A DNA stretch of 64,000 nt, taken from the NCBI RefSeq assembly GCF_001005305.1, contig NZ_LBMH01000004.1:248001-312000 (forward strand). Reading direction: 5' to 3'. Each line of letters opens with the position of its first letter. Position 1 is the stretch's first letter. The position numbers and the translations under genes were made by a program. Below are positions 1 through 64,000 of this stretch, piece by piece. This stretch comes from Kordia zhangzhouensis (GTDB lineage: Bacteria; Bacteroidota; Bacteroidia; Flavobacteriales; Flavobacteriaceae). The notes under the pieces are model-generated. The model saw only the letters and a program-made list of their open reading frames with translations. It was not told where the DNA came from and made no database searches.

Positions 1-484
1 TGTTGTATTTGTATTCAAACAAAATGAGGATTAATAAACTACTAGCCACGAGAGTAGAAACAATTATGTTTCCAACTAACGGAATGCTTTTGAAGTGTGA
101 GCTGTATAAAAATAACAACAACGCAATTCCTATAAAAATCAATGAAATCCACCAGCGGTCAATCGTAAAACTAACATAACTTCCGAGTCCGATTCCTACG
201 AAAGTGCATAAAAAATAAAGCGCATACGCGTTTTTTTGAGAAATAAATGTATCAATAAAAACTTTGTGCGGCTTGTTGATTCGGTCAGTTTTTACATCAA
301 AAATATCATTGATGATATTTCCGCCAGCAGCAATCAAAACAGTTGCTAAGACGACACAAAAAAACAACTTCTCTTTTATATAACAATTGTCAAAAGGAAC
401 AATCCAATAGTAATAAAATAACAATTGTGTCAGCGCCATCATGACCAAGTTAGGAAACCTAATGAGCTGTAAAAACTTTGTCAT
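1..484 (-). CDS. UbiA-family prenyltransferase, 3' part missing (left edge)
   Basis: The minus-strand frame opens at an ATG (482-484) and stays open to the window edge, giving 161 N-terminal residues. The visible part is strongly hydrophobic. It has the first aspartate-rich prenyl-diphosphate motif of UbiA enzymes, with N55, N58-D59, D62 and D66 in the stretch GGNIINDIFDVKTD. UbiA enzymes transfer a prenyl chain from its diphosphate to an acceptor within the membrane. In Flavobacteriia a gene next to KdsC-like and DUF2520 genes is often annotated geranylgeranylglycerol-phosphate geranylgeranyltransferase; the neighbourhood here matches, but the acceptor cannot be read from sequence. It starts 13 bp after the phosphatase stop, so the three minus-strand genes probably form one operon. 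About half of a usual 280-300 residue protein lies outside the window. Confidence 0.85.
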   Translation of the reverse strand, partial: MTKFLQLIRFPNLVMMALTQLLFYYYWIVPFDNCYIKEKLFFCVVLATVLIAAGGNIINDIFDVKTDRINKPHKVFIDTFISQKNAYALYFLCTFVGIGLGSYVSFTIDRWWISLIFIGIALLLFLYSSHFKSIPLVGNIIVSTLVASSLLILILFEYKYN

Positions 485-496
485 GGAACTTGCTAT

Positions 497-1027
497 TTAG
501 TCATATTGTGCATCAAAATCCTTGTCCCATGTGCCTTGCACTCGCATTACTTGCGTAATTACATCACGAGCAGCACCTTTTCCACCATCTACATGAGAAA
601 TGTATTTGCAAATTTCTAAAACTTCATAAGCGGCATCTTGTGGACAGCATGACAAACCAACGCGTTTCAATATAGGGATATCAGGAATATCGTCGCCCAT
701 ATACAATACATTTTCTAGGTTGATATTTTTTTGAGTAATGTATTCGTTTAATTGTTCAATTTTTTGGTGCGCACCTAAAAATATATCGGTAATACCTAAA
801 CCTTCTAAACGCTTTCGAACACCTTCATTTGTTCCTCCAGAAATAATACAAACATTATATCCCTTATTTACAGCGGCTTTAAGTGCATATCCATCTTTAA
901 TATTCATACGTCGTAACATTTCTCCTGAGGTAGTGATGGTAACGGTTCCATCAGTTAGTACACCATCAACATCAAAAATAAAAGTGGTAATATGATTCAA
1001 ATATTCTTTATAGCTTTTCTCTTCCAT
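497..1027 (-). CDS. KdsC-like HAD-family phosphatase
   Basis: A 176-residue HAD hydrolase of the KdsC (3-deoxy-D-manno-octulosonate 8-phosphate phosphatase) type, a small cap-less HAD fold. Motif I is FDVDGVLTDG, with nucleophile D19 and D21; motif II is the SGG of CIISGG; the Mg-binding acidic motif is MGDDIPD. KdsC releases phosphate from KDO-8-phosphate in lipopolysaccharide core synthesis, but no kdsA or kdsB gene is visible, so substrate is inferred from the family. The ATG at 1027 is chosen over a TTG four codons upstream because the protein then begins just before the conserved fold. It overlaps the end of the DUF2520 gene by 20 bp, which suggests translational coupling. Confidence 0.88.
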   Translation of the reverse strand: MEEKSYKEYLNHITTFIFDVDGVLTDGTVTITTSGEMLRRMNIKDGYALKAAVNKGYNVCIISGGTNEGVRKRLEGLGITDIFLGAHQKIEQLNEYITQKNINLENVLYMGDDIPDIPILKRVGLSCCPQDAAYEVLEICKYISHVDGGKGAARDVITQVMRVQGTWDKDFDAQYD

Positions 1028-1772
1028 ATGTTTTTGCAATTGATTGCGTAAGCAATGTATAAATTTCTTTGTGAATATCTTTGTCTAATTTTTCTAAATG
1101 AGCTTGAATGGTTTTATGGTCGCCACGCTTGGCAGGACCTGTTTGTGCCATATATGGTGTTACGTTTTCTATTTTTTTGGCAGTTTCTAAAATCAGTGGT
1201 TTTAAAATTTCAAAAGGCACATTGTTTGCTTCACAAATTTCATGTGCAATTCGATACATGTGATTGCTGAAATTATTCACAAATACGGCAGAAACATGCA
1301 ACGCGCGGCGTTGTTCAGAGCTTATTTTATAGGAAGTACTACCTATGGCTGTTGTGATAGATTTTAGTAAAGCAAAATCACTTTTTTCTTTTGCTTCTAG
1401 ACAAAAAGGAATCGTTGTAAAATCAACAGTAGTTCCTTTGGTAAAAGTTTGTAGTGGGTATAAAACACCTCGGCGATTCTTTTTATTCAACACATGCATG
1501 CCTGCACTTCCAGAAGTATGAACAACCAACCGATTGGAAAAAGGAAGTTTATTTGAAATGCTAGCAATGGCATCATCAGCAACGGCGATAATATAAACAT
1601 CTGCTTCAGCAAGCTGTTTAAAGTCTGTCGTGGTTTTAGCTTCTTTAAAAAACGAAAGTGCTTTTGAAGACCGATTGTATACTTGAACAACATTTAATGT
1701 TGTGGTAGCTTGCAACACTTTATACAAGTGTTGTGCTACATTGCCAGCTCCTAAAATTACCAATCGTGTCAT
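1008..1772 (-). CDS. Rossmann-like / DUF2520 protein
   Basis: A 254-residue protein with an N-terminal NAD(P)-binding Rossmann fold (VILGAGNVAQHL, residues 4-15), a segment resembling the F420/NADP reductase core (VHTSGSAGMHVL) and a C-terminal helical DUF2520 region containing VSAVFVNNFSNHMY. Proteins of this build resemble ketopantoate reductase and ProC-type dehydrogenases, but to my knowledge the reaction is not settled. An upstream in-frame extension of 14 residues is possible; the ATG at 1772 is preferred because the nucleotide-binding strand starts right after it. It is the first gene of a minus-strand set with the KdsC-like phosphatase and the UbiA prenyltransferase, an order common in Flavobacteriia. 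Confidence 0.82.
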   Translation of the reverse strand: MTRLVILGAGNVAQHLYKVLQATTTLNVVQVYNRSSKALSFFKEAKTTTDFKQLAEADVYIIAVADDAIASISNKLPFSNRLVVHTSGSAGMHVLNKKNRRGVLYPLQTFTKGTTVDFTTIPFCLEAKEKSDFALLKSITTAIGSTSYKISSEQRRALHVSAVFVNNFSNHMYRIAHEICEANNVPFEILKPLILETAKKIENVTPYMAQTGPAKRGDHKTIQAHLEKLDKDIHKEIYTLLTQSIAKTYGREKL

Positions 1773-1956
1773 GTTGCAAAAATAGGGACACTTTATCTTT
1801 TTTAAAACTTTCAAGAGATACTTTTCTATGGCTTTGAAAATATCTTAAGAAAAGAAACAGCTATTCTTTATAGGAAATATGATATTTATCATGTTTTAAG
1901 ACTTAAAAAGGACGGACATTTGTACTAATGAATAATCAAATAAAACCTTTACAATC

Positions 1957-2241
1957 ATGACTTTATATACGCAATATTACAACGAGTTTCACGATAAGTA
2001 TACTATGTATATTCCGCTTACCATTATCCTTCAGAGTTGTGTAGGTGCTATTGCGGCAATGTACATTTTGATTAACGGATTGGACACTATTTCTAGCTTA
2101 GTTCAATTATTTATCTGCGTGTTAGTGACTTCATTTTATAATGCTGCGATACTAGCACAATTACGAGATAAATGGGTGTTCAATATGTTGTTAATCAGTT
2201 TATTATTGAATGTTGTTTTTATTGTTGTAAATTCCTTTTAA
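1957..2241 (+). CDS. small membrane protein, function unknown
   Basis: I do not recognise a family. The 94-residue product has three hydrophobic stretches (about residues 18-40, 46-65 and 75-93) that look like membrane helices, separated by short polar loops, and a polar, aromatic N-terminus (YTQYYNEFHDKY). It stands alone between a divergent minus-strand operon and a strong rho-independent terminator, so it is probably a single-gene transcript. The reading frame, length and downstream terminator support a real gene. Nothing in sequence or context indicates a role. Confidence 0.6.
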   Translation: MTLYTQYYNEFHDKYTMYIPLTIILQSCVGAIAAMYILINGLDTISSLVQLFICVLVTSFYNAAILAQLRDKWVFNMLLISLLLNVVFIVVNSF

Positions 2242-2282
2242 ATTTTAATAACACGTTTTATTCACTGCTGCAAGCAGAAAAA

Positions 2283-2323
2283 AGCTGAACTTTATCAAAA
2301 CTATGATAACGTTCAGCTATTTT
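2283..2323 (+). terminator. rho-independent terminator after the small membrane protein
   Basis: AGCTGAAC (2283-2290) pairs with GTTCAGCT (2311-2318). After one mismatch an inner TTATCA/TGATAA stem (2292-2297 with 2304-2309) extends it around a six-base loop. ATTTTTATA follows the stem directly. Confidence 0.8.
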
Positions 2324-2366
2324 TATAAATAAAAGACACCTTGTGGTGTGCAAATGAAAAGAGCTT

Positions 2367-2762
2367 ATGGAAACAAAAAAAGATATTGAAAATAGAGTAG
2401 ATGTACATCTATTGGTAACAACATTTTATGCAAAAATTAGAAAAGACAAGGTGTTGGGGCCTATTTTTAATAATAAAATAACTCACTGGGATGCTCATTT
2501 AGAGCATTTGACGGATTTTTGGGAAAGTAGCTTATTCTTTGTAAATACCTACCGAGGAAATCCGCTTGAAAAACATGTTGAGGTTGATAATTCGATGCAG
2601 AACAGTATTAATGAACATCATTTCGGAATTTGGCTTAATTACTGGATACAAACATTAGATGAGCTTTTTGAAGGAGAAAAAGTTAATATTGCTAAAAATA
2701 GGGCACGTAAAATGGGAACGTTCATTTATCTCAAATTATTTGAAGCACGTTCAAAGAACTAA
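2367..2762 (+). CDS. group III truncated haemoglobin
   Basis: A 131-residue globin of the truncated group III type, about the usual length. The pattern runs from a FYAKIRKD helix through GPIFNNKI, then HWDAHLEHLTDFWESSLF. The proximal haem ligand is probably H85 in EHHFGIWLNYW, as trHb3 proteins carry His-Phe followed by a Trp-containing helix. Such proteins bind O2, NO or nitrite-derived ligands in the cytoplasm; the physiological role in Bacteroidota is not firmly known. The gene is isolated, between a terminator and the ccsBA promoter region, so no partner reductase is evident. The start is the only ATG in good position. Confidence 0.88.
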   Translation: METKKDIENRVDVHLLVTTFYAKIRKDKVLGPIFNNKITHWDAHLEHLTDFWESSLFFVNTYRGNPLEKHVEVDNSMQNSINEHHFGIWLNYWIQTLDELFEGEKVNIAKNRARKMGTFIYLKLFEARSKN

Positions 2763-2836
2763 TTTTTATCTGGCAGAATATTCTCAAATATGCGTAAATT
2801 GAATGTTAAATAGCCATGAAATTGGCTAAAATACCG

Positions 2837-2844
2837 TATTTTTG
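2837..2844 (+). promoter_or_regulatory. possible -7 promoter element upstream of ccsBA
   Basis: TATTTTTG matches the Bacteroidota -7 consensus TAnnTTTG and lies 37 bp before the ccsBA ATG. I see no matching TTTG 19 bp further upstream, so this is a half-supported call in AT-rich DNA. Confidence 0.35.
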
Positions 2845-2881
2845 CATTCTGAAAATTTGATCTAAAAGATAATATTACGCA

Positions 2882-5800
2882 ATGGGTAATCTCCTTAAGA
2901 ATATTCTTTTCTCTACACGATTAATGGCTGTCCTTTTTTTTGTATTTGCTTTGGCCATGGGAATAGGAACTTTTGTTGAAAGTGAATACAGTACAACAAC
3001 TTCCAAAATATATATTTACAACGCTTGGTGGTTTGAATTAATCATGCTATTGTTTATGATTAATTTCTTTGGAAATATATTTAGATATCGTCTATTACGT
3101 AAAGAAAAATGGGCAACTCTATTAATTCACTTATCATTCTTTTTCATCATTTTAGGAGCATTTATCACTCGATATATTAGTTATGAAGGTGTAATGCCTA
3201 TTCGTGAAGGGGCCACTGAAAATACATTCTTATCTGAAAAAACATACATTACTGCTTGGGTAGATGGTGAAATTAATGGAGAGCCAAGACGACGCATACT
3301 GAAAGGCGATTATTTAATTTCTCCAGAAGGAATTGCACCAACTACATGGATAGGAGAAAGATTTCCATGGAAAAGGGATTTTAATGGGCAAGATTTTACG
3401 ATTGAGTATAAAGGCTTTATTCAAGGTGCAGAAGAAGGAATTGTACCTGCTAAAACGGGCGAACGATATCTAAAGATTGTTGAGTCTGGTGGAGGTAATC
3501 GTCACAACCATTTCTTGAAGTCTGGCGAAAAAGCACAAAGTATTCACAATATTCTGGTTTCTTATAATAATCCAATTGATGGAGCCATCAACATCATGAG
3601 TGATGATTACGGAAACTATACAATTAAGAGTCCGTTTGAAGGTGAGTACATGATTATGGCTGCACAGCAAAAGGGAAAAGTATATAAAGACAGTGTGCAA
3701 CAATTTCAATTGCGTTCGCTTTACAGTTTAGCAGGGTTGCAATTTGTAATTCCTGAACCTGCCGTAGAAGGAAAAATTGGAGTTGTGGAAACAGCCGAAG
3801 GCTTAAAAGATCAAGCAGACGCAATCATTTTACAAGTATCTACAAATGACGAAACGGAAGAAGTACGTGTAATTGGCGGAAAAGGACGATTCAATGCTCC
3901 TGTAAAAGTTACACTTGGAGGATTAGATTTTTGGCTACAGTATGGAGCAGATCAACTTCAACTTCCCTTTAGTATCAAGCTTAATGACTTCATTGCTGAA
4001 CGATATCCAGGGACGGTTGGTCAAGGAGGTTACAAATCATTTATGAGTAAAGTAACGGTTAATGATCAAACCTCTTTTGATTATGATATTTATATGAATC
4101 ACGTACTAGATCATGGCGGATATCGTTTCTTTCAAGCACAATTTGATAGAGATGAAAAAGGAACAATTCTCTCGGTAAGTCATGATTGGTGGGGAACTAA
4201 TATTACCTATTTAGGATACTTTTTACTCTATTTGGCACTGATGGCAATTTTATTTGATAAGAATACACGTTTTGGAGATCTCAAGAATCAACTTGAAAAA
4301 ATAAAGAAGAAAAAATCAACATTGACAGTAATTGCTTTATTCTTTTTTAGTGTTGGAATATTTGCTCAAGAAGCTGATACTACTCAAGTAAAAGTTGATA
4401 CATTAGTGAAGCAAGAAACTGCTTCAAAAAAAGAAACTACGCAGGAAGGTCATGTTCATACCGATGATGATGGACATGAACATGAAGTTGTAATGAAATC
4501 GTATACAAGCGAACAAATTGATTCAATTATCGTTGCGAATGCTGTACCTCAAGAACATGCAGACAAATTTGCTCGATTGGTAATTCAAGATGATGACGGA
4601 CGTATGAAACCTGCGCATACATACGCACGTGAATTACTTCGCAAACTAAGTAAAACCAGTACGTACAAAGGACTTAGTGCCGATCAAGTAATGGTGTCTA
4701 TGATTCAATATCCTCAATTGTGGTACGACGCAAAAATTATCAGTGTAAAACGACAAAAGCATGATAGTATTCGTAATATTATTGGCATTGAAAAAAGTGA
4801 TATGTACGCCAGTTTATTAGATTTTTTTACAAAAGAAAATCAATACAAACTCAATCCATATACGGAAGATGCATACGCAACCAATAAACCGAATCAGTAT
4901 CAAAAAGCAATCAAAGAGTTCGATTTAAAGCTTGCTTTGCTAAATCGTGCTTTGCGAGGAGATATTGTACGAGTGTTTCCGCTACCAGAACATCCTAACA
5001 ATAAGTGGATATCAGATTCTGATTATGATTTAAATCCAGGGAAAGGATTTCAACCTAAAGATTCTTTGTACGAGCGCTATGTGAAAAATGCAATGAAAGT
5101 CTATACCTTGATGCTGAATGGGGCCAATAAATCAGGAGATTATTCGCAAGCAGATAAAATGGTAGAGAGTTTACGCAAGCGACAAAAAGAGTTTGGAAGT
5201 ACTGTTTTGCCTTCAGATAAAAAAATAGAAACAGAAATTATTTATAATAAAGTCAATGTTTTTGAACAATTAATGATATACTATTTATTGGTTGGTGCGT
5301 TAATGTTTTTCTTTATTGTTTATCAAATATTTAAAGACAATAATTTCATCCAAAAAAGCATTTTCATATTTAAGATTGGTGTTATCTTACTGTTTGTGTT
5401 ACATACCGTAGGTTTAATTGTTCGATGGTATCTTTCAGGACACGCACCTTGGAGTGACGCCTACGAATCCATGATTTATGTTGCTTGGGCTACTATGTTG
5501 TTCGGGTTGCTTTTTGGAAGAAAATCCGATCTAACTATTGCAGCAACCACCTTTGTAGTCGCAATGATTTTATGGGGCGCACATATGAACTGGTTAGATC
5601 CTAATATTGCCAACCTACAACCTGTATTAGATAGCTATTGGTTATTGATTCACGTTGCCGTAATTGTAGCGAGTTATGGACCATTTGCCCTAGCAATGAT
5701 TTTAGGGATTGTAGCCTTATTACTGATGATTCTTACGAATAAGAAGAATAAAAAACGCATGGATTTAAATCTCAAAGAAATCACTGTAATCAACGAGATG

Positions 5801-6184
5801 GCGATGACCGTGGGACTTGTGATGCTTACCATTGGAAACTTTCTTGGCGGAATGTGGGCAAATGAAAGTTGGGGACGTTATTGGGGTTGGGATCCTAAAG
5901 AAACATGGGCGTTAATAAGTATTATGGTATATGCCTTTGTGATTCATATGCGTTTAGTACCTGGATTACGTGGACGTTGGTTATTCAATTGGATGGCGAT
6001 AGCGGCGTTTGGGTCTATATTATTTACCTATTTTGGTGTTAATTTTGTATTGAGCGGATTGCACTCGTATGCTACAGGAGATGCTGTATTAGGGCCTAAG
6101 TTTGTGATTATAGCAACAGTAGTTTGGCTAGCCTATGGAGCTTTAAGTTACTGGAGATACAAAGTACATTATAAAAAGAAGTAA
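2882..6184 (+). CDS. ccsBA: fused CcsB-CcsA (ResB-ResC) cytochrome c biogenesis protein
   Basis: An 1100-residue membrane protein of system II cytochrome c assembly, which carries haem across the inner membrane and attaches it to CXXCH sites of apocytochromes. The N-terminal half is ResB/CcsB-like: membrane helices near residues 12-30, 48-62 and 78-95, a long periplasmic domain, and a helix near 440-458. A second hydrophobic stretch ending in FAQ (about 482-496) precedes a His/Asp-rich linker (HVHTDDDGHEHE). The C-terminal part is CcsA: multiple helices and the tryptophan-rich haem-handling motif WGRYWGWDPKETW, followed by conserved histidines (VIHMRL, GLHSYATG). Fusion of the two subunits is known in Bacteroidota and epsilonproteobacteria. 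It is transcribed alone; an opposing minus-strand gene ends about 100 bp downstream. Confidence 0.93.
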   Translation: MGNLLKNILFSTRLMAVLFFVFALAMGIGTFVESEYSTTTSKIYIYNAWWFELIMLLFMINFFGNIFRYRLLRKEKWATLLIHLSFFFIILGAFITRYISYEGVMPIREGATENTFLSEKTYITAWVDGEINGEPRRRILKGDYLISPEGIAPTTWIGERFPWKRDFNGQDFTIEYKGFIQGAEEGIVPAKTGERYLKIVESGGGNRHNHFLKSGEKAQSIHNILVSYNNPIDGAINIMSDDYGNYTIKSPFEGEYMIMAAQQKGKVYKDSVQQFQLRSLYSLAGLQFVIPEPAVEGKIGVVETAEGLKDQADAIILQVSTNDETEEVRVIGGKGRFNAPVKVTLGGLDFWLQYGADQLQLPFSIKLNDFIAERYPGTVGQGGYKSFMSKVTVNDQTSFDYDIYMNHVLDHGGYRFFQAQFDRDEKGTILSVSHDWWGTNITYLGYFLLYLALMAILFDKNTRFGDLKNQLEKIKKKKSTLTVIALFFFSVGIFAQEADTTQVKVDTLVKQETASKKETTQEGHVHTDDDGHEHEVVMKSYTSEQIDSIIVANAVPQEHADKFARLVIQDDDGRMKPAHTYARELLRKLSKTSTYKGLSADQVMVSMIQYPQLWYDAKIISVKRQKHDSIRNIIGIEKSDMYASLLDFFTKENQYKLNPYTEDAYATNKPNQYQKAIKEFDLKLALLNRALRGDIVRVFPLPEHPNNKWISDSDYDLNPGKGFQPKDSLYERYVKNAMKVYTLMLNGANKSGDYSQADKMVESLRKRQKEFGSTVLPSDKKIETEIIYNKVNVFEQLMIYYLLVGALMFFFIVYQIFKDNNFIQKSIFIFKIGVILLFVLHTVGLIVRWYLSGHAPWSDAYESMIYVAWATMLFGLLFGRKSDLTIAATTFVVAMILWGAHMNWLDPNIANLQPVLDSYWLLIHVAVIVASYGPFALAMILGIVALLLMILTNKKNKKRMDLNLKEITVINEMAMTVGLVMLTIGNFLGGMWANESWGRYWGWDPKETWALISIMVYAFVIHMRLVPGLRGRWLFNWMAIAAFGSILFTYFGVNFVLSGLHSYATGDAVLGPKFVIIATVVWLAYGALSYWRYKVHYKKK

Positions 6185-6286
6185 GTTTTTCTAAAAAATA
6201 AATTTTGCGGGATTCACTACTAAAAGCATCAAACTATCTTAGTTTAAGATGTATATTATTGGATGTGATTTTAAAACGCAATATTT

Positions 6287-7051
6287 TTAATGTTCTAACC
6301 ATTTTCTAAAATCGGAAGTAGTTGAAGAACTTGTCATTACCTTCTCTTTAATACCTGTCAATTGGATGAGCAAACGATTTTTAAAGTGGCTTTCTATGTT
6401 TTCAATAAAATCAATATGTGCAATTTGACTTCTATTGATGCGAAAAAATTTCATAGGATTCAGCATTTCATGAATTGTTCCTAAGTTATGAGAAATAGGG
6501 TGCTTTTTGCCTTTATAATCTACTGCCATACAAAAATCACCTGAAGCTTCAATCAAGCTGATATCACTCACATTTAACAATTGAATACCTTTTGACTTTT
6601 TAATTACAAAACGCTTTTTATAAAGCGCCTGTTCTTGCTGTAATGCTGATTTTAACAAATCGATTGTATCGTTTTGAATAGGTTGATAGCTTTCGGTTTT
6701 AAAAAACGATTGAAATTTATCCAATGCTTGCTTGATGTCTTCTTTTGTGTAAGGTTTTAATATATAGGCTATTCCGTTGGTGCGAAACGCTTCAAACAAG
6801 TATTCGTCATGCGCCGAGCAAAAAATAATAGGACACTCTATTTTTACACTATTAAACACATCAAATGAGATTCCATCTAGTAGTTGAATATCTGAAAGAA
6901 TAAAATCATAACGTTCATTTGCTAAAAATGAACGTGCTTTTTCATTTGAACGAGCCCAATTATGAGTAAAATCTTCTTCAAAATAGAATTCCAAATGCGT
7001 CAAGAGTTTTTCGTAAGCAGGAATTTCATCTTCTAAAATTAATATGTGCAT
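6287..7051 (-). CDS. LytTR-family response regulator
   Basis: A 254-residue two-component regulator. The N-terminal receiver domain (about 1-120) has the acidic pocket E7-D8-E9, the phosphoacceptor D54 in FILSDIQLLDG and the conserved K99 in YILKPY. The C-terminal LytTR DNA-binding domain (about 145-254) contains LIEASGDFCMAV and FFRINRSQIAHIDFI, typical of the family. It starts 10 bp after the stop of the sensor kinase gene and so is its likely cognate partner. The target genes are unknown; an outer-membrane beta-barrel gene lies next upstream on the same strand and is one candidate. Confidence 0.93.
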   Translation of the reverse strand: MHILILEDEIPAYEKLLTHLEFYFEEDFTHNWARSNEKARSFLANERYDFILSDIQLLDGISFDVFNSVKIECPIIFCSAHDEYLFEAFRTNGIAYILKPYTKEDIKQALDKFQSFFKTESYQPIQNDTIDLLKSALQQEQALYKKRFVIKKSKGIQLLNVSDISLIEASGDFCMAVDYKGKKHPISHNLGTIHEMLNPMKFFRINRSQIAHIDFIENIESHFKNRLLIQLTGIKEKVMTSSSTTSDFRKWLEH

Positions 7052-7061
7052 AGAAATGACT

Positions 7062-8075
7062 TTAAGATTCGTTACTTAATTGAATGATTGGAATTTTCAC
7101 CATAAAACTTTCAGCGGTATTTTGAATGATAGGTTTTTTATCAGACAGTAATGTATAACGATATTCAAGGTTTTTTAAACCAGTGCCAAGTGATTCTTGA
7201 TCGTTTTTAATAATACTTTTGGTATTTATGATTGTTAGCCAGTCTTCATCAATTGTTACATGGGCTTTAATCGTTTTTCCATGTTGTGCTCGATTGTGCT
7301 TTGCTACATTTTCAAGCAAAGTTTGAATGGCACCTGTTGGTACAAATTTACCTGTGAGAGGTACATTTTTAGTAATTGTAAACTCGTAATCATTCCCGAA
7401 ACGTGTTTTAATTAAAAACATATAATTTTCGGCAAAGTTCATTTCTTCTGTGAGTTCCATCACTTCTGCATCTTTTGTTTGGATTAAATAGCGATATATG
7501 AGCGATAGTCGGTTGATGTATTCTTTAGCTTTATCGGTATCGCTATCAATCAGTGCATCCAGCGTATTCAAGTTATTAAATAAAAAGTGAGGACTGATTT
7601 GTGAACGCAGTAGTTTTAACTCGTTTTCTTTTTGTTTTTCTTTAATGGAAGAAATCATCATTTGTTCTTCATAATACTTTTTTGTCAACAACAAACCAAA
7701 AGGCAATCCTATACTTTGTGCAGTATTTGAAATATAATTAATTACTTGTTGAAAACCGTATTTGAATTTAGCCCAATCGTGCCCACCACTATAATAACCT
7801 ACCAAATTTTCCCAAAAACCAGCTAAAATCAATATAAGTAATCCCCAAAATGTGAAGTGAAAATATTTTTTATTATTAATCACATAATCAGGAAGTAACC
7901 AGTACAAGAACAAACAAATTACGGTAATATCAACAATCACAAATGAAGGTATGTCAAGTAAATATTCAATGGTGTCAGCATTTGTGGCAATATACTCATA
8001 TATCGCCATTAGGACAGAAATGCCATAATAAATTGCGAGGAGTATATAATCCGATTTATTCAGTTTTACATTCAT
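7062..8075 (-). CDS. LytS/YehU-type sensor histidine kinase
   Basis: A 337-residue membrane sensor of the His_kinase (PF06580) class. Four hydrophobic helices (about 10-30, 44-64, 75-95 and 115-132) lack a large extracytoplasmic domain, so it probably senses within the membrane. A coiled linker (about 133-156) leads to the H-box LRSQISPHFLFNNLN, with phosphoacceptor H163. The ATPase region has the G-box GTGLKNLEYRYTLL. The pattern of four helices, the PHFLFNNLN box and a LytTR partner is a common Bacteroidota pair, often annotated without a known ligand. It is translated just ahead of the regulator. Confidence 0.92.
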   Translation of the reverse strand: MNVKLNKSDYILLAIYYGISVLMAIYEYIATNADTIEYLLDIPSFVIVDITVICLFLYWLLPDYVINNKKYFHFTFWGLLILILAGFWENLVGYYSGGHDWAKFKYGFQQVINYISNTAQSIGLPFGLLLTKKYYEEQMMISSIKEKQKENELKLLRSQISPHFLFNNLNTLDALIDSDTDKAKEYINRLSLIYRYLIQTKDAEVMELTEEMNFAENYMFLIKTRFGNDYEFTITKNVPLTGKFVPTGAIQTLLENVAKHNRAQHGKTIKAHVTIDEDWLTIINTKSIIKNDQESLGTGLKNLEYRYTLLSDKKPIIQNTAESFMVKIPIIQLSNES

Positions 8076-8194
8076 AATCAGTCCTTAAAATTAGCGTATT
8101 TTAATGTCTTTTAATAGATTTCTTTAAAAATTAGAGGCTAAATAGTATGTTTTCTATCCTGTATTTAGTGAAGCAAATTCTATGTTTTTCAAAC

Positions 8195-10564
8195 CTATTG
8201 TTGGGTTTTAATACGATCTACTTCGTCGTTTGCTCCGTTCTTTCTACTTTTTGATTTGTTGTATTTTTTTCCAAAAGAATAACTTACCTGTAAAAACACA
8301 TTTCTACGCGGCCAATCACTAATGATATCTGCATTTACATTGCTATAATTAATTGCTCCATAGAATTTTCTGTCAAGAATTTCTTCTAGTTCAACACTCA
8401 CTTTCAATTGATCGTTTAAAAACTTTTTACTGAAAGCAATGTCAATTCCTGCAACCCAATCAAACTCTATTTGCCCGTCTAATCCGCCAGAAGTATAATA
8501 TCCAGAAATCTCCGATTGTATGTTCCAAGGCAATTTATATTCGGCACTTGTATACCAAGTCATACTCCACAATGAATTATTCAATGCAGGTGTTAACTCT
8601 TCCGACATATATTTATTATAATTCACAATAACACCAGTATATCCATCTAGTCCTTTTATAAAATTTAGTGGTGCAAACAAACTAAAGCTCCAATTCTCAT
8701 TATTAGCTAAGTTAATTGTAGATCGAGATGTCTCTGAAGTAGTATCATTTTGCGCCACGATTTGGAATAATGCATCATTCGTTTTACTGTAGCTTGCGCT
8801 AAAAAAAGGTTGATTTTCATATGTTAAGTTGAAACGAAAACTATTGGTTAATGCTGGTTGTAATGTAGGGTTTCCTTCTTCAAAAGTAAACGGATCATAA
8901 TAGTATACAAACGGATTTAATGTTTCGTATGATGGTCTTTGAATGCGATAACTATACGCAACATTTGCGGCAATTTCTTCAGTAATATTTCTTGAAACAC
9001 TTACACTTGGAAAGAATTTTGCGATAGTTCTATCTAGTGAAGTATTTAGGTTTTGCGAAGTTCCTACAGTTTCGCTTTGTTCCCAACGCAATCCGCCCGA
9101 AAAAGACCATTTGTCCAAAGTAACGTTCAACTTTGCATATGCGGCAATAATATCTTCATCAATCAAAAAGCGATTTGTTTGATTTGGATTGTTTACAAAT
9201 TCGCCCATATCATTTTGAACCAGCGATTTAAGATCACTATCAGAATCGACATTCGAATATTTGAATCCAGCACTTAAAGATGCTATGTTACTTAAAACAC
9301 GTTTATAATCTGCTTGGTACGTATAAATGTGATAATCTGCATTTTGGAAATACCGTTGATTGTCATACGCAACAGTACTTTGTCCAACTTGGAACAAATT
9401 GTTTTCATTTGTTGAGCTGTAATCCACAAAGTTGAAGTCTACAGAAACTTTATTTACTTCATCACTATATTCATAATACGGATTCAGTACACATAAAGTC
9501 CAATCACGTTCAAAACGATTATCTGTTTCCAATGATTCCATAATTCCGTTGCGGGTAATATTTGTAATGTTGTCTGTGACTCGATTAGAAGAACTGCTTG
9601 TACGTTGCACGCTAATGCCTGTAGTATGTTTGTCGTTTATATAATAATCCAAACCAGCACTCAAACGCAAGGTATTTGGATCATACGGAGAGCGTGAAAA
9701 TTGATCGTACGTATCATTTCCTACTTTTCGAATCAATCGAAGATCATCGCGCCATGAGCCACGTGAATAACTTACACTTGCCTGCCAGTTAATCTTGTTT
9801 TTAAAACTAGCAATAGAAGCACTTTTTCTGAAAGTAAAATCTTCTGCGTAACCAACCATACTTTTTAGAGTTCCGTAAGTTCCTAATTTTACATTTTTCT
9901 TTAAAACAATATTAATCAAAGCTCCTGTACCATCGGCATCATATTCAGCACCAGGTTGTTGTACAAGTTCAATTTTTGCAATATGATCAGCAGGCATTTC
10001 ACGAAGTAATGTTTGCATGTCCATGTAGTTGGTTTGTTTTCCATTAATGAGTATGCGTACATTGTTTTGTCCAGCATAGCTTATATTGTTGTTAGTAACC
10101 AATACGCCAGGAATCTTTTTCATTACATCGCGTACATTGGTATTGACCATTTCTGAGTTTTCTAAATTAACAACCAATTTTTCCGCACTTTGTGTAATGA
10201 CAGGTTTTTTAGCAATTACAACGACTTCGTCTAAATTTTCAGGAATGTCTTCTTGTAAAACAAAATCGACTGTCAGGGTTTTTGAGGTATCAATTTTCAG
10301 TATGACAGATTGCTGCGTCTTATAACCAAAAAAAGAAGCCTCTACATAATAGTTTCCATTAGAAACATTGGTAAATGTGTAGCTGCCATTGTCTTCTACA
10401 ATAATAGCTTTTATTGGCGTATTACTTTCACTTTCGTATAACACAATATTTGCAAATGATACAATTTCTTTTGATTCATCTGTTACTTTTCCTGTAATGG
10501 TACTTTGAGCAAGCATGGAAGTACTTGTCAATACTAAAATGATGTTGAATAAAGTTTTAAACAT
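8195..10564 (-). CDS. outer-membrane beta-barrel (TonB receptor-like, PF14905 type) protein
   Basis: A 789-residue outer-membrane protein. A signal peptide (MFKTLFNIILVLTSTSMLAQ) is followed by a CarboxypepD_reg-like domain (STITGKVTDESKEIVSFA), a plug-like domain (DVMKKIPGVLV and RILINGK), and a long region of alternating strands typical of the outer-membrane beta-barrel family 3. The ATG at 10564 is chosen because it begins the signal peptide; the frame extends 13 residues further upstream. Members of this family are usually transporters or surface receptors of unknown substrate. The C-terminus has a basic tail (KSKSRKNGANDEVDR) beyond the last strand. It lies 120 bp upstream of the LytS/LytTR pair on the same strand, which may control it. 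Confidence 0.85.
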   Translation of the reverse strand: MFKTLFNIILVLTSTSMLAQSTITGKVTDESKEIVSFANIVLYESESNTPIKAIIVEDNGSYTFTNVSNGNYYVEASFFGYKTQQSVILKIDTSKTLTVDFVLQEDIPENLDEVVVIAKKPVITQSAEKLVVNLENSEMVNTNVRDVMKKIPGVLVTNNNISYAGQNNVRILINGKQTNYMDMQTLLREMPADHIAKIELVQQPGAEYDADGTGALINIVLKKNVKLGTYGTLKSMVGYAEDFTFRKSASIASFKNKINWQASVSYSRGSWRDDLRLIRKVGNDTYDQFSRSPYDPNTLRLSAGLDYYINDKHTTGISVQRTSSSSNRVTDNITNITRNGIMESLETDNRFERDWTLCVLNPYYEYSDEVNKVSVDFNFVDYSSTNENNLFQVGQSTVAYDNQRYFQNADYHIYTYQADYKRVLSNIASLSAGFKYSNVDSDSDLKSLVQNDMGEFVNNPNQTNRFLIDEDIIAAYAKLNVTLDKWSFSGGLRWEQSETVGTSQNLNTSLDRTIAKFFPSVSVSRNITEEIAANVAYSYRIQRPSYETLNPFVYYYDPFTFEEGNPTLQPALTNSFRFNLTYENQPFFSASYSKTNDALFQIVAQNDTTSETSRSTINLANNENWSFSLFAPLNFIKGLDGYTGVIVNYNKYMSEELTPALNNSLWSMTWYTSAEYKLPWNIQSEISGYYTSGGLDGQIEFDWVAGIDIAFSKKFLNDQLKVSVELEEILDRKFYGAINYSNVNADIISDWPRRNVFLQVSYSFGKKYNKSKSRKNGANDEVDRIKTQQ

Positions 10565-10700
10565 AACTATTCGTTTTTTTACTGTTCGTTTTTTTTGATG
10601 CACAAATATGCTTTAGAAACTATACAAGGAAAAGATGTTTCTGCCGAATCGGGATAAAAAAAAGGTGAATATGGAATTTTTTAGGGTTAAATTTACAGCA

Positions 10701-11525
10701 ATGAAAAAGCGATTTTTATATTTAGTTTTACGTGTTTTCATAGTAATCATGCTCACTATTCTTACTCAAGTTGGTGGGTTAGTTTATTTGTTATATTTAT
10801 GGATAAAGCAAAAACATTCGTTCATAGGCTGGAAGAGAAGAGTACTAAATATTGGGCTATTTGTATTGCTTTACAGTATCTGTTCTTTTGCGATTGTACC
10901 AACAGTAGCTTACAAATTGTATAATAGAAAAGCATTGCCTATAACGAATTCTGCATTGCAACCGTTACGGATGTACACTTTTTTAATGAATCGACATTAT
11001 GTTGATGAAGAATTGTATGAAGTATTGGTCAACTCTGCAGAAACAATGCAACTCACGTATCCAGAAACTACTACATATTTTTTAGACGCCTGTTTTCCAT
11101 TGGGAGCAAAATTTCCATTATTGCCACATTGGAGTCATAATGATGGTCGAAAGGTAGATCTTGCTTTTTATTACAAAGATTCAGAAACGGGAATCTACAA
11201 AAACGGAAGTCCGTCATGGTTAGGTTATGGTGTATGCGAATCACCTAAAGCAGGAGATAAGGACATGCCAACATTTTGTAAGGAACAAGGTTTCTTTCAA
11301 TACAGTATGTTGGAAAAAATAGTGCCACAATACAAAAAGGAAACGTATCATTTTGATGCTAAACGCACTAAAAAATTGATAGAAATTTTAACCGCTTCTC
11401 CAAGTATCAAAAAGCTATTTATTAAACCACATTTACAATCGCGAATGCAACTCACTAGTCCCAAAATACGATTTCACGGTTGTCATGCTGTACGGCATGA
11501 CGATCATATCCATGTACAATTGTAG
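10701..11525 (+). CDS. membrane-anchored LAS-type (M15/M74-like) peptidase candidate
   Basis: About 274 residues from the ATG at 10701; an in-frame ATG at 10635 would add 22. Two hydrophobic helices occupy the first about 70 residues. The rest looks extracytoplasmic. It carries the zinc-ligand pattern of LAS peptidases: HxxGxxxD as SHNDGRKVDLAF (nt 11134-11169), and HDDHIHVQL at the extreme C-terminus, comparable to the final HxH of MepA and M15 enzymes. LAS enzymes cut D-Ala or other peptide bonds in peptidoglycan. The family assignment rests on these motifs alone; no close named relative is recognised. It ends 4 bp from the convergent CHAP amidase gene, also a likely cell-wall enzyme. Confidence 0.55.
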   Translation: MKKRFLYLVLRVFIVIMLTILTQVGGLVYLLYLWIKQKHSFIGWKRRVLNIGLFVLLYSICSFAIVPTVAYKLYNRKALPITNSALQPLRMYTFLMNRHYVDEELYEVLVNSAETMQLTYPETTTYFLDACFPLGAKFPLLPHWSHNDGRKVDLAFYYKDSETGIYKNGSPSWLGYGVCESPKAGDKDMPTFCKEQGFFQYSMLEKIVPQYKKETYHFDAKRTKKLIEILTASPSIKKLFIKPHLQSRMQLTSPKIRFHGCHAVRHDDHIHVQL

Positions 11526-11529
11526 GTAA

Positions 11530-12114
11530 TTATTCTTTTCGTAACCAGCCTATTATGTAATTATCTTTTACTTTCCAGTGATTATGTTCCTCTTCCAAAT
11601 CATAAGTAACACGTGTACTTGAAAATGGACCTGCATTTTGTTGAATGATTGTTAGTTGATTTTCTGAAACATTACAAACAATGGCAACATGACCAAACGA
11701 ATTGTACCAAGAAGCTCGAAAAACTATAATATCGTGTACTTTAGGTTTGGAACTACTACCATTAGTATACTGTATAAGGTTGCGTTGCAGGTTTCGAGAA
11801 CCATCTTTTACATTTGAATCAAAAAAATCTTTAGCATGTCCGTAACTATCGGGCATTTTATGATTAAAATATTCATAATAATACCGTTTTACAAATTCGA
11901 CACATTGGTATTGTAATCCTAAATTATAACCGTCTTTTGCTGTGTTTCGTTTCGTTACATGGTTCACAGCTCCGTTGTAATATACTGTTACATTATGAAA
12001 AGTATCTATTGGTTCACCAACGGTTCTAAAAGGATTAAAGTTGATGTATTTTGAAGCAATTAATAACCCTATGAGGATTCCAAGACTGAGTATAAAAACG
12101 GAAAGTCGCTTCAT
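11530..12114 (-). CDS. CHAP-domain amidase/peptidase
   Basis: A 194-residue protein with an N-terminal signal anchor (about residues 4-22) and a CHAP domain. The papain-like triad is visible: C71 in QYQCVEFVKRYY, H142 in GHVAIVCNV and N160 in IIQQNAGP. CHAP enzymes cleave peptidoglycan cross-bridges or the sugar-peptide amide, or act on glutathionylspermidine. The domain is bare, without SH3 or LysM repeats, and probably faces the periplasm. It is convergent with the LAS-type peptidase candidate and divergent from the glutathione peroxidase gene. Confidence 0.85.
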   Translation of the reverse strand: MKRLSVFILSLGILIGLLIASKYINFNPFRTVGEPIDTFHNVTVYYNGAVNHVTKRNTAKDGYNLGLQYQCVEFVKRYYYEYFNHKMPDSYGHAKDFFDSNVKDGSRNLQRNLIQYTNGSSSKPKVHDIIVFRASWYNSFGHVAIVCNVSENQLTIIQQNAGPFSSTRVTYDLEEEHNHWKVKDNYIIGWLRKE

Positions 12115-12185
12115 GTGTTAAATATAAAAAACCTTTCCGCGATAAGCTAAATACTTTCGTATTTTTACATAAAACTAACAGCCGA

Positions 12186-12797
12186 ATGAGACTATTCACG
12201 TTATTGGTAGTGGTATGTATAATAAGTTGTACATCTCAACCTAAAGAGAAAGAAAAAGAAACATCACAAATAAACGAAACAACAATTCAAAAAAAGATCG
12301 AAAAAACTATGGAAAAAGGCTCTATTCATCAATTTACAGTAAAAGATATTGCAGGAAATAATTTTAATTTTGCCGATTTAAAAGGTAAAAAAATAATGGT
12401 AGTAAACACAGCTTCAGAGTGTGGATTGACACCACAATATGAACAATTGCAAGAAATATATGAGGCTTATAAAGATCAAAATTTTACAATTGTTGGTTTT
12501 CCTGCTAATAACTTTGGTGCGCAAGAACCTGGAAGTAATCAACAAATCGCAAAATTTTGTAAAGCAAATTATGGTGTTGCGTTTCCAATGATGAGTAAAA
12601 TTTCGGTAAAAGGAAACGATATGCATGAACTATACCAATTCCTTACACAGAAATCACAAAACGGATTGGAAGACTCAGAAGTTGCTTGGAACTTTCAAAA
12701 ATATTTAATAAATGAAAATGGCGAGTTAGAAAAAGTAATTTCACCAAGAACTTTACCTAATGATGAAACAATTATTTCGTGGATTGAAAATAATTGA
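12186..12797 (+). CDS. glutathione peroxidase-like thiol peroxidase, lipoprotein
   Basis: A 203-residue peroxidase. A hydrophobic leader ends in the lipobox-like CIISC (C15), then a charged linker and the GPx fold from about residue 45. The peroxidatic cysteine is C79 in NTASECGLTPQY; the FPANNFGAQEPG loop carries the family glutamine, and AWNFQKYLI the tryptophan of the active site. Enzymes of this type reduce hydroperoxides, in bacteria mostly with thioredoxin rather than glutathione. The lipoprotein leader suggests envelope placement, unlike the cytosolic BtuE type. Monocistronic: it is divergent from the CHAP gene and convergent with a small secreted protein. Confidence 0.88.
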   Translation: MRLFTLLVVVCIISCTSQPKEKEKETSQINETTIQKKIEKTMEKGSIHQFTVKDIAGNNFNFADLKGKKIMVVNTASECGLTPQYEQLQEIYEAYKDQNFTIVGFPANNFGAQEPGSNQQIAKFCKANYGVAFPMMSKISVKGNDMHELYQFLTQKSQNGLEDSEVAWNFQKYLINENGELEKVISPRTLPNDETIISWIENN

Positions 12798-12812
12798 GTA
12801 GCATTTTAAGGA

Positions 12813-13226
12813 TTACATTTTTTTAAGGAATAGCTTTAATCCTATTGCATCTGTTCGGATATCTTTGCGCCAACAAGTCCCAAATTTTTTATCTAAAAAA
12901 TTGAATATAGTTAGGTTATATCCTTCTTCGTTTTCATTTTCTCCCATTCTTACACATCCTTGACTATAAAATTGAACCGAATATTTTTTTTGGAACGATA
13001 TATCCTTTTTATTGTTGAAACTAGGCATCCCTCCAAAACCTCCTGAGAATAAAATTTTTACACTATTATTTTCAATGTCCTTTTTGGCTCCTTCAGGATT
13101 ATATTTAGACTGTAATTGTACAGAAAATGATTTTGGAATTTCTAATTTGTAGTAATTAGTATCATTTTTTGATTGTGCATTCAACCGAAAGCTAATTAGA
13201 ATCAAGGTAAATAAGAAGTATCTCAT
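12813..13226 (-). CDS. small secreted protein of unknown function
   Basis: From the ATG at 13226 the product is 137 residues with a clear signal peptide (MRYFLFTLILISFRLNAQ); an upstream ATG at 13259 would bury it, so the later start is preferred. The mature part has no motif I recognise. It has two cysteines near the end (SQGCVRMG and FGTCWRKD), so a disulphide is possible in the periplasm. Convergent with the peroxidase gene with 15 bp between stops. Probably conserved only among flavobacteria. Confidence 0.55.
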   Translation of the reverse strand: MRYFLFTLILISFRLNAQSKNDTNYYKLEIPKSFSVQLQSKYNPEGAKKDIENNSVKILFSGGFGGMPSFNNKKDISFQKKYSVQFYSQGCVRMGENENEEGYNLTIFNFLDKKFGTCWRKDIRTDAIGLKLFLKKM

Positions 13227-13365
13227 AGTCGTTTGTAATTTATACTGTTTAAAGTGCATGTAATTAGTGGGTATATTTACTAAAAATATTCAAATCGTTC
13301 TACAATACAAAGTAAGCAATAGCTTTGTTTTGGCACTTGTAATGAAAATATATGGACATGTATGA

Positions 13366-13396
13366 TTTGCACAATTCAAAAAAAGGGCGATATTTG
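13366..13396 (+). promoter_or_regulatory. Bacteroidota-type promoter for the MATE gene
   Basis: TTTG (13366-13369), a 19-bp spacer, then GATATTTG (13389-13396), one mismatch from the consensus TTTG-N19-TAnnTTTG. It leaves a leader of about 110 nt before the MATE start codon. Confidence 0.6.
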
Positions 13397-13511
13397 TACC
13401 CTTATGGAACTGTAAGTTATACACCTTCGGATTTTTGTTGAGTACTTTCAACACCACAATGCAACCCAAACTTCTTTCGGTTGCACAGTATTCATTTCTT
13501 AATTTTACATC

Positions 13512-14921
13512 ATGTCAGAACACCAAAAACTAACGGTTAAACAACTATTTTTGCATTTTACCAATGCTCTAAAAGGAACTCAAAACGATTTTACTACAGG
13601 TAGTATTCGCAAAGCAATTTTTATGCTTTCTATTCCTATGATTCTCGAAATGTTAATGGAGTCTATTTTTGCCATCGTAGACATTGCTTTTGTTTCACAA
13701 GTAAGTACAAATGCGGTCGCTACCATTGGTTTAACAGAATCAGTCATTACATTAGTATATGCTGTGGCTATTGGCGTAAGTATGGCAGCAACAGCCATGG
13801 TTGCCAGACGTATTGGAGAAAAAGATCCAGAAGGAGCTTCTAAAGTTGCTGTGCAAGCTATTTTTCTAGGAGTGATTATTGCTAGTATTGTGAGCGTGAT
13901 AGGAATTATTTTTCCGAAAGAAATACTAGAAATGATGGGAGGTGAAGCTGATCTTATTGAAGAAGGTTATGGGTATACACAAATTCTTTTAGGAGGAAAC
14001 GTAACCATCATGCTCTTATTTTTAATTAATGCCATATTCCGAGGAGCAGGAAATGCGTCTGTCGCAATGAAAGCGTTAATTCTCTCCAATGGATTAAATA
14101 TAATATTAGATCCTCTATTCATTTTTGGTTTTGGACCAATTCCTGCTTTTGGAGTGGAAGGAGCAGCTATTGCAACTACTATTGGTCGTGGAACAGCAGT
14201 TCTATTTCAACTAAGCATACTTTTTTATGGTTGGAGTGTTATAAAAATTAAGTGGAACGACTTGGTTTTACGTACTGATATTATGCTTAATTTATTACGA
14301 ATTTCGCTAGGAGGTATTGGACAATTTATTATTGGAACATCTAGTTGGATCATATTAATGCGCATCATGGCTACATTTGGAAGTGATGTATTGGCAGGAT
14401 ATACCATAGCTATTCGAGTAGTTATGTTTACGCTATTACCTTGTTGGGGAATGAGCAATGCAGCTGCTACATTGGTAGGGCAGAACTTAGGAGCCAAAAA
14501 ACCAGAAAGAGCAGAAACGTCTGTATGGAAAACAGGTAAATACAATGCGTGGTTTATGGGAATTGTTTCAGTACTCTATCTATTTTTTGCGAAAGAAATC
14601 ATTCTTCTGTTTACAGACGTACCTATAGTAGTTAAAAACGGAGCACTTTGTTTACAAATTATTGCAGCAGGCTATGTGTTTTATGGTTACGGAATGGTAG
14701 TTATTCAATCATTCAACGGAGCAGGAGATACACAAACACCTACCACTATAAACTTTTTTTGCTTTTGGTTATTTCAATTACCACTAGCATATCTATTAGC
14801 AATTTACTTTGACCTTGGACCTAAAGGGGTATTTTGGGCAATTACAGCAGCACAAGTATGTATTGCCATTGTAGGTATGATTGTCTTCAAAAAAGGAAAA
14901 TGGAAAGCAGTACAAGTGTAG
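13512..14921 (+). CDS. MATE-family multidrug efflux transporter
   Basis: A 469-residue inner-membrane antiporter with the two-fold repeat of six helices each. The family signatures are visible: an early SIPMILEMLMESIFAIVDIAFVS helix pair with its PMI proline, the paired AATAMVARRIGEKD loop, and in the second half SNAAATLVGQNLGAKKPERAE, the matching repeat. MATE proteins export cationic drugs or metabolites using Na+ or H+. A cytoplasmic N-terminal extension of about 35 residues precedes helix 1. It is not next to a regulator or biosynthetic gene, so the substrate is open. Monocistronic with its own promoter. Confidence 0.92.
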   Translation: MSEHQKLTVKQLFLHFTNALKGTQNDFTTGSIRKAIFMLSIPMILEMLMESIFAIVDIAFVSQVSTNAVATIGLTESVITLVYAVAIGVSMAATAMVARRIGEKDPEGASKVAVQAIFLGVIIASIVSVIGIIFPKEILEMMGGEADLIEEGYGYTQILLGGNVTIMLLFLINAIFRGAGNASVAMKALILSNGLNIILDPLFIFGFGPIPAFGVEGAAIATTIGRGTAVLFQLSILFYGWSVIKIKWNDLVLRTDIMLNLLRISLGGIGQFIIGTSSWIILMRIMATFGSDVLAGYTIAIRVVMFTLLPCWGMSNAAATLVGQNLGAKKPERAETSVWKTGKYNAWFMGIVSVLYLFFAKEIILLFTDVPIVVKNGALCLQIIAAGYVFYGYGMVVIQSFNGAGDTQTPTTINFFCFWLFQLPLAYLLAIYFDLGPKGVFWAITAAQVCIAIVGMIVFKKGKWKAVQV

Positions 14922-15085
14922 ATGTTTAATTGAATATCTTCACTAGAAGGACAAAGTAATGAAATTAAAAAACATAAAACTTATTTCTTTATACAAGTCT
15001 TTAAGGAAGAAGCGAATACCTTATTCAACTTAACTTATTAGCAAAGTTAAGTTAGGTTTATCAATAGCACTTTTGTAATTTAGAC

Positions 15086-16261
15086 ATGACGAAAACAATC
15101 TTTATGAAAAAGAAAAACTTAGGACTAAATACTGTTTGTACCCATACGGGAGAAGTAAAAGATACACAATTTAAAGGCGCAGTTTCCCCAATATATTTGA
15201 GTAGCTCATATGCGTTTCAAGATATTGATGAAAAACGTTACCCACGTTATTTTAATACACCAAATCAACAAGCTCTTTGTAAAAAAGTAGCTGCTTTAGA
15301 ACATACTGAAGCTGCATTAATTTTTGGTAGTGGAATGGCAGCCATAAGTACAAGTTTGTTGGCATTTTTGCAAAAAGGCGATCATATAGTGTTGCAAAAT
15401 GCATTGTACGGAGGTACGATGAACTTAGTGTTAGAAGAATTTGATAAATATGGTATCGAATATACTTTTACAGAAAGTTTAGCATGTAAAGATTTCAAAA
15501 AAGTTATTCAAAAAAATACAAAAGTCATTTATATAGAAACGCCTTCAAATCCGTTGCTAAAGATTACAGATATTCGTAAAGTAGCAAAATTAGCTAAGAA
15601 GCATAACTTAATTTCAATGATTGACAATACGTTTGCTAGCCCTGTGAATCAATTGCCTGCAGAGTTAGGAATTGACATTGTGATTCATAGTGCTACAAAA
15701 TACTTTGGTGGGCATAGTGATATTTTGGCAGGAGCTGTTGCCGCTTCCGCAGAGCATATCAATCAAATATTTCAATTAGGAAAAAACTTAGGCGGAAGTT
15801 TAAGTGATTTTACAGTTTGGATGTTGGAACGAAGTATGAAAACGTTAGGGTTGCGCGTAAAAGAACAAAATAAGAATGCATTGAAAATTGCAAATTATCT
15901 AGAAAAACACCAAGCTGTCGAAAAAGTATATTACCCTGGTCTACGTTCGCATGAAGATTACGAACTAGCAAAATCACAAATGTCTGGTTTTGGCGGTATG
16001 ATGTCATTTGAACTGAAAGCTGACTATGACGTTTCTATATTTTTCAAATCACTGAAACTTATTAAACCTTCTATGAGTTTGGCAGGTGTGGAAAGTACAG
16101 TTTTAAGTCCTACACAAACCTCGCATGCATTATTGACACCCGAAGAACGCAAAAAACAAGGAATTGCAGATGGATTGATTCGTTTTTCCGTTGGAATTGA
16201 AGACCGGAAAGATATCATTTCGGATCTTAAACAAGCAATTAAAAAAGCAAAAAAGAAGTAA
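15086..16261 (+). CDS. Cys/Met metabolism PLP enzyme (cystathionine/methionine gamma-lyase type)
   Basis: A 391-residue fold-type I PLP enzyme. The Schiff-base lysine is K205 in HSATKYFGGHSDILAG; upstream lie the phosphate-binding FGSGMAAIS segment, the YGGT loop stacking on the cofactor and the IDNTFASP aspartate. These are shared by cystathionine gamma-lyase, gamma-synthase, beta-lyase and methionine gamma-lyase, so the exact reaction (elimination from cystathionine, methionine or homocysteine) is not fixed here. It has its own terminator and no sulphur-pathway neighbour. A second in-frame ATG at 15104 is an equally credible start. Confidence 0.87.
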   Translation: MTKTIFMKKKNLGLNTVCTHTGEVKDTQFKGAVSPIYLSSSYAFQDIDEKRYPRYFNTPNQQALCKKVAALEHTEAALIFGSGMAAISTSLLAFLQKGDHIVLQNALYGGTMNLVLEEFDKYGIEYTFTESLACKDFKKVIQKNTKVIYIETPSNPLLKITDIRKVAKLAKKHNLISMIDNTFASPVNQLPAELGIDIVIHSATKYFGGHSDILAGAVAASAEHINQIFQLGKNLGGSLSDFTVWMLERSMKTLGLRVKEQNKNALKIANYLEKHQAVEKVYYPGLRSHEDYELAKSQMSGFGGMMSFELKADYDVSIFFKSLKLIKPSMSLAGVESTVLSPTQTSHALLTPEERKKQGIADGLIRFSVGIEDRKDIISDLKQAIKKAKKK

Positions 16262-16283
16262 TATATATTTAGCAGGAATGTAT

Positions 16284-16313
16284 ACCCTCAATTATAATTG
16301 ACTGAGGGTTTTT
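16284..16313 (+). terminator. rho-independent terminator after the gamma-lyase-type gene
   Basis: ACCCTCA (16284-16290) pairs with TGAGGGT (16303-16309) around a 12-base loop and runs into TTTTT. Confidence 0.8.
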
Positions 16314-16363
16314 ATGAAAAAGAAGTTTTAATATTTTCCTAAAACCATCTTACAGATTTATCT

Positions 16364-16900
16364 ATGAATATTATAGAGGAGTTTATAGAAAAGCATCAAG
16401 GAAAATTTTTGCAAAACCCTAAAAAGAGTTTCTATGTAATTGGCAAAAAATATTCGTGCCAAGACGGAGAGATAGTAGTTGATGGTACAAAGATTAGTGT
16501 CAATTTTACTGAAGTTTCTGATGCTGTAAGAACTACTGAACCTTTTCGGATTATTTTGTATTTCGATCGCTTATATGATATTGATTTTGAAATGTTTCCT
16601 AAGAGCTGGTGGGGCAAGATAAAAGACCTTTTTTTTCCTAAGCGAGTAACTTATATTCCCCAAAAAGTACGAAAACAGTTCTATTTTAGCGGAAACCCAA
16701 AGATTTTTAAGGAATTAGCTAATAGTAAGACTTTTGTAGAAGATATTCTTTTTGAAATGATTTACATCCGTATAATACATAAAAAAACCAGTAGAGTTGT
16801 GCTTACACCAGCATATGGAATTTATGATGTAGAGCATTTAGAAAAATTGATTAGCATCCTTAAACAAATTGAGAAGACTGTGAAAAAGCAGTTGAATTAG
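16364..16900 (+). CDS. hypothetical cytoplasmic protein
   Basis: A 178-residue protein without signal peptide or membrane helix. I do not recognise a family. Mixed strands and helices are suggested, with a basic patch in the middle (FFPKRVTYIPQKVRKQF) and a Lys-rich C-terminal helix (LISILKQIEKTVKKQLN). It sits between the gamma-lyase terminator and bshB1, with 145 bp to the latter, so it may be single. Confidence 0.6.
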   Translation: MNIIEEFIEKHQGKFLQNPKKSFYVIGKKYSCQDGEIVVDGTKISVNFTEVSDAVRTTEPFRIILYFDRLYDIDFEMFPKSWWGKIKDLFFPKRVTYIPQKVRKQFYFSGNPKIFKELANSKTFVEDILFEMIYIRIIHKKTSRVVLTPAYGIYDVEHLEKLISILKQIEKTVKKQLN

Positions 16901-17045
16901 TAAAAGTCATCATAGATAGACCTAACAGTATATTTTATTTTTAAAAAGATATCGAAAATGTACGTGCTATTGAGAAAAGAGGTTGACGTAATACAAAGTA
17001 GCTTGAATAAAAATAATGTAAATTTGTTGGATAAAAGATTAATAA

Positions 17046-17762
17046 ATGAAGTTAGACATATTAGCAATCGGGGCACATCCTGACGATGTAGAATTAGGGT
17101 GTGGAGCTACATTAGCTAAAGAAATTAATAATGGTAAAAAAGTAGGCATTCTCGATTTGACAAGAGGTGAATTGGGAACACGTGGCTCTGCAGATTTACG
17201 AGATATAGAAGCAGCAAATGCTGCTAAAATATTAGGAGTAAAAGTACGAGAAAACCTAGCATTTGCAGATGGATTCTTCATAAATAATAAAGAACATCAA
17301 CTAGCGATTATTAAAATCCTAAGAAAATATCAGCCAGAAATAGTGTTATGTAATGCTATCGACGATCGTCATATAGATCATGGAAAAGGAAGTCAGCTAG
17401 TAAGTGACGCCTGCTTTTTAAGTGGGTTACTGAAAATTGAAACTAAACTAGAAGGAAAACTGCAGGAAAAATGGCGACCAAAACATGTATATCATTACAT
17501 TCAATGGAAAAATATTGAACCAGACTTTGTAGTTGATGTTACTGGTTTTATTGAAAAAAAGCATGAAGCTGTAATGGCATATAGTTCACAGTTTTACGAT
17601 CCTACTAGTAAAGAAGCTGAAACGCCAATTACAAGTAAAAACTTTATAGATAGTATTCATTATCGTGCTCGAGACTTAGGAAGGTTAATTGGAGTAGAGT
17701 ATGCAGAAGGATTTACAGTAGAACGTTATGTAGCAGTTAATTCTTTTAGCGATTTAATTTAA
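17046..17762 (+). CDS. bshB1: bacillithiol biosynthesis deacetylase BshB1
   Basis: A 238-residue zinc deacetylase of the LmbE/PIG-L fold. It removes acetate from N-acetylglucosaminyl-malate in bacillithiol synthesis, the step before cysteine addition. The metal motif AHPDD (H11, D13, D14) is followed by VELGCGATLAK; LTRGELGTRGS is the hallmark of BshB1; DDRHIDHGKGS supplies the later histidine. Length is normal. TAAATTTG at 17019-17026 fits a -7 promoter element 20 bp before the ATG. bshA and bshC are not in the window. Bacillithiol is the main low-molecular thiol in many Bacteroidota, which may also serve the glutaredoxin and peroxidase nearby. Confidence 0.93.
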   Translation: MKLDILAIGAHPDDVELGCGATLAKEINNGKKVGILDLTRGELGTRGSADLRDIEAANAAKILGVKVRENLAFADGFFINNKEHQLAIIKILRKYQPEIVLCNAIDDRHIDHGKGSQLVSDACFLSGLLKIETKLEGKLQEKWRPKHVYHYIQWKNIEPDFVVDVTGFIEKKHEAVMAYSSQFYDPTSKEAETPITSKNFIDSIHYRARDLGRLIGVEYAEGFTVERYVAVNSFSDLI

Positions 17763-18040
17763 AGTGAAATATACAAGGAAATTCTTTATAATTAGCTTGT
17801 TATAACCTCAACATGAATTAAATATGTATGCATTTCTAAGTATATAAAAGTAATGATGATTCTTGATGTTGTTTATACCTTCAACTATGCTCATGCTAAG
17901 TTTATTATTATAAACTATATTTTTCAATAATTATCATGTTCTACTTATTGAGTTTATGGTACTTTTAATAAAAAATAATATTTGTAATAAATTAAAAATC
18001 AATCATATATTAAATTGAATTAAATAATCTAAAAAAATAC
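17763..18040. other. intergenic region before tRNA-His
   Basis: AT-rich stretch with short open frames only. No convincing gene, repeat or terminator seen. Its right end runs into the tRNA promoter. Confidence 0.6.
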
Positions 18041-18071
18041 TTTGTGTAGCAATTTAAATAGTGTATATTTG
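18041..18071 (+). promoter_or_regulatory. promoter of tRNA-His
   Basis: TTTG (18041-18044), 19-bp spacer, TATATTTG (18064-18071): an exact match to the Bacteroidota consensus TTTG-N19-TAnnTTTG, ending 17 bp before the tRNA. Confidence 0.85.
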
Positions 18072-18088
18072 CATCCGCAAAACAAATG

Positions 18089-18162
18089 GTGATTGTAGCT
18101 CAGCTGGTTAGAGCGCTGGATTGTGGTTCCAGAGGTCGCCGGTTCGAACCCGGTCTTTCACC
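18089..18162 (+). tRNA. tRNA-His (anticodon GTG)
   Basis: Full cloverleaf. The D-arm begins GCTCAGCTGGTTAGAGC, the anticodon stem CTGGA/TCCAG holds the loop TTGTGGT with anticodon GTG at 18123-18125, and the T-arm is GCCGG-TTCGAAC-CCGGT. A G at 18088 opposite the discriminator C fits the extra G-1 of histidine tRNAs. The 3' CCA is not encoded. The acceptor stem GTGATTG/CTTTCAC pairs at five of seven positions, with two adjacent U-U oppositions. Own promoter and terminator. Confidence 0.95.
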
Positions 18163-18170
18163 CTTTATAA

Positions 18171-18196
18171 GTCGCTCATTTTGAGCGACTTTTTTT
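18171..18196 (+). terminator. rho-independent terminator of tRNA-His
   Basis: GTCGCTCA (18171-18178), a three-base loop, then TGAGCGAC (18182-18189) followed by seven T. Perfect 8-bp GC-rich stem. Confidence 0.92.
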
Positions 18197-18295
18197 GTTT
18201 TTAGATCTCTGGATGAAATAGTTCAAACAGTTTAAAGTTAAATCAACCCCCTGTTTTATTAATATTTTTTCATCTTTTCAATATAATTATTCAAA

Positions 18296-19315
18296 TTATT
18301 TAGTAGAGTCCCTCTTTACCAAACTAGTCTCCAATTCAATGATTTTTGGTACAATGGGTTTCTTCTTCTTTTTGGCTTTTAGTTCTTTGAATAACTGCTT
18401 AAACGCCATTTTGCCCATCTCAAATCCTGGTTGGTCAATAGTTGTCAACGATGGCGTTATGGCAGAAGACATAAACCAATTGCTAAAACCAACAATAGAA
18501 ATATCTTCCGGAATTTTAACGCCATTTTTATTAAACTCCGTAATAGCGCCAATAGCAACCAAATCTGTATTCACAAAAATTCCATCAACATCAGGATGTT
18601 CTCTTAAAATCTTTCTGGCAAACATTTCTCCGACTTCAAAGGTCATGTGGTCAAAAATATACACCAACGAAGGATCATAAGTCATTCCATTGTCTTCCAA
18701 GGCTTTTTTATAACCCAAAAAACGGTCAATGGCGTTTTGAGGCAACAACGGACCTCGAAAATGAGCTATGCGCTTGCAGCCAGTATCAATTAAATGCTGA
18801 GTAGCCATATACGCCGCTTTTCTGTCGTCAATAATCACTTTAGAACAGTTTACAAGTTTGGCAATCTTATCAAACATTACGAGCGGTTTTCCTTGCTCAA
18901 TCACATCGTTCAAATGTTTAAAATCTGCTGTACCATTGGCTAGCGAAATTAAAATACCATCCACACGTTTGCTCAACAACAAATCAATTTGCTTCTTTTC
19001 GAGTTCATACGATTCGTTGGATTGCAAAATAATAACCAAATATCCTTTCTTTTCGGCCTGACTGATAATCCCTTTAATCACACTCGAAAAAAAATGATGT
19101 ACAATCTCAGGAATAATCAACCCAATAGTATTCGACGTTTCTGTGCGCAAATTAACCGCAAATGCATTCGGTTTGTAATTTAACGTCTGCGCCAATTCCT
19201 TTACCAATGCTCTGGTCTTTTTACTCACATCGGGATAATCTTTTAATGCTTTGGAAACCGTAGTAACCGAAATTCCCAAGTGCTCCGCGATATCTTTTAA
19301 AGTGACAGGTTTCAT
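18296..19315 (-). CDS. LacI-family regulator of the putative sucrose locus
   Basis: A 339-residue repressor. The N-terminal helix-turn-helix (TLKDIAEHLGISVTTVSKAL, residues 4-23) and hinge are followed by a periplasmic-binding-protein-like sugar domain with VDGILISLANG and VDGIFVNTD. It is divergent from the receptor gene; the 158-bp gap holds two palindromes that suit a LacI dimer. By family logic it represses the receptor-permease-hydrolase-kinase operon until a sugar or sugar phosphate binds. The inducer is not readable from sequence. It is of the same length and build as the second LacI protein at 29112, so the two loci have parallel control. Confidence 0.93.
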   Translation of the reverse strand: MKPVTLKDIAEHLGISVTTVSKALKDYPDVSKKTRALVKELAQTLNYKPNAFAVNLRTETSNTIGLIIPEIVHHFFSSVIKGIISQAEKKGYLVIILQSNESYELEKKQIDLLLSKRVDGILISLANGTADFKHLNDVIEQGKPLVMFDKIAKLVNCSKVIIDDRKAAYMATQHLIDTGCKRIAHFRGPLLPQNAIDRFLGYKKALEDNGMTYDPSLVYIFDHMTFEVGEMFARKILREHPDVDGIFVNTDLVAIGAITEFNKNGVKIPEDISIVGFSNWFMSSAITPSLTTIDQPGFEMGKMAFKQLFKELKAKKKKKPIVPKIIELETSLVKRDSTK

Positions 19316-19362
19316 AAAAATGAAGCTAATTTTTCATATTCTAACACCGCAAAATACAAAAT

Positions 19363-19398
19363 CGAAAACGTTTTCGGTAAAATCGAAAACGTTTTCGA
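19363..19398. promoter_or_regulatory. tandem LacI-type operators
   Basis: Two palindromes, CGAAAACGTTTTCG (19363-19376) and TCGAAAACGTTTTCGA (19383-19398), share the same core with the central CpG 21 bp apart. They lie between the divergent LacI gene and the TonB receptor start, 76 bp before the latter. The central CG within a symmetrical site is typical for LacI-family binding. Confidence 0.85.
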
Positions 19399-19473
19399 TG
19401 AAAAAAATGTAAAATCATATACCGAGAAATATAATTTAGTGAAAAATTAATCCCAAAAACTATTAATAATATA

Positions 19474-22092
19474 ATGAAAAACTATACGAACTTAAAGAGA
19501 CTTTGTACATGGTTGCTTTTTTTAGCAGCAACAATGTCATTTGCTCAAACCAAGGTTTCAGGTACTGTTAATGACCAAAAAGGAATGCCAATTCCTGGTG
19601 TTAATGTGGTATTGGACGGTACAACAAAAGGAGCCGTAACCGATTTTGATGGAAAATTTTCTATCGATACTGTAGACGATGGAACGTACACGCTAAAAGC
19701 ATCTTCTATCGGATATGCAACGTACACACAATCAATTACCGCAGCAGGAAGCGATATTGTTTTAAAAATTATCTTGGCGGAAGATACAGAATCACTAGAC
19801 CAAGTAATTATTACAGGTGTGGTAAATCCGCGTTCAAAAATAGAATCGAGTATTTCGGTAACGAGCATGCAACCTGCAACAATTAAACAATCAGCACCGA
19901 GAACCACGGCGGAAATTTTTAGAACCATTCCAGGAATTCGTTCAGAATCTTCTGGTGGTGAAGGTAATGCCAATATTGCGGTACGTGGTGTGCCAATTTC
20001 TTCAGGTGGATCTAAATATGTACAACTACAAGAAGATGGTTTGCCAGTATTACTATTTGGTGATATTGCTTTCGGAACGGCAGATATTTTTACACGATTC
20101 GATTACAATGTAAAACGCATAGAAGCCATTCGTGGAGGTTCTGCCTCTACCTTAACGTCTAACGGACCTGGAGGTATCATCAATATCATCAGTAAAACAG
20201 GAAAAAATGAAGGCGGCGCAATTGGTACTACGTTTGGTGTAGATTTCAATTCATTCCGAACAGATTTCGATTATGGTTCAAAAATAGGTGACGGATTGTA
20301 TTTTCATGCGGGAGGATTTTACCGTGCGGGAGAAGGAATCAGAGAAACAGGATTCACTGCAAACAACGGAGGACAATTAAAATTGAGTCTCACAAAAGAG
20401 TTTGAAAGTGGTTCAGTTCGTGTATATGCAAAATATTTAAACGATAGAGCTGCGGCGTATTTGCCTATGCCAATTCAAGTAACAGGAACCAACAGCGATC
20501 CAGATTGGAGCGATGCGCCAAATTTTGATACTACAAGAGGTTCATTGCACAGCGCAAACTTAACACAAACCTTAAGCTTAGGAGCTGATGGACAACGTCG
20601 TCGCGGCGATGTAACAAACGGAATGAATCCAATATCAACTTCAGTGGGAATTCAGGCAAATTTTGACTTAGGAGACGATTGGAAAGTTAGCAATAACGGA
20701 CGTTTCTCATCCAATCGTGGTTCGTTTGTATCACCATTTCCAGCAGAAGTTGCGTCAGCATCTGCTATTGCAGATTCTTTCGGAACAGGTTCTACGTTGC
20801 AATTTACTGACGGAACTGCTGTTGCAGGAAGCAGTTTAGTTGCCAGAGTACACATGTTTGATGTAGAATTGGACAACTTCAACAACTTTATGAACGACTT
20901 AAAACTGTCAAAATCATTCGACAATGTTGATGTGACAGTAGGTTACTTTAAATCGATTCAAGATATTTCAATGTCGTGGTTGTGGAATTCATATCTACAA
21001 GAAGTAAATGACGACAATGCACGTTTAATCGACGTATTTGATGCTACGAATGCGCCATTAAGCGAAAACGGATTGTACGCGTACGGTGTTCCTTTTTGGG
21101 GAAATTGCTGTCAGCGTAACTACGACACACAATACAATGTATCAGCGCCATACATGAACGTAACGCTAGAAGCGAACGAAAACTTTACCATTGACGCGAG
21201 TTTGCGTTACGACAAAGGACGCGTTTCAGGTTCGTTTACCAACAGCGTGCAAACGGTATTTGATGTAAATAATGACGGTGTAATTTCTGCACCAGAACAA
21301 AGCGTTTCCACTATTGATAATGCAAATCCAACCGCAGTTGATTACGACTATGACTATGTATCATACTCATTAGGTTTAAACTATAAATTAAACGATACAC
21401 AAGCCATTTTTGGACGTTACAGTCGCGGTGCTTCTGCCAAAGCAGATCGTATCTTATTCTCAGGATTGGATTATTTAAATGGTGACAGAATCAATGCTTT
21501 AGACTTTATCAATCAGGCAGAAATAGGGTATAAGCGCGGTTTTGAAAACGGAGCAATTTACGCAACAGCATTCTACGCAAAAACAGAAGAAGAAGGCGGA
21601 TTTGAAGCTTCAACCAACAGTATCATCGAAAATGATTACAAATCGTTAGGTATTGAAGTAGAAGGTTTCTACAGATTCAATGATTTCAGTTTGCGCGGTG
21701 CGGTAACATGGACAGATGCGGAAGTTGATTCAGGAGCAAACGAAGGAAACACGCCAAGAAGACAACCAGATTTCATCTATAACCTAATTCCAGCATATGA
21801 CTTTGGAAAAGAACGACAAAATTCGGTAGGGTTGAGCTTTATCGGACAATCCAAAGCATTTGCACAAGACAACAATGAATTGGTAATGCCAGGATTTTTA
21901 ATTGTAAACAGTTTCATCAACGTAGGAATTACAAAATCGTTAAACGTAAACTTAGCGGCAAATAACATTTTTGACTCTTTAGGAATTACAGAGTCGGAAG
22001 AAGGAAGTATTGTAGAAGGACAAACAAATATCGTAAGAGCAAGACCACTTCCAGGAAGATCAATCTCTCTTACATTACAATACCAGTTTTAA
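19474..22092 (+). CDS. TonB-dependent receptor, sugar locus 1
   Basis: An 872-residue outer-membrane receptor. A signal peptide ends in FAQ near residue 25; a CarboxypepD_reg-like domain follows (VSGTVNDQKGMPIPGVNVVL); then a plug (ITGVVNPRSKIESSISVTS through IEAIRGGSASTL and GPGGIINIIS) and a barrel ending in the C-terminal phenylalanine QYQF. It imports a substrate across the outer membrane using TonB energy. No SusD partner follows, unlike classical polysaccharide loci, so a small solute that needs no surface capture, such as a disaccharide, is likely. A hairpin separates it from the downstream genes. Confidence 0.92.
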   Translation: MKNYTNLKRLCTWLLFLAATMSFAQTKVSGTVNDQKGMPIPGVNVVLDGTTKGAVTDFDGKFSIDTVDDGTYTLKASSIGYATYTQSITAAGSDIVLKIILAEDTESLDQVIITGVVNPRSKIESSISVTSMQPATIKQSAPRTTAEIFRTIPGIRSESSGGEGNANIAVRGVPISSGGSKYVQLQEDGLPVLLFGDIAFGTADIFTRFDYNVKRIEAIRGGSASTLTSNGPGGIINIISKTGKNEGGAIGTTFGVDFNSFRTDFDYGSKIGDGLYFHAGGFYRAGEGIRETGFTANNGGQLKLSLTKEFESGSVRVYAKYLNDRAAAYLPMPIQVTGTNSDPDWSDAPNFDTTRGSLHSANLTQTLSLGADGQRRRGDVTNGMNPISTSVGIQANFDLGDDWKVSNNGRFSSNRGSFVSPFPAEVASASAIADSFGTGSTLQFTDGTAVAGSSLVARVHMFDVELDNFNNFMNDLKLSKSFDNVDVTVGYFKSIQDISMSWLWNSYLQEVNDDNARLIDVFDATNAPLSENGLYAYGVPFWGNCCQRNYDTQYNVSAPYMNVTLEANENFTIDASLRYDKGRVSGSFTNSVQTVFDVNNDGVISAPEQSVSTIDNANPTAVDYDYDYVSYSLGLNYKLNDTQAIFGRYSRGASAKADRILFSGLDYLNGDRINALDFINQAEIGYKRGFENGAIYATAFYAKTEEEGGFEASTNSIIENDYKSLGIEVEGFYRFNDFSLRGAVTWTDAEVDSGANEGNTPRRQPDFIYNLIPAYDFGKERQNSVGLSFIGQSKAFAQDNNELVMPGFLIVNSFINVGITKSLNVNLAANNIFDSLGITESEEGSIVEGQTNIVRARPLPGRSISLTLQYQF

Positions 22093-22132
22093 TTATTTAT
22101 TTGAATACCATAAGTTTTTTAATTAGTTTAAA

Positions 22133-22166
22133 AGAGCTAATGTCAATATTGATATTGGCTCTTTTT
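22133..22166 (+). terminator. attenuating hairpin between receptor and enzyme genes
   Basis: AGAGCTAATG (22133-22142) pairs with TATTGGCTCT (22153-22162) with two G-U pairs, and the loop itself can pair further; TTTTT follows. It sits inside the apparent operon, so partial read-through is expected rather than full stop. Confidence 0.65.
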
Positions 22167-22183
22167 CTCATAAAAACAACCAC

Positions 22184-22537
22184 ATGAAACAACTCTTACT
22201 TGCCGTATATTGCTTCTCTTTTGTTACTATGAGTAGCATTCAGATATCTTCTTCGGGAGAAAAACAATCGCGAGAAAACGCAGAAAATATTATTGTATAT
22301 GGAAGTGATACCTGTCATTTTTGTGTGGATACGAAACAATTTCTAAAAGATAAAAAGGTTACGTTTGTGTATTATGATGTAGATGTGAACGAAGAAAAAC
22401 TCAAGGAAATGTTGTTTAAATTGCGAAAGGCTAAGATAGCAACGTCCAATTTGAGTTTGCCTGTGATTGATAAAGACGGAGAAATTTTTACCAACAGCGA
22501 ACCTTTTGAGGAGTTTCTCAACAAAATACTAGAATAG
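22184..22537 (+). CDS. glutaredoxin-like protein with leader
   Basis: A 117-residue thioredoxin-fold protein with a hydrophobic N-terminus (about 1-18, possible signal peptide) and a redox motif CHFC (C44, C47) in VYGSDTCHFCVDTKQFL. The cis-proline segment LSLPVIDKDGE fits glutaredoxin. It may be exported, reducing or isomerising disulphides in the envelope. Its stop is 1 bp before the permease start, so it belongs to the sugar operon, an odd place for a thiol oxidoreductase; a maturation role for the permease or receptor is possible but speculative. Confidence 0.8.
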   Translation: MKQLLLAVYCFSFVTMSSIQISSSGEKQSRENAENIIVYGSDTCHFCVDTKQFLKDKKVTFVYYDVDVNEEKLKEMLFKLRKAKIATSNLSLPVIDKDGEIFTNSEPFEEFLNKILE

Positions 22538-22538
22538 C

Positions 22539-23855
22539 ATGAAATTCAAGAAACCCAAGCTAAGTTTTTGGCAAATTTGGAACATGAATATTGGCTTTTT
22601 CGGAATTCAATACAGCTTCGGATTGCAACAAAGTGCGGTGACGCCAATTTATGATTTTTTAGGCGCTGAACCTTCTGAAATCCCTATTCTACACTTAGCT
22701 GGACCAGTGACAGGCTTGTTGGTACAACCTATCATTGGCGCGTTGAGTGACAAAACATGGCATCCAAAACTTGGAAGAAGAAAACCGTATTTCTTTGTCG
22801 GCGCGTTAATTTGCAGTGTATGTTTGTTAGCATTTCCTTTCAGCAGTTCGTTGTGGATGGCAGCAGGATTACTTTGGATCTTAGACGTTGGAAACAATAC
22901 AGCGATGGAACCGTATCGTGCGTTTATTGCGGACAAACTTGACAAAGAACAGCAACCACTAGGCTTTCAAATGCAAAGCTTTTTTACAGGCTTGGGACAA
23001 GTATTATCCAACGTTTCACTCTTTATCTTTCCGATGATTTTTATTGGAATGACAGGTTCATTGCCAACGTGGGTGTATGCTTCTTTCTTTTTAGGCGCGT
23101 TGTGTTCTATCGGTTCTATTTTATGGACAATGAAAACAACTCCTGAAATTCCACCAACGCCCGAAGAACTAGAAGCTTTACGAAGTGAAAAGCGCAGTGT
23201 GTTTCAACCGTTTATTGAAATTTATGAAGCTATTGGCGATATGCCAAAAGTCATGTGGCAATTGGCATTGGTGTATCTATTTCAATGGTATGCGCTGTTT
23301 TGTTATTGGCAAAATTCGTCAAAAAGTGTAGCGCTTTCGGTTTGGAATGCTACGCCAAAAAGCAATCCAGAAGCCTATGAGCAAGCAGCAAGTTGGACAG
23401 GTTTGGTAAACGGTTGGTACAATGCAGTTACCTTTTTAGTCGCCTTTGCCTTAGTGGGTTTCGCCAAAAAATACAGTCCCAAAATGGTACACGCAGGTTG
23501 TTTATTACTCGCGGCTATCGGATTTTTAGCTTTTCCACACATAGAAGATAAAAATCTACTATTTTTCGCCATTACAGGATTTGGAATTGGTTGGGCAAGT
23601 ATCATGGGAATTCCGTATTTAATGGTCGTTCACGATATTCCAAAAGAGCGTTATGGTGTGTACATGGGCATCATTAACATGATGATTGTCATCCCGATGA
23701 TTCTTCAAACTGTATCTTTTGGTTATGTATTAGAACACTTTTTAGGAAACGATCCGCGAAACGCCATTACCTTTGCAGGAGTTTTGCTATTGATTAGCGT
23801 CGTATGTACATTACTTATCAAATCGAAAACAACAAAAAAAGTCGCCACGACATGA
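22539..23855 (+). CDS. MFS permease, SLC45/GPH-like (probable sucrose:H+ symporter)
   Basis: A 438-residue major facilitator with about 12 membrane helices. The loop after helix 2 has the SLC45/sucrose-transporter signature, [20 protein letters not shown], with an RRKP box as in plant SUC and animal SLC45 proteins. An aromatic-rich helix ([13 protein letters not shown]) follows the central loop. Such carriers take up sucrose or related glucosides with protons. It lies between a glutaredoxin gene and a GH100-like hydrolase whose start overlaps its stop (ATGA, 23852-23855), which supports a disaccharide substrate. Confidence 0.85.
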
Positions 23856-25027
23856 TGCATTCATCCTACATAAAAGCAAAAGAATTGCTCTTGAAGGCGC
23901 GTTCGGAAAAAGGGTTTTTAGCAAGTGCTGAAAATATTACCAATTACAAACGTATTTGGGCGCGCGATGGAGTTATTTGTGGACTTGCCGCGTTGTTAGA
24001 TGGTGATGCAGAACTTATTCAAACATTTAAAAATACCTTGCAAACACTAGCAAAACATCAACACGAGTTGGGACAAATTCCTTCCAATGTCTATTTTAAA
24101 GCAACGAATGAAGTTGAATTGAGTTTTGGAGGATTGGCAGGAAGAGTCGATACCATTTCTTGGTTCATTATTGGAGTTTGTAATTATGTGTCGATGACGG
24201 ATGATGAGGAGTTTTTATCGGAAGTATTTCCAAACATAGAAAAAGGAGTAACACTGTTGGAAGCTTGGGAATTCAACAATAATGATTTGCTATACGTACC
24301 GCGTTCAGGAAATTGGGCAGATGAATACATTACGGAAGGACATACCTTTTACGATCAAGTCTTGCGATTATGGGCGTTGCGATGCGTGCAAAAATTACGT
24401 CCGTCAGCAAAACTAGCGTCAAAAATTGAGCGAATTACTGAAAAATTGAATGGAAATTATAGAAAAACCAATTATCAAACACCGTTTCATCCCAAAGCTT
24501 ACCATCAATTAGACGATATGTCGTATTGGATGGCTTCGGTAAATCCGTCAGGCTACCAAACCATGTTTGATGCGTTTGGAAATTCCATTGCACAATTGTT
24601 ACAGTTGGGTGATGCTACATTTCAAAAAAGGCTCACACGATATGCAGAAACCTTACGAGAAAGCTTACCTTTAAAGTTAGTACCTGCGTTTTGGAAACCT
24701 ATTGAAGAAACCGATGACGACTGGAAATTGCTCGTAAATAATTGTAAATATGAATTTAGAAATTTTCCTTATGAGTTTCACAATGGCGGAACGTGGCAAA
24801 TGGTGAATGGTTTTTATGGAATGAGTTTGGTGTGTCAAAACTATGTGGAAAATCCGAAGCAAGTACTTGCCGCAATTCAACAATTGAACGCAAAAGAAGA
24901 CTACGGATTTTACGAAAATTTCAACACCAACACAGGAAAAGCCATCGGAGTTCCACAATGTACGTGGAGTGCCGCTGGCGAAGTATTGCTAACACAATAT
25001 ATAAACGGAAAAAGATTAGTAGTGTGA
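23852..25027 (+). CDS. GH100-like glycosidase (probable neutral/alkaline invertase)
   Basis: A 391-residue cytoplasmic hydrolase starting at the ATG that overlaps the permease stop; a longer frame from 23804 would overlap more and is not needed. The order of segments resembles GH100 invertases: NYKRIWARDGVICGLAALL, then LQTLAKHQHELGQIPSN, GRVDTISWFIIG, ASVNPSGYQTMFDAFGNSIA, FHNGGTWQMV and CTWSAAGEVLL. GH100 enzymes split sucrose to glucose and fructose. Annotation pipelines may label this amylo-alpha-1,6-glucosidase because both share a six-hairpin (alpha/alpha)6 barrel. The permease before it and the sugar kinase after it, both translationally coupled, favour sucrose. Confidence 0.68.
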   Translation: MMHSSYIKAKELLLKARSEKGFLASAENITNYKRIWARDGVICGLAALLDGDAELIQTFKNTLQTLAKHQHELGQIPSNVYFKATNEVELSFGGLAGRVDTISWFIIGVCNYVSMTDDEEFLSEVFPNIEKGVTLLEAWEFNNNDLLYVPRSGNWADEYITEGHTFYDQVLRLWALRCVQKLRPSAKLASKIERITEKLNGNYRKTNYQTPFHPKAYHQLDDMSYWMASVNPSGYQTMFDAFGNSIAQLLQLGDATFQKRLTRYAETLRESLPLKLVPAFWKPIEETDDDWKLLVNNCKYEFRNFPYEFHNGGTWQMVNGFYGMSLVCQNYVENPKQVLAAIQQLNAKEDYGFYENFNTNTGKAIGVPQCTWSAAGEVLLTQYINGKRLVV

Positions 25028-25965
25028 TTACAAAGAAACAAATAGATATACTTTGCGTTGGCGAAGCATTGGTCGATTTCATCGGACATCAAGATGGTGT
25101 GCTTATTAGCGATACACGCGATTATCACCGATATTTAGGAGGTTCGCCTACCAATGTTGCCATGAATACAGCGCGTTTAGGCTTGCAATCTACGTTAGTG
25201 GCAACCATCGGAAATGACGGTTTGGGAAGTTATATTGTAGAGCGATTGAACGAAATTAATATCGATGCAACACATATCAAACAAACAACAGCGCATCCTA
25301 CTTCGGTGATATTTGTGTCGCGTTCCAAAGATACACCTGATTTCATTCCGTACAGAAGTGCCGATTTTCTAATCACTGAAGACCAACTTCCATCCGAATT
25401 GCTGCAGCGAGCAAGCATATTTCATACTACGTGTTTTGCGTTGAGTAAAAATCCCGCACAAACAACTATTATTCAAAAAGCCAAAGAAGCATTTGCGTTG
25501 GGTTGTAAATTGAGTATTGACATCAATTATTCAGAAAAAATTTGGAGCGATAAAGCAAATGCGCTCGAAATCATTCAAAAATATTGCAGTTACAATCCTT
25601 TGGTGAAAATCAGCGAAGACGATATTGCACGTTTGTTTGGTGCAGAAACTTCACATGACCAAGTATTTGATTTTTTCCACAAATTAGGTGTTGACATTGT
25701 GTGTTTGACACTGGGGAAAAACGGTGTAAAATTATCTCAAAAAGATAAAGAACTCATTGTCATGCCTGCTATCAAAATCAACAAAGTCATGGATGCTACA
25801 GGTGCAGGAGATGCGTTTTGGTCAGGATTTTTATTTGCGTATCTCAAAGAAAGCTCCATTGAAAACTGCTTACAGATTGCCTTGCAATTGGCTGCATTAA
25901 AACTTCAAAATGTAGGTAGATTGCCTACTAATATTAATATCCTCTCTGAACTTCTTAAAAAATAG
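25024..25965 (+). CDS. PfkB-family sugar kinase (probable fructokinase)
   Basis: A 313-residue ribokinase-fold kinase. The start is taken as the GTG at 25024, overlapping the hydrolase stop as GTGA; frames reaching further upstream lie inside that gene. The N-terminal ILCVGEALVDFIG and GGSPTNVAMNTARLG bind sugar, and DATGAGDAFWSGFLFA near the C-terminus holds the catalytic aspartate and anion hole. Placed after an invertase-like gene, it probably phosphorylates fructose at ATP cost, leaving glucose for general kinases. Family members also act on ribose, KDG or adenosine, so specificity rests on context. Confidence 0.85.
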   Translation: MITKKQIDILCVGEALVDFIGHQDGVLISDTRDYHRYLGGSPTNVAMNTARLGLQSTLVATIGNDGLGSYIVERLNEINIDATHIKQTTAHPTSVIFVSRSKDTPDFIPYRSADFLITEDQLPSELLQRASIFHTTCFALSKNPAQTTIIQKAKEAFALGCKLSIDINYSEKIWSDKANALEIIQKYCSYNPLVKISEDDIARLFGAETSHDQVFDFFHKLGVDIVCLTLGKNGVKLSQKDKELIVMPAIKINKVMDATGAGDAFWSGFLFAYLKESSIENCLQIALQLAALKLQNVGRLPTNINILSELLKK

Positions 25966-26053
25966 CGCATACGCATATCAAAATCGACTGTTTTTAGATT
26001 TATTCTTTGTTAATATTCTGATTTACAGGGTTGAAACAAAGGTGGATACTTAT

Positions 26054-26090
26054 TTGATGCTTTATAAAAACGGAATTGATGTTTTATAAA
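26054..26090 (+). repeat. paired 15-bp direct repeats upstream of the precursor peptide gene
   Basis: TTGATGCTTTATAAA (26054-26068) and TTGATGTTTTATAAA (26076-26090) differ at one base and are 22 bp apart start to start, two helical turns. They lie about 80-115 bp before the small precursor gene. A tandem activator site is one reading. Confidence 0.55.
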
Positions 26091-26167
26091 GGGTCAAGTA
26101 TATTCCTTTGTTTATCAGTGTCCTTCCATTTTCTTTGGGTTAATATTAAATCAAAAACTTTACGATT

Positions 26168-26353
26168 ATGAAAAAACAAAATTTAAAATCTTTAAAGCTG
26201 AACAAGAAATCAATTTCTAACATGCAATCAGAAATGAACACTGGAGGTAAGGAACCTTCTTGGACTTCCTACTGGGTATATTGTGAAACAAATAATCCTG
26301 TACAGTGCAGATCTATGAGACATACAGATTGTTTTTGTGATGCTAACAGTTAA
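26168..26353 (+). CDS. lanthipeptide-like RiPP precursor peptide
   Basis: A 61-residue peptide. Residues 1-27 resemble the leader of Bacteroidota class I lanthipeptide/natural-product precursors: a KKQNLKSLKLNKKSIS stretch with the LKLNKKxIS block, then a double glycine at G26-G27. The 34-residue core holds four cysteines (C39, C47, C55, C57) and several Ser/Thr (S31, T33, S34, T41, S49, T53, S61) that could be dehydrated and joined, plus Trp and Tyr. No LanB, LanC, radical-SAM or peptidase-transporter gene lies in the window, so maturation would act in trans, or the peptide may be unmodified. Start is an ATG after an A-rich, TTTACG-containing leader. Confidence 0.7.
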   Translation: MKKQNLKSLKLNKKSISNMQSEMNTGGKEPSWTSYWVYCETNNPVQCRSMRHTDCFCDANS

Positions 26354-26445
26354 TTCGAAAATTTAAAATAAGTAAAGTTCAATCATAGTCGGAAGAAGTT
26401 TCAACCATAATTATTAAAATTATTCTGTATTAAAAATCGCAAGTC

Positions 26446-28962
26446 ATGAAAAAAATATTTCTAATTATTAGTTTTAACTTAGTTAGTTTATTGATGTTTT
26501 CACAAGGTTCACAAAACAATTGGTGGCACTTTGGCAACAATTCTTCAATAAACTTTAATACATCACCTCCAACTGTTGGCGTAAGTAATATAGATACTCA
26601 TGAAGGCACTTCCGCAATATCGGACAGCTTCGGAAATCTTTTATTTTATACTGATGGAGTGAAAATCTATAAACCAGATGGGCAAATAATGAGTGATGCT
26701 GCAAATAATACAAATTACTTTATGTCTGGTAATTATTCTTCTACGCAAAGCGCATTAATTGTTCCTGTTCCAGGTAACTTTATTGGAGATATAACATCTA
26801 AGTATTATGTGTTTACAATTGCAGAACTTGCAACAGAAAAAGTTAAATACTCAATTGTTGATATGAATGTAAATAATGGAACTGTAACAAACATCAATAC
26901 GAACTTGCCTAACGCAATGAATTTTTTAAATAATGATTGCGAAAAAATATTAGTTATAGGGGATTGTAATGGGATTGATTACTGGCTAATCACTCATGAA
27001 TACGGTAACAATAGATTTAAAGCCTATAAGATTTCGAGTTCTGGAATTTCAAGCCCGGTTATTTCAGAGACTGGAATGAATTATTCTGAGCCTGTAATTT
27101 TTTCAAATCCTGTCAATGCTACCAGTATTGGACAATTAAAGGCCTCAAGCGATGGGACAATGATTGCTTCTGCAATAAACTTAAGAGGTGTAGAACTATA
27201 TGATTTTGATAAGACTTCAGGTATAATTACATTAAAAGAAAATATTGTTAACTCTATTATTGTTGGAGGTATTCCAGTAGGAGAATCTTATGGTGTTGAA
27301 TTTTCATCAAATAATCAATACTTGTATTATACAACAGATGTTGATCAATTTGGTGTTATTGGGAGAGGTGTTTTTAGTTATAATATAGCCACGCCTTCTG
27401 TTCCGTCTATTAAAATTTCTAATTCAGGAGTACACTATTACAGAGCGTTGCAGATTGCACCAGACGGGAATATTTATGTTGCTAGAGTTGATAACTATTT
27501 AGGAATTATTAGCGATATTGATAATGGAGGTGTATACAATCATTATGGCTTAGAGTTAGCACCAGGTACAGGTTCAAAAATAGGATTACCAATTTTTGCT
27601 CCAGAGCTAACTAGCATTCAAATTGAGCTACCTTCTACAATATTTGTTTGTGACTCATTTGAGGAAATTTGTGGTCCAAATTCATCAAATAATAATTCAT
27701 TCTCCTATGAATGGTATGGTCCTGGTCATGATCCAACAGAAATTCTATTATTAGGAGAAGAAATGTGTTTTACACCTACACAAACTGGAAATTATTCTTT
27801 AATAATTACCGACGAAAATGGTTGTACAGCCAGTCATACAATCAACATAACAGACACCATACCACAACCCGATTTGGGAATTGTAGATTGTGAGCAAGCG
27901 CCATTTGGCAATATCAACATACTCAACCAAGATTTTGACAATCCTGATTATACCATTACTTGGTATCATAACGGACAAATTGTACAAGTAGGTGGCGAAA
28001 CATTGATGATGTCTATTGAACAAGGAGAAGTAACTGTAACCGTAGCTGTCGACGATTGTGAGCCAGGCTCTGATACTATTGAAATATATTGCTGCCCAGA
28101 TGATTTAGAAATTGTCATGAATTGCGAAACAGGACTGTTAGAAGTACAAAACTTACCAAGTAATATCACCATCAACACTATGTTTTGGGATTATGATTTC
28201 CAAACACTTCCAAATTCAAATAGTACTACGTATCAACCAACACAGGAAGGAGTGTATTCCTTTGGAATAATTTTTACGTTCCCAAATGGAGAAGAATGTC
28301 ATCACTTTATCCACTACGATTACAAAGAAGCGTACTGTTGTGACATTATCGGATCGCAAGCAAACGTTAGCTTACAAAATCCGAATAATAATTTTCACTA
28401 TGTGTCAGATACTAAGTACGGACCCATGGAAATTCCATCAATGTGCGAAAGAGTTGTTCTAGATGGTTCATTGAGCACTTGTGAAGATGGATATTTTATT
28501 TCTATTGCTGCATTTGATCCCGTTTCTTGGACTGATGATCCAGCAGTAAGTCCCAATCCTATTTATCAAGGATGGACGCAAGGACAAGCTCCTAATTACA
28601 TAGATTTAACGCAGCCACCGTTTAATATAACATTTACCAATCAAACCTATTACATGATACAATTTGCAGTAGGACCCAATTGGGATGATGAATATATTTT
28701 GTTTTGGTATGACTGTGATGCCAAAAGAGAAATGGTTGTGTCACCCAACCCAACTCAAGGCGAGTTTACCGTTTCTATGTCAAATAATGAGAAAGAAGGA
28801 GCTTTAGAAATCTTGGATTTATCGGGGAATAGTGTTTTTAGAGGAACTGTTTCGGGAGGTAAGCCTAGTCAAGTAAATATTTCTAAGGCTAAATCAGGAG
28901 TGTATTTTGTAAGAGTCTATATTGAAGGAGAAACCTACACTAAAAAAATACTAAAAAATTAA
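26446..28962 (+). CDS. secreted protein with T9SS type A sorting domain
   Basis: An 838-residue protein with a signal peptide (MKKIFLIISFNLVSLLMFSQ). An N-terminal repeat region (about 25-400) starts WWHFGNNSSINF and has bladed segments such as GNLLFYTDGVKIY, typical of beta-propellers in flavobacterial surface proteins. Ig/PKD-like and Cys-rich segments follow (EWYGPGHDPTE, CCPDDLEIVMNCETG, YCCDIIGSQ). The last about 75 residues (VSPNPTQGEFTVS to the KKILKN end) form a type A C-terminal signal, so it is exported by the type IX system and released or anchored. No enzyme motif seen. It follows the lanthipeptide-like gene by 92 bp and ends at a terminator. Confidence 0.87.
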   Translation: MKKIFLIISFNLVSLLMFSQGSQNNWWHFGNNSSINFNTSPPTVGVSNIDTHEGTSAISDSFGNLLFYTDGVKIYKPDGQIMSDAANNTNYFMSGNYSSTQSALIVPVPGNFIGDITSKYYVFTIAELATEKVKYSIVDMNVNNGTVTNINTNLPNAMNFLNNDCEKILVIGDCNGIDYWLITHEYGNNRFKAYKISSSGISSPVISETGMNYSEPVIFSNPVNATSIGQLKASSDGTMIASAINLRGVELYDFDKTSGIITLKENIVNSIIVGGIPVGESYGVEFSSNNQYLYYTTDVDQFGVIGRGVFSYNIATPSVPSIKISNSGVHYYRALQIAPDGNIYVARVDNYLGIISDIDNGGVYNHYGLELAPGTGSKIGLPIFAPELTSIQIELPSTIFVCDSFEEICGPNSSNNNSFSYEWYGPGHDPTEILLLGEEMCFTPTQTGNYSLIITDENGCTASHTINITDTIPQPDLGIVDCEQAPFGNINILNQDFDNPDYTITWYHNGQIVQVGGETLMMSIEQGEVTVTVAVDDCEPGSDTIEIYCCPDDLEIVMNCETGLLEVQNLPSNITINTMFWDYDFQTLPNSNSTTYQPTQEGVYSFGIIFTFPNGEECHHFIHYDYKEAYCCDIIGSQANVSLQNPNNNFHYVSDTKYGPMEIPSMCERVVLDGSLSTCEDGYFISIAAFDPVSWTDDPAVSPNPIYQGWTQGQAPNYIDLTQPPFNITFTNQTYYMIQFAVGPNWDDEYILFWYDCDAKREMVVSPNPTQGEFTVSMSNNEKEGALEILDLSGNSVFRGTVSGGKPSQVNISKAKSGVYFVRVYIEGETYTKKILKN

Positions 28963-28985
28963 TTAAAAACATTTTCTTATAAAAG

Positions 28986-29014
28986 GCAGTGGTATTTTGA
29001 TATCACTGCTTTTA
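28986..29014 (+). terminator. rho-independent terminator after the T9SS protein
   Basis: GCAGTGGTAT (28986-28995) pairs with ATATCACTGC (29000-29009) through ten bases including one G-U, with loop TTTG, then TTTTA. Confidence 0.88.
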
Positions 29015-29111
29015 TGATGAATAAATTTGACTAAATCAGGTTTGAAAATTGTTTCAATCTATTTTTGTCAGAGATTAATTTTTGGAGCTAAACTTAGATT
29101 GTTTCCTACAA

Positions 29112-30131
29112 TCAAACTCTAAATGTTGATTGTCTAACAATCAAATTTGTACGTAGTTCTATTGTTTTATACGACAAACTATCACTTTCAATTTCTTCAA
29201 TTAAGTATTTTACAGCTGTTTTTCCCATCTTATTACCAGGTTGATCAATTGTAGTTAAGTTTGGTTCAATAATCGTGGAATTAACAGAATTGCTAAAGCC
29301 TACAACAGCAATTTCTTCTGGAATTTTTATGTTGAATTTTTTAAGTACCTTAATTACACCAATAGCACAACTATCTGTAATGGCAAAAATGGCATCAGGT
29401 TTTTGTTGCAATGTCAGGATGATATTTGTCAATCGTTTTCCTTGTTCTAAGGAAATATCTTCTGTACTCAAGATTAACTTTTCATCAATAGGAATGGCAT
29501 TGTCTTTTAAAGCTTGTAAATACCCTTCAAAACGTTTTTCAGAGTTGAACGAATTTTCGGTTTCTTTAAAAATAGCAATGCGTTTTTTTCCTAAATTGAT
29601 TAAATGCTCAACGGCATTATAAGCAGCTTGTTTATCATTTATAATAACTTGTGTACAAGGAATTTTGTTAGATACTTTGTCAAATAATACCAAAGGAATA
29701 CGATCCAAAACGTTTAAAATATCTTTCACATCTTTGGTTCTTCGTGTTAAACATAGTAAAATTCCTTCAACACCAAACTGAATCATGGTGTTAAGCATTT
29801 CATTTTGTTTCTCAAAATTGTTTTTCGATTCGGAAATAATAACTCTATATCCATGAAGTTCGGCAGTTTCTAAAATTCCTTCTAAAATTGTTGAGGTGTA
29901 ATAATGTGAAATTTTAGGAACTACTACACCAATAATACGTGTGCGATGACTGCGAAAACCTTTTGCAAATATATTAGGTTGATAATGTAGCTCCTTGGCA
30001 ATTTTTTGTACGTTCTTCTTGGTTTCTGGATTGATGTCTGAATGGTTGTTAAGAGCTCTAGAAACTGTTGAAGTGGATAACCCTAAGCGTTTGGCAATAT
30101 CTTTTAGAGTAGCACTGCTTTTTTTCTTCAT
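29112..30131 (-). CDS. LacI-family regulator of the putative glycosylglycerate locus
   Basis: A 339-residue repressor with the N-terminal helix-turn-helix (TLKDIAKRLGLSTSTVSRAL), the hinge, and a sugar-binding core (VEGILLCLTRR, PDAIFAITDSCAIG, TIDQPGNKMGK). It is divergent from the TonB receptor gene, and the gap contains a perfect 26-bp palindrome that is its likely operator. The inducer may be a glycosylglycerate, mannose/glucose or glycerate derivative, given the downstream enzymes; this is inference from context. Confidence 0.93.
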   Translation of the reverse strand: MKKKSSATLKDIAKRLGLSTSTVSRALNNHSDINPETKKNVQKIAKELHYQPNIFAKGFRSHRTRIIGVVVPKISHYYTSTILEGILETAELHGYRVIISESKNNFEKQNEMLNTMIQFGVEGILLCLTRRTKDVKDILNVLDRIPLVLFDKVSNKIPCTQVIINDKQAAYNAVEHLINLGKKRIAIFKETENSFNSEKRFEGYLQALKDNAIPIDEKLILSTEDISLEQGKRLTNIILTLQQKPDAIFAITDSCAIGVIKVLKKFNIKIPEEIAVVGFSNSVNSTIIEPNLTTIDQPGNKMGKTAVKYLIEEIESDSLSYKTIELRTNLIVRQSTFRV

Positions 30132-30184
30132 AAAAAATGATAAAGTAACTTAATTACTCAAATGTAAATTTTTAAATTGCAAAT

Positions 30185-30210
30185 TGCAAACGTTCCCGGG
30201 AACGTTTGCA
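30185..30210. promoter_or_regulatory. 26-bp perfect palindrome, LacI-type operator
   Basis: Half-site TGCAAACGTTCCC (30185-30197) is followed directly by its reverse complement GGGAACGTTTGCA (30198-30210). It lies between the LacI gene and receptor, 90 bp before the latter's start. The core AACGTTCCCGGGAACGTT differs from the operator of the first locus, so cross-talk is unlikely. Confidence 0.87.
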
Positions 30211-30300
30211 TAACTTTCGTTTAACATTTTCGTAAAAATGAGGTTATACTTATGTTAATATTGCAGTATAATCAACTATTAATTATTAAATCAACAAAAT

Positions 30301-32895
30301 ATGGGAAAAACTATTTTTACTCTTCTTTGTGTATTAACATTCTTTACGGGAATGGCGCAAACTGAGATTTCTGGTAGTGTGAAAGATGAAACCGGAACTC
30401 CAATCCCAGGTGCGAACGTTTCTATAAAAGGAGGCTCATCAGGAGCAGCAACTAACTTTGATGGAAATTTTTCATTCACTTCAAATTTAACAGGAAAACA
30501 AACTATTTTAGTTTCATATGTTGGATATGAAACTTTTCAAAAACAAATAGAGTTAAGTGGAGCTGCTATTAAGTTAGATATTATTCTTAAACAAGGAGGA
30601 AATGCGCTATCGGCAGTATTGCTTACAGCAACTTCTACAACGCGTTCTCAAAAAGAAACACCATTATCCATTACTTCTTTTGGGGTAAAAGAACTTTCAA
30701 AACTAAATACGAGTAGCCAAGCAGATGTTTTAAGAAGTGTTCCAGGAATTACCGCAGAAGGTGGTGGTGGAGAAGTTGCTTCCAATATTTTTGTAAGAGG
30801 ATTGCCTTCCGGAGGACAATATCAATTTAATCCTTTACAAATTGATGGCATGCCTGTATTAAGTACTTTTGGATTAAATTCTTCTGCTCATGATGTGTAT
30901 TTTAGAAATGATATTGGAATTAAAAGCTTAGAATTTGTTCGCGGAGGTTCTTCAATTTTATATGGAGTAGGTTCTGTTGCAGGAATTATTAATTATACAA
31001 GTATCACGGGAGGAAGTCAACAAAAAACAACCATTCGTACAGAATTGGCTTCTAATTCAAGATATAAAGCTGACTTTGTGACAAGTGGGCCACTGGGAGG
31101 AGAAAATTCAAAAACGTTCTATGCACTATCAGGTTTTTATCGTTATGATGAAGGACCATTAAAAACTGGATTGGCTACAGAAGGTTTTCAATTGCGCGGA
31201 AACATCAAACACGTAACAGATAACGGATCTATTACATTTTCAGGACAATGGATTGATGACACGGTACAATTCTTTTTACCATATCCTTTAGAAGGAGGAT
31301 CGCGTAATCGCCCTACAGGAAATGATGGGGAAGAAATTAGAACATTGCAAACTGCAGCAGCAGCAGATATAGCATATATGACACCAGATGGAATTTATCG
31401 CTCACCTATTGAAGATGGAGTAGCAACCAAAGGAGGTTATTTCTTAACAAACTTTAAGCATCGTTTTTCTGATGACCTAAAATTAGACGCAAAACTAAGA
31501 TACTCTCGTTACAAGCATCAGTTCAATTTATTCCTTGATGGTAGTGGCGTGAGTGGTGCTAAAGTAGTAGAAACTCAACAAGAATATTTGGATGCTCGTG
31601 GATTAACTTCTGGAACGTTTACCTACTTAAATGGACAGCCTTTGGCAGCAAACGCATTGTTATTTGAAAATAGAATTTTAGATAGAAATAGACCTTTGGA
31701 AGAATTAATGGCAGATATTAAATTCACCAAAAAAGCAGGAAACCATAGTATTACACTGGGAACATTCATGTCTAGATCGCAAGCTGGAGATTTTAATGTA
31801 ATTACAAACTATTTAGGAGAATTCAACGACAGACCACGCTTGGTAAATGTTTCAGGATATACTATTAATGGAGTTACCAATAGAGGAACGGCTTATACTA
31901 ATAGAAATATTTCTAGTAATAAAATAGCTGTGTTCTTAACAGATGAGATCAAGTTAGATCGCTGGAATTTAGATATTGGAGTTCGTTATGAAAGAGCTTC
32001 GGGCGATATTGAAGTGGAAGGAACAGATACTTTTCAAGTAGACAATACTGGAATTAGCAATTTGGATAATGTGGTATGGGGAAATGGTAGTTTTACAAGA
32101 GGACATGTTGCAGCAGACGATTTTGCAGTAGCTTTGGCAGCTTTGTATAAAGTGACAGATGATTTGAGTGCGTATGGAAACTTCTCAAGAGGATATTTCT
32201 TTCCAGAACTAAGAGGGACACGTTTTGATGGTTTTGGAAATCCTTCATCGTACGAAACTGAAAAAATTACTCAGGGAGAACTTGGAGTAAAATATTCAAA
32301 AAATAAATTTTCAGGAACTGCTGCTTTATACTCAGTAAGTTTAAAAGACCGTCGCTCAATAAGTTTCGTAAATGCACCAGGAGGTGGATTTATTGAAGAA
32401 GTGGACACACAAGACACGAGTACATTTGGATTTGAAGGAACTTGGAGTTGGGCATTTGCCAAAGATTTTGATTTTGCGGGTTCATTAACATATCAAAGTC
32501 ATGAAATCACTAAATCTGAAAGCAATCCAGAATTTGAAGGAAACGAATTAAGAAGACAACCTAATATTTTAAGTACCCTTTCTCTAAATTACGACAATTC
32601 AAAGTTTGACGCAGGAATTATCTACAATTATACTGGTAAAAAATTCTCAAATGATGCCAATTCTATTGAGCTTGACGCTATTGGACTTGCAAACTTGAAT
32701 TTAGGGTATACATTTGATTTAGGAGAAAATGGAGAAACAATGCGCCTTGGAACACAGGTTTTTAACTTGTTCAATTCTGATGGAATTACGGAAGGTTCTC
32801 CACGTTTGAACAACAATCAAACAGAAGAAGAATTTTTTGTTGGAAGGCCAGTATTGCCAACAAGAGTATTCTTTAATGCTACATTCAACTTCTAA
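30301..32895 (+). CDS. TonB-dependent receptor, sugar locus 2
   Basis: An 864-residue outer-membrane receptor with a signal peptide ending at MAQ (about residue 20), a CarboxypepD_reg-like domain (EISGSVKDETGTPIPGANVS), a plug (LRSVPGITAEGGGGEVASN, SLEFVRGGSSILYG) and a barrel closing with FNATFNF. It resembles the receptor of the first sugar locus in length, plan and lack of SusD. The substrate is probably the small glycosylated solute hydrolysed by the next gene. A 12-bp hairpin lies between the two genes. Confidence 0.92.
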   Translation: MGKTIFTLLCVLTFFTGMAQTEISGSVKDETGTPIPGANVSIKGGSSGAATNFDGNFSFTSNLTGKQTILVSYVGYETFQKQIELSGAAIKLDIILKQGGNALSAVLLTATSTTRSQKETPLSITSFGVKELSKLNTSSQADVLRSVPGITAEGGGGEVASNIFVRGLPSGGQYQFNPLQIDGMPVLSTFGLNSSAHDVYFRNDIGIKSLEFVRGGSSILYGVGSVAGIINYTSITGGSQQKTTIRTELASNSRYKADFVTSGPLGGENSKTFYALSGFYRYDEGPLKTGLATEGFQLRGNIKHVTDNGSITFSGQWIDDTVQFFLPYPLEGGSRNRPTGNDGEEIRTLQTAAAADIAYMTPDGIYRSPIEDGVATKGGYFLTNFKHRFSDDLKLDAKLRYSRYKHQFNLFLDGSGVSGAKVVETQQEYLDARGLTSGTFTYLNGQPLAANALLFENRILDRNRPLEELMADIKFTKKAGNHSITLGTFMSRSQAGDFNVITNYLGEFNDRPRLVNVSGYTINGVTNRGTAYTNRNISSNKIAVFLTDEIKLDRWNLDIGVRYERASGDIEVEGTDTFQVDNTGISNLDNVVWGNGSFTRGHVAADDFAVALAALYKVTDDLSAYGNFSRGYFFPELRGTRFDGFGNPSSYETEKITQGELGVKYSKNKFSGTAALYSVSLKDRRSISFVNAPGGGFIEEVDTQDTSTFGFEGTWSWAFAKDFDFAGSLTYQSHEITKSESNPEFEGNELRRQPNILSTLSLNYDNSKFDAGIIYNYTGKKFSNDANSIELDAIGLANLNLGYTFDLGENGETMRLGTQVFNLFNSDGITEGSPRLNNNQTEEEFFVGRPVLPTRVFFNATFNF

Positions 32896-32926
32896 TAATA
32901 CATATTGATTAGCTTTATTTACGAAC

Positions 32927-32966
32927 AACTCACCACAAGCTTTACATATGTATTGTGGTGGGTTTT
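32927..32966 (+). terminator. hairpin between receptor and glycosidase genes
   Basis: AACTCACCACAA (32927-32938) pairs with TTGTGGTGGGTT (32953-32964), twelve base pairs with one G-U, around a 14-base loop, followed by TT and then CC. It may limit transcription past the receptor, as the hairpin of the first locus does. Confidence 0.7.
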
Positions 32967-33038
32967 CCTAATGGAAAATGAGTAAAGCCATCTAACTATT
33001 ACAACCTAAATTATTTATTATACTAAATATCATTACGT

Positions 33039-34337
33039 TTGAAAGAATTACAAGAAAAAGCGGTGAAAGTGCTAGAAAAAAACTGGAAAAATGGTTTCAG
33101 CATTCCCTGTGAAGGATTATATCCATTTCAATGGAATTGGGATTCAGGCTTTATAGCTATAGGACTGGCACATGTAGACATGGAAAAAGCAATTCAAGAA
33201 ATGGAAACATTGCTAGACGCGCAATGGGAAAACGGTTTTATTCCTCACATTATATTTCATACAGAAACAGATTCTTATTTTCCGGGAGCTGATTTTCATT
33301 GTTCTCACTTGCATCCATCAGCGTCAAAAAAATATAAATCTACTGGAATGACGCAACCACCAGTAGCAGGATTTGCATTACACAAATTATATACAATAAG
33401 CAAGGACTCAAAAAATACACTGTTGAAAATAGCACCATTGCTTGATAAAGTCTATAAAAACCATCAATATTTTTACAATCATCGAGATATTCATAATGAG
33501 GGATTGGTATATATTTATCATAACTGGGAATCGGGTACAGACAACTCTCCTTTATGGGATGATATTTTTAGTACGATGCAATCGCCTGAATTTACTTTTG
33601 AGCGAAGAGACACAACCCATGTAGATGCATCGCAACGTCCTTCGAAGAAAGAATATGATCATTACTTAAATATCATAGAAATAGCAAAAGAGCACAATTA
33701 TAGTGACGAAAAAATAGCGGAGTTATCTCCATTTTTAGTTCAAGATCCATTATTTAATACGATGCTAATAAAATCAAACGAAAGTTTGATTAAAATGTAT
33801 AAGATTTTAGGAAATAATGAAGAAAAAATTCAACAATTGGAAACTTGGCAACAAAAAAGTATTCAGTCATTCAATAAAAAATTATTTAATGAAGAATTAG
33901 GTGCTTACATTCATTATGATTTAAGGAATAATACACCATTAAATCATATTTCATCTTCATCATTTACACCATTATATGCAGGTATTCCAAGCAAAGAAAG
34001 AGCTCTAATTTTACTAAAAACAATGATAGAGAAGTTTGGAAATGACCACCAGTACCTTTGCGCTTCTTTTGATCCGACAAGCGAACGTTATAATCCGAAA
34101 AAATATTGGCGAGGACCTGTTTGGATTAATGTAAATTGGATTATTTACAATGGCTTAAAAAAGTACGGATTTTCAGTAGTTGCAGAAAGAGTTAAAAATG
34201 ATTCATTAGCATTAGTTGAAAAATATGGATTCTATGAGTATTTTGATGCACGAAAAAATGAAGAAACAACAGGTTATGGCGGAAATAATTTCTCGTGGAC
34301 AGCCGCTTTATTAATTGACATGTTGAACAACCACTAA
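33039..34337 (+). CDS. GH63-type glycosidase, probable mannosylglycerate/glucosylglycerate hydrolase
   Basis: A 432-residue (alpha/alpha)6 hydrolase, close to the length of bacterial mannosylglycerate hydrolases (MgH). Matching segments are PFQWNWDSGFIAIGLAHVD near residue 28, then AQWENGFIPHIIFH, YFPGADF, YHNWESGTDNSP and, near the C-terminus, KYWRGPVWINVNWIIYNGL and NFSWTAALLIDML. The start codon appears to be TTG at 33039. MgH yields mannose and D-glycerate; a related clade splits glucosylglycerate. The glycerate kinase two genes downstream fits either. Other GH63 or trehalase-like activities cannot be ruled out. No signal peptide, so it acts in the cytoplasm on imported substrate. Confidence 0.78.
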   Translation: MKELQEKAVKVLEKNWKNGFSIPCEGLYPFQWNWDSGFIAIGLAHVDMEKAIQEMETLLDAQWENGFIPHIIFHTETDSYFPGADFHCSHLHPSASKKYKSTGMTQPPVAGFALHKLYTISKDSKNTLLKIAPLLDKVYKNHQYFYNHRDIHNEGLVYIYHNWESGTDNSPLWDDIFSTMQSPEFTFERRDTTHVDASQRPSKKEYDHYLNIIEIAKEHNYSDEKIAELSPFLVQDPLFNTMLIKSNESLIKMYKILGNNEEKIQQLETWQQKSIQSFNKKLFNEELGAYIHYDLRNNTPLNHISSSSFTPLYAGIPSKERALILLKTMIEKFGNDHQYLCASFDPTSERYNPKKYWRGPVWINVNWIIYNGLKKYGFSVVAERVKNDSLALVEKYGFYEYFDARKNEETTGYGGNNFSWTAALLIDMLNNH

Positions 34338-34349
34338 CACTCCAAATAC

Positions 34350-36002
34350 ATGAACTGGCTTGACTATACAATCATCATAGCATATATTATCTTCTTCCTT
34401 GGAATGGGATACTTCTTTAAGGAAAATAAAGATTCTAAAGATTATTTTCTTGGAGGAAAAAGCTTAGGATGGTTTCCGTTGAGCCTTTCCACAATGGCGA
34501 CACAATTATCGGCCATTAGTTTTATATCGGCACCAGCTTTTGTCGGACTAAAATTGAATGGAGGAATGAAATGGCTCACATTTGAATTTGCAGTGCCTTT
34601 AGCGATGATTTTTATTATGATTGTTATTGTGCCACCATTATTTCGATCAGGAGTTGTTAGTATTTATGAATTTGTTGAAAGACGATTCAGTACATCTACC
34701 CGTTTAGTGTTAAGTATTGTATTTCAAATTAGTCGTGCGCTAGGAACAGGTGTAATGGTATATACAATAGCGATAATATTACAAGCTGTATTACATATTG
34801 ATTTTGCATACACAATATTGATTATTAGTGTTATAACTATTGTTTATTCTTGGCAAGGAGGTATGAAAGCTGTCGTTTGGGGAGATGCAATACAAATGAT
34901 TATACTTTTTGGAGGATTACTAATCTGTTTGTATTATGGCTGGAATTTACTACACGAAAATGGAGGGTTGCCAAATGGTTTTGACCCGAATCGATTACAA
35001 GTAATCGATTTTAATTTGGGCATAGGAAAAGACAATGAATATGGTATTTTACCAATGATTTTTGGAGGATTCTTTTTATATGCTTCTTATTACGGATGCG
35101 ATCAAACGCAAGCACAACGTTTATTATCGAGTAAAGACGAAAAAACAGTGCGTAATTTGTTGTTAGTGAATGGATTGTTTCGTTTTCCTGTGGTGTTGGT
35201 CTATTGTTTAATGGGACTAATTATAGGAGGATTTATTACCATTGCTCCAGACTTTTTACAAGAAATAGCGACAACCACTCAACAACATTTCCCAGAAGAA
35301 TTTGCAAAAAATGGAATCAAAGCAGATTTAATGTTGCCTGTATTCATCATGAACTATTTGCCACATGGATTAATCGGCATCTTAATGGTTGGTATATTAT
35401 CTGCCGCAATGTCGTCATTGAGTTCAACCATAAATTCTCTATCAGCCGTTACTGTGGAAGACTTTTTTAACAGAGGAACAAAAAAATTAGATAACAAAAA
35501 ATATATGACTATTTCTAAAATATCAGTTGTTTTTTGGGGAATAGTTTGTATTGCTAGCGCATTTTTATTTGGAGGAAGTAAAAGTGCTGTCATTGAAATC
35601 ATCAATGCAATTGGATCGGTATTTTATGGCCCGGTCTTAGTTACCTTTATTTTGGCTTTCTTTTCTAAAAAAGTCAATCATATAGGAATGAATGCAGGAA
35701 TTATTTCAGCAGTAGTAATCAACCTAATATTTTCAAAAACGATGCAAGAAATTTTTGGAATCAATCTTGGCGTTGAAATTTTTTGGATTTGGTTAAATGT
35801 TACCGGAGTTTGCATCGCATTAGTGGTTTCATATGTCGTAAGTTACTTAACAAAAACAACGCATATAAAAACAGTTGAAAATTTAGAAATGACTGTTAAA
35901 AAAGAAGATTTTTTTACAAAAGAAGTGTACATATTGGTTGCTTTTTTTGTGCTGATTCTCATCATCAGCTACTACATACCAACTCTCTTAAATAGTTTTT
36001 AA
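34350..36002 (+). CDS. sodium:solute symporter (SSS family), first
   Basis: A 550-residue LeuT-fold symporter of the SSS family with about 13-14 helices. It begins WLDYTIIIAYIIFFLGMGYF, followed by SKDYFLGGKSLGWFPLSLS, then ATQLSAISFISAPAFVG, as in SLC5-type carriers; later AAMSSLSSTINSLSAVTVED is the Na+-site helix signature. It starts 13 bp after the glycosidase stop and probably moves the intact substrate across the inner membrane with sodium. A loop segment (HFPEEFAKNGIKADLMLPVF) is charged and unusually long. Confidence 0.9.
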   Translation: MNWLDYTIIIAYIIFFLGMGYFFKENKDSKDYFLGGKSLGWFPLSLSTMATQLSAISFISAPAFVGLKLNGGMKWLTFEFAVPLAMIFIMIVIVPPLFRSGVVSIYEFVERRFSTSTRLVLSIVFQISRALGTGVMVYTIAIILQAVLHIDFAYTILIISVITIVYSWQGGMKAVVWGDAIQMIILFGGLLICLYYGWNLLHENGGLPNGFDPNRLQVIDFNLGIGKDNEYGILPMIFGGFFLYASYYGCDQTQAQRLLSSKDEKTVRNLLLVNGLFRFPVVLVYCLMGLIIGGFITIAPDFLQEIATTTQQHFPEEFAKNGIKADLMLPVFIMNYLPHGLIGILMVGILSAAMSSLSSTINSLSAVTVEDFFNRGTKKLDNKKYMTISKISVVFWGIVCIASAFLFGGSKSAVIEIINAIGSVFYGPVLVTFILAFFSKKVNHIGMNAGIISAVVINLIFSKTMQEIFGINLGVEIFWIWLNVTGVCIALVVSYVVSYLTKTTHIKTVENLEMTVKKEDFFTKEVYILVAFFVLILIISYYIPTLLNSF

Positions 36003-36186
36003 TTCAACAAGTGCATGGCAAGCGATAAAGGTTCATGATAATTATTTTAGATCAATATTGTCAGAAGGTATTTTTCTTAAAAATATGATGAAAAGCGTTT
36101 ACTCTTAAGTGTTAATTCTAAGTGAAATAGTGAACATCTGTCATGCACTTATTACCTTTAGTATTAAAATTAGAAAATTCAATCGT

Positions 36187-37320
36187 GTGAAAATAGTACT
36201 CGCTCCAGACAAATTTAAAGGAGCATTAACGGGAAATGAATTCTGTGATGCTGCTACAGAAGCAATTCAAAAGGTAATGCCCATGGCAGAAATTGTACGT
36301 TTGCCTTTGGCAGATGGAGGCGATGGAACTATTGAAATACTAGCCAATCATTTGCAAGGCGAACTGATTAAAGTTACCGTTAGCAATCCTTTGTTTCAAC
36401 CAGTAGAAGCGACTTACTTGTGGATAGAAGCCAAAAAAACAGCTTTTATAGAAATGGCAGAAGCTTCAGGAATGAAATTACTAAAACCCGAAGAACACAA
36501 TTGCCGAAAAACAACTACATATGGAACAGGAGAACTCATTCTAAAAGCTATTGAAAAAGGAGCCGAAACCATTATTTTAGGAATTGGCGGTAGTGCTACC
36601 AATGATTGCGGCATAGGAATGGCGAAGGCTTTAGGATACACTTTTTTAGATACACATGGAAACGAAGTGAAACCTATAGGAGAAAATTTAAAGGATATTC
36701 AGTACATAGATACAAGTAAGGTAACTCCCAAATTAGCTTCAATACAAATTCAAATAGCCTGTGATGTAAAAAATCCATTATATGGTATAAATGGAGCTGC
36801 ACATGTATATGGGCCACAAAAAGGAGCTACAAAACAAGATGTTGAACTTCTGGATAGAGGACTAAATCATATAGCAACAGTAATTCAAAAGCAATTTAAT
36901 ATAGATGTGCAAACTATTGAAGGGAGTGGAGCTGCTGGTGGTATGGGAGCAGGAACAATTGTTTTTTTAAAAGCAACACTAACTTCAGGTATAGAATTAG
37001 TAAAAAACCTACTTCATTTTGATCAACGCATACAAAATGCAGATTGGATTATTACAGGAGAAGGAAAGTTAGACAATCAAACTTTTTCGGGAAAAACAAT
37101 TGCAGGTATTGTAGAAGCTGCCGAAAAACAAAATATTCCTGTGGCGGTATTTTGTGGTGCAACTGATATAGATATCGCAACACAAGAAAAATTAGGAGTA
37201 AGTTATGTGAATGCTATTCCAACAGTTCCGTGTGACTTACCTTATGCAATGAAGCATAGCTATAAAAATTTGGTATATGCAGTGTATAACTTTATAAAAG
37301 TGGTATCTCATCATAGCTAA
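36187..37320 (+). CDS. glycerate kinase, type II (GarK/GlxK family)
   Basis: A 377-residue kinase of the PF02595 family, about the normal length. The N-terminal VKIVLAPDKFKGALTG and the PLADGGDGTIE motif are family marks, with IILGIGGSATNDCGIGMAKA and GSGAAGGMGAG also conserved. It phosphorylates D-glycerate to glycerate 2- or 3-phosphate, feeding lower glycolysis. The GTG at 36187 is chosen because it opens the first strand of the fold; an upstream GTG (36109) would add 26 unlikely residues. Located between two symporters and after a GH63 hydrolase, it supplies the second half of glycosylglycerate breakdown. Confidence 0.92.
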   Translation: MKIVLAPDKFKGALTGNEFCDAATEAIQKVMPMAEIVRLPLADGGDGTIEILANHLQGELIKVTVSNPLFQPVEATYLWIEAKKTAFIEMAEASGMKLLKPEEHNCRKTTTYGTGELILKAIEKGAETIILGIGGSATNDCGIGMAKALGYTFLDTHGNEVKPIGENLKDIQYIDTSKVTPKLASIQIQIACDVKNPLYGINGAAHVYGPQKGATKQDVELLDRGLNHIATVIQKQFNIDVQTIEGSGAAGGMGAGTIVFLKATLTSGIELVKNLLHFDQRIQNADWIITGEGKLDNQTFSGKTIAGIVEAAEKQNIPVAVFCGATDIDIATQEKLGVSYVNAIPTVPCDLPYAMKHSYKNLVYAVYNFIKVVSHHS

Positions 37321-37453
37321 ATGTACAGCTGTCTAATTCACATTTAATTGCAATTCAGATAGATATACACAAATTTTGTAGATTTGAGAAATACATGAAC
37401 TGGTACGAGTATATAGAAAAGTACCATGCTTGTTACAAAAACAATCTCTTTCT

Positions 37454-39043
37454 ATGATAGGAATACTCTCTTTTGTTGGTTTTACAGCCTTAGTAGCTAT
37501 AATTTCATATGTTGCCACACGTGCTACCGATGAAAACTCTTCTGAAGGCTATTTTTTAGGAGGAAGAAGTCTTACAGGAGTTGTCATTGCGGGCTCTTTA
37601 TTGCTCACAAATCTTTCAACAGAACAAATTGTAGGGTTGAATGGTTCTGCGTACAAAGAAGGTATTTTAGTAATGGCTTGGGAAACCTTGGCTGCTATTG
37701 CCATGGTTATAACAGCTATTTTTTTATTGCCTAGATACCTCAAAGGAGGAATTGCTACCATTCCAACGTTTCTAGAAAGACGGTATAATAAAACAACCAA
37801 AGCTTTAACTTCAGGATTGTTTCTTACGGGATATGTTGTAGTGTTATTGCCTATAGTACTATACTCTGGTGCATTAGCAATCAACAGCATGTTTGACGTT
37901 CCTACATTATTAGGAGTTTCTAAAACAGCAGCATTATGGGTATCTGTTTTTGCGATAGGAATTGTTGGTTCAATCTACGCAATTTTTGGAGGGTTAAAAG
38001 CAGTCGCAGTATCAGATACAATCAATGCAATAGGATTGCTAATAGGAGGATTAATGATTCCGTACTTTGGACTAACCTACATTGGAAAAGGAGATCTACT
38101 TAACGGTATTTCGGTATTGATTAATGAAAATCCTGAAAAATTTAATGCAATAGGTAGTAATGAATCCTCAATTCCTTTTGCAACAATATTTACAGGAATG
38201 ATGTTGGTTCAACTATTTTACTGGGGAACAAATCAAGCAATTATTCAGCGTGCATTAGGAGCTAAAAACCTCAAAGAAGGTCAAAAAGGATTATTGATTG
38301 CTTCTATGGTAAAAATTATAGGGCCGTTACTTGTGGTTGTTCCAGGAATTATTGCATATCACATATTTCAAGGAAGTTTATCAAATCAAGATGAAGCCTA
38401 TGCACAATTGGTTATTAAAGTATTACCTGCTTCTTTGGTTGGTTTTTTTGCAGCAGTTCTATTCGGAGCTATATTGAGCTCTTTTAATAGTGCGTTGAAC
38501 AGTTCAGTGACCTTATTTGGAGTTGATATATATAAAGAGTTCATCAATAAAAAGGCTACAGAAACTCAAATTGTAACTGCAGGGAAATACTTTGGTGTAC
38601 TTTTAGCAATATTAGCTATGATTGTAGCTCCATTTATAGCCTATGCACCTGATGGATTATTTGGTTACTTGCAAGAAGTCAATGGATGTTATAGTATTCC
38701 TATCCTTACGATTATTATTGTTGGATATCTTACCAAAAGAGTACCTTCAAAAGCAGCAAACATTGCTATTATTCTAGGAGCTATTTTATATATTATAAGT
38801 CAATTTATCTTAAAACCTTATGTGTTTGGGAAAGATAATTACCCTCATTTTTTGCATATTATGGCAATACTGTTTATAATCAATATTATTATAATGCTAC
38901 TCATAGGAAAAAGTGCTCCACGGAAAATTGCTTATGAACAAAGGTGCACAAATGAAGTTGACATCACTCCTTGGAAACTAGCAAAACCCATAGGAGTTCT
39001 TATTATTTTAATAGTAATAAGTACATTTATCTACTTTTCATAG
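37454..39043 (+). CDS. sodium:solute symporter (SSS family, SglT-like), second
   Basis: A 529-residue symporter from the ATG at 37454; a TTG at 37430 would add eight residues. It carries the SLC5/SglT-like stretch SLLLTNLSTEQIVGLNGSAY and the sodium-site helix AILSSFNSALNSSVTLFGVD. SglT-type carriers move glucose, galactose or mannose with Na+. As the last gene of the locus it may recapture the hexose freed by the glycosidase, or be a second route for the substrate. It differs in sequence from the first symporter, so the two probably have separate substrates. Confidence 0.87.
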   Translation: MIGILSFVGFTALVAIISYVATRATDENSSEGYFLGGRSLTGVVIAGSLLLTNLSTEQIVGLNGSAYKEGILVMAWETLAAIAMVITAIFLLPRYLKGGIATIPTFLERRYNKTTKALTSGLFLTGYVVVLLPIVLYSGALAINSMFDVPTLLGVSKTAALWVSVFAIGIVGSIYAIFGGLKAVAVSDTINAIGLLIGGLMIPYFGLTYIGKGDLLNGISVLINENPEKFNAIGSNESSIPFATIFTGMMLVQLFYWGTNQAIIQRALGAKNLKEGQKGLLIASMVKIIGPLLVVVPGIIAYHIFQGSLSNQDEAYAQLVIKVLPASLVGFFAAVLFGAILSSFNSALNSSVTLFGVDIYKEFINKKATETQIVTAGKYFGVLLAILAMIVAPFIAYAPDGLFGYLQEVNGCYSIPILTIIIVGYLTKRVPSKAANIAIILGAILYIISQFILKPYVFGKDNYPHFLHIMAILFIINIIIMLLIGKSAPRKIAYEQRCTNEVDITPWKLAKPIGVLIILIVISTFIYFS

Positions 39044-39735
39044 CCTATTCCTGTCCGATTAAGTTAATATAAGGTTTTACCTAAAAAAATGATATTCCAA
39101 TAACAGGAAAAGCTAGTTTTTTGAACAAGTGAAATTATTTTTAAATATATTCTATGTTTGATTGGTATTTTTTTAGCAAAATCATTAGTAGAAGTAAAAA
39201 AAATGAAAAATGTAATCTTTGTAAATTAATAACGACATATAAGTCAAAATTAATCCAGAAACGAATTTAATTGGAAGTGTACTTACAAACACAGAAAAAA
39301 ACGATTTACTAAAAAAACGCTATTAATAACTTTTAAAATCTTCACACAAAAGAGGTTACAAAAACAGGTTTACCTATTCTTTATTTTTTGTTCACAAAAA
39401 CCTTAAAAAAAGTTAAAAAAAAGTTAATGTAAAAAATGGCAATCATTGTTGAAAAACTATGATTTTTACCATATGAAAAATTAGTTTCTTGCAAAGCCTG
39501 GTTAAAAACCGTAAATGTTTTACAGGAAAACAATAATTTATATCATAGCTACTTTCATACTTTTAACCCGTTAAAATGACTGTTTTAGCCGTTAATTAGT
39601 AATAAAAGTTGCTAAGTGACCAAGCGAAGCTGTGTCGAAAACACAAATAACCTTTATTATATTACTTCCTCCGTTTTCCCCAGTTAAAATTAGATTATTG
39701 AGTAAATCAAATAACGAATCTTAACAATAAAAACA
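39044..39735 (+). promoter_or_regulatory. 692-bp non-coding leader before the antiterminator and PKS operon
   Basis: Very AT-rich and free of credible genes on either strand. It must hold the end of the sugar locus and the promoter of the biosynthetic operon. A -7-like TATGTTTG occurs at 39153-39160 but lacks a TTTG 19 bp upstream. A-tract runs with repeated AAAAAAGTTAA occur near 39403-39425, and small inverted repeats at about 39500-39525 (GGTTAAAAACC; GTAAATGTTTTAC). If the start is near 39160, the leader RNA would exceed 500 nt, room for an antiterminator loading site. None of this is proven. Confidence 0.4.
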
Positions 39736-40302
39736 ATGTCTTTTTCTCAAAGTACAGGGATTAAAGAAAACACAAAAACAGTCAAAAGAAAGTTGACTAC
39801 ATCTCCAAGAAATCAAAATTGGTATGTTTTTTATACAGCTCCTAGAGCTGAAAAAAAAGCAAAGCTAGAACTTGAATTGCGAGGATATGAGGTGTTTCTC
39901 CCTATGACAAAATCAACACGCATTTGGAAGAACCGTCAAAAGAAGCTGATTGATACTGTAATCTTTCCAAGCTATATATTTGTTCGTACCAATGAACGAT
40001 ATCTGGCTGAAATTTGCAGAATCAATAAAATTGCTACGTACATACATTGCGGAGGCAAACCGAGTAAAGTTGCACCAGAATGTATTGAAGCAATAAAATG
40101 CATGCTCAGCTTGAATCAAGAAATTTCAGTAGGCAATGAATTCATAGAAGGGGAATCTGTTCGTATCGTTGAAGGGCCATTAGCAGGGTATAATGGCGTG
40201 TTGGTTCAACAAAAATCAAAAACAAAGTTCGGTATCCATCTCAAAGAAATCAATCAGGTGGCTTCCATCGAAATATGCACAAGTGTATTAGAAAAATTCT
40301 AA
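39736..40302 (+). CDS. NusG/UpxY-type transcription antiterminator
   Basis: A 188-residue specialised NusG paralogue. The NGN domain (about 29-125) starts NWYVFYTAPRAEKKAKLELE, with LPMTKSTRIWKNRQK and VIFPSYIFVRTN as in UpxY of Bacteroides and RfaH/LoaP elsewhere. A KOW-like domain follows, with GESVRIVEGPLAGYNGVLVQ. These factors ride on RNA polymerase and suppress termination in long operons, usually recruited in the 5' leader of their own operon. It is the first gene of a one-direction run that includes two PKS genes, as LoaP and UpxY genes head their targets. UpxY is best known for capsule loci; control of a PKS operon is inferred here. Confidence 0.9.
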   Translation: MSFSQSTGIKENTKTVKRKLTTSPRNQNWYVFYTAPRAEKKAKLELELRGYEVFLPMTKSTRIWKNRQKKLIDTVIFPSYIFVRTNERYLAEICRINKIATYIHCGGKPSKVAPECIEAIKCMLSLNQEISVGNEFIEGESVRIVEGPLAGYNGVLVQQKSKTKFGIHLKEINQVASIEICTSVLEKF

Positions 40303-40461
40303 AAGAAACTACTGTAACCATCCAATCCAACCTATTTTATCAAAAAAATAATAACAATCGAGCTGTTCTCGATGGTAATGTTTTCTTGTGGAAATTGATT
40401 GCTTATGGTTGCTAATGCAAAGTTTTGAATACAAAAATCATTTATTCACAATTTGAAAAAA

Positions 40462-43400
40462 ATGAATCCAAAAGAAAAATTACTTGAAACTACAGAAACA
40501 TATTTGTGTTCGCTAATTTCTGAAGTGGCAGAATTGCCAATCACGACGAATGATGCATCAACTCCTTTTTTAGAATTAGGAATTGATTCATTTCGTGTAT
40601 TACAAATCATAAAGAAATTAGAAGAAGACTTTGGTACATTGCCAAAAACATTGTTGTTCGAAAACTTTAATATTAGTGACTTAAGCAACCACTTTGTTGA
40701 AACCTATGAATCCATATTAACAAAGAAATTTTCTCATACAGGAGCTATTGCGAAACCAACGACTAAACAATCTAAAGTTGAAAAGGAGACTAAAGAAACA
40801 ACTGCCGAAAAAGAAGTTAGTAAGCAACAAAAAACAGTAACTGTTCAAGAAAATGTAGTTCAAACTGCAAAAAAACAAACAACATCTACAAAATTAGAAA
40901 TAAGACGACCAATTATCATCTCTGAAAAAGAGATTGGAAAACATAAAGAATTGAATAATTGGTACGTTGAAATTTTTAATCAATATAAAAATGAAAGTTC
41001 TACTTCGAGAGGGACTCGTAATATTGCTCCTTTGCTATTTATAGGAAGTGAGCGAAAAGGATATCTCAATTACAGCAAAAGTGGAAACCTCATTTTAGTG
41101 TATGCTTATACAGGTCCAAGAACCTATTTATCTACTATTGCAGAAGAAATCACAAAGTATAGCGAAGACAATGGATATGAAATTACGATTTTGTCTGACC
41201 ATGCCATAGAATCTATCAATGAAACACCATTTTACGCAACTCCGTTTGGTGTAATTTCAAGAATTGAAAACATGCAGAAATTTTCGCTTAACGGAAGTAA
41301 AATGCGTCGTCTTCGATACCAAGTTTCAAAATTTGAAAAAGCGGGAGATTGTAAAACAGTAGAGTATGTAAACGGAACTGACAAAAAAACGGACAAAGAA
41401 ATTGTACGTTTAATTGATGAATGGTCAGCCGCAAGAACAATGGTTAATCCGTTGATTCCTATTGTGAAAGAAGAAATCTTAAACGGAAAGCTTAACAAAG
41501 AACATAGGCTATTCTTAACTTATCTAGACAATACACTTCAAAATGCAATTCTGATTTCAAAATTATCAAACGAACTGAACGGATATTTAATGGATTTGGA
41601 ATTTTATCCAAAAGAGATGCCGCTTGGAGGATTGGAATATGGAATTGTGAAAATGATGGAAGCATTAGCAGCAGAAGGTGCTAACATGCTAAGTCTGGGA
41701 GGAACATATGGTTGTAAAATTGAAGAATCCAATAATGCTGATCCCGAACTAGAAAAAACGCTTAATTTTCTTCGTGAAAGCAAAATATTTAATGATGAAG
41801 GAAATCTACAATTCAAAAATAAATTCCGCCCAAAACATCAAACAATCTTTATTTGCAGACCTGTAGCTGTAAGTAATGCAGACAATGTTACAGATATTAT
41901 TATGATGATTGCCGATCCTTCTAAAGCAGAAACGGAAACGCAAGGTAAAAGTTCATATGAAGAGCTTACAGTTCAAATGACAGTCTCAGACAATTCATAT
42001 ACTACTGTAGAAAATACAAAAGAAGTACCCGTGCAAAAAACAGAAACTTCTGTAGTTGTTGAAGATGAACTTGTAATAATTGAAGGAATCAAATATTCAC
42101 AGGTATTAGCCGTAAATGGTTATAACCCATTAAATATTTCAAATACAGAAGTCGCTCATGATCTTAAAACTGACTCTTGGGCACAACTTGACTCTCCTGT
42201 AATCGATGCGCAACTCAATTTCTTGTATTCTCAACTATACAAATCAACTCACATAGAAAAGAGTTTACAAACAGTATTTCCGTTCTCAAATGTAGCTTTG
42301 ACATCTTCTGGACGAAATGCTGAAAAGGTGTTTTTCCAAGCATGGGAGAAAAAAGGAATAGTTCTACAAAATTTATTATTCCCTACTGCAATTTATAGCG
42401 AAATTCAATATGGTTTTTCTCCTAAAGAAATACCTAACCCTGAAGTATTCAATTTGAATTCTGAAAAACTGTTCAAAGGCGATCTTCATTGGGAACAATT
42501 AGTTGCTCTTGTAGAAAAAGAACAAGAATCACTTGCCTTTGTAGCAATAGAAATTTCTAATAATGCTGGAGGTGGAACACCAATATCAATTGAGCAACTT
42601 AAAAAAATAAAAGAACTACTCAAAGCGCACAATATTCCTTTCGTTATGGATGGCACGCGAGTGTTGGAAAATGCCAAGTGTATAATAGAAAATGAAAAGG
42701 AATATGCTAACCAAAATATCTGGGAAGTAGCCAAAAAAATCTATTCATTTGCTGATGTAGTTTGGGCGAGTCTGCCAAAAGACTTTTGTGTAAACAAAGG
42801 TGGAATCGTAGCTACGAATGACGAAACTCTTTTCAATAAAATTCAAGATGCTATTGAAGATGAAGGTGTTGGGCTAGATATCATTGACAAAAAACTAATT
42901 GCAGCTTCTTTTGAAAATAAACCTGTAATTGAAAAGCGTATTCACAATCGAATAGCCTGTGTAAAAATAATTCATGAAGCACTTTCTTCTCATGGTATTC
43001 CCGTAATAAAACCAGCAGGAAGTCATTGTATACTTATTGATGTAAAGCAAGTTCCTCAATTCAAAAACTTTAAAAATCCTGTAGAATCATTTGCTGCTTG
43101 GTTGTACCTCAATAGTGGAATCAGAGGAAGCGTTCATAATACAGGAATGCAAAGTAATACCGCAATTAATGGAGTATTGCGTTTGGCAATTCATGTAGGG
43201 ATGGAGCCAAAAGAGGCTAACGAAATCAGTCAAAAACTAACTCAGTTATTTGATTGTATGGAAAACATTCCTGAAGTAGAGGCAAAAGGAGCGCCAGAAA
43301 CTTTTGGAACGATTGGAGCAAAATATCACTTGCGAAAATTTCATAATGCAACCAACTCAATTGTCTCAATTACTGACGTAAATGTGGCAAGTTCAGGAAA

Positions 43401-46400
43401 TAAGTTATCTTCAAATGTTTCTACCGAAACAACTATACAAGCAACAAATTCTTCGGAAGCGCAGCCTAATAAAAATACAAACTATAAACATCAAGACATT
43501 GCTATTGTAGGAATGTCAGGAAGATATCCAAAAGCTAAAAACTTAGACGAACTTTGGGAAAATTTATTGGCAGGAAGAGATTGTGTTGAGGTAATTCCTG
43601 AAGAACGACTTAAGCAAAGAAAAAACACACGATTTACAAAAAAATATAGAGGAGGATTTTTAGAAGATGTTGATAAATTCGACTCCATGTTTTTCAATAT
43701 TCCACCAGCTGTTGCAGAAATGTTCGATCCGCAAGAGCGATTGCTTCTAGAAACTGCGTGGGAATCTATTGAAGATGCGGGCTATTATCCAGAAATCCTC
43801 ACGCCAGAAAATACACCAAAAAACATTGGAGTTTTTGTTGGTGCTGTATGGACAATGTATCAAATGATTGGTGCGGAAGAAAAATTAGTTGGACATGATA
43901 CCAATCCAAACTCGTTTTTATGGAGTGTTGCAAACAGAATTTCATACTGTTTAAATCTTTCAGGACCAAGTATGTCAGTCGATACAGCGTGTTCTTCAAG
44001 TATGACAGCTTTATATTTAGCGTGTGAATCAATTTATAATGGAGAATGTGCTGGAGCAATCGTAGGTGGTGTCAACTTGGATTTACATCAAAGTAAATTT
44101 GATATCAACTCTTTTGGAGGCGCATTATCTCCAGACGGTGTTTGTAGAACCTTTGGTAAAGGAGCAAATGGTTATGTGGCTGGAGAAGGAGTAGGAACTA
44201 TTTTCATCAAACCATTAGCACAAGCCGAAAAAGATGGAGATCATATTTATGGTGTCATCAAAAGTGTATCTGTAAATCATGGTGGACGAACTAGTGGTTA
44301 TATGGTGCCTGATCCAAAAGCTCAGGCAAGTCTAGTTGTAACTGCCTTAGAAAAAGCCAATATAGACGCACGTAGTGTAGGATATATAGAAGCGCATGGA
44401 ACAGGAACGGAATTAGGTGATCCTATTGAAATTTCAGGTCTTAAAAGAGCATTTGATAAATATGAAGTCGCAAATCAAACATGTGCAGTTGGTTCAGTAA
44501 AAACCAATATAGGCCACCTAGAAGCCGCAGCAGGTGTTGTGGGAATTCATAAAGTTTTGCTGCAAATGAAGCACAAAAAATTAGTGCCTTCTTTGCATTC
44601 TACTGAACTTAATGAATTTATTGATTTTAAAAATTCTCCATTTTATGTAGAGCAAGAAGTTGAAGATTGGAAGCCTAAAATAGTTGATGGAGAGGAATTT
44701 CCGCTACGTGCAGGAATAAGTTCTTTTGGTGCTGGAGGCGCAAATGCACACGTAATTATAGAATCTTATGAGCATGCCCAATTACCTGAAGAGGAAGGGG
44801 CATACCAAATTTTTCCGTTATCTGCTGTAAAAAAAGATAGACTCAAAGCTACTGCCGAACGTCTACTGAAGTTCTTACAAAATGAAGCAAATCAACATAT
44901 ACGCATACAAGATATAGGGCATACTCTTCGTGTCGGTAGAAAATCTTTTGAACACAGGCTTATTATCATTGCCGCTACAAAAGAGGAGTTAATAGAAAAA
45001 CTTACTCTATTTATTGAAGATCAAAAAGATCATAACATACTAAAAGGCGTAGTTGAAAAAGTTGGAAACATTGCCAAATTACTCAACAAAAGCGAGAAAA
45101 AAGCATTTATTGAGCTAATTGCTGAAAGTGGAGACCTTCATAAAGTTGGACAATTATGGATTGAAGGAATTATTAATGATTGGCAAGCTATTGCCAATAC
45201 AAATGATGGAAAACGAATTTCATTGCCAACGTATCCTTTTGCAGACAAACGTCATTGGGTTGAAAGAACCGACAATGAAGCAATAATAGGTACAGCATCA
45301 GCAATGCACCCAATGATTGATGCAAACGAATCAACCTTTGAACGTCAATTATTTAAGAAAACTTTTCACGATCAAGAATTTTTCATTTACGATCACTTAG
45401 TATCTGATATTCCTACATTACCAGGAGTTGCCTATTTGGATTTTGCCCGAAAAGCAGGTGAATTAGCAGCTGGAAAAAAAGTAAAAGCAATCAAAAACAT
45501 TATTTGGCTGAATCCAATTACAGTAAATAATTCTCAACCAACAGATGTGTGGATAGAACTCATTCCACAAGCTGGACAGGTTGTCAAATTTGAAGTATTC
45601 AGCAAAAATGAAGCAGGCGACAAGCAATTACATTCACAAGGAAAATTAACCTATGTAACTGATGAAGAAGAAGCAATTACAGAATTCATTGATGTAAAAG
45701 GAATCCAAGAACGTTGTACAAAAGTAGCTGATGGAAAAGACGCCTATCCTGAATTTAAAAAACTAGGTTTAGGTTTAGGTCCAAGTTTTCAAGTGCTTCA
45801 AGAAGTCTTTAAAAACGACGATGAAATGCTAGGGATTATGAAAGTCCCTGATGTATGTGAAAATGAATTTAAAGACTATTTACTGCATCCTTCATTACTA
45901 GATGGAACAGGACAAACCGTTATGGCAGCGCACTTGTTGTCGCAAAGTGAAGAATCTTCAGAAGGGTTATTTGTACCTTACTCATTTGGTGAAGTAGAAA
46001 TTTTACATCCGCTTACGGAGAACTGCTATAGTTATATTCAAAAAGTAAATGAACCGAACTCAAATCTGTCAAAGGCAAATTTGATTATTACGGATGAGAA
46101 TGGAAAAATATTAGTAAAAATCAATGAATCTGTTGGGATTCCGCTAACGGACATTCACGAAAAACCTGCAGAAGTTCCAAAAACTGCAAATACAACGGAG
46201 GTAGATGAATTTTTAGATTTATATTATACTCACATTTGGGAAGCTGTTTCTCTAACAAAAAATATAGAAGAGCTTAACGTCAGTAAAAGTATTCTATTGT
46301 TTGATACAGATGATGCTACATTTAAAAGCTATCAAAAACAAACAAAAACACCAGTCATTCTCATACAACCAGGGAAAAAGTATCAAAAAAATTCTGATAA

Positions 46401-49400
46401 TCAATTCACAATCAATCCTGAAAATAAAGAAGAATTTGGACAACTATTTGCCGAATTACAAAAGCAAGGAATTGTATTAGATAAAATCTATTTTGGCTGG
46501 TCAAAAGAAACATTTACTGAAAATGAAGAATCATTAACCAATGCCTTAACAAAGGGTGTATATGCATTCTTATATGTTTGTCAAGGATTAATGCAGTTGA
46601 AGTCTGATGATAAAATTTCAATAGCATATATATATCATGGTTCAGAAAATACGGCACAACCACAAAACGAAGCAATTAATGGTTTTATAAAAAGCTTACA
46701 CTTAGAACAATCTAATATTCGTTGTAAAACCATAGAAATTAGTCAACAAGTAAATCCTGATCAACTATCTGAAATAGTAGTAGCTGAATTACAATTAGAT
46801 ACTATTGAACAATTAGCGGTTCGTTATGAAAAAGATCAACGATTTGTTAGAAAACTACAAAATCTGGAACGTTGGAATAGCAATCGCTCATCGGCAACGA
46901 ATCAAGGATTAAAAGAAAAAGGAGTATATCTTATCACAGGTGGTGCTGGCGGATTAGGATTCATTTTTGCAGAATACTTAGCAAAAGAATGCAAAGCAAG
47001 ATTAGTGCTAACAGGACGTTCTGTACTTTCAGAAGAAAAATCGACTAAAATTCAAGAGCTAGAAAAACTAGGGGCAGAAGTATTGTACATTGCTTCAGAT
47101 ATATCCAAATGGGATGATGTCAATAAAGTCATAGTTGAAACAAAAAAGAAGTTTGGGACTATTGATGGAATTATTCATAGCGCAGGTGTTCTTCGCGATT
47201 CTAACATTCGCAATAAAACAATTGAAGAAATGCAAGCGGTATTTGCCCCAAAAATTTACGGAGCATTCTATCTAGATATTTTGACAAAAAATGATGCATT
47301 AGACTTTTTCGTAACATTCTCTTCCATGGCAGCTGTTGGAGGAAACATGGGACAAAGTGATTATTCCTATGCCAACCACTTCATGGATACATATATTCAA
47401 AGAAGAGAAGCACTACAACAACAAGGAGAACGTTCAGGAAAATCACTTAGTTTGAACTGGTCTATTTGGGCAAATGGAGGAATGAAGTTAGATGCGCAAA
47501 TGGAAGCGTTCTTTAAAAATAGTTTAGGAATCAGACCGTTAAAAACGGAAACGGGTATAGGTACTTTTACAAGCGGTTTATTTGCTGAAGAAACACAAAT
47601 TGTGGTTGTTGAAGGAATGCAAGAGCGCATGGAAATTGCTTGGGGAATTCGAGAAAAAGAAGAAGATCACTCAACAACTGTAAACACGGGTAGTGAGACT
47701 AGCCCATCCATTTCAGATGAGGCGAATGGAGAAGTAGCGACTTTAGTTCAAAAAGAGCTTATTCAAATTGCAATGGACTTCTTAAAACTAGAAGAAGATG
47801 ATGTTGCAGTTGATAAAATTCTATTAGACATAGGTTTTGATTCTATTGGACTGGCTTCCTATGCAAACGCATTGAATGAAAAATACGGTTTGGATGTCAT
47901 TACACCAGTATTATTCTTTGAATATCCGTCAATTAATGAGATTACAAAATATCTAATTAATGAACATAATGCAGCTGTTGTTAACACATACAATTTAGCA
48001 GCTAATAATAGCTCAACAGTACAAGAAACTTCAAAACAAAGCAACACAGCGGTAAAAGAAGCTAAAGCAGAAACTCCTTCATTTACAGGAATCAATAAAG
48101 GTTGGAATCCAAGCACTTCTCAAACAATTGCAGCCAATAAAACCTCGCAAGGATCAGGAATATCTGCAGACTCTCGTTTTGTAGATTGTCCTATTGCAAT
48201 TGTTGGAATTGGTGGAGTAATGCCTAAATCCAAAAACATGCAAGAATATTGGGAAAACCTGAAAAATGAAGAGAACATGATTTCAGTAGTACCAAGAGAT
48301 CGCTGGATTTGGGAAGACTATGATGGAGATCCGATTACAGAAAAAAACAAAACAAATTCAAAATACGGCGGATTCATTGATGATGCTGACAAATTTGATC
48401 CATTATTCTTCGGAATTTCACCAAGAGAAGCAGAAATGATGGATCCACAACAGCGCGTGTTTTTAGAAACTGTTTGGAATACTATTGAAGATTCTGGTTA
48501 TAAAGTTTCCGATCTTTCAGGTACTAAAACTGGTTTATTTGTTGGTGTTGCAGTACACGATTACAGTGACTTGATGAATGGACTCAATGTAGAACTTGAT
48601 GGCTATACTGCTTCTGGAAATTCACACTGCATCCTAGCAAATCGTATTTCATTCTTACTAAATTTACGTGGTCCTAGTGCTCCAATTGATACGGCATGTT
48701 CTAGTTCGCTAATCGCTATTCATCGAGCCATAGAATCTATTCATACAGGAAGTAGTGATATGGCTATTGTGGGAGGAGTTCAGTTAATGATGACACCAGC
48801 AGCACACATTTCTTTCGGAATGGCTGGAATGTTGAGTAGTGATGGAAAATGTAAGACATTTGATAAAAGCGCTAATGGATATGTTAGAGGAGAAGGCTCT
48901 GGAGCTATTTTCTTAAAAACCTTAGCTCAAGCGGAAGCAGACAATGATCAAATATATGCTGTCATCAAAGCAACTTCCGAAAATCATGGAGGGAAAGCAA
49001 CAATGCTAACAGCTCCTAATCCACATGCGCAAGCAGAATTATTAGTTGAAGCATATGAAAAAGGGCAAATTGATCCTGCAACGGTAGGATATATAGAATG
49101 CCATGGAACAGGAACAAGTTTGGGAGATCCAATTGAAATTAGAGCGTTGGCAAAATCATTCAAAGAATTATATGACAAGCATAACAAACCAATTCCACAA
49201 ACACCTCACATTGGTTTAAGTTCAGTAAAAACCAATATAGGTCACTTGGAAACGGCTGCGGGAATTTCTAGTTTTTTAAAAGCAGTATTAGCAATGAAAT
49301 ACAAGCAAATTCCGGCTTCTCTACACTTTGAAGAACTCAATCCTCATATCAGTTTTGCAGGAACTCCATTTTATGTGGTCGATAAAACCCAGCCTTGGGA

Positions 49401-51012
49401 ACGAATGATTGGTGCAGATGGAAAAGAAGCTCCAAGACGTGCAGGAATCAGCTCTTTTGGATTTGGAGGAGCAAATGCACACGTTGTTATTGAAGAATAC
49501 ATTCCTTCCAAGGAAGAAAAACCAATAGAATTTAATAAACCATTCTTATTTGTCTTATCTGCAAAAAATGAAGATAGATTAAAAGCTTATGCAGAGTCAA
49601 TATTACAATTTGTTGAAAATCAAGAAATAGACTTGCTTAATCTTACATACACGTTACAAGTTGGAAGAGACGAAATGAAAGAACGCTTGGGAATTGCTGT
49701 CAACTCCAAAGAAGAACTTACTCAGTTATTGAAAGATTATATCAACGGAGAAGAGTTAGAAAACTTACACGTTGGAAAAGTAAATAAAAAGAACAAAGAA
49801 GTCGTGCTTCCTAGCAATGCAGAAATCAATTCTTATATAGAAGCTTATAACCATGAAGAGGTATTAAAAGCTTGGGTGCAAGGAGCTGAAATTGATTGGA
49901 ATACACTTTATGGACACGATAAACCTAAGCGCGCAAACATTCCAACATATCCTTTTGCCAGAGAAAGCTATTGGTTTGATTATGATGAAAACAATGCAAA
50001 GGGACATACAATTGCAAAAGCGATGCATCCATTATTGCATACCAATACCTCTGTATTAAGACAACAGGCATACAGTTCTACGTTTCATAAAAATGAATTT
50101 TTCTTATTAGAAGAAGAAACAGGTGAAAAAACATTATCGGCAGGTGCATTTTTAGAAATGGCAAACACAGCAATTACTCATGCATCTACTGCTACATTAG
50201 ACTTTAAAGCGATAGAATTTAGAAACATACAGTGGTATCATTCCTTTATTGCCAATACTGAAACGGCGATAACATTGGCTGTACGAGAAGAAAATTCTCA
50301 TACGGTAACGTTTGAAGCCTACAGCAATCAAAATAATGAAGAAAGTGTTCACTTTGAAGGTACTGCAAGGTTAGAAATAATGACCAAGTCAAAGCAAATT
50401 GATATTGAACTGTTGCAAAAACAGCTTAGTGAAGTAGCTATTAAAGAGATAAATTTCTTCGAAGCATTTGCTCAAAAAGGATTCAACGGGTATGCATATC
50501 CTGATATTCAGAAAATGTACACTGGGCATAAACAATTGGTACTTAAAGTAAGTTTATCTGAAGATTTGAAAAAAGATGCGTCTCGCTATGTAATTCATCC
50601 AGCGATGATAGAAGTTGCGTTACATGCTTCTGGGTATATGATTCAACCAGATTATTATACAGAAAGCGCTCCACAACCAATGAAACTTGATCAATTAACA
50701 GTTTTATCTCCTTGTGAAGAAGAAATGTTTATCTGGATTCGTCAAGCAAGAAATAGTAAATTCAACGAAGATGAAATAGGATTGGATATCTATTTACTGA
50801 ATGCGCAAGGCGAAATATGTGTATCACTCAAATCATTAATTTTTGCCAATGAAGAATACACGCTTTATAATACTCCAGAATCACTTGAATTTGAAAAATA
50901 TTTAGAATCTTTCTATAACATTACTTCCAATGGTTCTGCAAAGAAATCTACAGAAGACATGACAGAAGAATTCAAAAAACTATTAGGAAAGGATTTCGAT
51001 AAACTTTCGTAA
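40462..51012 (+). CDS. modular trans-AT-type PKS: ACP-DUF2156-PLP lyase-KS-DH-KR-ACP-KS-DH*
   Basis: About 3516 residues from the ATG at 40462 (a TTG three codons upstream is possible). Domains by motif: ACP (S43 in GIDSFRV); DUF2156-like GNAT-fold domain, about 150-470 (KMRRLRYQVSKFEKAG, FKNKFRPKHQ); tryptophanase/tyrosine-phenol-lyase-like domain, about 550-945 (GRNAEK, SNNAGGGTPIS, D730 and R733 in VMDGTR, probable Schiff-base K773 in LPKDF); KS1, about 1010-1437 (C1177, H1312, H1352); DH1, 1615-1913 (H1645, D1814); KR, about 1925-2330 (TGGAGGLG); ACP2 (S2461); KS2, 2576-3013 (C2746, H2881, H2928); a C-terminal DH-like fold lacking the catalytic His and Asp. No AT domain is present, so extender loading must come from outside. 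The gene ends in a half-module completed by the next PKS. Confidence 0.87.
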   Translation: MNPKEKLLETTETYLCSLISEVAELPITTNDASTPFLELGIDSFRVLQIIKKLEEDFGTLPKTLLFENFNISDLSNHFVETYESILTKKFSHTGAIAKPTTKQSKVEKETKETTAEKEVSKQQKTVTVQENVVQTAKKQTTSTKLEIRRPIIISEKEIGKHKELNNWYVEIFNQYKNESSTSRGTRNIAPLLFIGSERKGYLNYSKSGNLILVYAYTGPRTYLSTIAEEITKYSEDNGYEITILSDHAIESINETPFYATPFGVISRIENMQKFSLNGSKMRRLRYQVSKFEKAGDCKTVEYVNGTDKKTDKEIVRLIDEWSAARTMVNPLIPIVKEEILNGKLNKEHRLFLTYLDNTLQNAILISKLSNELNGYLMDLEFYPKEMPLGGLEYGIVKMMEALAAEGANMLSLGGTYGCKIEESNNADPELEKTLNFLRESKIFNDEGNLQFKNKFRPKHQTIFICRPVAVSNADNVTDIIMMIADPSKAETETQGKSSYEELTVQMTVSDNSYTTVENTKEVPVQKTETSVVVEDELVIIEGIKYSQVLAVNGYNPLNISNTEVAHDLKTDSWAQLDSPVIDAQLNFLYSQLYKSTHIEKSLQTVFPFSNVALTSSGRNAEKVFFQAWEKKGIVLQNLLFPTAIYSEIQYGFSPKEIPNPEVFNLNSEKLFKGDLHWEQLVALVEKEQESLAFVAIEISNNAGGGTPISIEQLKKIKELLKAHNIPFVMDGTRVLENAKCIIENEKEYANQNIWEVAKKIYSFADVVWASLPKDFCVNKGGIVATNDETLFNKIQDAIEDEGVGLDIIDKKLIAASFENKPVIEKRIHNRIACVKIIHEALSSHGIPVIKPAGSHCILIDVKQVPQFKNFKNPVESFAAWLYLNSGIRGSVHNTGMQSNTAINGVLRLAIHVGMEPKEANEISQKLTQLFDCMENIPEVEAKGAPETFGTIGAKYHLRKFHNATNSIVSITDVNVASSGNKLSSNVSTETTIQATNSSEAQPNKNTNYKHQDIAIVGMSGRYPKAKNLDELWENLLAGRDCVEVIPEERLKQRKNTRFTKKYRGGFLEDVDKFDSMFFNIPPAVAEMFDPQERLLLETAWESIEDAGYYPEILTPENTPKNIGVFVGAVWTMYQMIGAEEKLVGHDTNPNSFLWSVANRISYCLNLSGPSMSVDTACSSSMTALYLACESIYNGECAGAIVGGVNLDLHQSKFDINSFGGALSPDGVCRTFGKGANGYVAGEGVGTIFIKPLAQAEKDGDHIYGVIKSVSVNHGGRTSGYMVPDPKAQASLVVTALEKANIDARSVGYIEAHGTGTELGDPIEISGLKRAFDKYEVANQTCAVGSVKTNIGHLEAAAGVVGIHKVLLQMKHKKLVPSLHSTELNEFIDFKNSPFYVEQEVEDWKPKIVDGEEFPLRAGISSFGAGGANAHVIIESYEHAQLPEEEGAYQIFPLSAVKKDRLKATAERLLKFLQNEANQHIRIQDIGHTLRVGRKSFEHRLIIIAATKEELIEKLTLFIEDQKDHNILKGVVEKVGNIAKLLNKSEKKAFIELIAESGDLHKVGQLWIEGIINDWQAIANTNDGKRISLPTYPFADKRHWVERTDNEAIIGTASAMHPMIDANESTFERQLFKKTFHDQEFFIYDHLVSDIPTLPGVAYLDFARKAGELAAGKKVKAIKNIIWLNPITVNNSQPTDVWIELIPQAGQVVKFEVFSKNEAGDKQLHSQGKLTYVTDEEEAITEFIDVKGIQERCTKVADGKDAYPEFKKLGLGLGPSFQVLQEVFKNDDEMLGIMKVPDVCENEFKDYLLHPSLLDGTGQTVMAAHLLSQSEESSEGLFVPYSFGEVEILHPLTENCYSYIQKVNEPNSNLSKANLIITDENGKILVKINESVGIPLTDIHEKPAEVPKTANTTEVDEFLDLYYTHIWEAVSLTKNIEELNVSKSILLFDTDDATFKSYQKQTKTPVILIQPGKKYQKNSDNQFTINPENKEEFGQLFAELQKQGIVLDKIYFGWSKETFTENEESLTNALTKGVYAFLYVCQGLMQLKSDDKISIAYIYHGSENTAQPQNEAINGFIKSLHLEQSNIRCKTIEISQQVNPDQLSEIVVAELQLDTIEQLAVRYEKDQRFVRKLQNLERWNSNRSSATNQGLKEKGVYLITGGAGGLGFIFAEYLAKECKARLVLTGRSVLSEEKSTKIQELEKLGAEVLYIASDISKWDDVNKVIVETKKKFGTIDGIIHSAGVLRDSNIRNKTIEEMQAVFAPKIYGAFYLDILTKNDALDFFVTFSSMAAVGGNMGQSDYSYANHFMDTYIQRREALQQQGERSGKSLSLNWSIWANGGMKLDAQMEAFFKNSLGIRPLKTETGIGTFTSGLFAEETQIVVVEGMQERMEIAWGIREKEEDHSTTVNTGSETSPSISDEANGEVATLVQKELIQIAMDFLKLEEDDVAVDKILLDIGFDSIGLASYANALNEKYGLDVITPVLFFEYPSINEITKYLINEHNAAVVNTYNLAANNSSTVQETSKQSNTAVKEAKAETPSFTGINKGWNPSTSQTIAANKTSQGSGISADSRFVDCPIAIVGIGGVMPKSKNMQEYWENLKNEENMISVVPRDRWIWEDYDGDPITEKNKTNSKYGGFIDDADKFDPLFFGISPREAEMMDPQQRVFLETVWNTIEDSGYKVSDLSGTKTGLFVGVAVHDYSDLMNGLNVELDGYTASGNSHCILANRISFLLNLRGPSAPIDTACSSSLIAIHRAIESIHTGSSDMAIVGGVQLMMTPAAHISFGMAGMLSSDGKCKTFDKSANGYVRGEGSGAIFLKTLAQAEADNDQIYAVIKATSENHGGKATMLTAPNPHAQAELLVEAYEKGQIDPATVGYIECHGTGTSLGDPIEIRALAKSFKELYDKHNKPIPQTPHIGLSSVKTNIGHLETAAGISSFLKAVLAMKYKQIPASLHFEELNPHISFAGTPFYVVDKTQPWERMIGADGKEAPRRAGISSFGFGGANAHVVIEEYIPSKEEKPIEFNKPFLFVLSAKNEDRLKAYAESILQFVENQEIDLLNLTYTLQVGRDEMKERLGIAVNSKEELTQLLKDYINGEELENLHVGKVNKKNKEVVLPSNAEINSYIEAYNHEEVLKAWVQGAEIDWNTLYGHDKPKRANIPTYPFARESYWFDYDENNAKGHTIAKAMHPLLHTNTSVLRQQAYSSTFHKNEFFLLEEETGEKTLSAGAFLEMANTAITHASTATLDFKAIEFRNIQWYHSFIANTETAITLAVREENSHTVTFEAYSNQNNEESVHFEGTARLEIMTKSKQIDIELLQKQLSEVAIKEINFFEAFAQKGFNGYAYPDIQKMYTGHKQLVLKVSLSEDLKKDASRYVIHPAMIEVALHASGYMIQPDYYTESAPQPMKLDQLTVLSPCEEEMFIWIRQARNSKFNEDEIGLDIYLLNAQGEICVSLKSLIFANEEYTLYNTPESLEFEKYLESFYNITSNGSAKKSTEDMTEEFKKLLGKDFDKLS

Positions 51013-51055
51013 GAATCACAAAAAAGATTTCCTAAAAATCACAAAAGAGTATACA

Positions 51056-52486
51056 ATGATTAAATCATTCTTCTCACTAACAGTGTGTTTCTTACTATTT
51101 GCACACATAAGTTTTAGTCAAACACAACAACCTGAAAAGGAAAAAGATACCCTTTCACAAAAAAAATCTCAAGGAGGTATCAAATTAGATATGTTAGATG
51201 GTGACATGTTCGATACAGGAACCGAACGAGACACCATAACAGAGACAATAGAAGGCGATACAGAAACTAAAAAATCATTTTGGAACGAATACATATTTAG
51301 CCCTTCACGACTAGGGATTAGCTATGAGTTTACGTACAATTTTACTGATCCGACAGAAGTTATTAAAAACAGGTTTGCATTTCGTTTAGAATATTCAAAA
51401 TTTCTATTCAACAATCTTTTTGTCCAGTTAGATACAAAATCGTTTGTCTTTATGGATGGCGATAGCCGAAGCAGACGTTTAAGCTACTACAATAATGACG
51501 ATTTTGAAGAAGCAGACCTCGCTTTTGGGTCTATCACACGAAATGCTTTTGTACAGTATAGTTATAAGCAAAGTAGCATCAAAGTTGGATTACAAACATT
51601 GGCTTGGGGAGAATCAGATTTTGCCGCTATTACAGATGAAATCAATCCGTTTGATTTTAGAGATCCACTTAATTTGAACATTGATGAGTTGCGAGTTGGA
51701 CAATTTATGATTGGGCTTAATTTTTACACCTCTATCGGAAACTTTAATACCTTTTTTGTACCGAATGCACGATTCAATCTATTTCCAAAAGAAGGGACTC
51801 GATTTTTTGAAGATTCTTTTGCAGGAACAAATATTGTAACTCAAGAAGTAGATAATGGAAAAAATTCTATTGAATATGGATTCCGTTGGAAAAAAGCTTT
51901 TAAGAAAAGTGATGTAAGCATAATTGTAACCAGTTTGATTGATAACAATCTTGTAAGAGAACAAGTAAATCCAAACTTGGTACAATTACATGAAAAAAGA
52001 TTCACCACTGTTGGAATGAGCTTTAATTATGCTATCGGGAATCTATTGATTAGAGGAGAAAATGCAATCAAATTTCCTAGAGCATACAATACAGCTTCTT
52101 TAGGAATTATTGAACGAAATGCATTTGATACTTCGTTAGGTTTTGAATACGGTCCTAACAGCACGACCACATTTACGCTTGAATTAGTAAACAATCATGT
52201 CATCAATTGGACAAATGAAATAGTAGGGATTCCTAGAAACGATTTTACGGCGTTTTTTGTAGTGGTAAAAGAATTGATGAAAAATGATCTTTCACTGAAT
52301 TATATAACAATGTATAATGGTCCTAATACTACATTTTTCAATCTTTTATCAGCAGCATACAAATTAAATGATAACATAACACTTTCTCTTGATGCGATTA
52401 TTCCGATTACAAATGATGAGCAAAGTGCATTTTACCAATTTAGAGAACAACAACATTTAGCTTTCAAAGCTCAATTTTTGTTTTAA
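51056..52486 (+). CDS. DUF1302-like outer-membrane barrel protein
   Basis: A 476-residue protein with signal peptide (to HISFSQ, about residue 22), an acidic Ser/Thr-rich segment (about 25-70), and a long region of amphipathic strands ending in phenylalanine (KAQFLF). The segment LAWGESDFAAITDEINPFDF is the hallmark of DUF1302 proteins, seen in genes near RND transporters and DUF1329/LolA-like proteins in Gram-negatives. It is taken as an outer-membrane channel or barrel. It lies between two PKS genes, 43 bp after the first, so it is part of the pathway and may be the exit step for a lipid-like product. Confidence 0.75.
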   Translation: MIKSFFSLTVCFLLFAHISFSQTQQPEKEKDTLSQKKSQGGIKLDMLDGDMFDTGTERDTITETIEGDTETKKSFWNEYIFSPSRLGISYEFTYNFTDPTEVIKNRFAFRLEYSKFLFNNLFVQLDTKSFVFMDGDSRSRRLSYYNNDDFEEADLAFGSITRNAFVQYSYKQSSIKVGLQTLAWGESDFAAITDEINPFDFRDPLNLNIDELRVGQFMIGLNFYTSIGNFNTFFVPNARFNLFPKEGTRFFEDSFAGTNIVTQEVDNGKNSIEYGFRWKKAFKKSDVSIIVTSLIDNNLVREQVNPNLVQLHEKRFTTVGMSFNYAIGNLLIRGENAIKFPRAYNTASLGIIERNAFDTSLGFEYGPNSTTTFTLELVNNHVINWTNEIVGIPRNDFTAFFVVVKELMKNDLSLNYITMYNGPNTTFFNLLSAAYKLNDNITLSLDAIIPITNDEQSAFYQFREQQHLAFKAQFLF

Positions 52487-52563
52487 AAAAATCAACCAAT
52501 AAAACTAACCAATTTCTACACTTGCAGTACATGCTGTGTTAGTGATGAAATCCATTAAATACA

Positions 52564-54318
52564 ATGAATATGCAAACACTTGACACTGAAATAGCAGAGA
52601 AAATTATCTCGAAAAAGATTGAGAAGAAAGAAGCCATGCGCATCTTTGATGGTTTGTCAGAAACGGAAAAGCAACAACTTATTTCGCAGATAAAATCATT
52701 GACAGGCATTACAGATGTAACTAATGGAAATTTTTCTTCATCAAAAAGATTAAAACCTTTAGATCAAAGAGATCTAGAAGATCATCATAGAGAATTTATT
52801 CAAAAACTGACTGAGAAATACGAAAAATTTGTTCCAAAATCAAAAGCGAACGTACCGAAACATCACTTTCATTTTGTAGATCAGCGTCGTAATTTCCATT
52901 TAATCAAAGAAATCAAACAACTGCATTTCCAAGTTACTTACGAAAAAGCAGAAGGAGCTTATGTATATGATATTGATGGAAATAAATACATAGACATTTC
53001 GGGTGATATGGGAGTAAATATCTTCGGTCATAAAGCACCAATGATTGTTGATGCCGTGAAAGCAGCACTTGATCGTGGAATTCCACTAGCAGGATACTCT
53101 GAAACAATCCATAACGCAACTCAAATTATTAGTGAATTAACTGGGCATGATCGTGTGCTGTACACACAATCAGGGACAGAAGCGGTAATGGTTGCTACAC
53201 GAATTGCGAGAGCAGCAACGAACCGAAAAAAGATTGCGTTATTTGAAGGAGCTTACCACGGACTTTCCGATGTTGTAATGGCAATGCGCGATATGCAAGG
53301 CAATAGTTTGGCAGCTGGACCAGGAATGTTACAAGAATTTGCAGATCAAATTATTGTATTGAAATATGGAGACGAAGAATCATTAGATATCATTGAAGCA
53401 AGAGCAGATGAAATAGCTGGTGTTTTAGTTGAGCCAGTACAATCGAGACACATATATAACAAACCGGTTGAATTTTTAAAAGAACTACGCAATATTACTA
53501 TTGAAAAAGACATTCCTCTGATTTTTGACGAAATGATTACAGGATTCCGAGTAAGTCCAAAAGGAGCTCAAGGAATCTTCAATATAACACCAGACATTTC
53601 TACATATGGAAAAATTCCAGGAGGTGGATTGCCTACAGGATTAGTGGCTGGTTCTCAAAAATATATGGATTTAATTGATGGTGGAACTTGGGAATTCAAT
53701 GATGATTCGATGCCAAAATCGAAAAGAGTTGGAATGGGAGGAACACATTCACAAAATCCATTAAAAGTAGCCTCTTCTTACGCAACAATGAAAGAAATTA
53801 AAAAGCGTTTGGAAAAAAGAGATAACTGTAACTACTATTCACATACATGCGAGTGTTTGTACTGCAAGCTCAATACACGCACCATGCGAATGGTGGAGGA
53901 ACTAAATCAATATTTTGTAGAGCATAATTTGCCTATAACTATTGATTTTTTTGGTTCATTATTCCGTTTCAGATACATAGATAGTTACTGGGGAATTACT
54001 GAGGCATTAATGTTCATTTTAATGCGAATGAATGGAGTTGAAACAAATATTCAAGGAAACTGTTTCTTAACCACAGCACACACAGACGAAGATATTCGAA
54101 ATGTTATCAATGCGGTAAAAAAGAGTTTACAAACACTTATGGATGAAGGATTCTTTTATGAAGCACCAGTGGAAGCTAAAAAAGAAGAAGCGGTCTTTGT
54201 AGAAACACCTAAGCCAGTAGAAAACAAAAGCATTTCAAAAATAGATCAGACTACCGATTCACAAATGCAAAAACTAAAAGATCTTTTAGTTAGAGATTTA
54301 AAAAGATTCAATCAATAA
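52564..54318 (+). CDS. class III aminotransferase of the PKS/NRPS-associated (GSA-like) type
   Basis: A 584-residue PLP enzyme related to glutamate-1-semialdehyde aminomutase and to the embedded AMT domains of mycosubtilin- and microcystin-type synthases. It has FDEMITGFRVSPKG and the Schiff-base lysine K350 in TYGKIPGGGLPTG; YDIDGNKYIDISGDMG and YTQSGTEAVMVATR are early fold marks. Such domains convert a carrier-bound beta-keto thioester to a beta-amine. N-terminal (about 1-60) and C-terminal (about 540-584) helical extensions may dock to the PKS. An insert with C422, C429, C431 and C434 (spacing CX6CXCX2C) looks metal-binding and is unusual. Here it stands alone between two PKS halves, rather than fused. 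Confidence 0.85.
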   Translation: MNMQTLDTEIAEKIISKKIEKKEAMRIFDGLSETEKQQLISQIKSLTGITDVTNGNFSSSKRLKPLDQRDLEDHHREFIQKLTEKYEKFVPKSKANVPKHHFHFVDQRRNFHLIKEIKQLHFQVTYEKAEGAYVYDIDGNKYIDISGDMGVNIFGHKAPMIVDAVKAALDRGIPLAGYSETIHNATQIISELTGHDRVLYTQSGTEAVMVATRIARAATNRKKIALFEGAYHGLSDVVMAMRDMQGNSLAAGPGMLQEFADQIIVLKYGDEESLDIIEARADEIAGVLVEPVQSRHIYNKPVEFLKELRNITIEKDIPLIFDEMITGFRVSPKGAQGIFNITPDISTYGKIPGGGLPTGLVAGSQKYMDLIDGGTWEFNDDSMPKSKRVGMGGTHSQNPLKVASSYATMKEIKKRLEKRDNCNYYSHTCECLYCKLNTRTMRMVEELNQYFVEHNLPITIDFFGSLFRFRYIDSYWGITEALMFILMRMNGVETNIQGNCFLTTAHTDEDIRNVINAVKKSLQTLMDEGFFYEAPVEAKKEEAVFVETPKPVENKSISKIDQTTDSQMQKLKDLLVRDLKRFNQ

Positions 54319-54336
54319 ACAAAATACACCAACAAA

Positions 54337-57300
54337 GTGGCAGAATCAAACGTACTTACACAGGTAAAAAATATAGTTTCTAAAACGCTTAAGATTTCTC
54401 TAGAAAAACTAGATGTTGATGCAGACTTTGATAGTTTCGGGATAGATTCCATTATTGCAATGGAATTGATGTCAAACCTTTCAAAAGGCATGAATATATC
54501 TATTACGCCTGCACAATTTACAGAGGTAAATACCATCAAAGAACTTGCAGAAGCTATTGAAGAGTTGACTAATGAAAGCACTACGGTTTCAGAGATAGAA
54601 ACTCCTGAAATTAGTAAAGAAGTAGCAACTCCTCGAGTTGAAAAACAATCAACACCTCAAGAGCCTGTAAGAAAAATTCGTAGACAACAACGACCAGTAG
54701 TTGCTCGAAAAAATGAGTCTTCTAACCGTATAGACATTCCACATAAAAATGTATTGGATAAAATTCAACAAGAATTTGCAATTGATCTTAGTTACCGCAA
54801 ATTCAATACCATTGAAGATATCGCAGATACATTGATTAATAGTCATTTAGATGAACTATTAGCACATTACAATTTAGTAGATGAAATAATTGATGATTCT
54901 TCGTACGAAGAAGAAGTATATGTTGAAGAAACAAACTATTCGCAGGGCAAAATAGCTTTCGATGACATTGCCATTGTAGGAGTAAGTTGTAACTTTCCAG
55001 AAGCGCCTAATGCACAACAATACTGGGAAAATTTGATTGAACAAAAAAATAGTATCAAAGAAATTCCTGAAGATCGTTGGGATTGGAAAACACATTACTC
55101 AGCCACAAAACAAGAAGGAAAAACAAATTCCAAATGGGCAGCGTTAATTGATCACCACGATTGTTTTGATGCTAAATTCTTCAACATTGATGATGAAGAA
55201 GCCAAATTGATGGATCCGCAAGAACGTTTATTACTTCAAGAAGTGTATAAATCATTTCAAGATGCAGGAATCAATCCGAAAGAGCTTAAAGGAAGTAAAA
55301 CAGGCATCTATACTAGTTATGAATATTCAGAGTACGAACATTACTTGCGAAATAATGTTGACAAGTTAAAAGTTGCCAACAAACCTTTCTTTTCGTCGTC
55401 TAGCCCAACGTATTATTTGTCTAATAGACTTTCTTTTCTATTCGATTTTCATGGGCCGAGTGAAACTTTCAATGTAAACTGTGCTGGTTCGGCTGTAGCT
55501 ATAAACAGAGCGTATCAATCTTTACAAAATGGAGAAAGTGATGTAGCAATTGTAGGTGGCGTTTCACTAAATCTTTTTGCGGATGATTATATAGCACTAT
55601 CAAAATATGACATGCTCTCCCCAGATGGTACTTGTGCTGTCTTTGATGATAAAGCAAATGGATTTACACGTGGAGAAGGAGCAGCGTCAGTAGTATTAAA
55701 ACGACTTTCAGATGCAGAAAGAGACCAAAATAAGATTTATGGGGTTATCAAAAGTTGTCACCAAAACAATCGTGGAAACGCTCGATTTTTACAAGAAATT
55801 GATACCGAATCTATTACAAATGTAATTAGCAATTGTTTTGAAAATGCAGCCATTGACCCAACAGGTGTTCACTACATTGAAGTTGATGGATATGCAACAA
55901 AATGGGCAGATTCATTTGAGTATGAGGGAATTAAAAAGGTATTTGAAAATGCTCAAATCAATAAAAAGAGTTGTGCTTTAGGAAGTTTAAAAGGAAATAT
56001 AGGAAACTTGGAATCGGTAAATGGATTAGCAAGTTTAATTAAGCTTGCACTTTCATTACATCATAAAAAATTCCCAGCAACAATTACAAAAAATACGGTA
56101 AATTCTTTTATAGATATCAATAATCCTAAGCATCCGCTTTATATAGCAGATAAAGAAATTCCATTTGAGTCCATTCGTAATGAAGACGATGCAATTATCA
56201 GAGCAGGAATCAATTCATTTGCTGATACAGGAGTGAATGTGCACATCTTATTAGAAGAATACACAAAATCTTATAGAAACTTAGCTTCGCATTCAACCGA
56301 ACCACAATTATTTGTAATATCTGCGAAAGATCAAGATAAACTAATAGAAAGCGTTCAACATTACATTTCGTATTTATCAAATACGGAAGATATCATGTTT
56401 ACCAATATGATATACACATTACAAACGGGACGTGAAGCTATGGAAGAACGTTTGGCAATCGTAGCGAATTCGCCTCAAGATTTGTTAAGTAAGTTAAATA
56501 CGGTTAAAAGTGGTTTTCCAAAAGACAAAACTCAATTAGAAAAAAAGAGTATCTATTATGGAGCTGTAAAGCAAGCAGAAAACAATCCATTAATGGGAAT
56601 CTTTACAGATGATATGACCAAAATGCTTATTCGTGATGGTGCTCAAAAAGATCACTTGCAAAAATTAGCAAACTTGTGGATTGCAGGTTTTGATGTGCCT
56701 TGGAAATCACTTTGGGAAGAAAAAAATATGCAGCCTATATCTTTGCCGTCTTATCCGTTTTACCAAACTAGATATTGGGCTGAAGTAACAGGAGAAGTAA
56801 CACCTGTGGCTTTATCAATAACAAAAAAGGTTGAAAAAACTACAGACGCAAAACCAACTTTACAAGATGCTACCGAAAAAATAGCTCAAGAGAAGTTCTT
56901 TTACATTTCTGAAGAAGAACATAAAGAATATTCTTTGACAGCTATTGAAAAAATGGAACTCTATCTACAGCAGGAAATAGCATTGTTATTAAATATTTCT
57001 ATCACAGAGGTAGACAAATCAAAAAACTTCTTAGAGTTAGGATTAAACTCTATAGATATAGGAACGTTTGTTTCCAATACAATGAACCTTTTAGGGGTAA
57101 CAATGTCTCCAGCTATTATTTTTAATAACCCTGAAGTGAATAGCTTGGCTAGATATTTATGTGATATATTTCCTCAAAAAGTACAAAAAGTTCAAGTGAC
57201 TAGTGATGAAAAATTAGCAATCACAAATGCTTCAGAAACTACCGTAGAGCAAGTTGAAGCAAAAGCCCTAATTCCTTTACAAACTAAAGGAAAAAAACGC

Positions 57301-58092
57301 CCAATTTTTGCAGTTTCACCAGGCGGAAACGGAACAACACTATCATTTCAACATTTGGTTCAAGCCTTAGGAACGAGTCAGCCGTTTTACGGATTAGAGC
57401 TAGTAATGAGTACGGAAGCATTACCAGAAGAGATTTCTATTGAAAAAATTGCTCAAGCAAATGTCGCAGAAATTCAAGAAGTACAGCCAAAAGGACCGTA
57501 TCGTATTATGGGACTTTCTAATGGAGGAATGATTGCTTTTGAAATAGTTAAGATACTCACTCAAAAAGGAGAAAAAGTAGAATTGCTAGGTTTCTTAGAT
57601 TGCTTTTCACCTTCACAAAAGTTAATTGATATGGTTGATGAAATTGTTGGTGTTTTCAATGGAAAATTTGCGGCTAATTCTGATGAAAAATTAGCAATAG
57701 ATGTTGAAAAACTAAAAGCGATGTCTGAAGAAGATCGTTTTGATTATCTCTATGAAGTAATTACAAAACAAGGATTTACCATTCCAAAAGCTCAATTTGA
57801 AACAACATACAAAATAGCTCGTGCTATGGATATGAGTTGTAGAGCATATCATCCAGAGAAGCTAACAAATACAGTTAATACAGTACTCTTTAGAGCGACT
57901 GATGGTTATATGGAAGGGTATGAAAATCTTTCTGAAGACTATGGTTGGAATGCACTTCTAGCAAAACCAGTAACTATTGAATCTATAAAGGCAGATCATT
58001 TTTCTATTACTGATGAATCATCAAGTGCAATCATCGCAAAAAAAATCAATGAAGTGCTAAAAAAAGCGACACCCAAAAAAGTGAATTCATAA
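54337..58092 (+). CDS. PKS: ACP-KS0-ACP-thioesterase
   Basis: A 1251-residue protein starting at GTG (54337), 18 bp after the aminotransferase stop. Order: ACP (S38 in FGIDSIIAM), a charged linker with helical segment, a KS-like domain (about 209-641), ACP (S905 in LGLNSIDI, with Asn for the usual Asp), and a type I thioesterase (about 950-1251; S1061 in GLSNGG, D in LDCFSPSQ, H1221 in ADHFSITD). The KS keeps C382 (NCAGS) but both catalytic histidines are replaced, D517 in EVDGYATK and N557 in GNIGNLES, so it should not condense: a KS0, typical for trans-AT lines, which passes chains on. The TE then releases the product by hydrolysis or ring closure. No AT, KR or DH. Confidence 0.88.
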   Translation: MAESNVLTQVKNIVSKTLKISLEKLDVDADFDSFGIDSIIAMELMSNLSKGMNISITPAQFTEVNTIKELAEAIEELTNESTTVSEIETPEISKEVATPRVEKQSTPQEPVRKIRRQQRPVVARKNESSNRIDIPHKNVLDKIQQEFAIDLSYRKFNTIEDIADTLINSHLDELLAHYNLVDEIIDDSSYEEEVYVEETNYSQGKIAFDDIAIVGVSCNFPEAPNAQQYWENLIEQKNSIKEIPEDRWDWKTHYSATKQEGKTNSKWAALIDHHDCFDAKFFNIDDEEAKLMDPQERLLLQEVYKSFQDAGINPKELKGSKTGIYTSYEYSEYEHYLRNNVDKLKVANKPFFSSSSPTYYLSNRLSFLFDFHGPSETFNVNCAGSAVAINRAYQSLQNGESDVAIVGGVSLNLFADDYIALSKYDMLSPDGTCAVFDDKANGFTRGEGAASVVLKRLSDAERDQNKIYGVIKSCHQNNRGNARFLQEIDTESITNVISNCFENAAIDPTGVHYIEVDGYATKWADSFEYEGIKKVFENAQINKKSCALGSLKGNIGNLESVNGLASLIKLALSLHHKKFPATITKNTVNSFIDINNPKHPLYIADKEIPFESIRNEDDAIIRAGINSFADTGVNVHILLEEYTKSYRNLASHSTEPQLFVISAKDQDKLIESVQHYISYLSNTEDIMFTNMIYTLQTGREAMEERLAIVANSPQDLLSKLNTVKSGFPKDKTQLEKKSIYYGAVKQAENNPLMGIFTDDMTKMLIRDGAQKDHLQKLANLWIAGFDVPWKSLWEEKNMQPISLPSYPFYQTRYWAEVTGEVTPVALSITKKVEKTTDAKPTLQDATEKIAQEKFFYISEEEHKEYSLTAIEKMELYLQQEIALLLNISITEVDKSKNFLELGLNSIDIGTFVSNTMNLLGVTMSPAIIFNNPEVNSLARYLCDIFPQKVQKVQVTSDEKLAITNASETTVEQVEAKALIPLQTKGKKRPIFAVSPGGNGTTLSFQHLVQALGTSQPFYGLELVMSTEALPEEISIEKIAQANVAEIQEVQPKGPYRIMGLSNGGMIAFEIVKILTQKGEKVELLGFLDCFSPSQKLIDMVDEIVGVFNGKFAANSDEKLAIDVEKLKAMSEEDRFDYLYEVITKQGFTIPKAQFETTYKIARAMDMSCRAYHPEKLTNTVNTVLFRATDGYMEGYENLSEDYGWNALLAKPVTIESIKADHFSITDESSSAIIAKKINEVLKKATPKKVNS

Positions 58093-58139
58093 GTGATAAG
58101 TAGAATTAATTATCATTCAAAAACACGCAAAATTCATTT

Positions 58140-59066
58140 ATGAAAGCAGTAGTTATTACGGAGTACGGTCCGCCAGAAGTTCTACAGATTAAAAACATTG
58201 AAAAACCAACACCAAAAGCAGATGAAGTATTAATTAAAGTACATGCAACGACTGCTCATGCGGGTGATTCTCGTATTCGTAGATCGAGTCCTTTTATTGT
58301 AGTTCGCTTATTATTTGGCTTTTTGAAACCTAAAAAAAATCTTATACCAGGAATAGAACTTTCGGGAATTATTGAAGAAGTAGGATCAAAAGTGACACAT
58401 TTCAAAAAAGGAGATGAAGTTTTTGGACTTACGGGATTGCGATTAGGAGCATATGCTGAATATTGCTGTATACGTGAAAAAGTAAAAGATGGTACGCAAG
58501 AACGTAAAGGAATCATCAAAAAAATACCCAATAACTTAACGCTAGATGAATCATCGGTTGTAGCTTCTGGAGCACTGACTGCTTTGAAAAATCTACAAAA
58601 AGGAAAAGTACAAAAAGGAACTAGCATTCTCATCAATGGAGGTTCTGGAAGTTTAGGAACGTATGCAATTCAACTAGCAAAATACTATGGGGCAGAAGTA
58701 ACGGCTGTGTGTAGTGGTAAAAATGAAGCATTGGTTCGATCTATCGGAGCAGATCATGTTATTGATTATACGCAAGAGGACTTTACCCAAACAGGGAAAA
58801 AATATGATGTAGTATATGATGCCGTAATGAAATCTACACGCTTTAAGTGCAAAAAAATATTAAAACCGAAAGGAATCTATCTTAATAACTATTGGCTTTC
58901 TAGTATTAAACAATCTGATATGGAAACCATTCATGCATTAATAGAAAAAAACGAACTCAAACCAATTATAGACAGAACCTATACTATTGACAATGTAGTA
59001 GAAGCTCATAAATACCTTGATACAGAGCGAAAAAAAGGAAATGTCATCATACAAATACACAAGTAA
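58140..59066 (+). CDS. zinc-free MDR oxidoreductase (quinone/enoyl reductase type)
   Basis: A 308-residue medium-chain dehydrogenase. GroES-like N-terminal part (MKAVVITEYGPPEVLQIK), then PGIELSGIIEEVGSKVTHF and the NADPH-binding INGGSGSLGTYAIQLAKYYG. The zinc-ligand cysteines of alcohol dehydrogenases are absent, as in quinone oxidoreductases and PKS enoyl reductases. It lies within the operon 47 bp after the second PKS and could serve as trans-acting ER on the alkene left by KS1-DH1-KR, or reduce a precursor. Neither is shown. Confidence 0.83.
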   Translation: MKAVVITEYGPPEVLQIKNIEKPTPKADEVLIKVHATTAHAGDSRIRRSSPFIVVRLLFGFLKPKKNLIPGIELSGIIEEVGSKVTHFKKGDEVFGLTGLRLGAYAEYCCIREKVKDGTQERKGIIKKIPNNLTLDESSVVASGALTALKNLQKGKVQKGTSILINGGSGSLGTYAIQLAKYYGAEVTAVCSGKNEALVRSIGADHVIDYTQEDFTQTGKKYDVVYDAVMKSTRFKCKKILKPKGIYLNNYWLSSIKQSDMETIHALIEKNELKPIIDRTYTIDNVVEAHKYLDTERKKGNVIIQIHK

Positions 59067-59161
59067 ATAGTAATGTCAGTGTAATGTATACTTATGTAAA
59101 TGCTGACACAAATAACCAATAGTAACTAATCAAAAATCAATAATCTACTAAAACCAATTTT

Positions 59162-61756
59162 ATGAAGAATATACTTAATCCCGTATCGCGCTTCATTAGT
59201 AAAATTCCAGAAAAAGTCTTAAAAAGAAAGTGGCTTTACTTAGGATTTTTCATAGCAGCGACCGTTTTCCTGATTATGAATCTTGGCAATTTAAAAATGG
59301 ACATGACCATTGAAGGATGGATTCAAGATGATGATCCAACAAAAATTGCGTTCAATGAATATCATGCTCAATTTGGAAGTGAAGATGGAGTATATATTGT
59401 TTACAAACCTAAAGATGGTGATGTTTTTTCTGAAAAATCACTACAAACGGTAAAGTCAATTCAAGAAGATCTACTCAACTACAAAGAAACTCTGAGAATA
59501 GGTCAGAAATCTGCATTAGATCACATTGTAAAAGTCAATACTGTTGTAAATGCACGTGTATTAACAGCCGAAAATGACTTTTTGTATGCACGTCCGTTAG
59601 TGGGAGAACATGTTCCTGAAAGTCAAGCAGAACGAAACGAATTAAGAGAAATAGCGAAAGGAGAAAAACAATTTCCATTACAGTACTTCTCAGAAGATAT
59701 GAAGTATGGTGGAATTTACATTGAAACCAATTTTGGTGCAATTCCATTAGATGAAGAAGAGGTAAAAGTAGACGATTTAGTATTAGATACAGATACTGAT
59801 TTAACGCTTGAAGAAACTGTAACTGATACAGCAACACCACGTTTTAAGCCAACAGATCAGGCAGATTACTTAAAACTTAACGAGGCAATCAATGAAATTT
59901 TAAGCAAGCCAGAATACGCTGAGCATTTCGAATACTATGCTGTAGGAAATACTCCAGCAGCTGAATATGACTTGTTGATGGTTGATGAAATGGGGAATTT
60001 GTACATGGCTGCATTATTAATCATGATTGTATTGTTATGGTATTTCTTCCGAAGATTTTCAGCAGTTACATGGTCGTTAACAATTGTAATTCTTAGTACC
60101 ATTTGGACCTTAGGAATTTCTGCATTATTAGGACTAACTATTACAGGATTCTTAATACTTACGATTTTATTAATACTTACGGTTGGTATTGCGGATTCCG
60201 TACATATCATGTCAGGATATTCATTTTTACGAAATACAAACGTTGATCACAAAACATCCTTAAAAACGATTTATGGAACTGTGGGTACAGCATTATTACT
60301 AACGGCTACCACAAATATGGTAGGTATCATTGCGTTAAATATTACACCTGTGGTGCCAATTCAGACCTTTGCTATCATGTCTACTCTAGGAATTTCGTTA
60401 GCGTTCTTATTTACAATTTTCCTATTACCAATATTAATGGACATATGGAAACCTTGGAAAAAAGGAGACGAGTCAGATAAATCATCTGGAAGTTTGTTAT
60501 CGCGTATATTCCCAAATTTTGCAGTGATTATGCAACGCATTTTAGACAAGGTGGTTCCTTTGGTAGAAAAAAGACCAGTTCCAATCTTAGTAATTTTCTT
60601 CGGAATCATCGCTTTTTGTATTTACGGAGCAACGATGGTTACAGTAAACTCTAACATGTTAGATCAATATCCGGAGGATTCTAAGTTTAGAGAAAATGTT
60701 GAGATTGCAGATAACAAAATGATGGGAGCTTATAGTATGGTAGTCTTTTTAGATTTAGGAAAAGAAAATGCTTTTAAAGATCCTAAAGTGTTAAAATCTA
60801 TGGATGAATTACAACGTAAGTTTGAGGAAAAATATGAAAAATACGTAGTAATGACTTCTTCATTGGCAGATGTAGCCAAAGATGCTTATAAAAAACTAAA
60901 TGAAGGAAAAGATGAAAACTACATCATTCCAGAAGATCCGCAAGTACTTTCACAAACCTTGTTCATGTTTAACAATGCAAGTCCAGAAGATCGTAAAAGA
61001 TTAGTGGGAGACAATTATCAAAAAGCAAACATAAAAATTTCACTACACAATTACGGATCATACGAATACAGCAAGGTATTTGAAAATATGCAATCAGACA
61101 TTGCAACAATGGTAAACAACTTAAAACAAAACTACAGTGAAGCAACTGTATCAATTACAGGAATCTTTGCTTTAGCAATGCAAACCGCAGATTACTTAAC
61201 CAAAAACGAAGTAAACAGTTTCGGAATCGCATTAGTTGCTATTTGTTTGATTCTTTTAATAGTTTTTGGATCGGCAAAAGTGGGTGCTGCAGCAATGTTT
61301 CCAAATTTATTACCAGCAATTTTAACTTTCGGATTGCTTGGTATACTTGGAATTCCGCTAGATTTTTACACAATGATGCTCGCTCCAATCATAATTGGTA
61401 TATCTGTTGATGATACAGTAACGTTTATTACGCAGTATCGTCATGAAGTAATAAAAGATGGAAATATAAAAAGAGCCTTACGTTACACTATGAAAGAAGC
61501 AGGACAAGCCTTATTATTCACGTCATTAGTCTTAGGACTTGGTTTCGGAATCATGTCTGTTGCCGCAGCAGCAGGAACTTCCAACATGGGAAGATTTGGA
61601 TTCATCGCAATCATGGCAGGATTAATGTGTGACTTATTCTTTTTACCAGCTTTAATCATTGTTTTCAAACTAAACTTTGGCGCCAACAAACAATCACCAG
61701 ACGACAAAGAAGAAACAGTAACTAATTTAAAAGAACAAATTCATGAAGCCGTTTAA
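59162..61756 (+). CDS. RND/MMPL-family transporter
   Basis: An 864-residue transporter with two tandem halves, each with a large extracytoplasmic loop and about six helices. The proton-relay acidic residues are visible in both halves: VGIADSVHIMSGY and IGISVDDTVTFITQY. MMPL/HAE-type proteins move lipids, hopanoids or polyketide lipids (as in mycobacterial MmpL). It overlaps the next gene by 14 bp. Its place in a PKS operon with DUF1302 and LolA-like proteins suggests export of a hydrophobic product or of its carrier. Confidence 0.9.
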   Translation: MKNILNPVSRFISKIPEKVLKRKWLYLGFFIAATVFLIMNLGNLKMDMTIEGWIQDDDPTKIAFNEYHAQFGSEDGVYIVYKPKDGDVFSEKSLQTVKSIQEDLLNYKETLRIGQKSALDHIVKVNTVVNARVLTAENDFLYARPLVGEHVPESQAERNELREIAKGEKQFPLQYFSEDMKYGGIYIETNFGAIPLDEEEVKVDDLVLDTDTDLTLEETVTDTATPRFKPTDQADYLKLNEAINEILSKPEYAEHFEYYAVGNTPAAEYDLLMVDEMGNLYMAALLIMIVLLWYFFRRFSAVTWSLTIVILSTIWTLGISALLGLTITGFLILTILLILTVGIADSVHIMSGYSFLRNTNVDHKTSLKTIYGTVGTALLLTATTNMVGIIALNITPVVPIQTFAIMSTLGISLAFLFTIFLLPILMDIWKPWKKGDESDKSSGSLLSRIFPNFAVIMQRILDKVVPLVEKRPVPILVIFFGIIAFCIYGATMVTVNSNMLDQYPEDSKFRENVEIADNKMMGAYSMVVFLDLGKENAFKDPKVLKSMDELQRKFEEKYEKYVVMTSSLADVAKDAYKKLNEGKDENYIIPEDPQVLSQTLFMFNNASPEDRKRLVGDNYQKANIKISLHNYGSYEYSKVFENMQSDIATMVNNLKQNYSEATVSITGIFALAMQTADYLTKNEVNSFGIALVAICLILLIVFGSAKVGAAAMFPNLLPAILTFGLLGILGIPLDFYTMMLAPIIIGISVDDTVTFITQYRHEVIKDGNIKRALRYTMKEAGQALLFTSLVLGLGFGIMSVAAAAGTSNMGRFGFIAIMAGLMCDLFFLPALIIVFKLNFGANKQSPDDKEETVTNLKEQIHEAV

Positions 61757-62651
61757 AAAAAGTATTCAACTTATTTTACTAGTATCGTCTCTTTTCTTTA
61801 TAGGAAATGCCAATGCGCAAAGTCCTAAAGAGATTATGGTAAAAGTAGATAGTGTTGAAAATTTCACGTACAATTCGTCTATTCGTAAATTTCAATTTAC
61901 ATCGTGTAGATATGATATTTCTGGTGGAAAATTACGTTGTAAAACGAAACCGCGTCAAGTGGTAGTAGAAAATATTCACAAAGACTATTTGGTAGGACCA
62001 AAAAAGAAAGATGCCAAATCGTTAGATATGATTATTTCTCCAATTGCCGATAAAGGAACTAATATGTTGGTATGGAAAAAAGCAGATCAAGACGATAATG
62101 ATTTCTGGTTATACTTGCCAGCATTAGGAAAAGTAAAGCGAATAGCTTCTAGTAATGAAGGAGGAGAAACAGGAAGCGTTTTTGGAACCGAATTCTCTAT
62201 TGAAGATGTATCTCCTAGAAAAATAAAAGACTATACATACAAGTTACTTGGGGAAGATACATTCAACAATCGACCAGTTTGGATAATTGAATCAACACCT
62301 ACAGAAGCACGCTCTAAGAAAACGTTCTATAGCAAAGTAATAAGTTATGTAGATAAAGAACGTTATGTGATTTTAAAGGATGAATTATACAATCGAACAG
62401 GGAAACTATTCAAGCAATTAATTACTAAAAAAGTAGATCGAATTGATGGAGTTTGGATAGTTACTAAATCTTCTATGATTAATTTACTATCGCGAAGAAT
62501 CACAAATTATGATGTATTGTCAATCGATTTTAACTTAGAAATTGATGATGAATTCTTTACGCAAAGAGCTATGACTGATTTTGCTTATAGAGAAAAGAAA
62601 ATGAATGAATATCGTACATCACTTAAAGATATCGATTCGGGCAATAAATAA
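61743..62651 (+). CDS. LolA-like periplasmic lipid carrier (outer membrane lipoprotein-sorting type)
   Basis: A 302-residue protein with signal peptide (ending NANAQ, about 26) and a LolA/LppX-like beta fold indicated by FWLYLPALGKVKRIASS, GTEFSIEDVSP and PVWIIESTP. Pfam groups such sequences as outer-membrane lipoprotein-sorting proteins of PF17131 type, near DUF1329. They commonly travel with RND/MMPL transporters. It is translationally coupled to the transporter (start before its stop). It probably ferries a lipid-like cargo through the periplasm to the DUF1302 barrel. Confidence 0.83.
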   Translation: MKPFKKSIQLILLVSSLFFIGNANAQSPKEIMVKVDSVENFTYNSSIRKFQFTSCRYDISGGKLRCKTKPRQVVVENIHKDYLVGPKKKDAKSLDMIISPIADKGTNMLVWKKADQDDNDFWLYLPALGKVKRIASSNEGGETGSVFGTEFSIEDVSPRKIKDYTYKLLGEDTFNNRPVWIIESTPTEARSKKTFYSKVISYVDKERYVILKDELYNRTGKLFKQLITKKVDRIDGVWIVTKSSMINLLSRRITNYDVLSIDFNLEIDDEFFTQRAMTDFAYREKKMNEYRTSLKDIDSGNK

Positions 62652-62672
62652 TTTTGCAAAACTTACTTTTTA

Positions 62673-62721
62673 GATAAGCACGTTATAAATGATGATTATA
62701 TCAATAAATAATGTGCTTATC
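62673..62721. repeat. 9-bp inverted repeat before the GMC gene
   Basis: GATAAGCAC (62673-62681) and GTGCTTATC (62713-62721) are exact inverted repeats with a 31-base loop. No T-run follows, so it is not a standard terminator; it could be a protein site or RNA pause. Confidence 0.45.
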
Positions 62722-62743
62722 ATAACTTCTTTACAAACCGACC

Positions 62744-64000
62744 ATGACCCAACTACATTCAGAAACATACTATGATGCTATCATCGTAGGCTCAGGAACG
62801 TGTGGTGCTACACTAGCTAGAGAGTTAGCCAAACAACAAAAAAAGGTATTAATTCTGGAAAAAGGAGCAACAGTGCCTTTAAAAGAAACTTTACCAGGAA
62901 TAGCTCCATTACTGAACGAAGTAAAGGTTACAGAAAAGTTAAAGGATATGCGTGCGATTACGACAGGTGGAACAACAGCTTTCTATTTTGGAGTAGCGGC
63001 AACACCACCATTAGAAACATTTTCGTCGTTAGGTATGGATCTTTCTAAAGCATACAAAGAAGTTCAAAATGAATTACCTATTAACTATCTACCAGATGAA
63101 TATTTTGGTCCGCAATCACTCAAACTTAGAGAAAGTGCTTTAGATCTTGGCCATGATTGGGAAAAACAACCCATGTTGGTAGATCTTGACAAATGTACCT
63201 CTGGATATTCGTATGAAGCCAAATGGAAGGCAAAAAGTTTTGTAGAAGAAGCGGTAGAAAACGGAGCTACATTACTTGAAAAAGTAGAAGTTACGAACGT
63301 CATTTTTGAAAATAATAAAGCAGTAGGCGTTGCGTATAAGGAAAAAAAGAAGTCAAACATACATAAAGTGTATGGGGAAAAAATCATACTAGCAGCAGGA
63401 ATTTTAGCGTCGCCTGTAATTCTTCAAAAAAGTGGTATGAAAAACGTAGGAAATCATGGATTTTATGTAGATCCTAATAGAGTGTACTTCGGATTGATTC
63501 CCAAATTAGGATCCACCAATAATTTTGTTGGAGCTATGGAAACAAAGTTAGAAGATGATATCTTCTTAGGAGACGCCAATGTTCCAAAGCTATTTTATCA
63601 ATTATTAATGATTTCGATGTTGAAGTTTAGGCATCTTTTTTCTTTTTCAAAAAGTATAGGAATCGGTGTAAAAGTACATGATCCGATGAGCGGAAGTGTT
63701 TCTGAAGATGGACAATATCGTAAAAAAATCTCAGAAGATGTTCTTGCCAAACTAGATAAAGGAGGAAAAGAAGCAATCAAGATTTTACAAAATGCCGGAG
63801 CTAAACATATTGTAAAAAGCCCTGTGAATGTTACAAGTACAGGCGGACTATTAAAAATCAATGAACATGTAAATAGCAATTTAGAAACACAGTTTAAAAA
63901 TTTATATGTATGTGATCGTTCTGTTTTGCCTGATACGTTCAGAAAACCACCTACACTAACACTTGTTTGTATGGCAAAATATTTATCCGATAAACTGTGG
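62744..64000 (+). CDS. GMC-type FAD oxidoreductase, nearly complete (right edge)
   Basis: The frame opens at ATG 62744 and has no stop before the window end, giving 419 residues. The N-terminal dinucleotide-binding motif is IIVGSGTCGATLARELAKQ, followed by ILEKGA. A later FAD-contact stretch is ILAAGILASPVILQKSG. Near the edge, NLYVCDRSVLPDTFRKPPT and TLVCMAKYLSDKL form the usual C-terminal segment with the FAD/pyrophosphate loop, so only a few residues should be missing. GMC enzymes oxidise alcohols or dehydrogenate sugars and secondary metabolites. It continues the PKS operon and could oxidise the released polyketide; operon extent beyond the edge is unknown. Confidence 0.87.
   Translation, partial: MTQLHSETYYDAIIVGSGTCGATLARELAKQQKKVLILEKGATVPLKETLPGIAPLLNEVKVTEKLKDMRAITTGGTTAFYFGVAATPPLETFSSLGMDLSKAYKEVQNELPINYLPDEYFGPQSLKLRESALDLGHDWEKQPMLVDLDKCTSGYSYEAKWKAKSFVEEAVENGATLLEKVEVTNVIFENNKAVGVAYKEKKKSNIHKVYGEKIILAAGILASPVILQKSGMKNVGNHGFYVDPNRVYFGLIPKLGSTNNFVGAMETKLEDDIFLGDANVPKLFYQLLMISMLKFRHLFSFSKSIGIGVKVHDPMSGSVSEDGQYRKKISEDVLAKLDKGGKEAIKILQNAGAKHIVKSPVNVTSTGGLLKINEHVNSNLETQFKNLYVCDRSVLPDTFRKPPTLTLVCMAKYLSDKLW

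Follow-up and report, generated by a model that had tools for sequence, protein, structure and literature searches.

A leinamycin-type DUF-SH didomain in an AT-less polyketide synthase of Kordia zhangzhouensis, most likely part of a late split module

Introduction

Leinamycin is an antitumour compound into which sulfur is introduced by a DUF-SH pair. The window analysed here, a stretch of 64,000 nucleotides from the marine bacterium Kordia zhangzhouensis, encodes a polyketide synthase (PKS-A) in which a DUF2156 domain and a PLP-dependent lyase domain stand between an ACP and a KS, and this raises the question of what kind of module such a pair forms and what chemistry it may carry out. A preliminary description had seen in it the loading region of the assembly line, where an amino-acid starter would be loaded and reworked.

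Results

The didomain of PKS-A

The following features make up PKS-A, all on the + strand.

40453..51012, PKS-A, an AT-less type I PKS of 3519 aa (ORF with TTG start; domain scans)
40501..40701, ACP1, with Ser46 in LGIDSF, the carrier of the DUF-SH module (domain scan)
40906..41868, DUF domain (DUF2156/LPG_synthase_C, dual GNAT fold)
42097..43326, SH domain (fold-type I PLP lyase, K776/D733/R736)
43498..44679, KS after SH, Cys-His-His intact, in a clade with 18 other post-SH KSs (domain scan, alignment)
45301..47958, DH-KR-ACP of the next module (domain scan)
48193..50826, KS-DH closing PKS-A, lacking an ACP and presumably completed by PKS-B (domain scan)

Residues are numbered from the TTG start at 40453; in the preliminary description, which used the ATG at 40462, D733, R736, K776 and S46 appear as D730, R733, K773 and S43. 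Our own HMMs gave the order ACP(17-83)-DUF2156(152-472)-SH(549-958)-KS-DH-KR-ACP-KS-DH. In Pfam, residues 198-468 matched LPG_synthase_C (DUF2156) with 51.0 bits (cut-off 27.5, E 1.5e-13) and residues 597-881 matched Beta_elim_lyase with 98.9 bits (cut-off 27.0, E 4.3e-28), whereas the AT model was absent from PKS-A in a scan at E up to 0.1. Both domains thus lie where they had been placed, at about 150-470 and about 550-945 and between an ACP and the first KS, and the profiles assign them to these two families rather than to ordinary KS, AT or linker families. The fusion of a DUF2156 domain and a PLP lyase in PKS-A is therefore confirmed at the level of sequence and is not a chance resemblance.

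Against the NCBIfam models the SH scored 193.9 bits for tryptophanase (E 4.2e-57, curated cut-off 285) and 141.8 bits for tyrosine phenol-lyase (TPL; E 2.8e-41, curated cut-off 720.7), both under the cut-offs, so that it is related to those enzymes without belonging to either family; an ordinary stand-alone tryptophanase is ruled out by the cut-offs together with the PKS context. K776, D733 and R736 align with TPL K257, D214 and R217, in the order that had been described, whereas the position of TPL Tyr71 is Thr in the SH of PKS-A.

Relatives and comparison with leinamycin-type systems

Didomain relatives are encoded at 39 loci (50 stretches matched the pattern) in Bacteroidota, Pseudomonadota, Acidobacteriota and Fibrobacterota, of which two (L037, L038) are cut by contig ends and two (L028, L040) carry the pair in two reading frames. 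In all 38 loci where sequence is available at that point, the DUF is immediately preceded by an ACP, which is fused to it in 31 and a separate protein of 106-141 aa in 7; at L024, the interval 7187-9550 between an ECH and the discrete ACP before DUF-SH holds a plus-strand ORF (7312-8955) with no Pfam match at 1e-5. Alignment A1 comprised the window and 35 of the 39 loci, leaving out the broken or cut L028, L037 and L038 and also L040, which contains stops, while alignment A2 comprised 23 sequences. The PLP Lys, Asp and Arg are invariant in all 36 didomains of A1, and when four actinobacterial sequences are added K776, D733, R736, N704 and R910 are invariant throughout. R910 is presumably the equivalent of TPL R404, which binds carboxylate. 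For residues of the N704 type, PMC3870968 describes a role in holding the free alpha-carboxylate in TPL.

With the LnmJ, GnmT and WsmR DUF-SH domains, PKS-A shares domain order, fold, PLP and carboxylate residues and a neighbouring ACP in an AT-less PKS, and 62 DUF and 34 SH positions are invariant in the window-type and leinamycin groups, the latter represented by four actinobacterial loci, which bears out the LnmJ precedent that had been proposed. ACP, DUF2156 and SH are directly adjacent, as in the leinamycin type. The surroundings differ: leinamycin-type modules have two ACPs and a TE after SH (KS-ACP-ACP-DUF-SH in 4/4 actinobacterial loci, KS-ACP-ACP-DUF-SH-TE in the leinamycin terminal module), whereas PKS-A, from another phylum, has a single ACP split from its KS onto a new protein, a KS after SH, and the TE on PKS-B. 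As judged from its domains, family, fold, catalytic residues and protein ends, the didomain is a leinamycin-type DUF-SH pair.

It also belongs to a kind already known and widespread. Meng et al. 2021 report 109 DUF-SH clusters, with three non-leinamycin families, and the DUF-SH modules of non-leinamycin PKSs annotated in PMC7618002 have one ACP. Kordia algicida A9ECY5 is tabulated as CP-DUF2156-PLP3-KS-KR-CP-KS, together with Lysobacter F8TUA6, by Milano et al. 2013 (PMC3870968, Table 2); it comes from a different genome of the same genus, and the window didomain is 80 % identical to it, so that the earlier statement that no Bacteroidota system with this order had been described does not hold. 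The didomain is present in 4 of 11 Kordia genomes. Matches were found in 151 of 395 evenly drawn Bacteroidota genomes, the window's own included; of the matches listed, none but that of the window spans the two domains, and the others cover the SH part in frames mostly of 455-540 aa, and the didomain is therefore patchy within the phylum.

The gene row and the place of the didomain in the line

PKS-A stands in a long row of genes, of which the following are discussed here.

39736..40302, + strand, NusG-family paralogue, a possible dedicated antiterminator for the row (PF02357, E 3e-16)
51056-52486, DUF1302 protein between PKS-A and PKS-B
52564..54318, + strand, class-III aminotransferase between PKS-A and PKS-B (PF00202, E 2.5e-50)
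54337..58092, + strand, PKS-B, ACP-KS(no catalytic His)-ACP-TE, the end of the line (domain scan, KS alignment)
58140..59066, + strand, zinc-type ADH, a possible trans enoylreductase
59162..62651, + strand, MMPL transporter and LolA-like lipoprotein-sorting protein, possibly for export
8745-10852 of L041, GMC oxidoreductase and START proteins between PKS-B and PKS-C

Beyond the window the same contig encodes PKS-C, a protein of 8038 aa (window coordinates 65180-89296) that opens with an AprA-MT2-like domain and an ACP. PKS-D, E, F and G come next, and after them HMGS, two ECHs, two ATs, an MBL-fold protein, an 81-aa ACP, a KS and a PPTase. A NusG homologue is present in 21/39 loci and lies at most 1 kb upstream of the PKS in 19/39; a role as processive antiterminator is possible and would be expected if the row of about 85 kb were one operon. 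The gap between the NusG gene and PKS-A contains two weak inverted repeats, the longer at 40343-40387 with 75 % complementarity. The DUF1302, MMPL, LolA-like, GMC and START genes look, from their families, like a route of export to the outer membrane. Further upstream, 18296-39043 of the window carries two LacI regulators, TonB receptors, invertase/MGH1-like hydrolases, a PfkB kinase, a glycerate kinase and two SSF symporters, which are sugar uptake loci. Elsewhere, at about 376655-405000 of G000:C33 (L053/L054), a 187-aa ORF of about the size of NusG precedes several ORFs that are 1105-2174 aa long and may form a second assembly-line cluster.

Domain annotation covered the whole cluster in five genomes (the window's, Aliikangiella, Fulvivirga, Caballeronia and Pseudoduganella) and parts of that of Aquimarina Aq78. 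In the window's cluster, five proteins (PKS-C, D, F, G and A) end in a KS without a carrier and five (D, E, G, A and B) open with a completing part; PKS-F also opens with an ACP, which fits a tandem pair with the ACP that closes PKS-E. The simplest pairing would give the line order C-D-E-F-G-A-B, ending in the TE of PKS-B. In 5/5 clusters examined the catalytic His is missing from the KS of PKS-B (EVDGYATK in the window, similar elsewhere), which is, by its motif, a non-elongating KS ahead of ACP-TE. Dangling ends and completing starts balance likewise in Aliikangiella, where PKS-A lies in L005 and one further protein opens with an ACP, and they balance strictly in Fulvivirga (five ends and five starts), Caballeronia (four and four; its PKS-A reads in two frames) and Pseudoduganella (four and four). 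In these last three clusters the only ACP-first PKS proteins are A and B, so that one KS would depend on ACP1 for its carrier, discrete ACPs aside. In L039 (Acidobacteriota) the row reads KR-ACP-KS-DH (protein end), HMGS, ACP-DUF2156-SH-KS. Given the balance of protein ends, the separate start at PKS-C and the order in L039, ACP1-DUF-SH is most likely the rear half of a split late extension module, in which the KS of PKS-G would pass the chain to ACP1. Protein ends and gene order do not prove protein order, and discrete ACPs are also present in the clusters. PKS-G-like frames (1358-1411 aa, 61-88 % identity) occur in 5 of the 17 genomes searched, which lie behind 17 of the 39 loci; in the three annotated clusters without PKS-G, the F-like protein closes with KS-DH.

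Discussion

Proposed chemistry

In leinamycin-type lines the SH substrate is given in PMC8479088 as an ACP-tethered L-thiocysteine adduct, and GnmT-, LnmJ- and WsmR-SH are reported there to act in vitro as thiocysteine rather than cysteine lyases. The SH of PKS-A is a fold-type I PLP lyase homologous to a proven thiocysteine lyase domain, and the same activity is predicted for it from sequence. In the proposed scheme, the terminal KS of PKS-G would load ACP1, and the chain bound there would be, or be turned into, an alpha,beta-unsaturated thioester. The DUF would mediate conjugate addition of L-thiocysteine (or cysteine) at C-beta, and a PLP-dependent beta-elimination by the SH would then break the C-S bond of the cysteinyl part, so that the chain keeps -SSH (or -SH) while pyruvate and ammonia are released, after which the KS of PKS-A would pass the sulfur-bearing chain onward to PKS-B and its TE. 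Protein order, thiocysteine substrate, Michael acceptor and DUF role are here those that we infer, and it appears likely that PKS-A holds a leinamycin-type DUF-SH pair acting in this way in a late split trans-AT module. C-S cleavage, as suggested in the preliminary description, is judged to be the likely role.

The Michael acceptor

The acceptor could arise in two ways, and we lean towards dehydration by upstream DH domains, which would give an enoyl. In clusters without PKS-G, the arrangement before ACP1 is [KS-KR-ACP][KS-DH|ACP1], and the DH directly before ACP1 is intact in all three; the motifs of the last DH of the F-like protein are intact in 5/5 clusters. By contrast, the catalytic His is missing from 10/10 DHs of ECH-bearing modules (DH fragments under 150 aa left out). 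Nevertheless, HMGS beta-branching on ACP1 is a reasonable, if less favoured, possibility. The module in the window's cluster, KS|ACP-DUF-SH with neither KR nor DH, resembles leinamycin module 8 as described in PMC7618002, and no DH lies behind the KS of PKS-G there; the cluster holds a cassette of HMGS, ECHs, KS and ACP; in L039 an HMGS with 76 % identity immediately precedes ACP-DUF-SH; and 10/39 loci (Lysobacterales, Acidobacteriota) have a KS-ECH pair upstream of ACP-DUF-SH. Furthermore, the KSs feeding ACP1 retain Cys-His-His and may therefore elongate, giving a beta-ketone, for which HMGS rather than a DH would be required. The possibility of a dehydrating bimodule whose KS is inactive was rejected, given that the feeding KS retains its His, and for this reason the enoyl route is one that we still infer.

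The carrier itself points the other way: six residues after the phosphopantetheine Ser, where six other ACPs of the cluster (C5, C6, D2, D3, E2 and F1) have the Trp flag, ACP1 has Ile. This missing Trp does not exclude branching on ACP1, since leinamycin-family module 8 ACPs are also reported without it (PMC7618002). A tree built on 68 columns groups window-type ACPs with the second of the two ACPs in leinamycin-type modules, though at a support of only 82, which is weak, and the leinamycin ACP neighbouring ACP1 is described in PMC7618002 as not beta-branched in vitro; in pairwise identity ACP1 is 25-35 % identical to these second ACPs and 42 % to F_ACP2 of its own cluster.

Cysteine or thiocysteine, and the role of the DUF

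It is also conceivable, though unlikely, that the SH is a plain cysteine lyase and leaves -SH rather than -SSH on the chain. LnmJ-SH does show cysteine lyase activity in vitro, albeit an inefficient one, against which stands the assignment of all three leinamycin-type SH domains as thiocysteine lyases (both PMC8479088); no sequence feature compared here tells the two kinds of lyase apart.

The role of the DUF in leinamycin-type lines is left open in PMC8479088. The DUF of PKS-A matches Pfam PF09924 and has the dual-GNAT fold of lysylphosphatidylglycerol synthases, and when its predicted structure was compared, folded alone, the best PDB matches with an assigned activity were PG aminoacyl synthases, the aminoacyl-tRNA-dependent peptide synthases Sbb17/Sba18 and FemX; the model of the whole didomain gave SH matches only among the 50 matches listed. 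Given that E. coli cysteinyl-tRNA synthetase forms CysSSH-bound tRNA (PMC5660078), the DUF might be a repurposed aminoacyl-tRNA-dependent transferase for which cysteinyl- or thiocysteinyl-tRNA is the sulfur donor to the ACP-bound chain. This is improbable for two reasons: first, ester hydrolysis would be needed to give the SH a free carboxylate. Second, the Arg of the DLMR motif, conserved in the PG synthases, is Phe in 40/40 didomains. That Arg is catalytic in lysylphosphatidylglycerol synthases. To the C-terminal domains of the PG synthases (L-PGS, A-PGS, MprF) the DUF is 14-16 % identical.

Loading module or relic

The late split module has also to be weighed against the earlier view of ACP1-DUF-SH as a loading module, which is suggested by the fact that it opens the first PKS gene in the row and by the aminoacyl-transferase fold of the DUF. 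A loading carrier would need no upstream KS and would stand at the start of the line; instead, the line has a separate start with its AprA-MT2-like domain, and without ACP1 one KS would be left carrier-less among the PKS proteins in three of the five clusters and the simplest pairing would be broken in the other two. In a tree of 91 of the 92 KSs gathered, the post-SH KSs (n=19, a chosen set from 15 loci and the annotated clusters) fall into a single clade (support 100) that does not include the KSs opening the lines, a pattern that would follow from their all accepting one kind of modified chain. The occurrence of the ACP as a discrete protein in 7/39 loci stands against loading as well. Finally, the SH retains its carboxylate-holding residues, as a (thio)cysteine adduct needs, and the aminoacyl thioester on S46 that had been proposed as its substrate is therefore unlikely. 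The cluster context thus rules against a loading module, which we regard as very improbable. That the didomain is an evolutionary relic without a catalytic role is hardly credible; nothing was found in favour of this reading, and it is rejected because of the conservation, given catalytic residues invariant in 36/36 didomains and DUF and SH matches in 39/39 loci from four phyla.

A probable link to cuniculene, and significance

Reported carriers of cuniculene clusters are Aquimarina Aq78, Aq349, EL33 and A. muelleri (PMC9323603) as well as Flavobacteriaceae RHTr2 (PMC9860996), and three of the 39 didomain loci come from these strains: Aq78 (L011), A. muelleri (L004) and RhTr2 (L009). PKS-A and AMT are present in the latter two, and Aq78 shares with the window's cluster the row PKS-A/AMT/PKS-B/MMPL/LolA/GMC/START/PKS-C, with the MMPL, LolA-like, GMC and START genes in the same place; DUF1302 there adjoins the cassette, and PKS-G is absent from the stretches examined. 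Among the 15 of 21 KS matches listed for Aq78, those on contigs C15 and C21 belong to AT-less proteins encoded by this cluster; contig C32 is a fragment of 3.2 kb, and C4 carries a PKS with an AT of its own. Given this KS inventory and the presence of PKS-A in reported producers, the DUF-SH line is probably the cuniculene line.

In the open-licence literature, outside which most subscription papers lie, we did not find four points that are added here: the proposed split-module position, the single clade of post-SH KSs, the probable cuniculene identity and the tRNA-dependent-transferase fold of the DUF as a clue to its function. With the didomain, a trans-AT PKS family of Bacteroidota, Pseudomonadota, Acidobacteriota and Fibrobacterota, the probable cuniculene line among them, would install sulfur in what is likely a late step, and the prediction for the product is that sulfur, or a vestige of it, lies only a few units before its carboxyl end. 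Split modules with a single ACP, in some cases discrete, make DUF, SH and ACP assayable separately. If the DUF were to use cysteinyl- or thiocysteinyl-tRNA, polyketide sulfuration would draw on the translation machinery.
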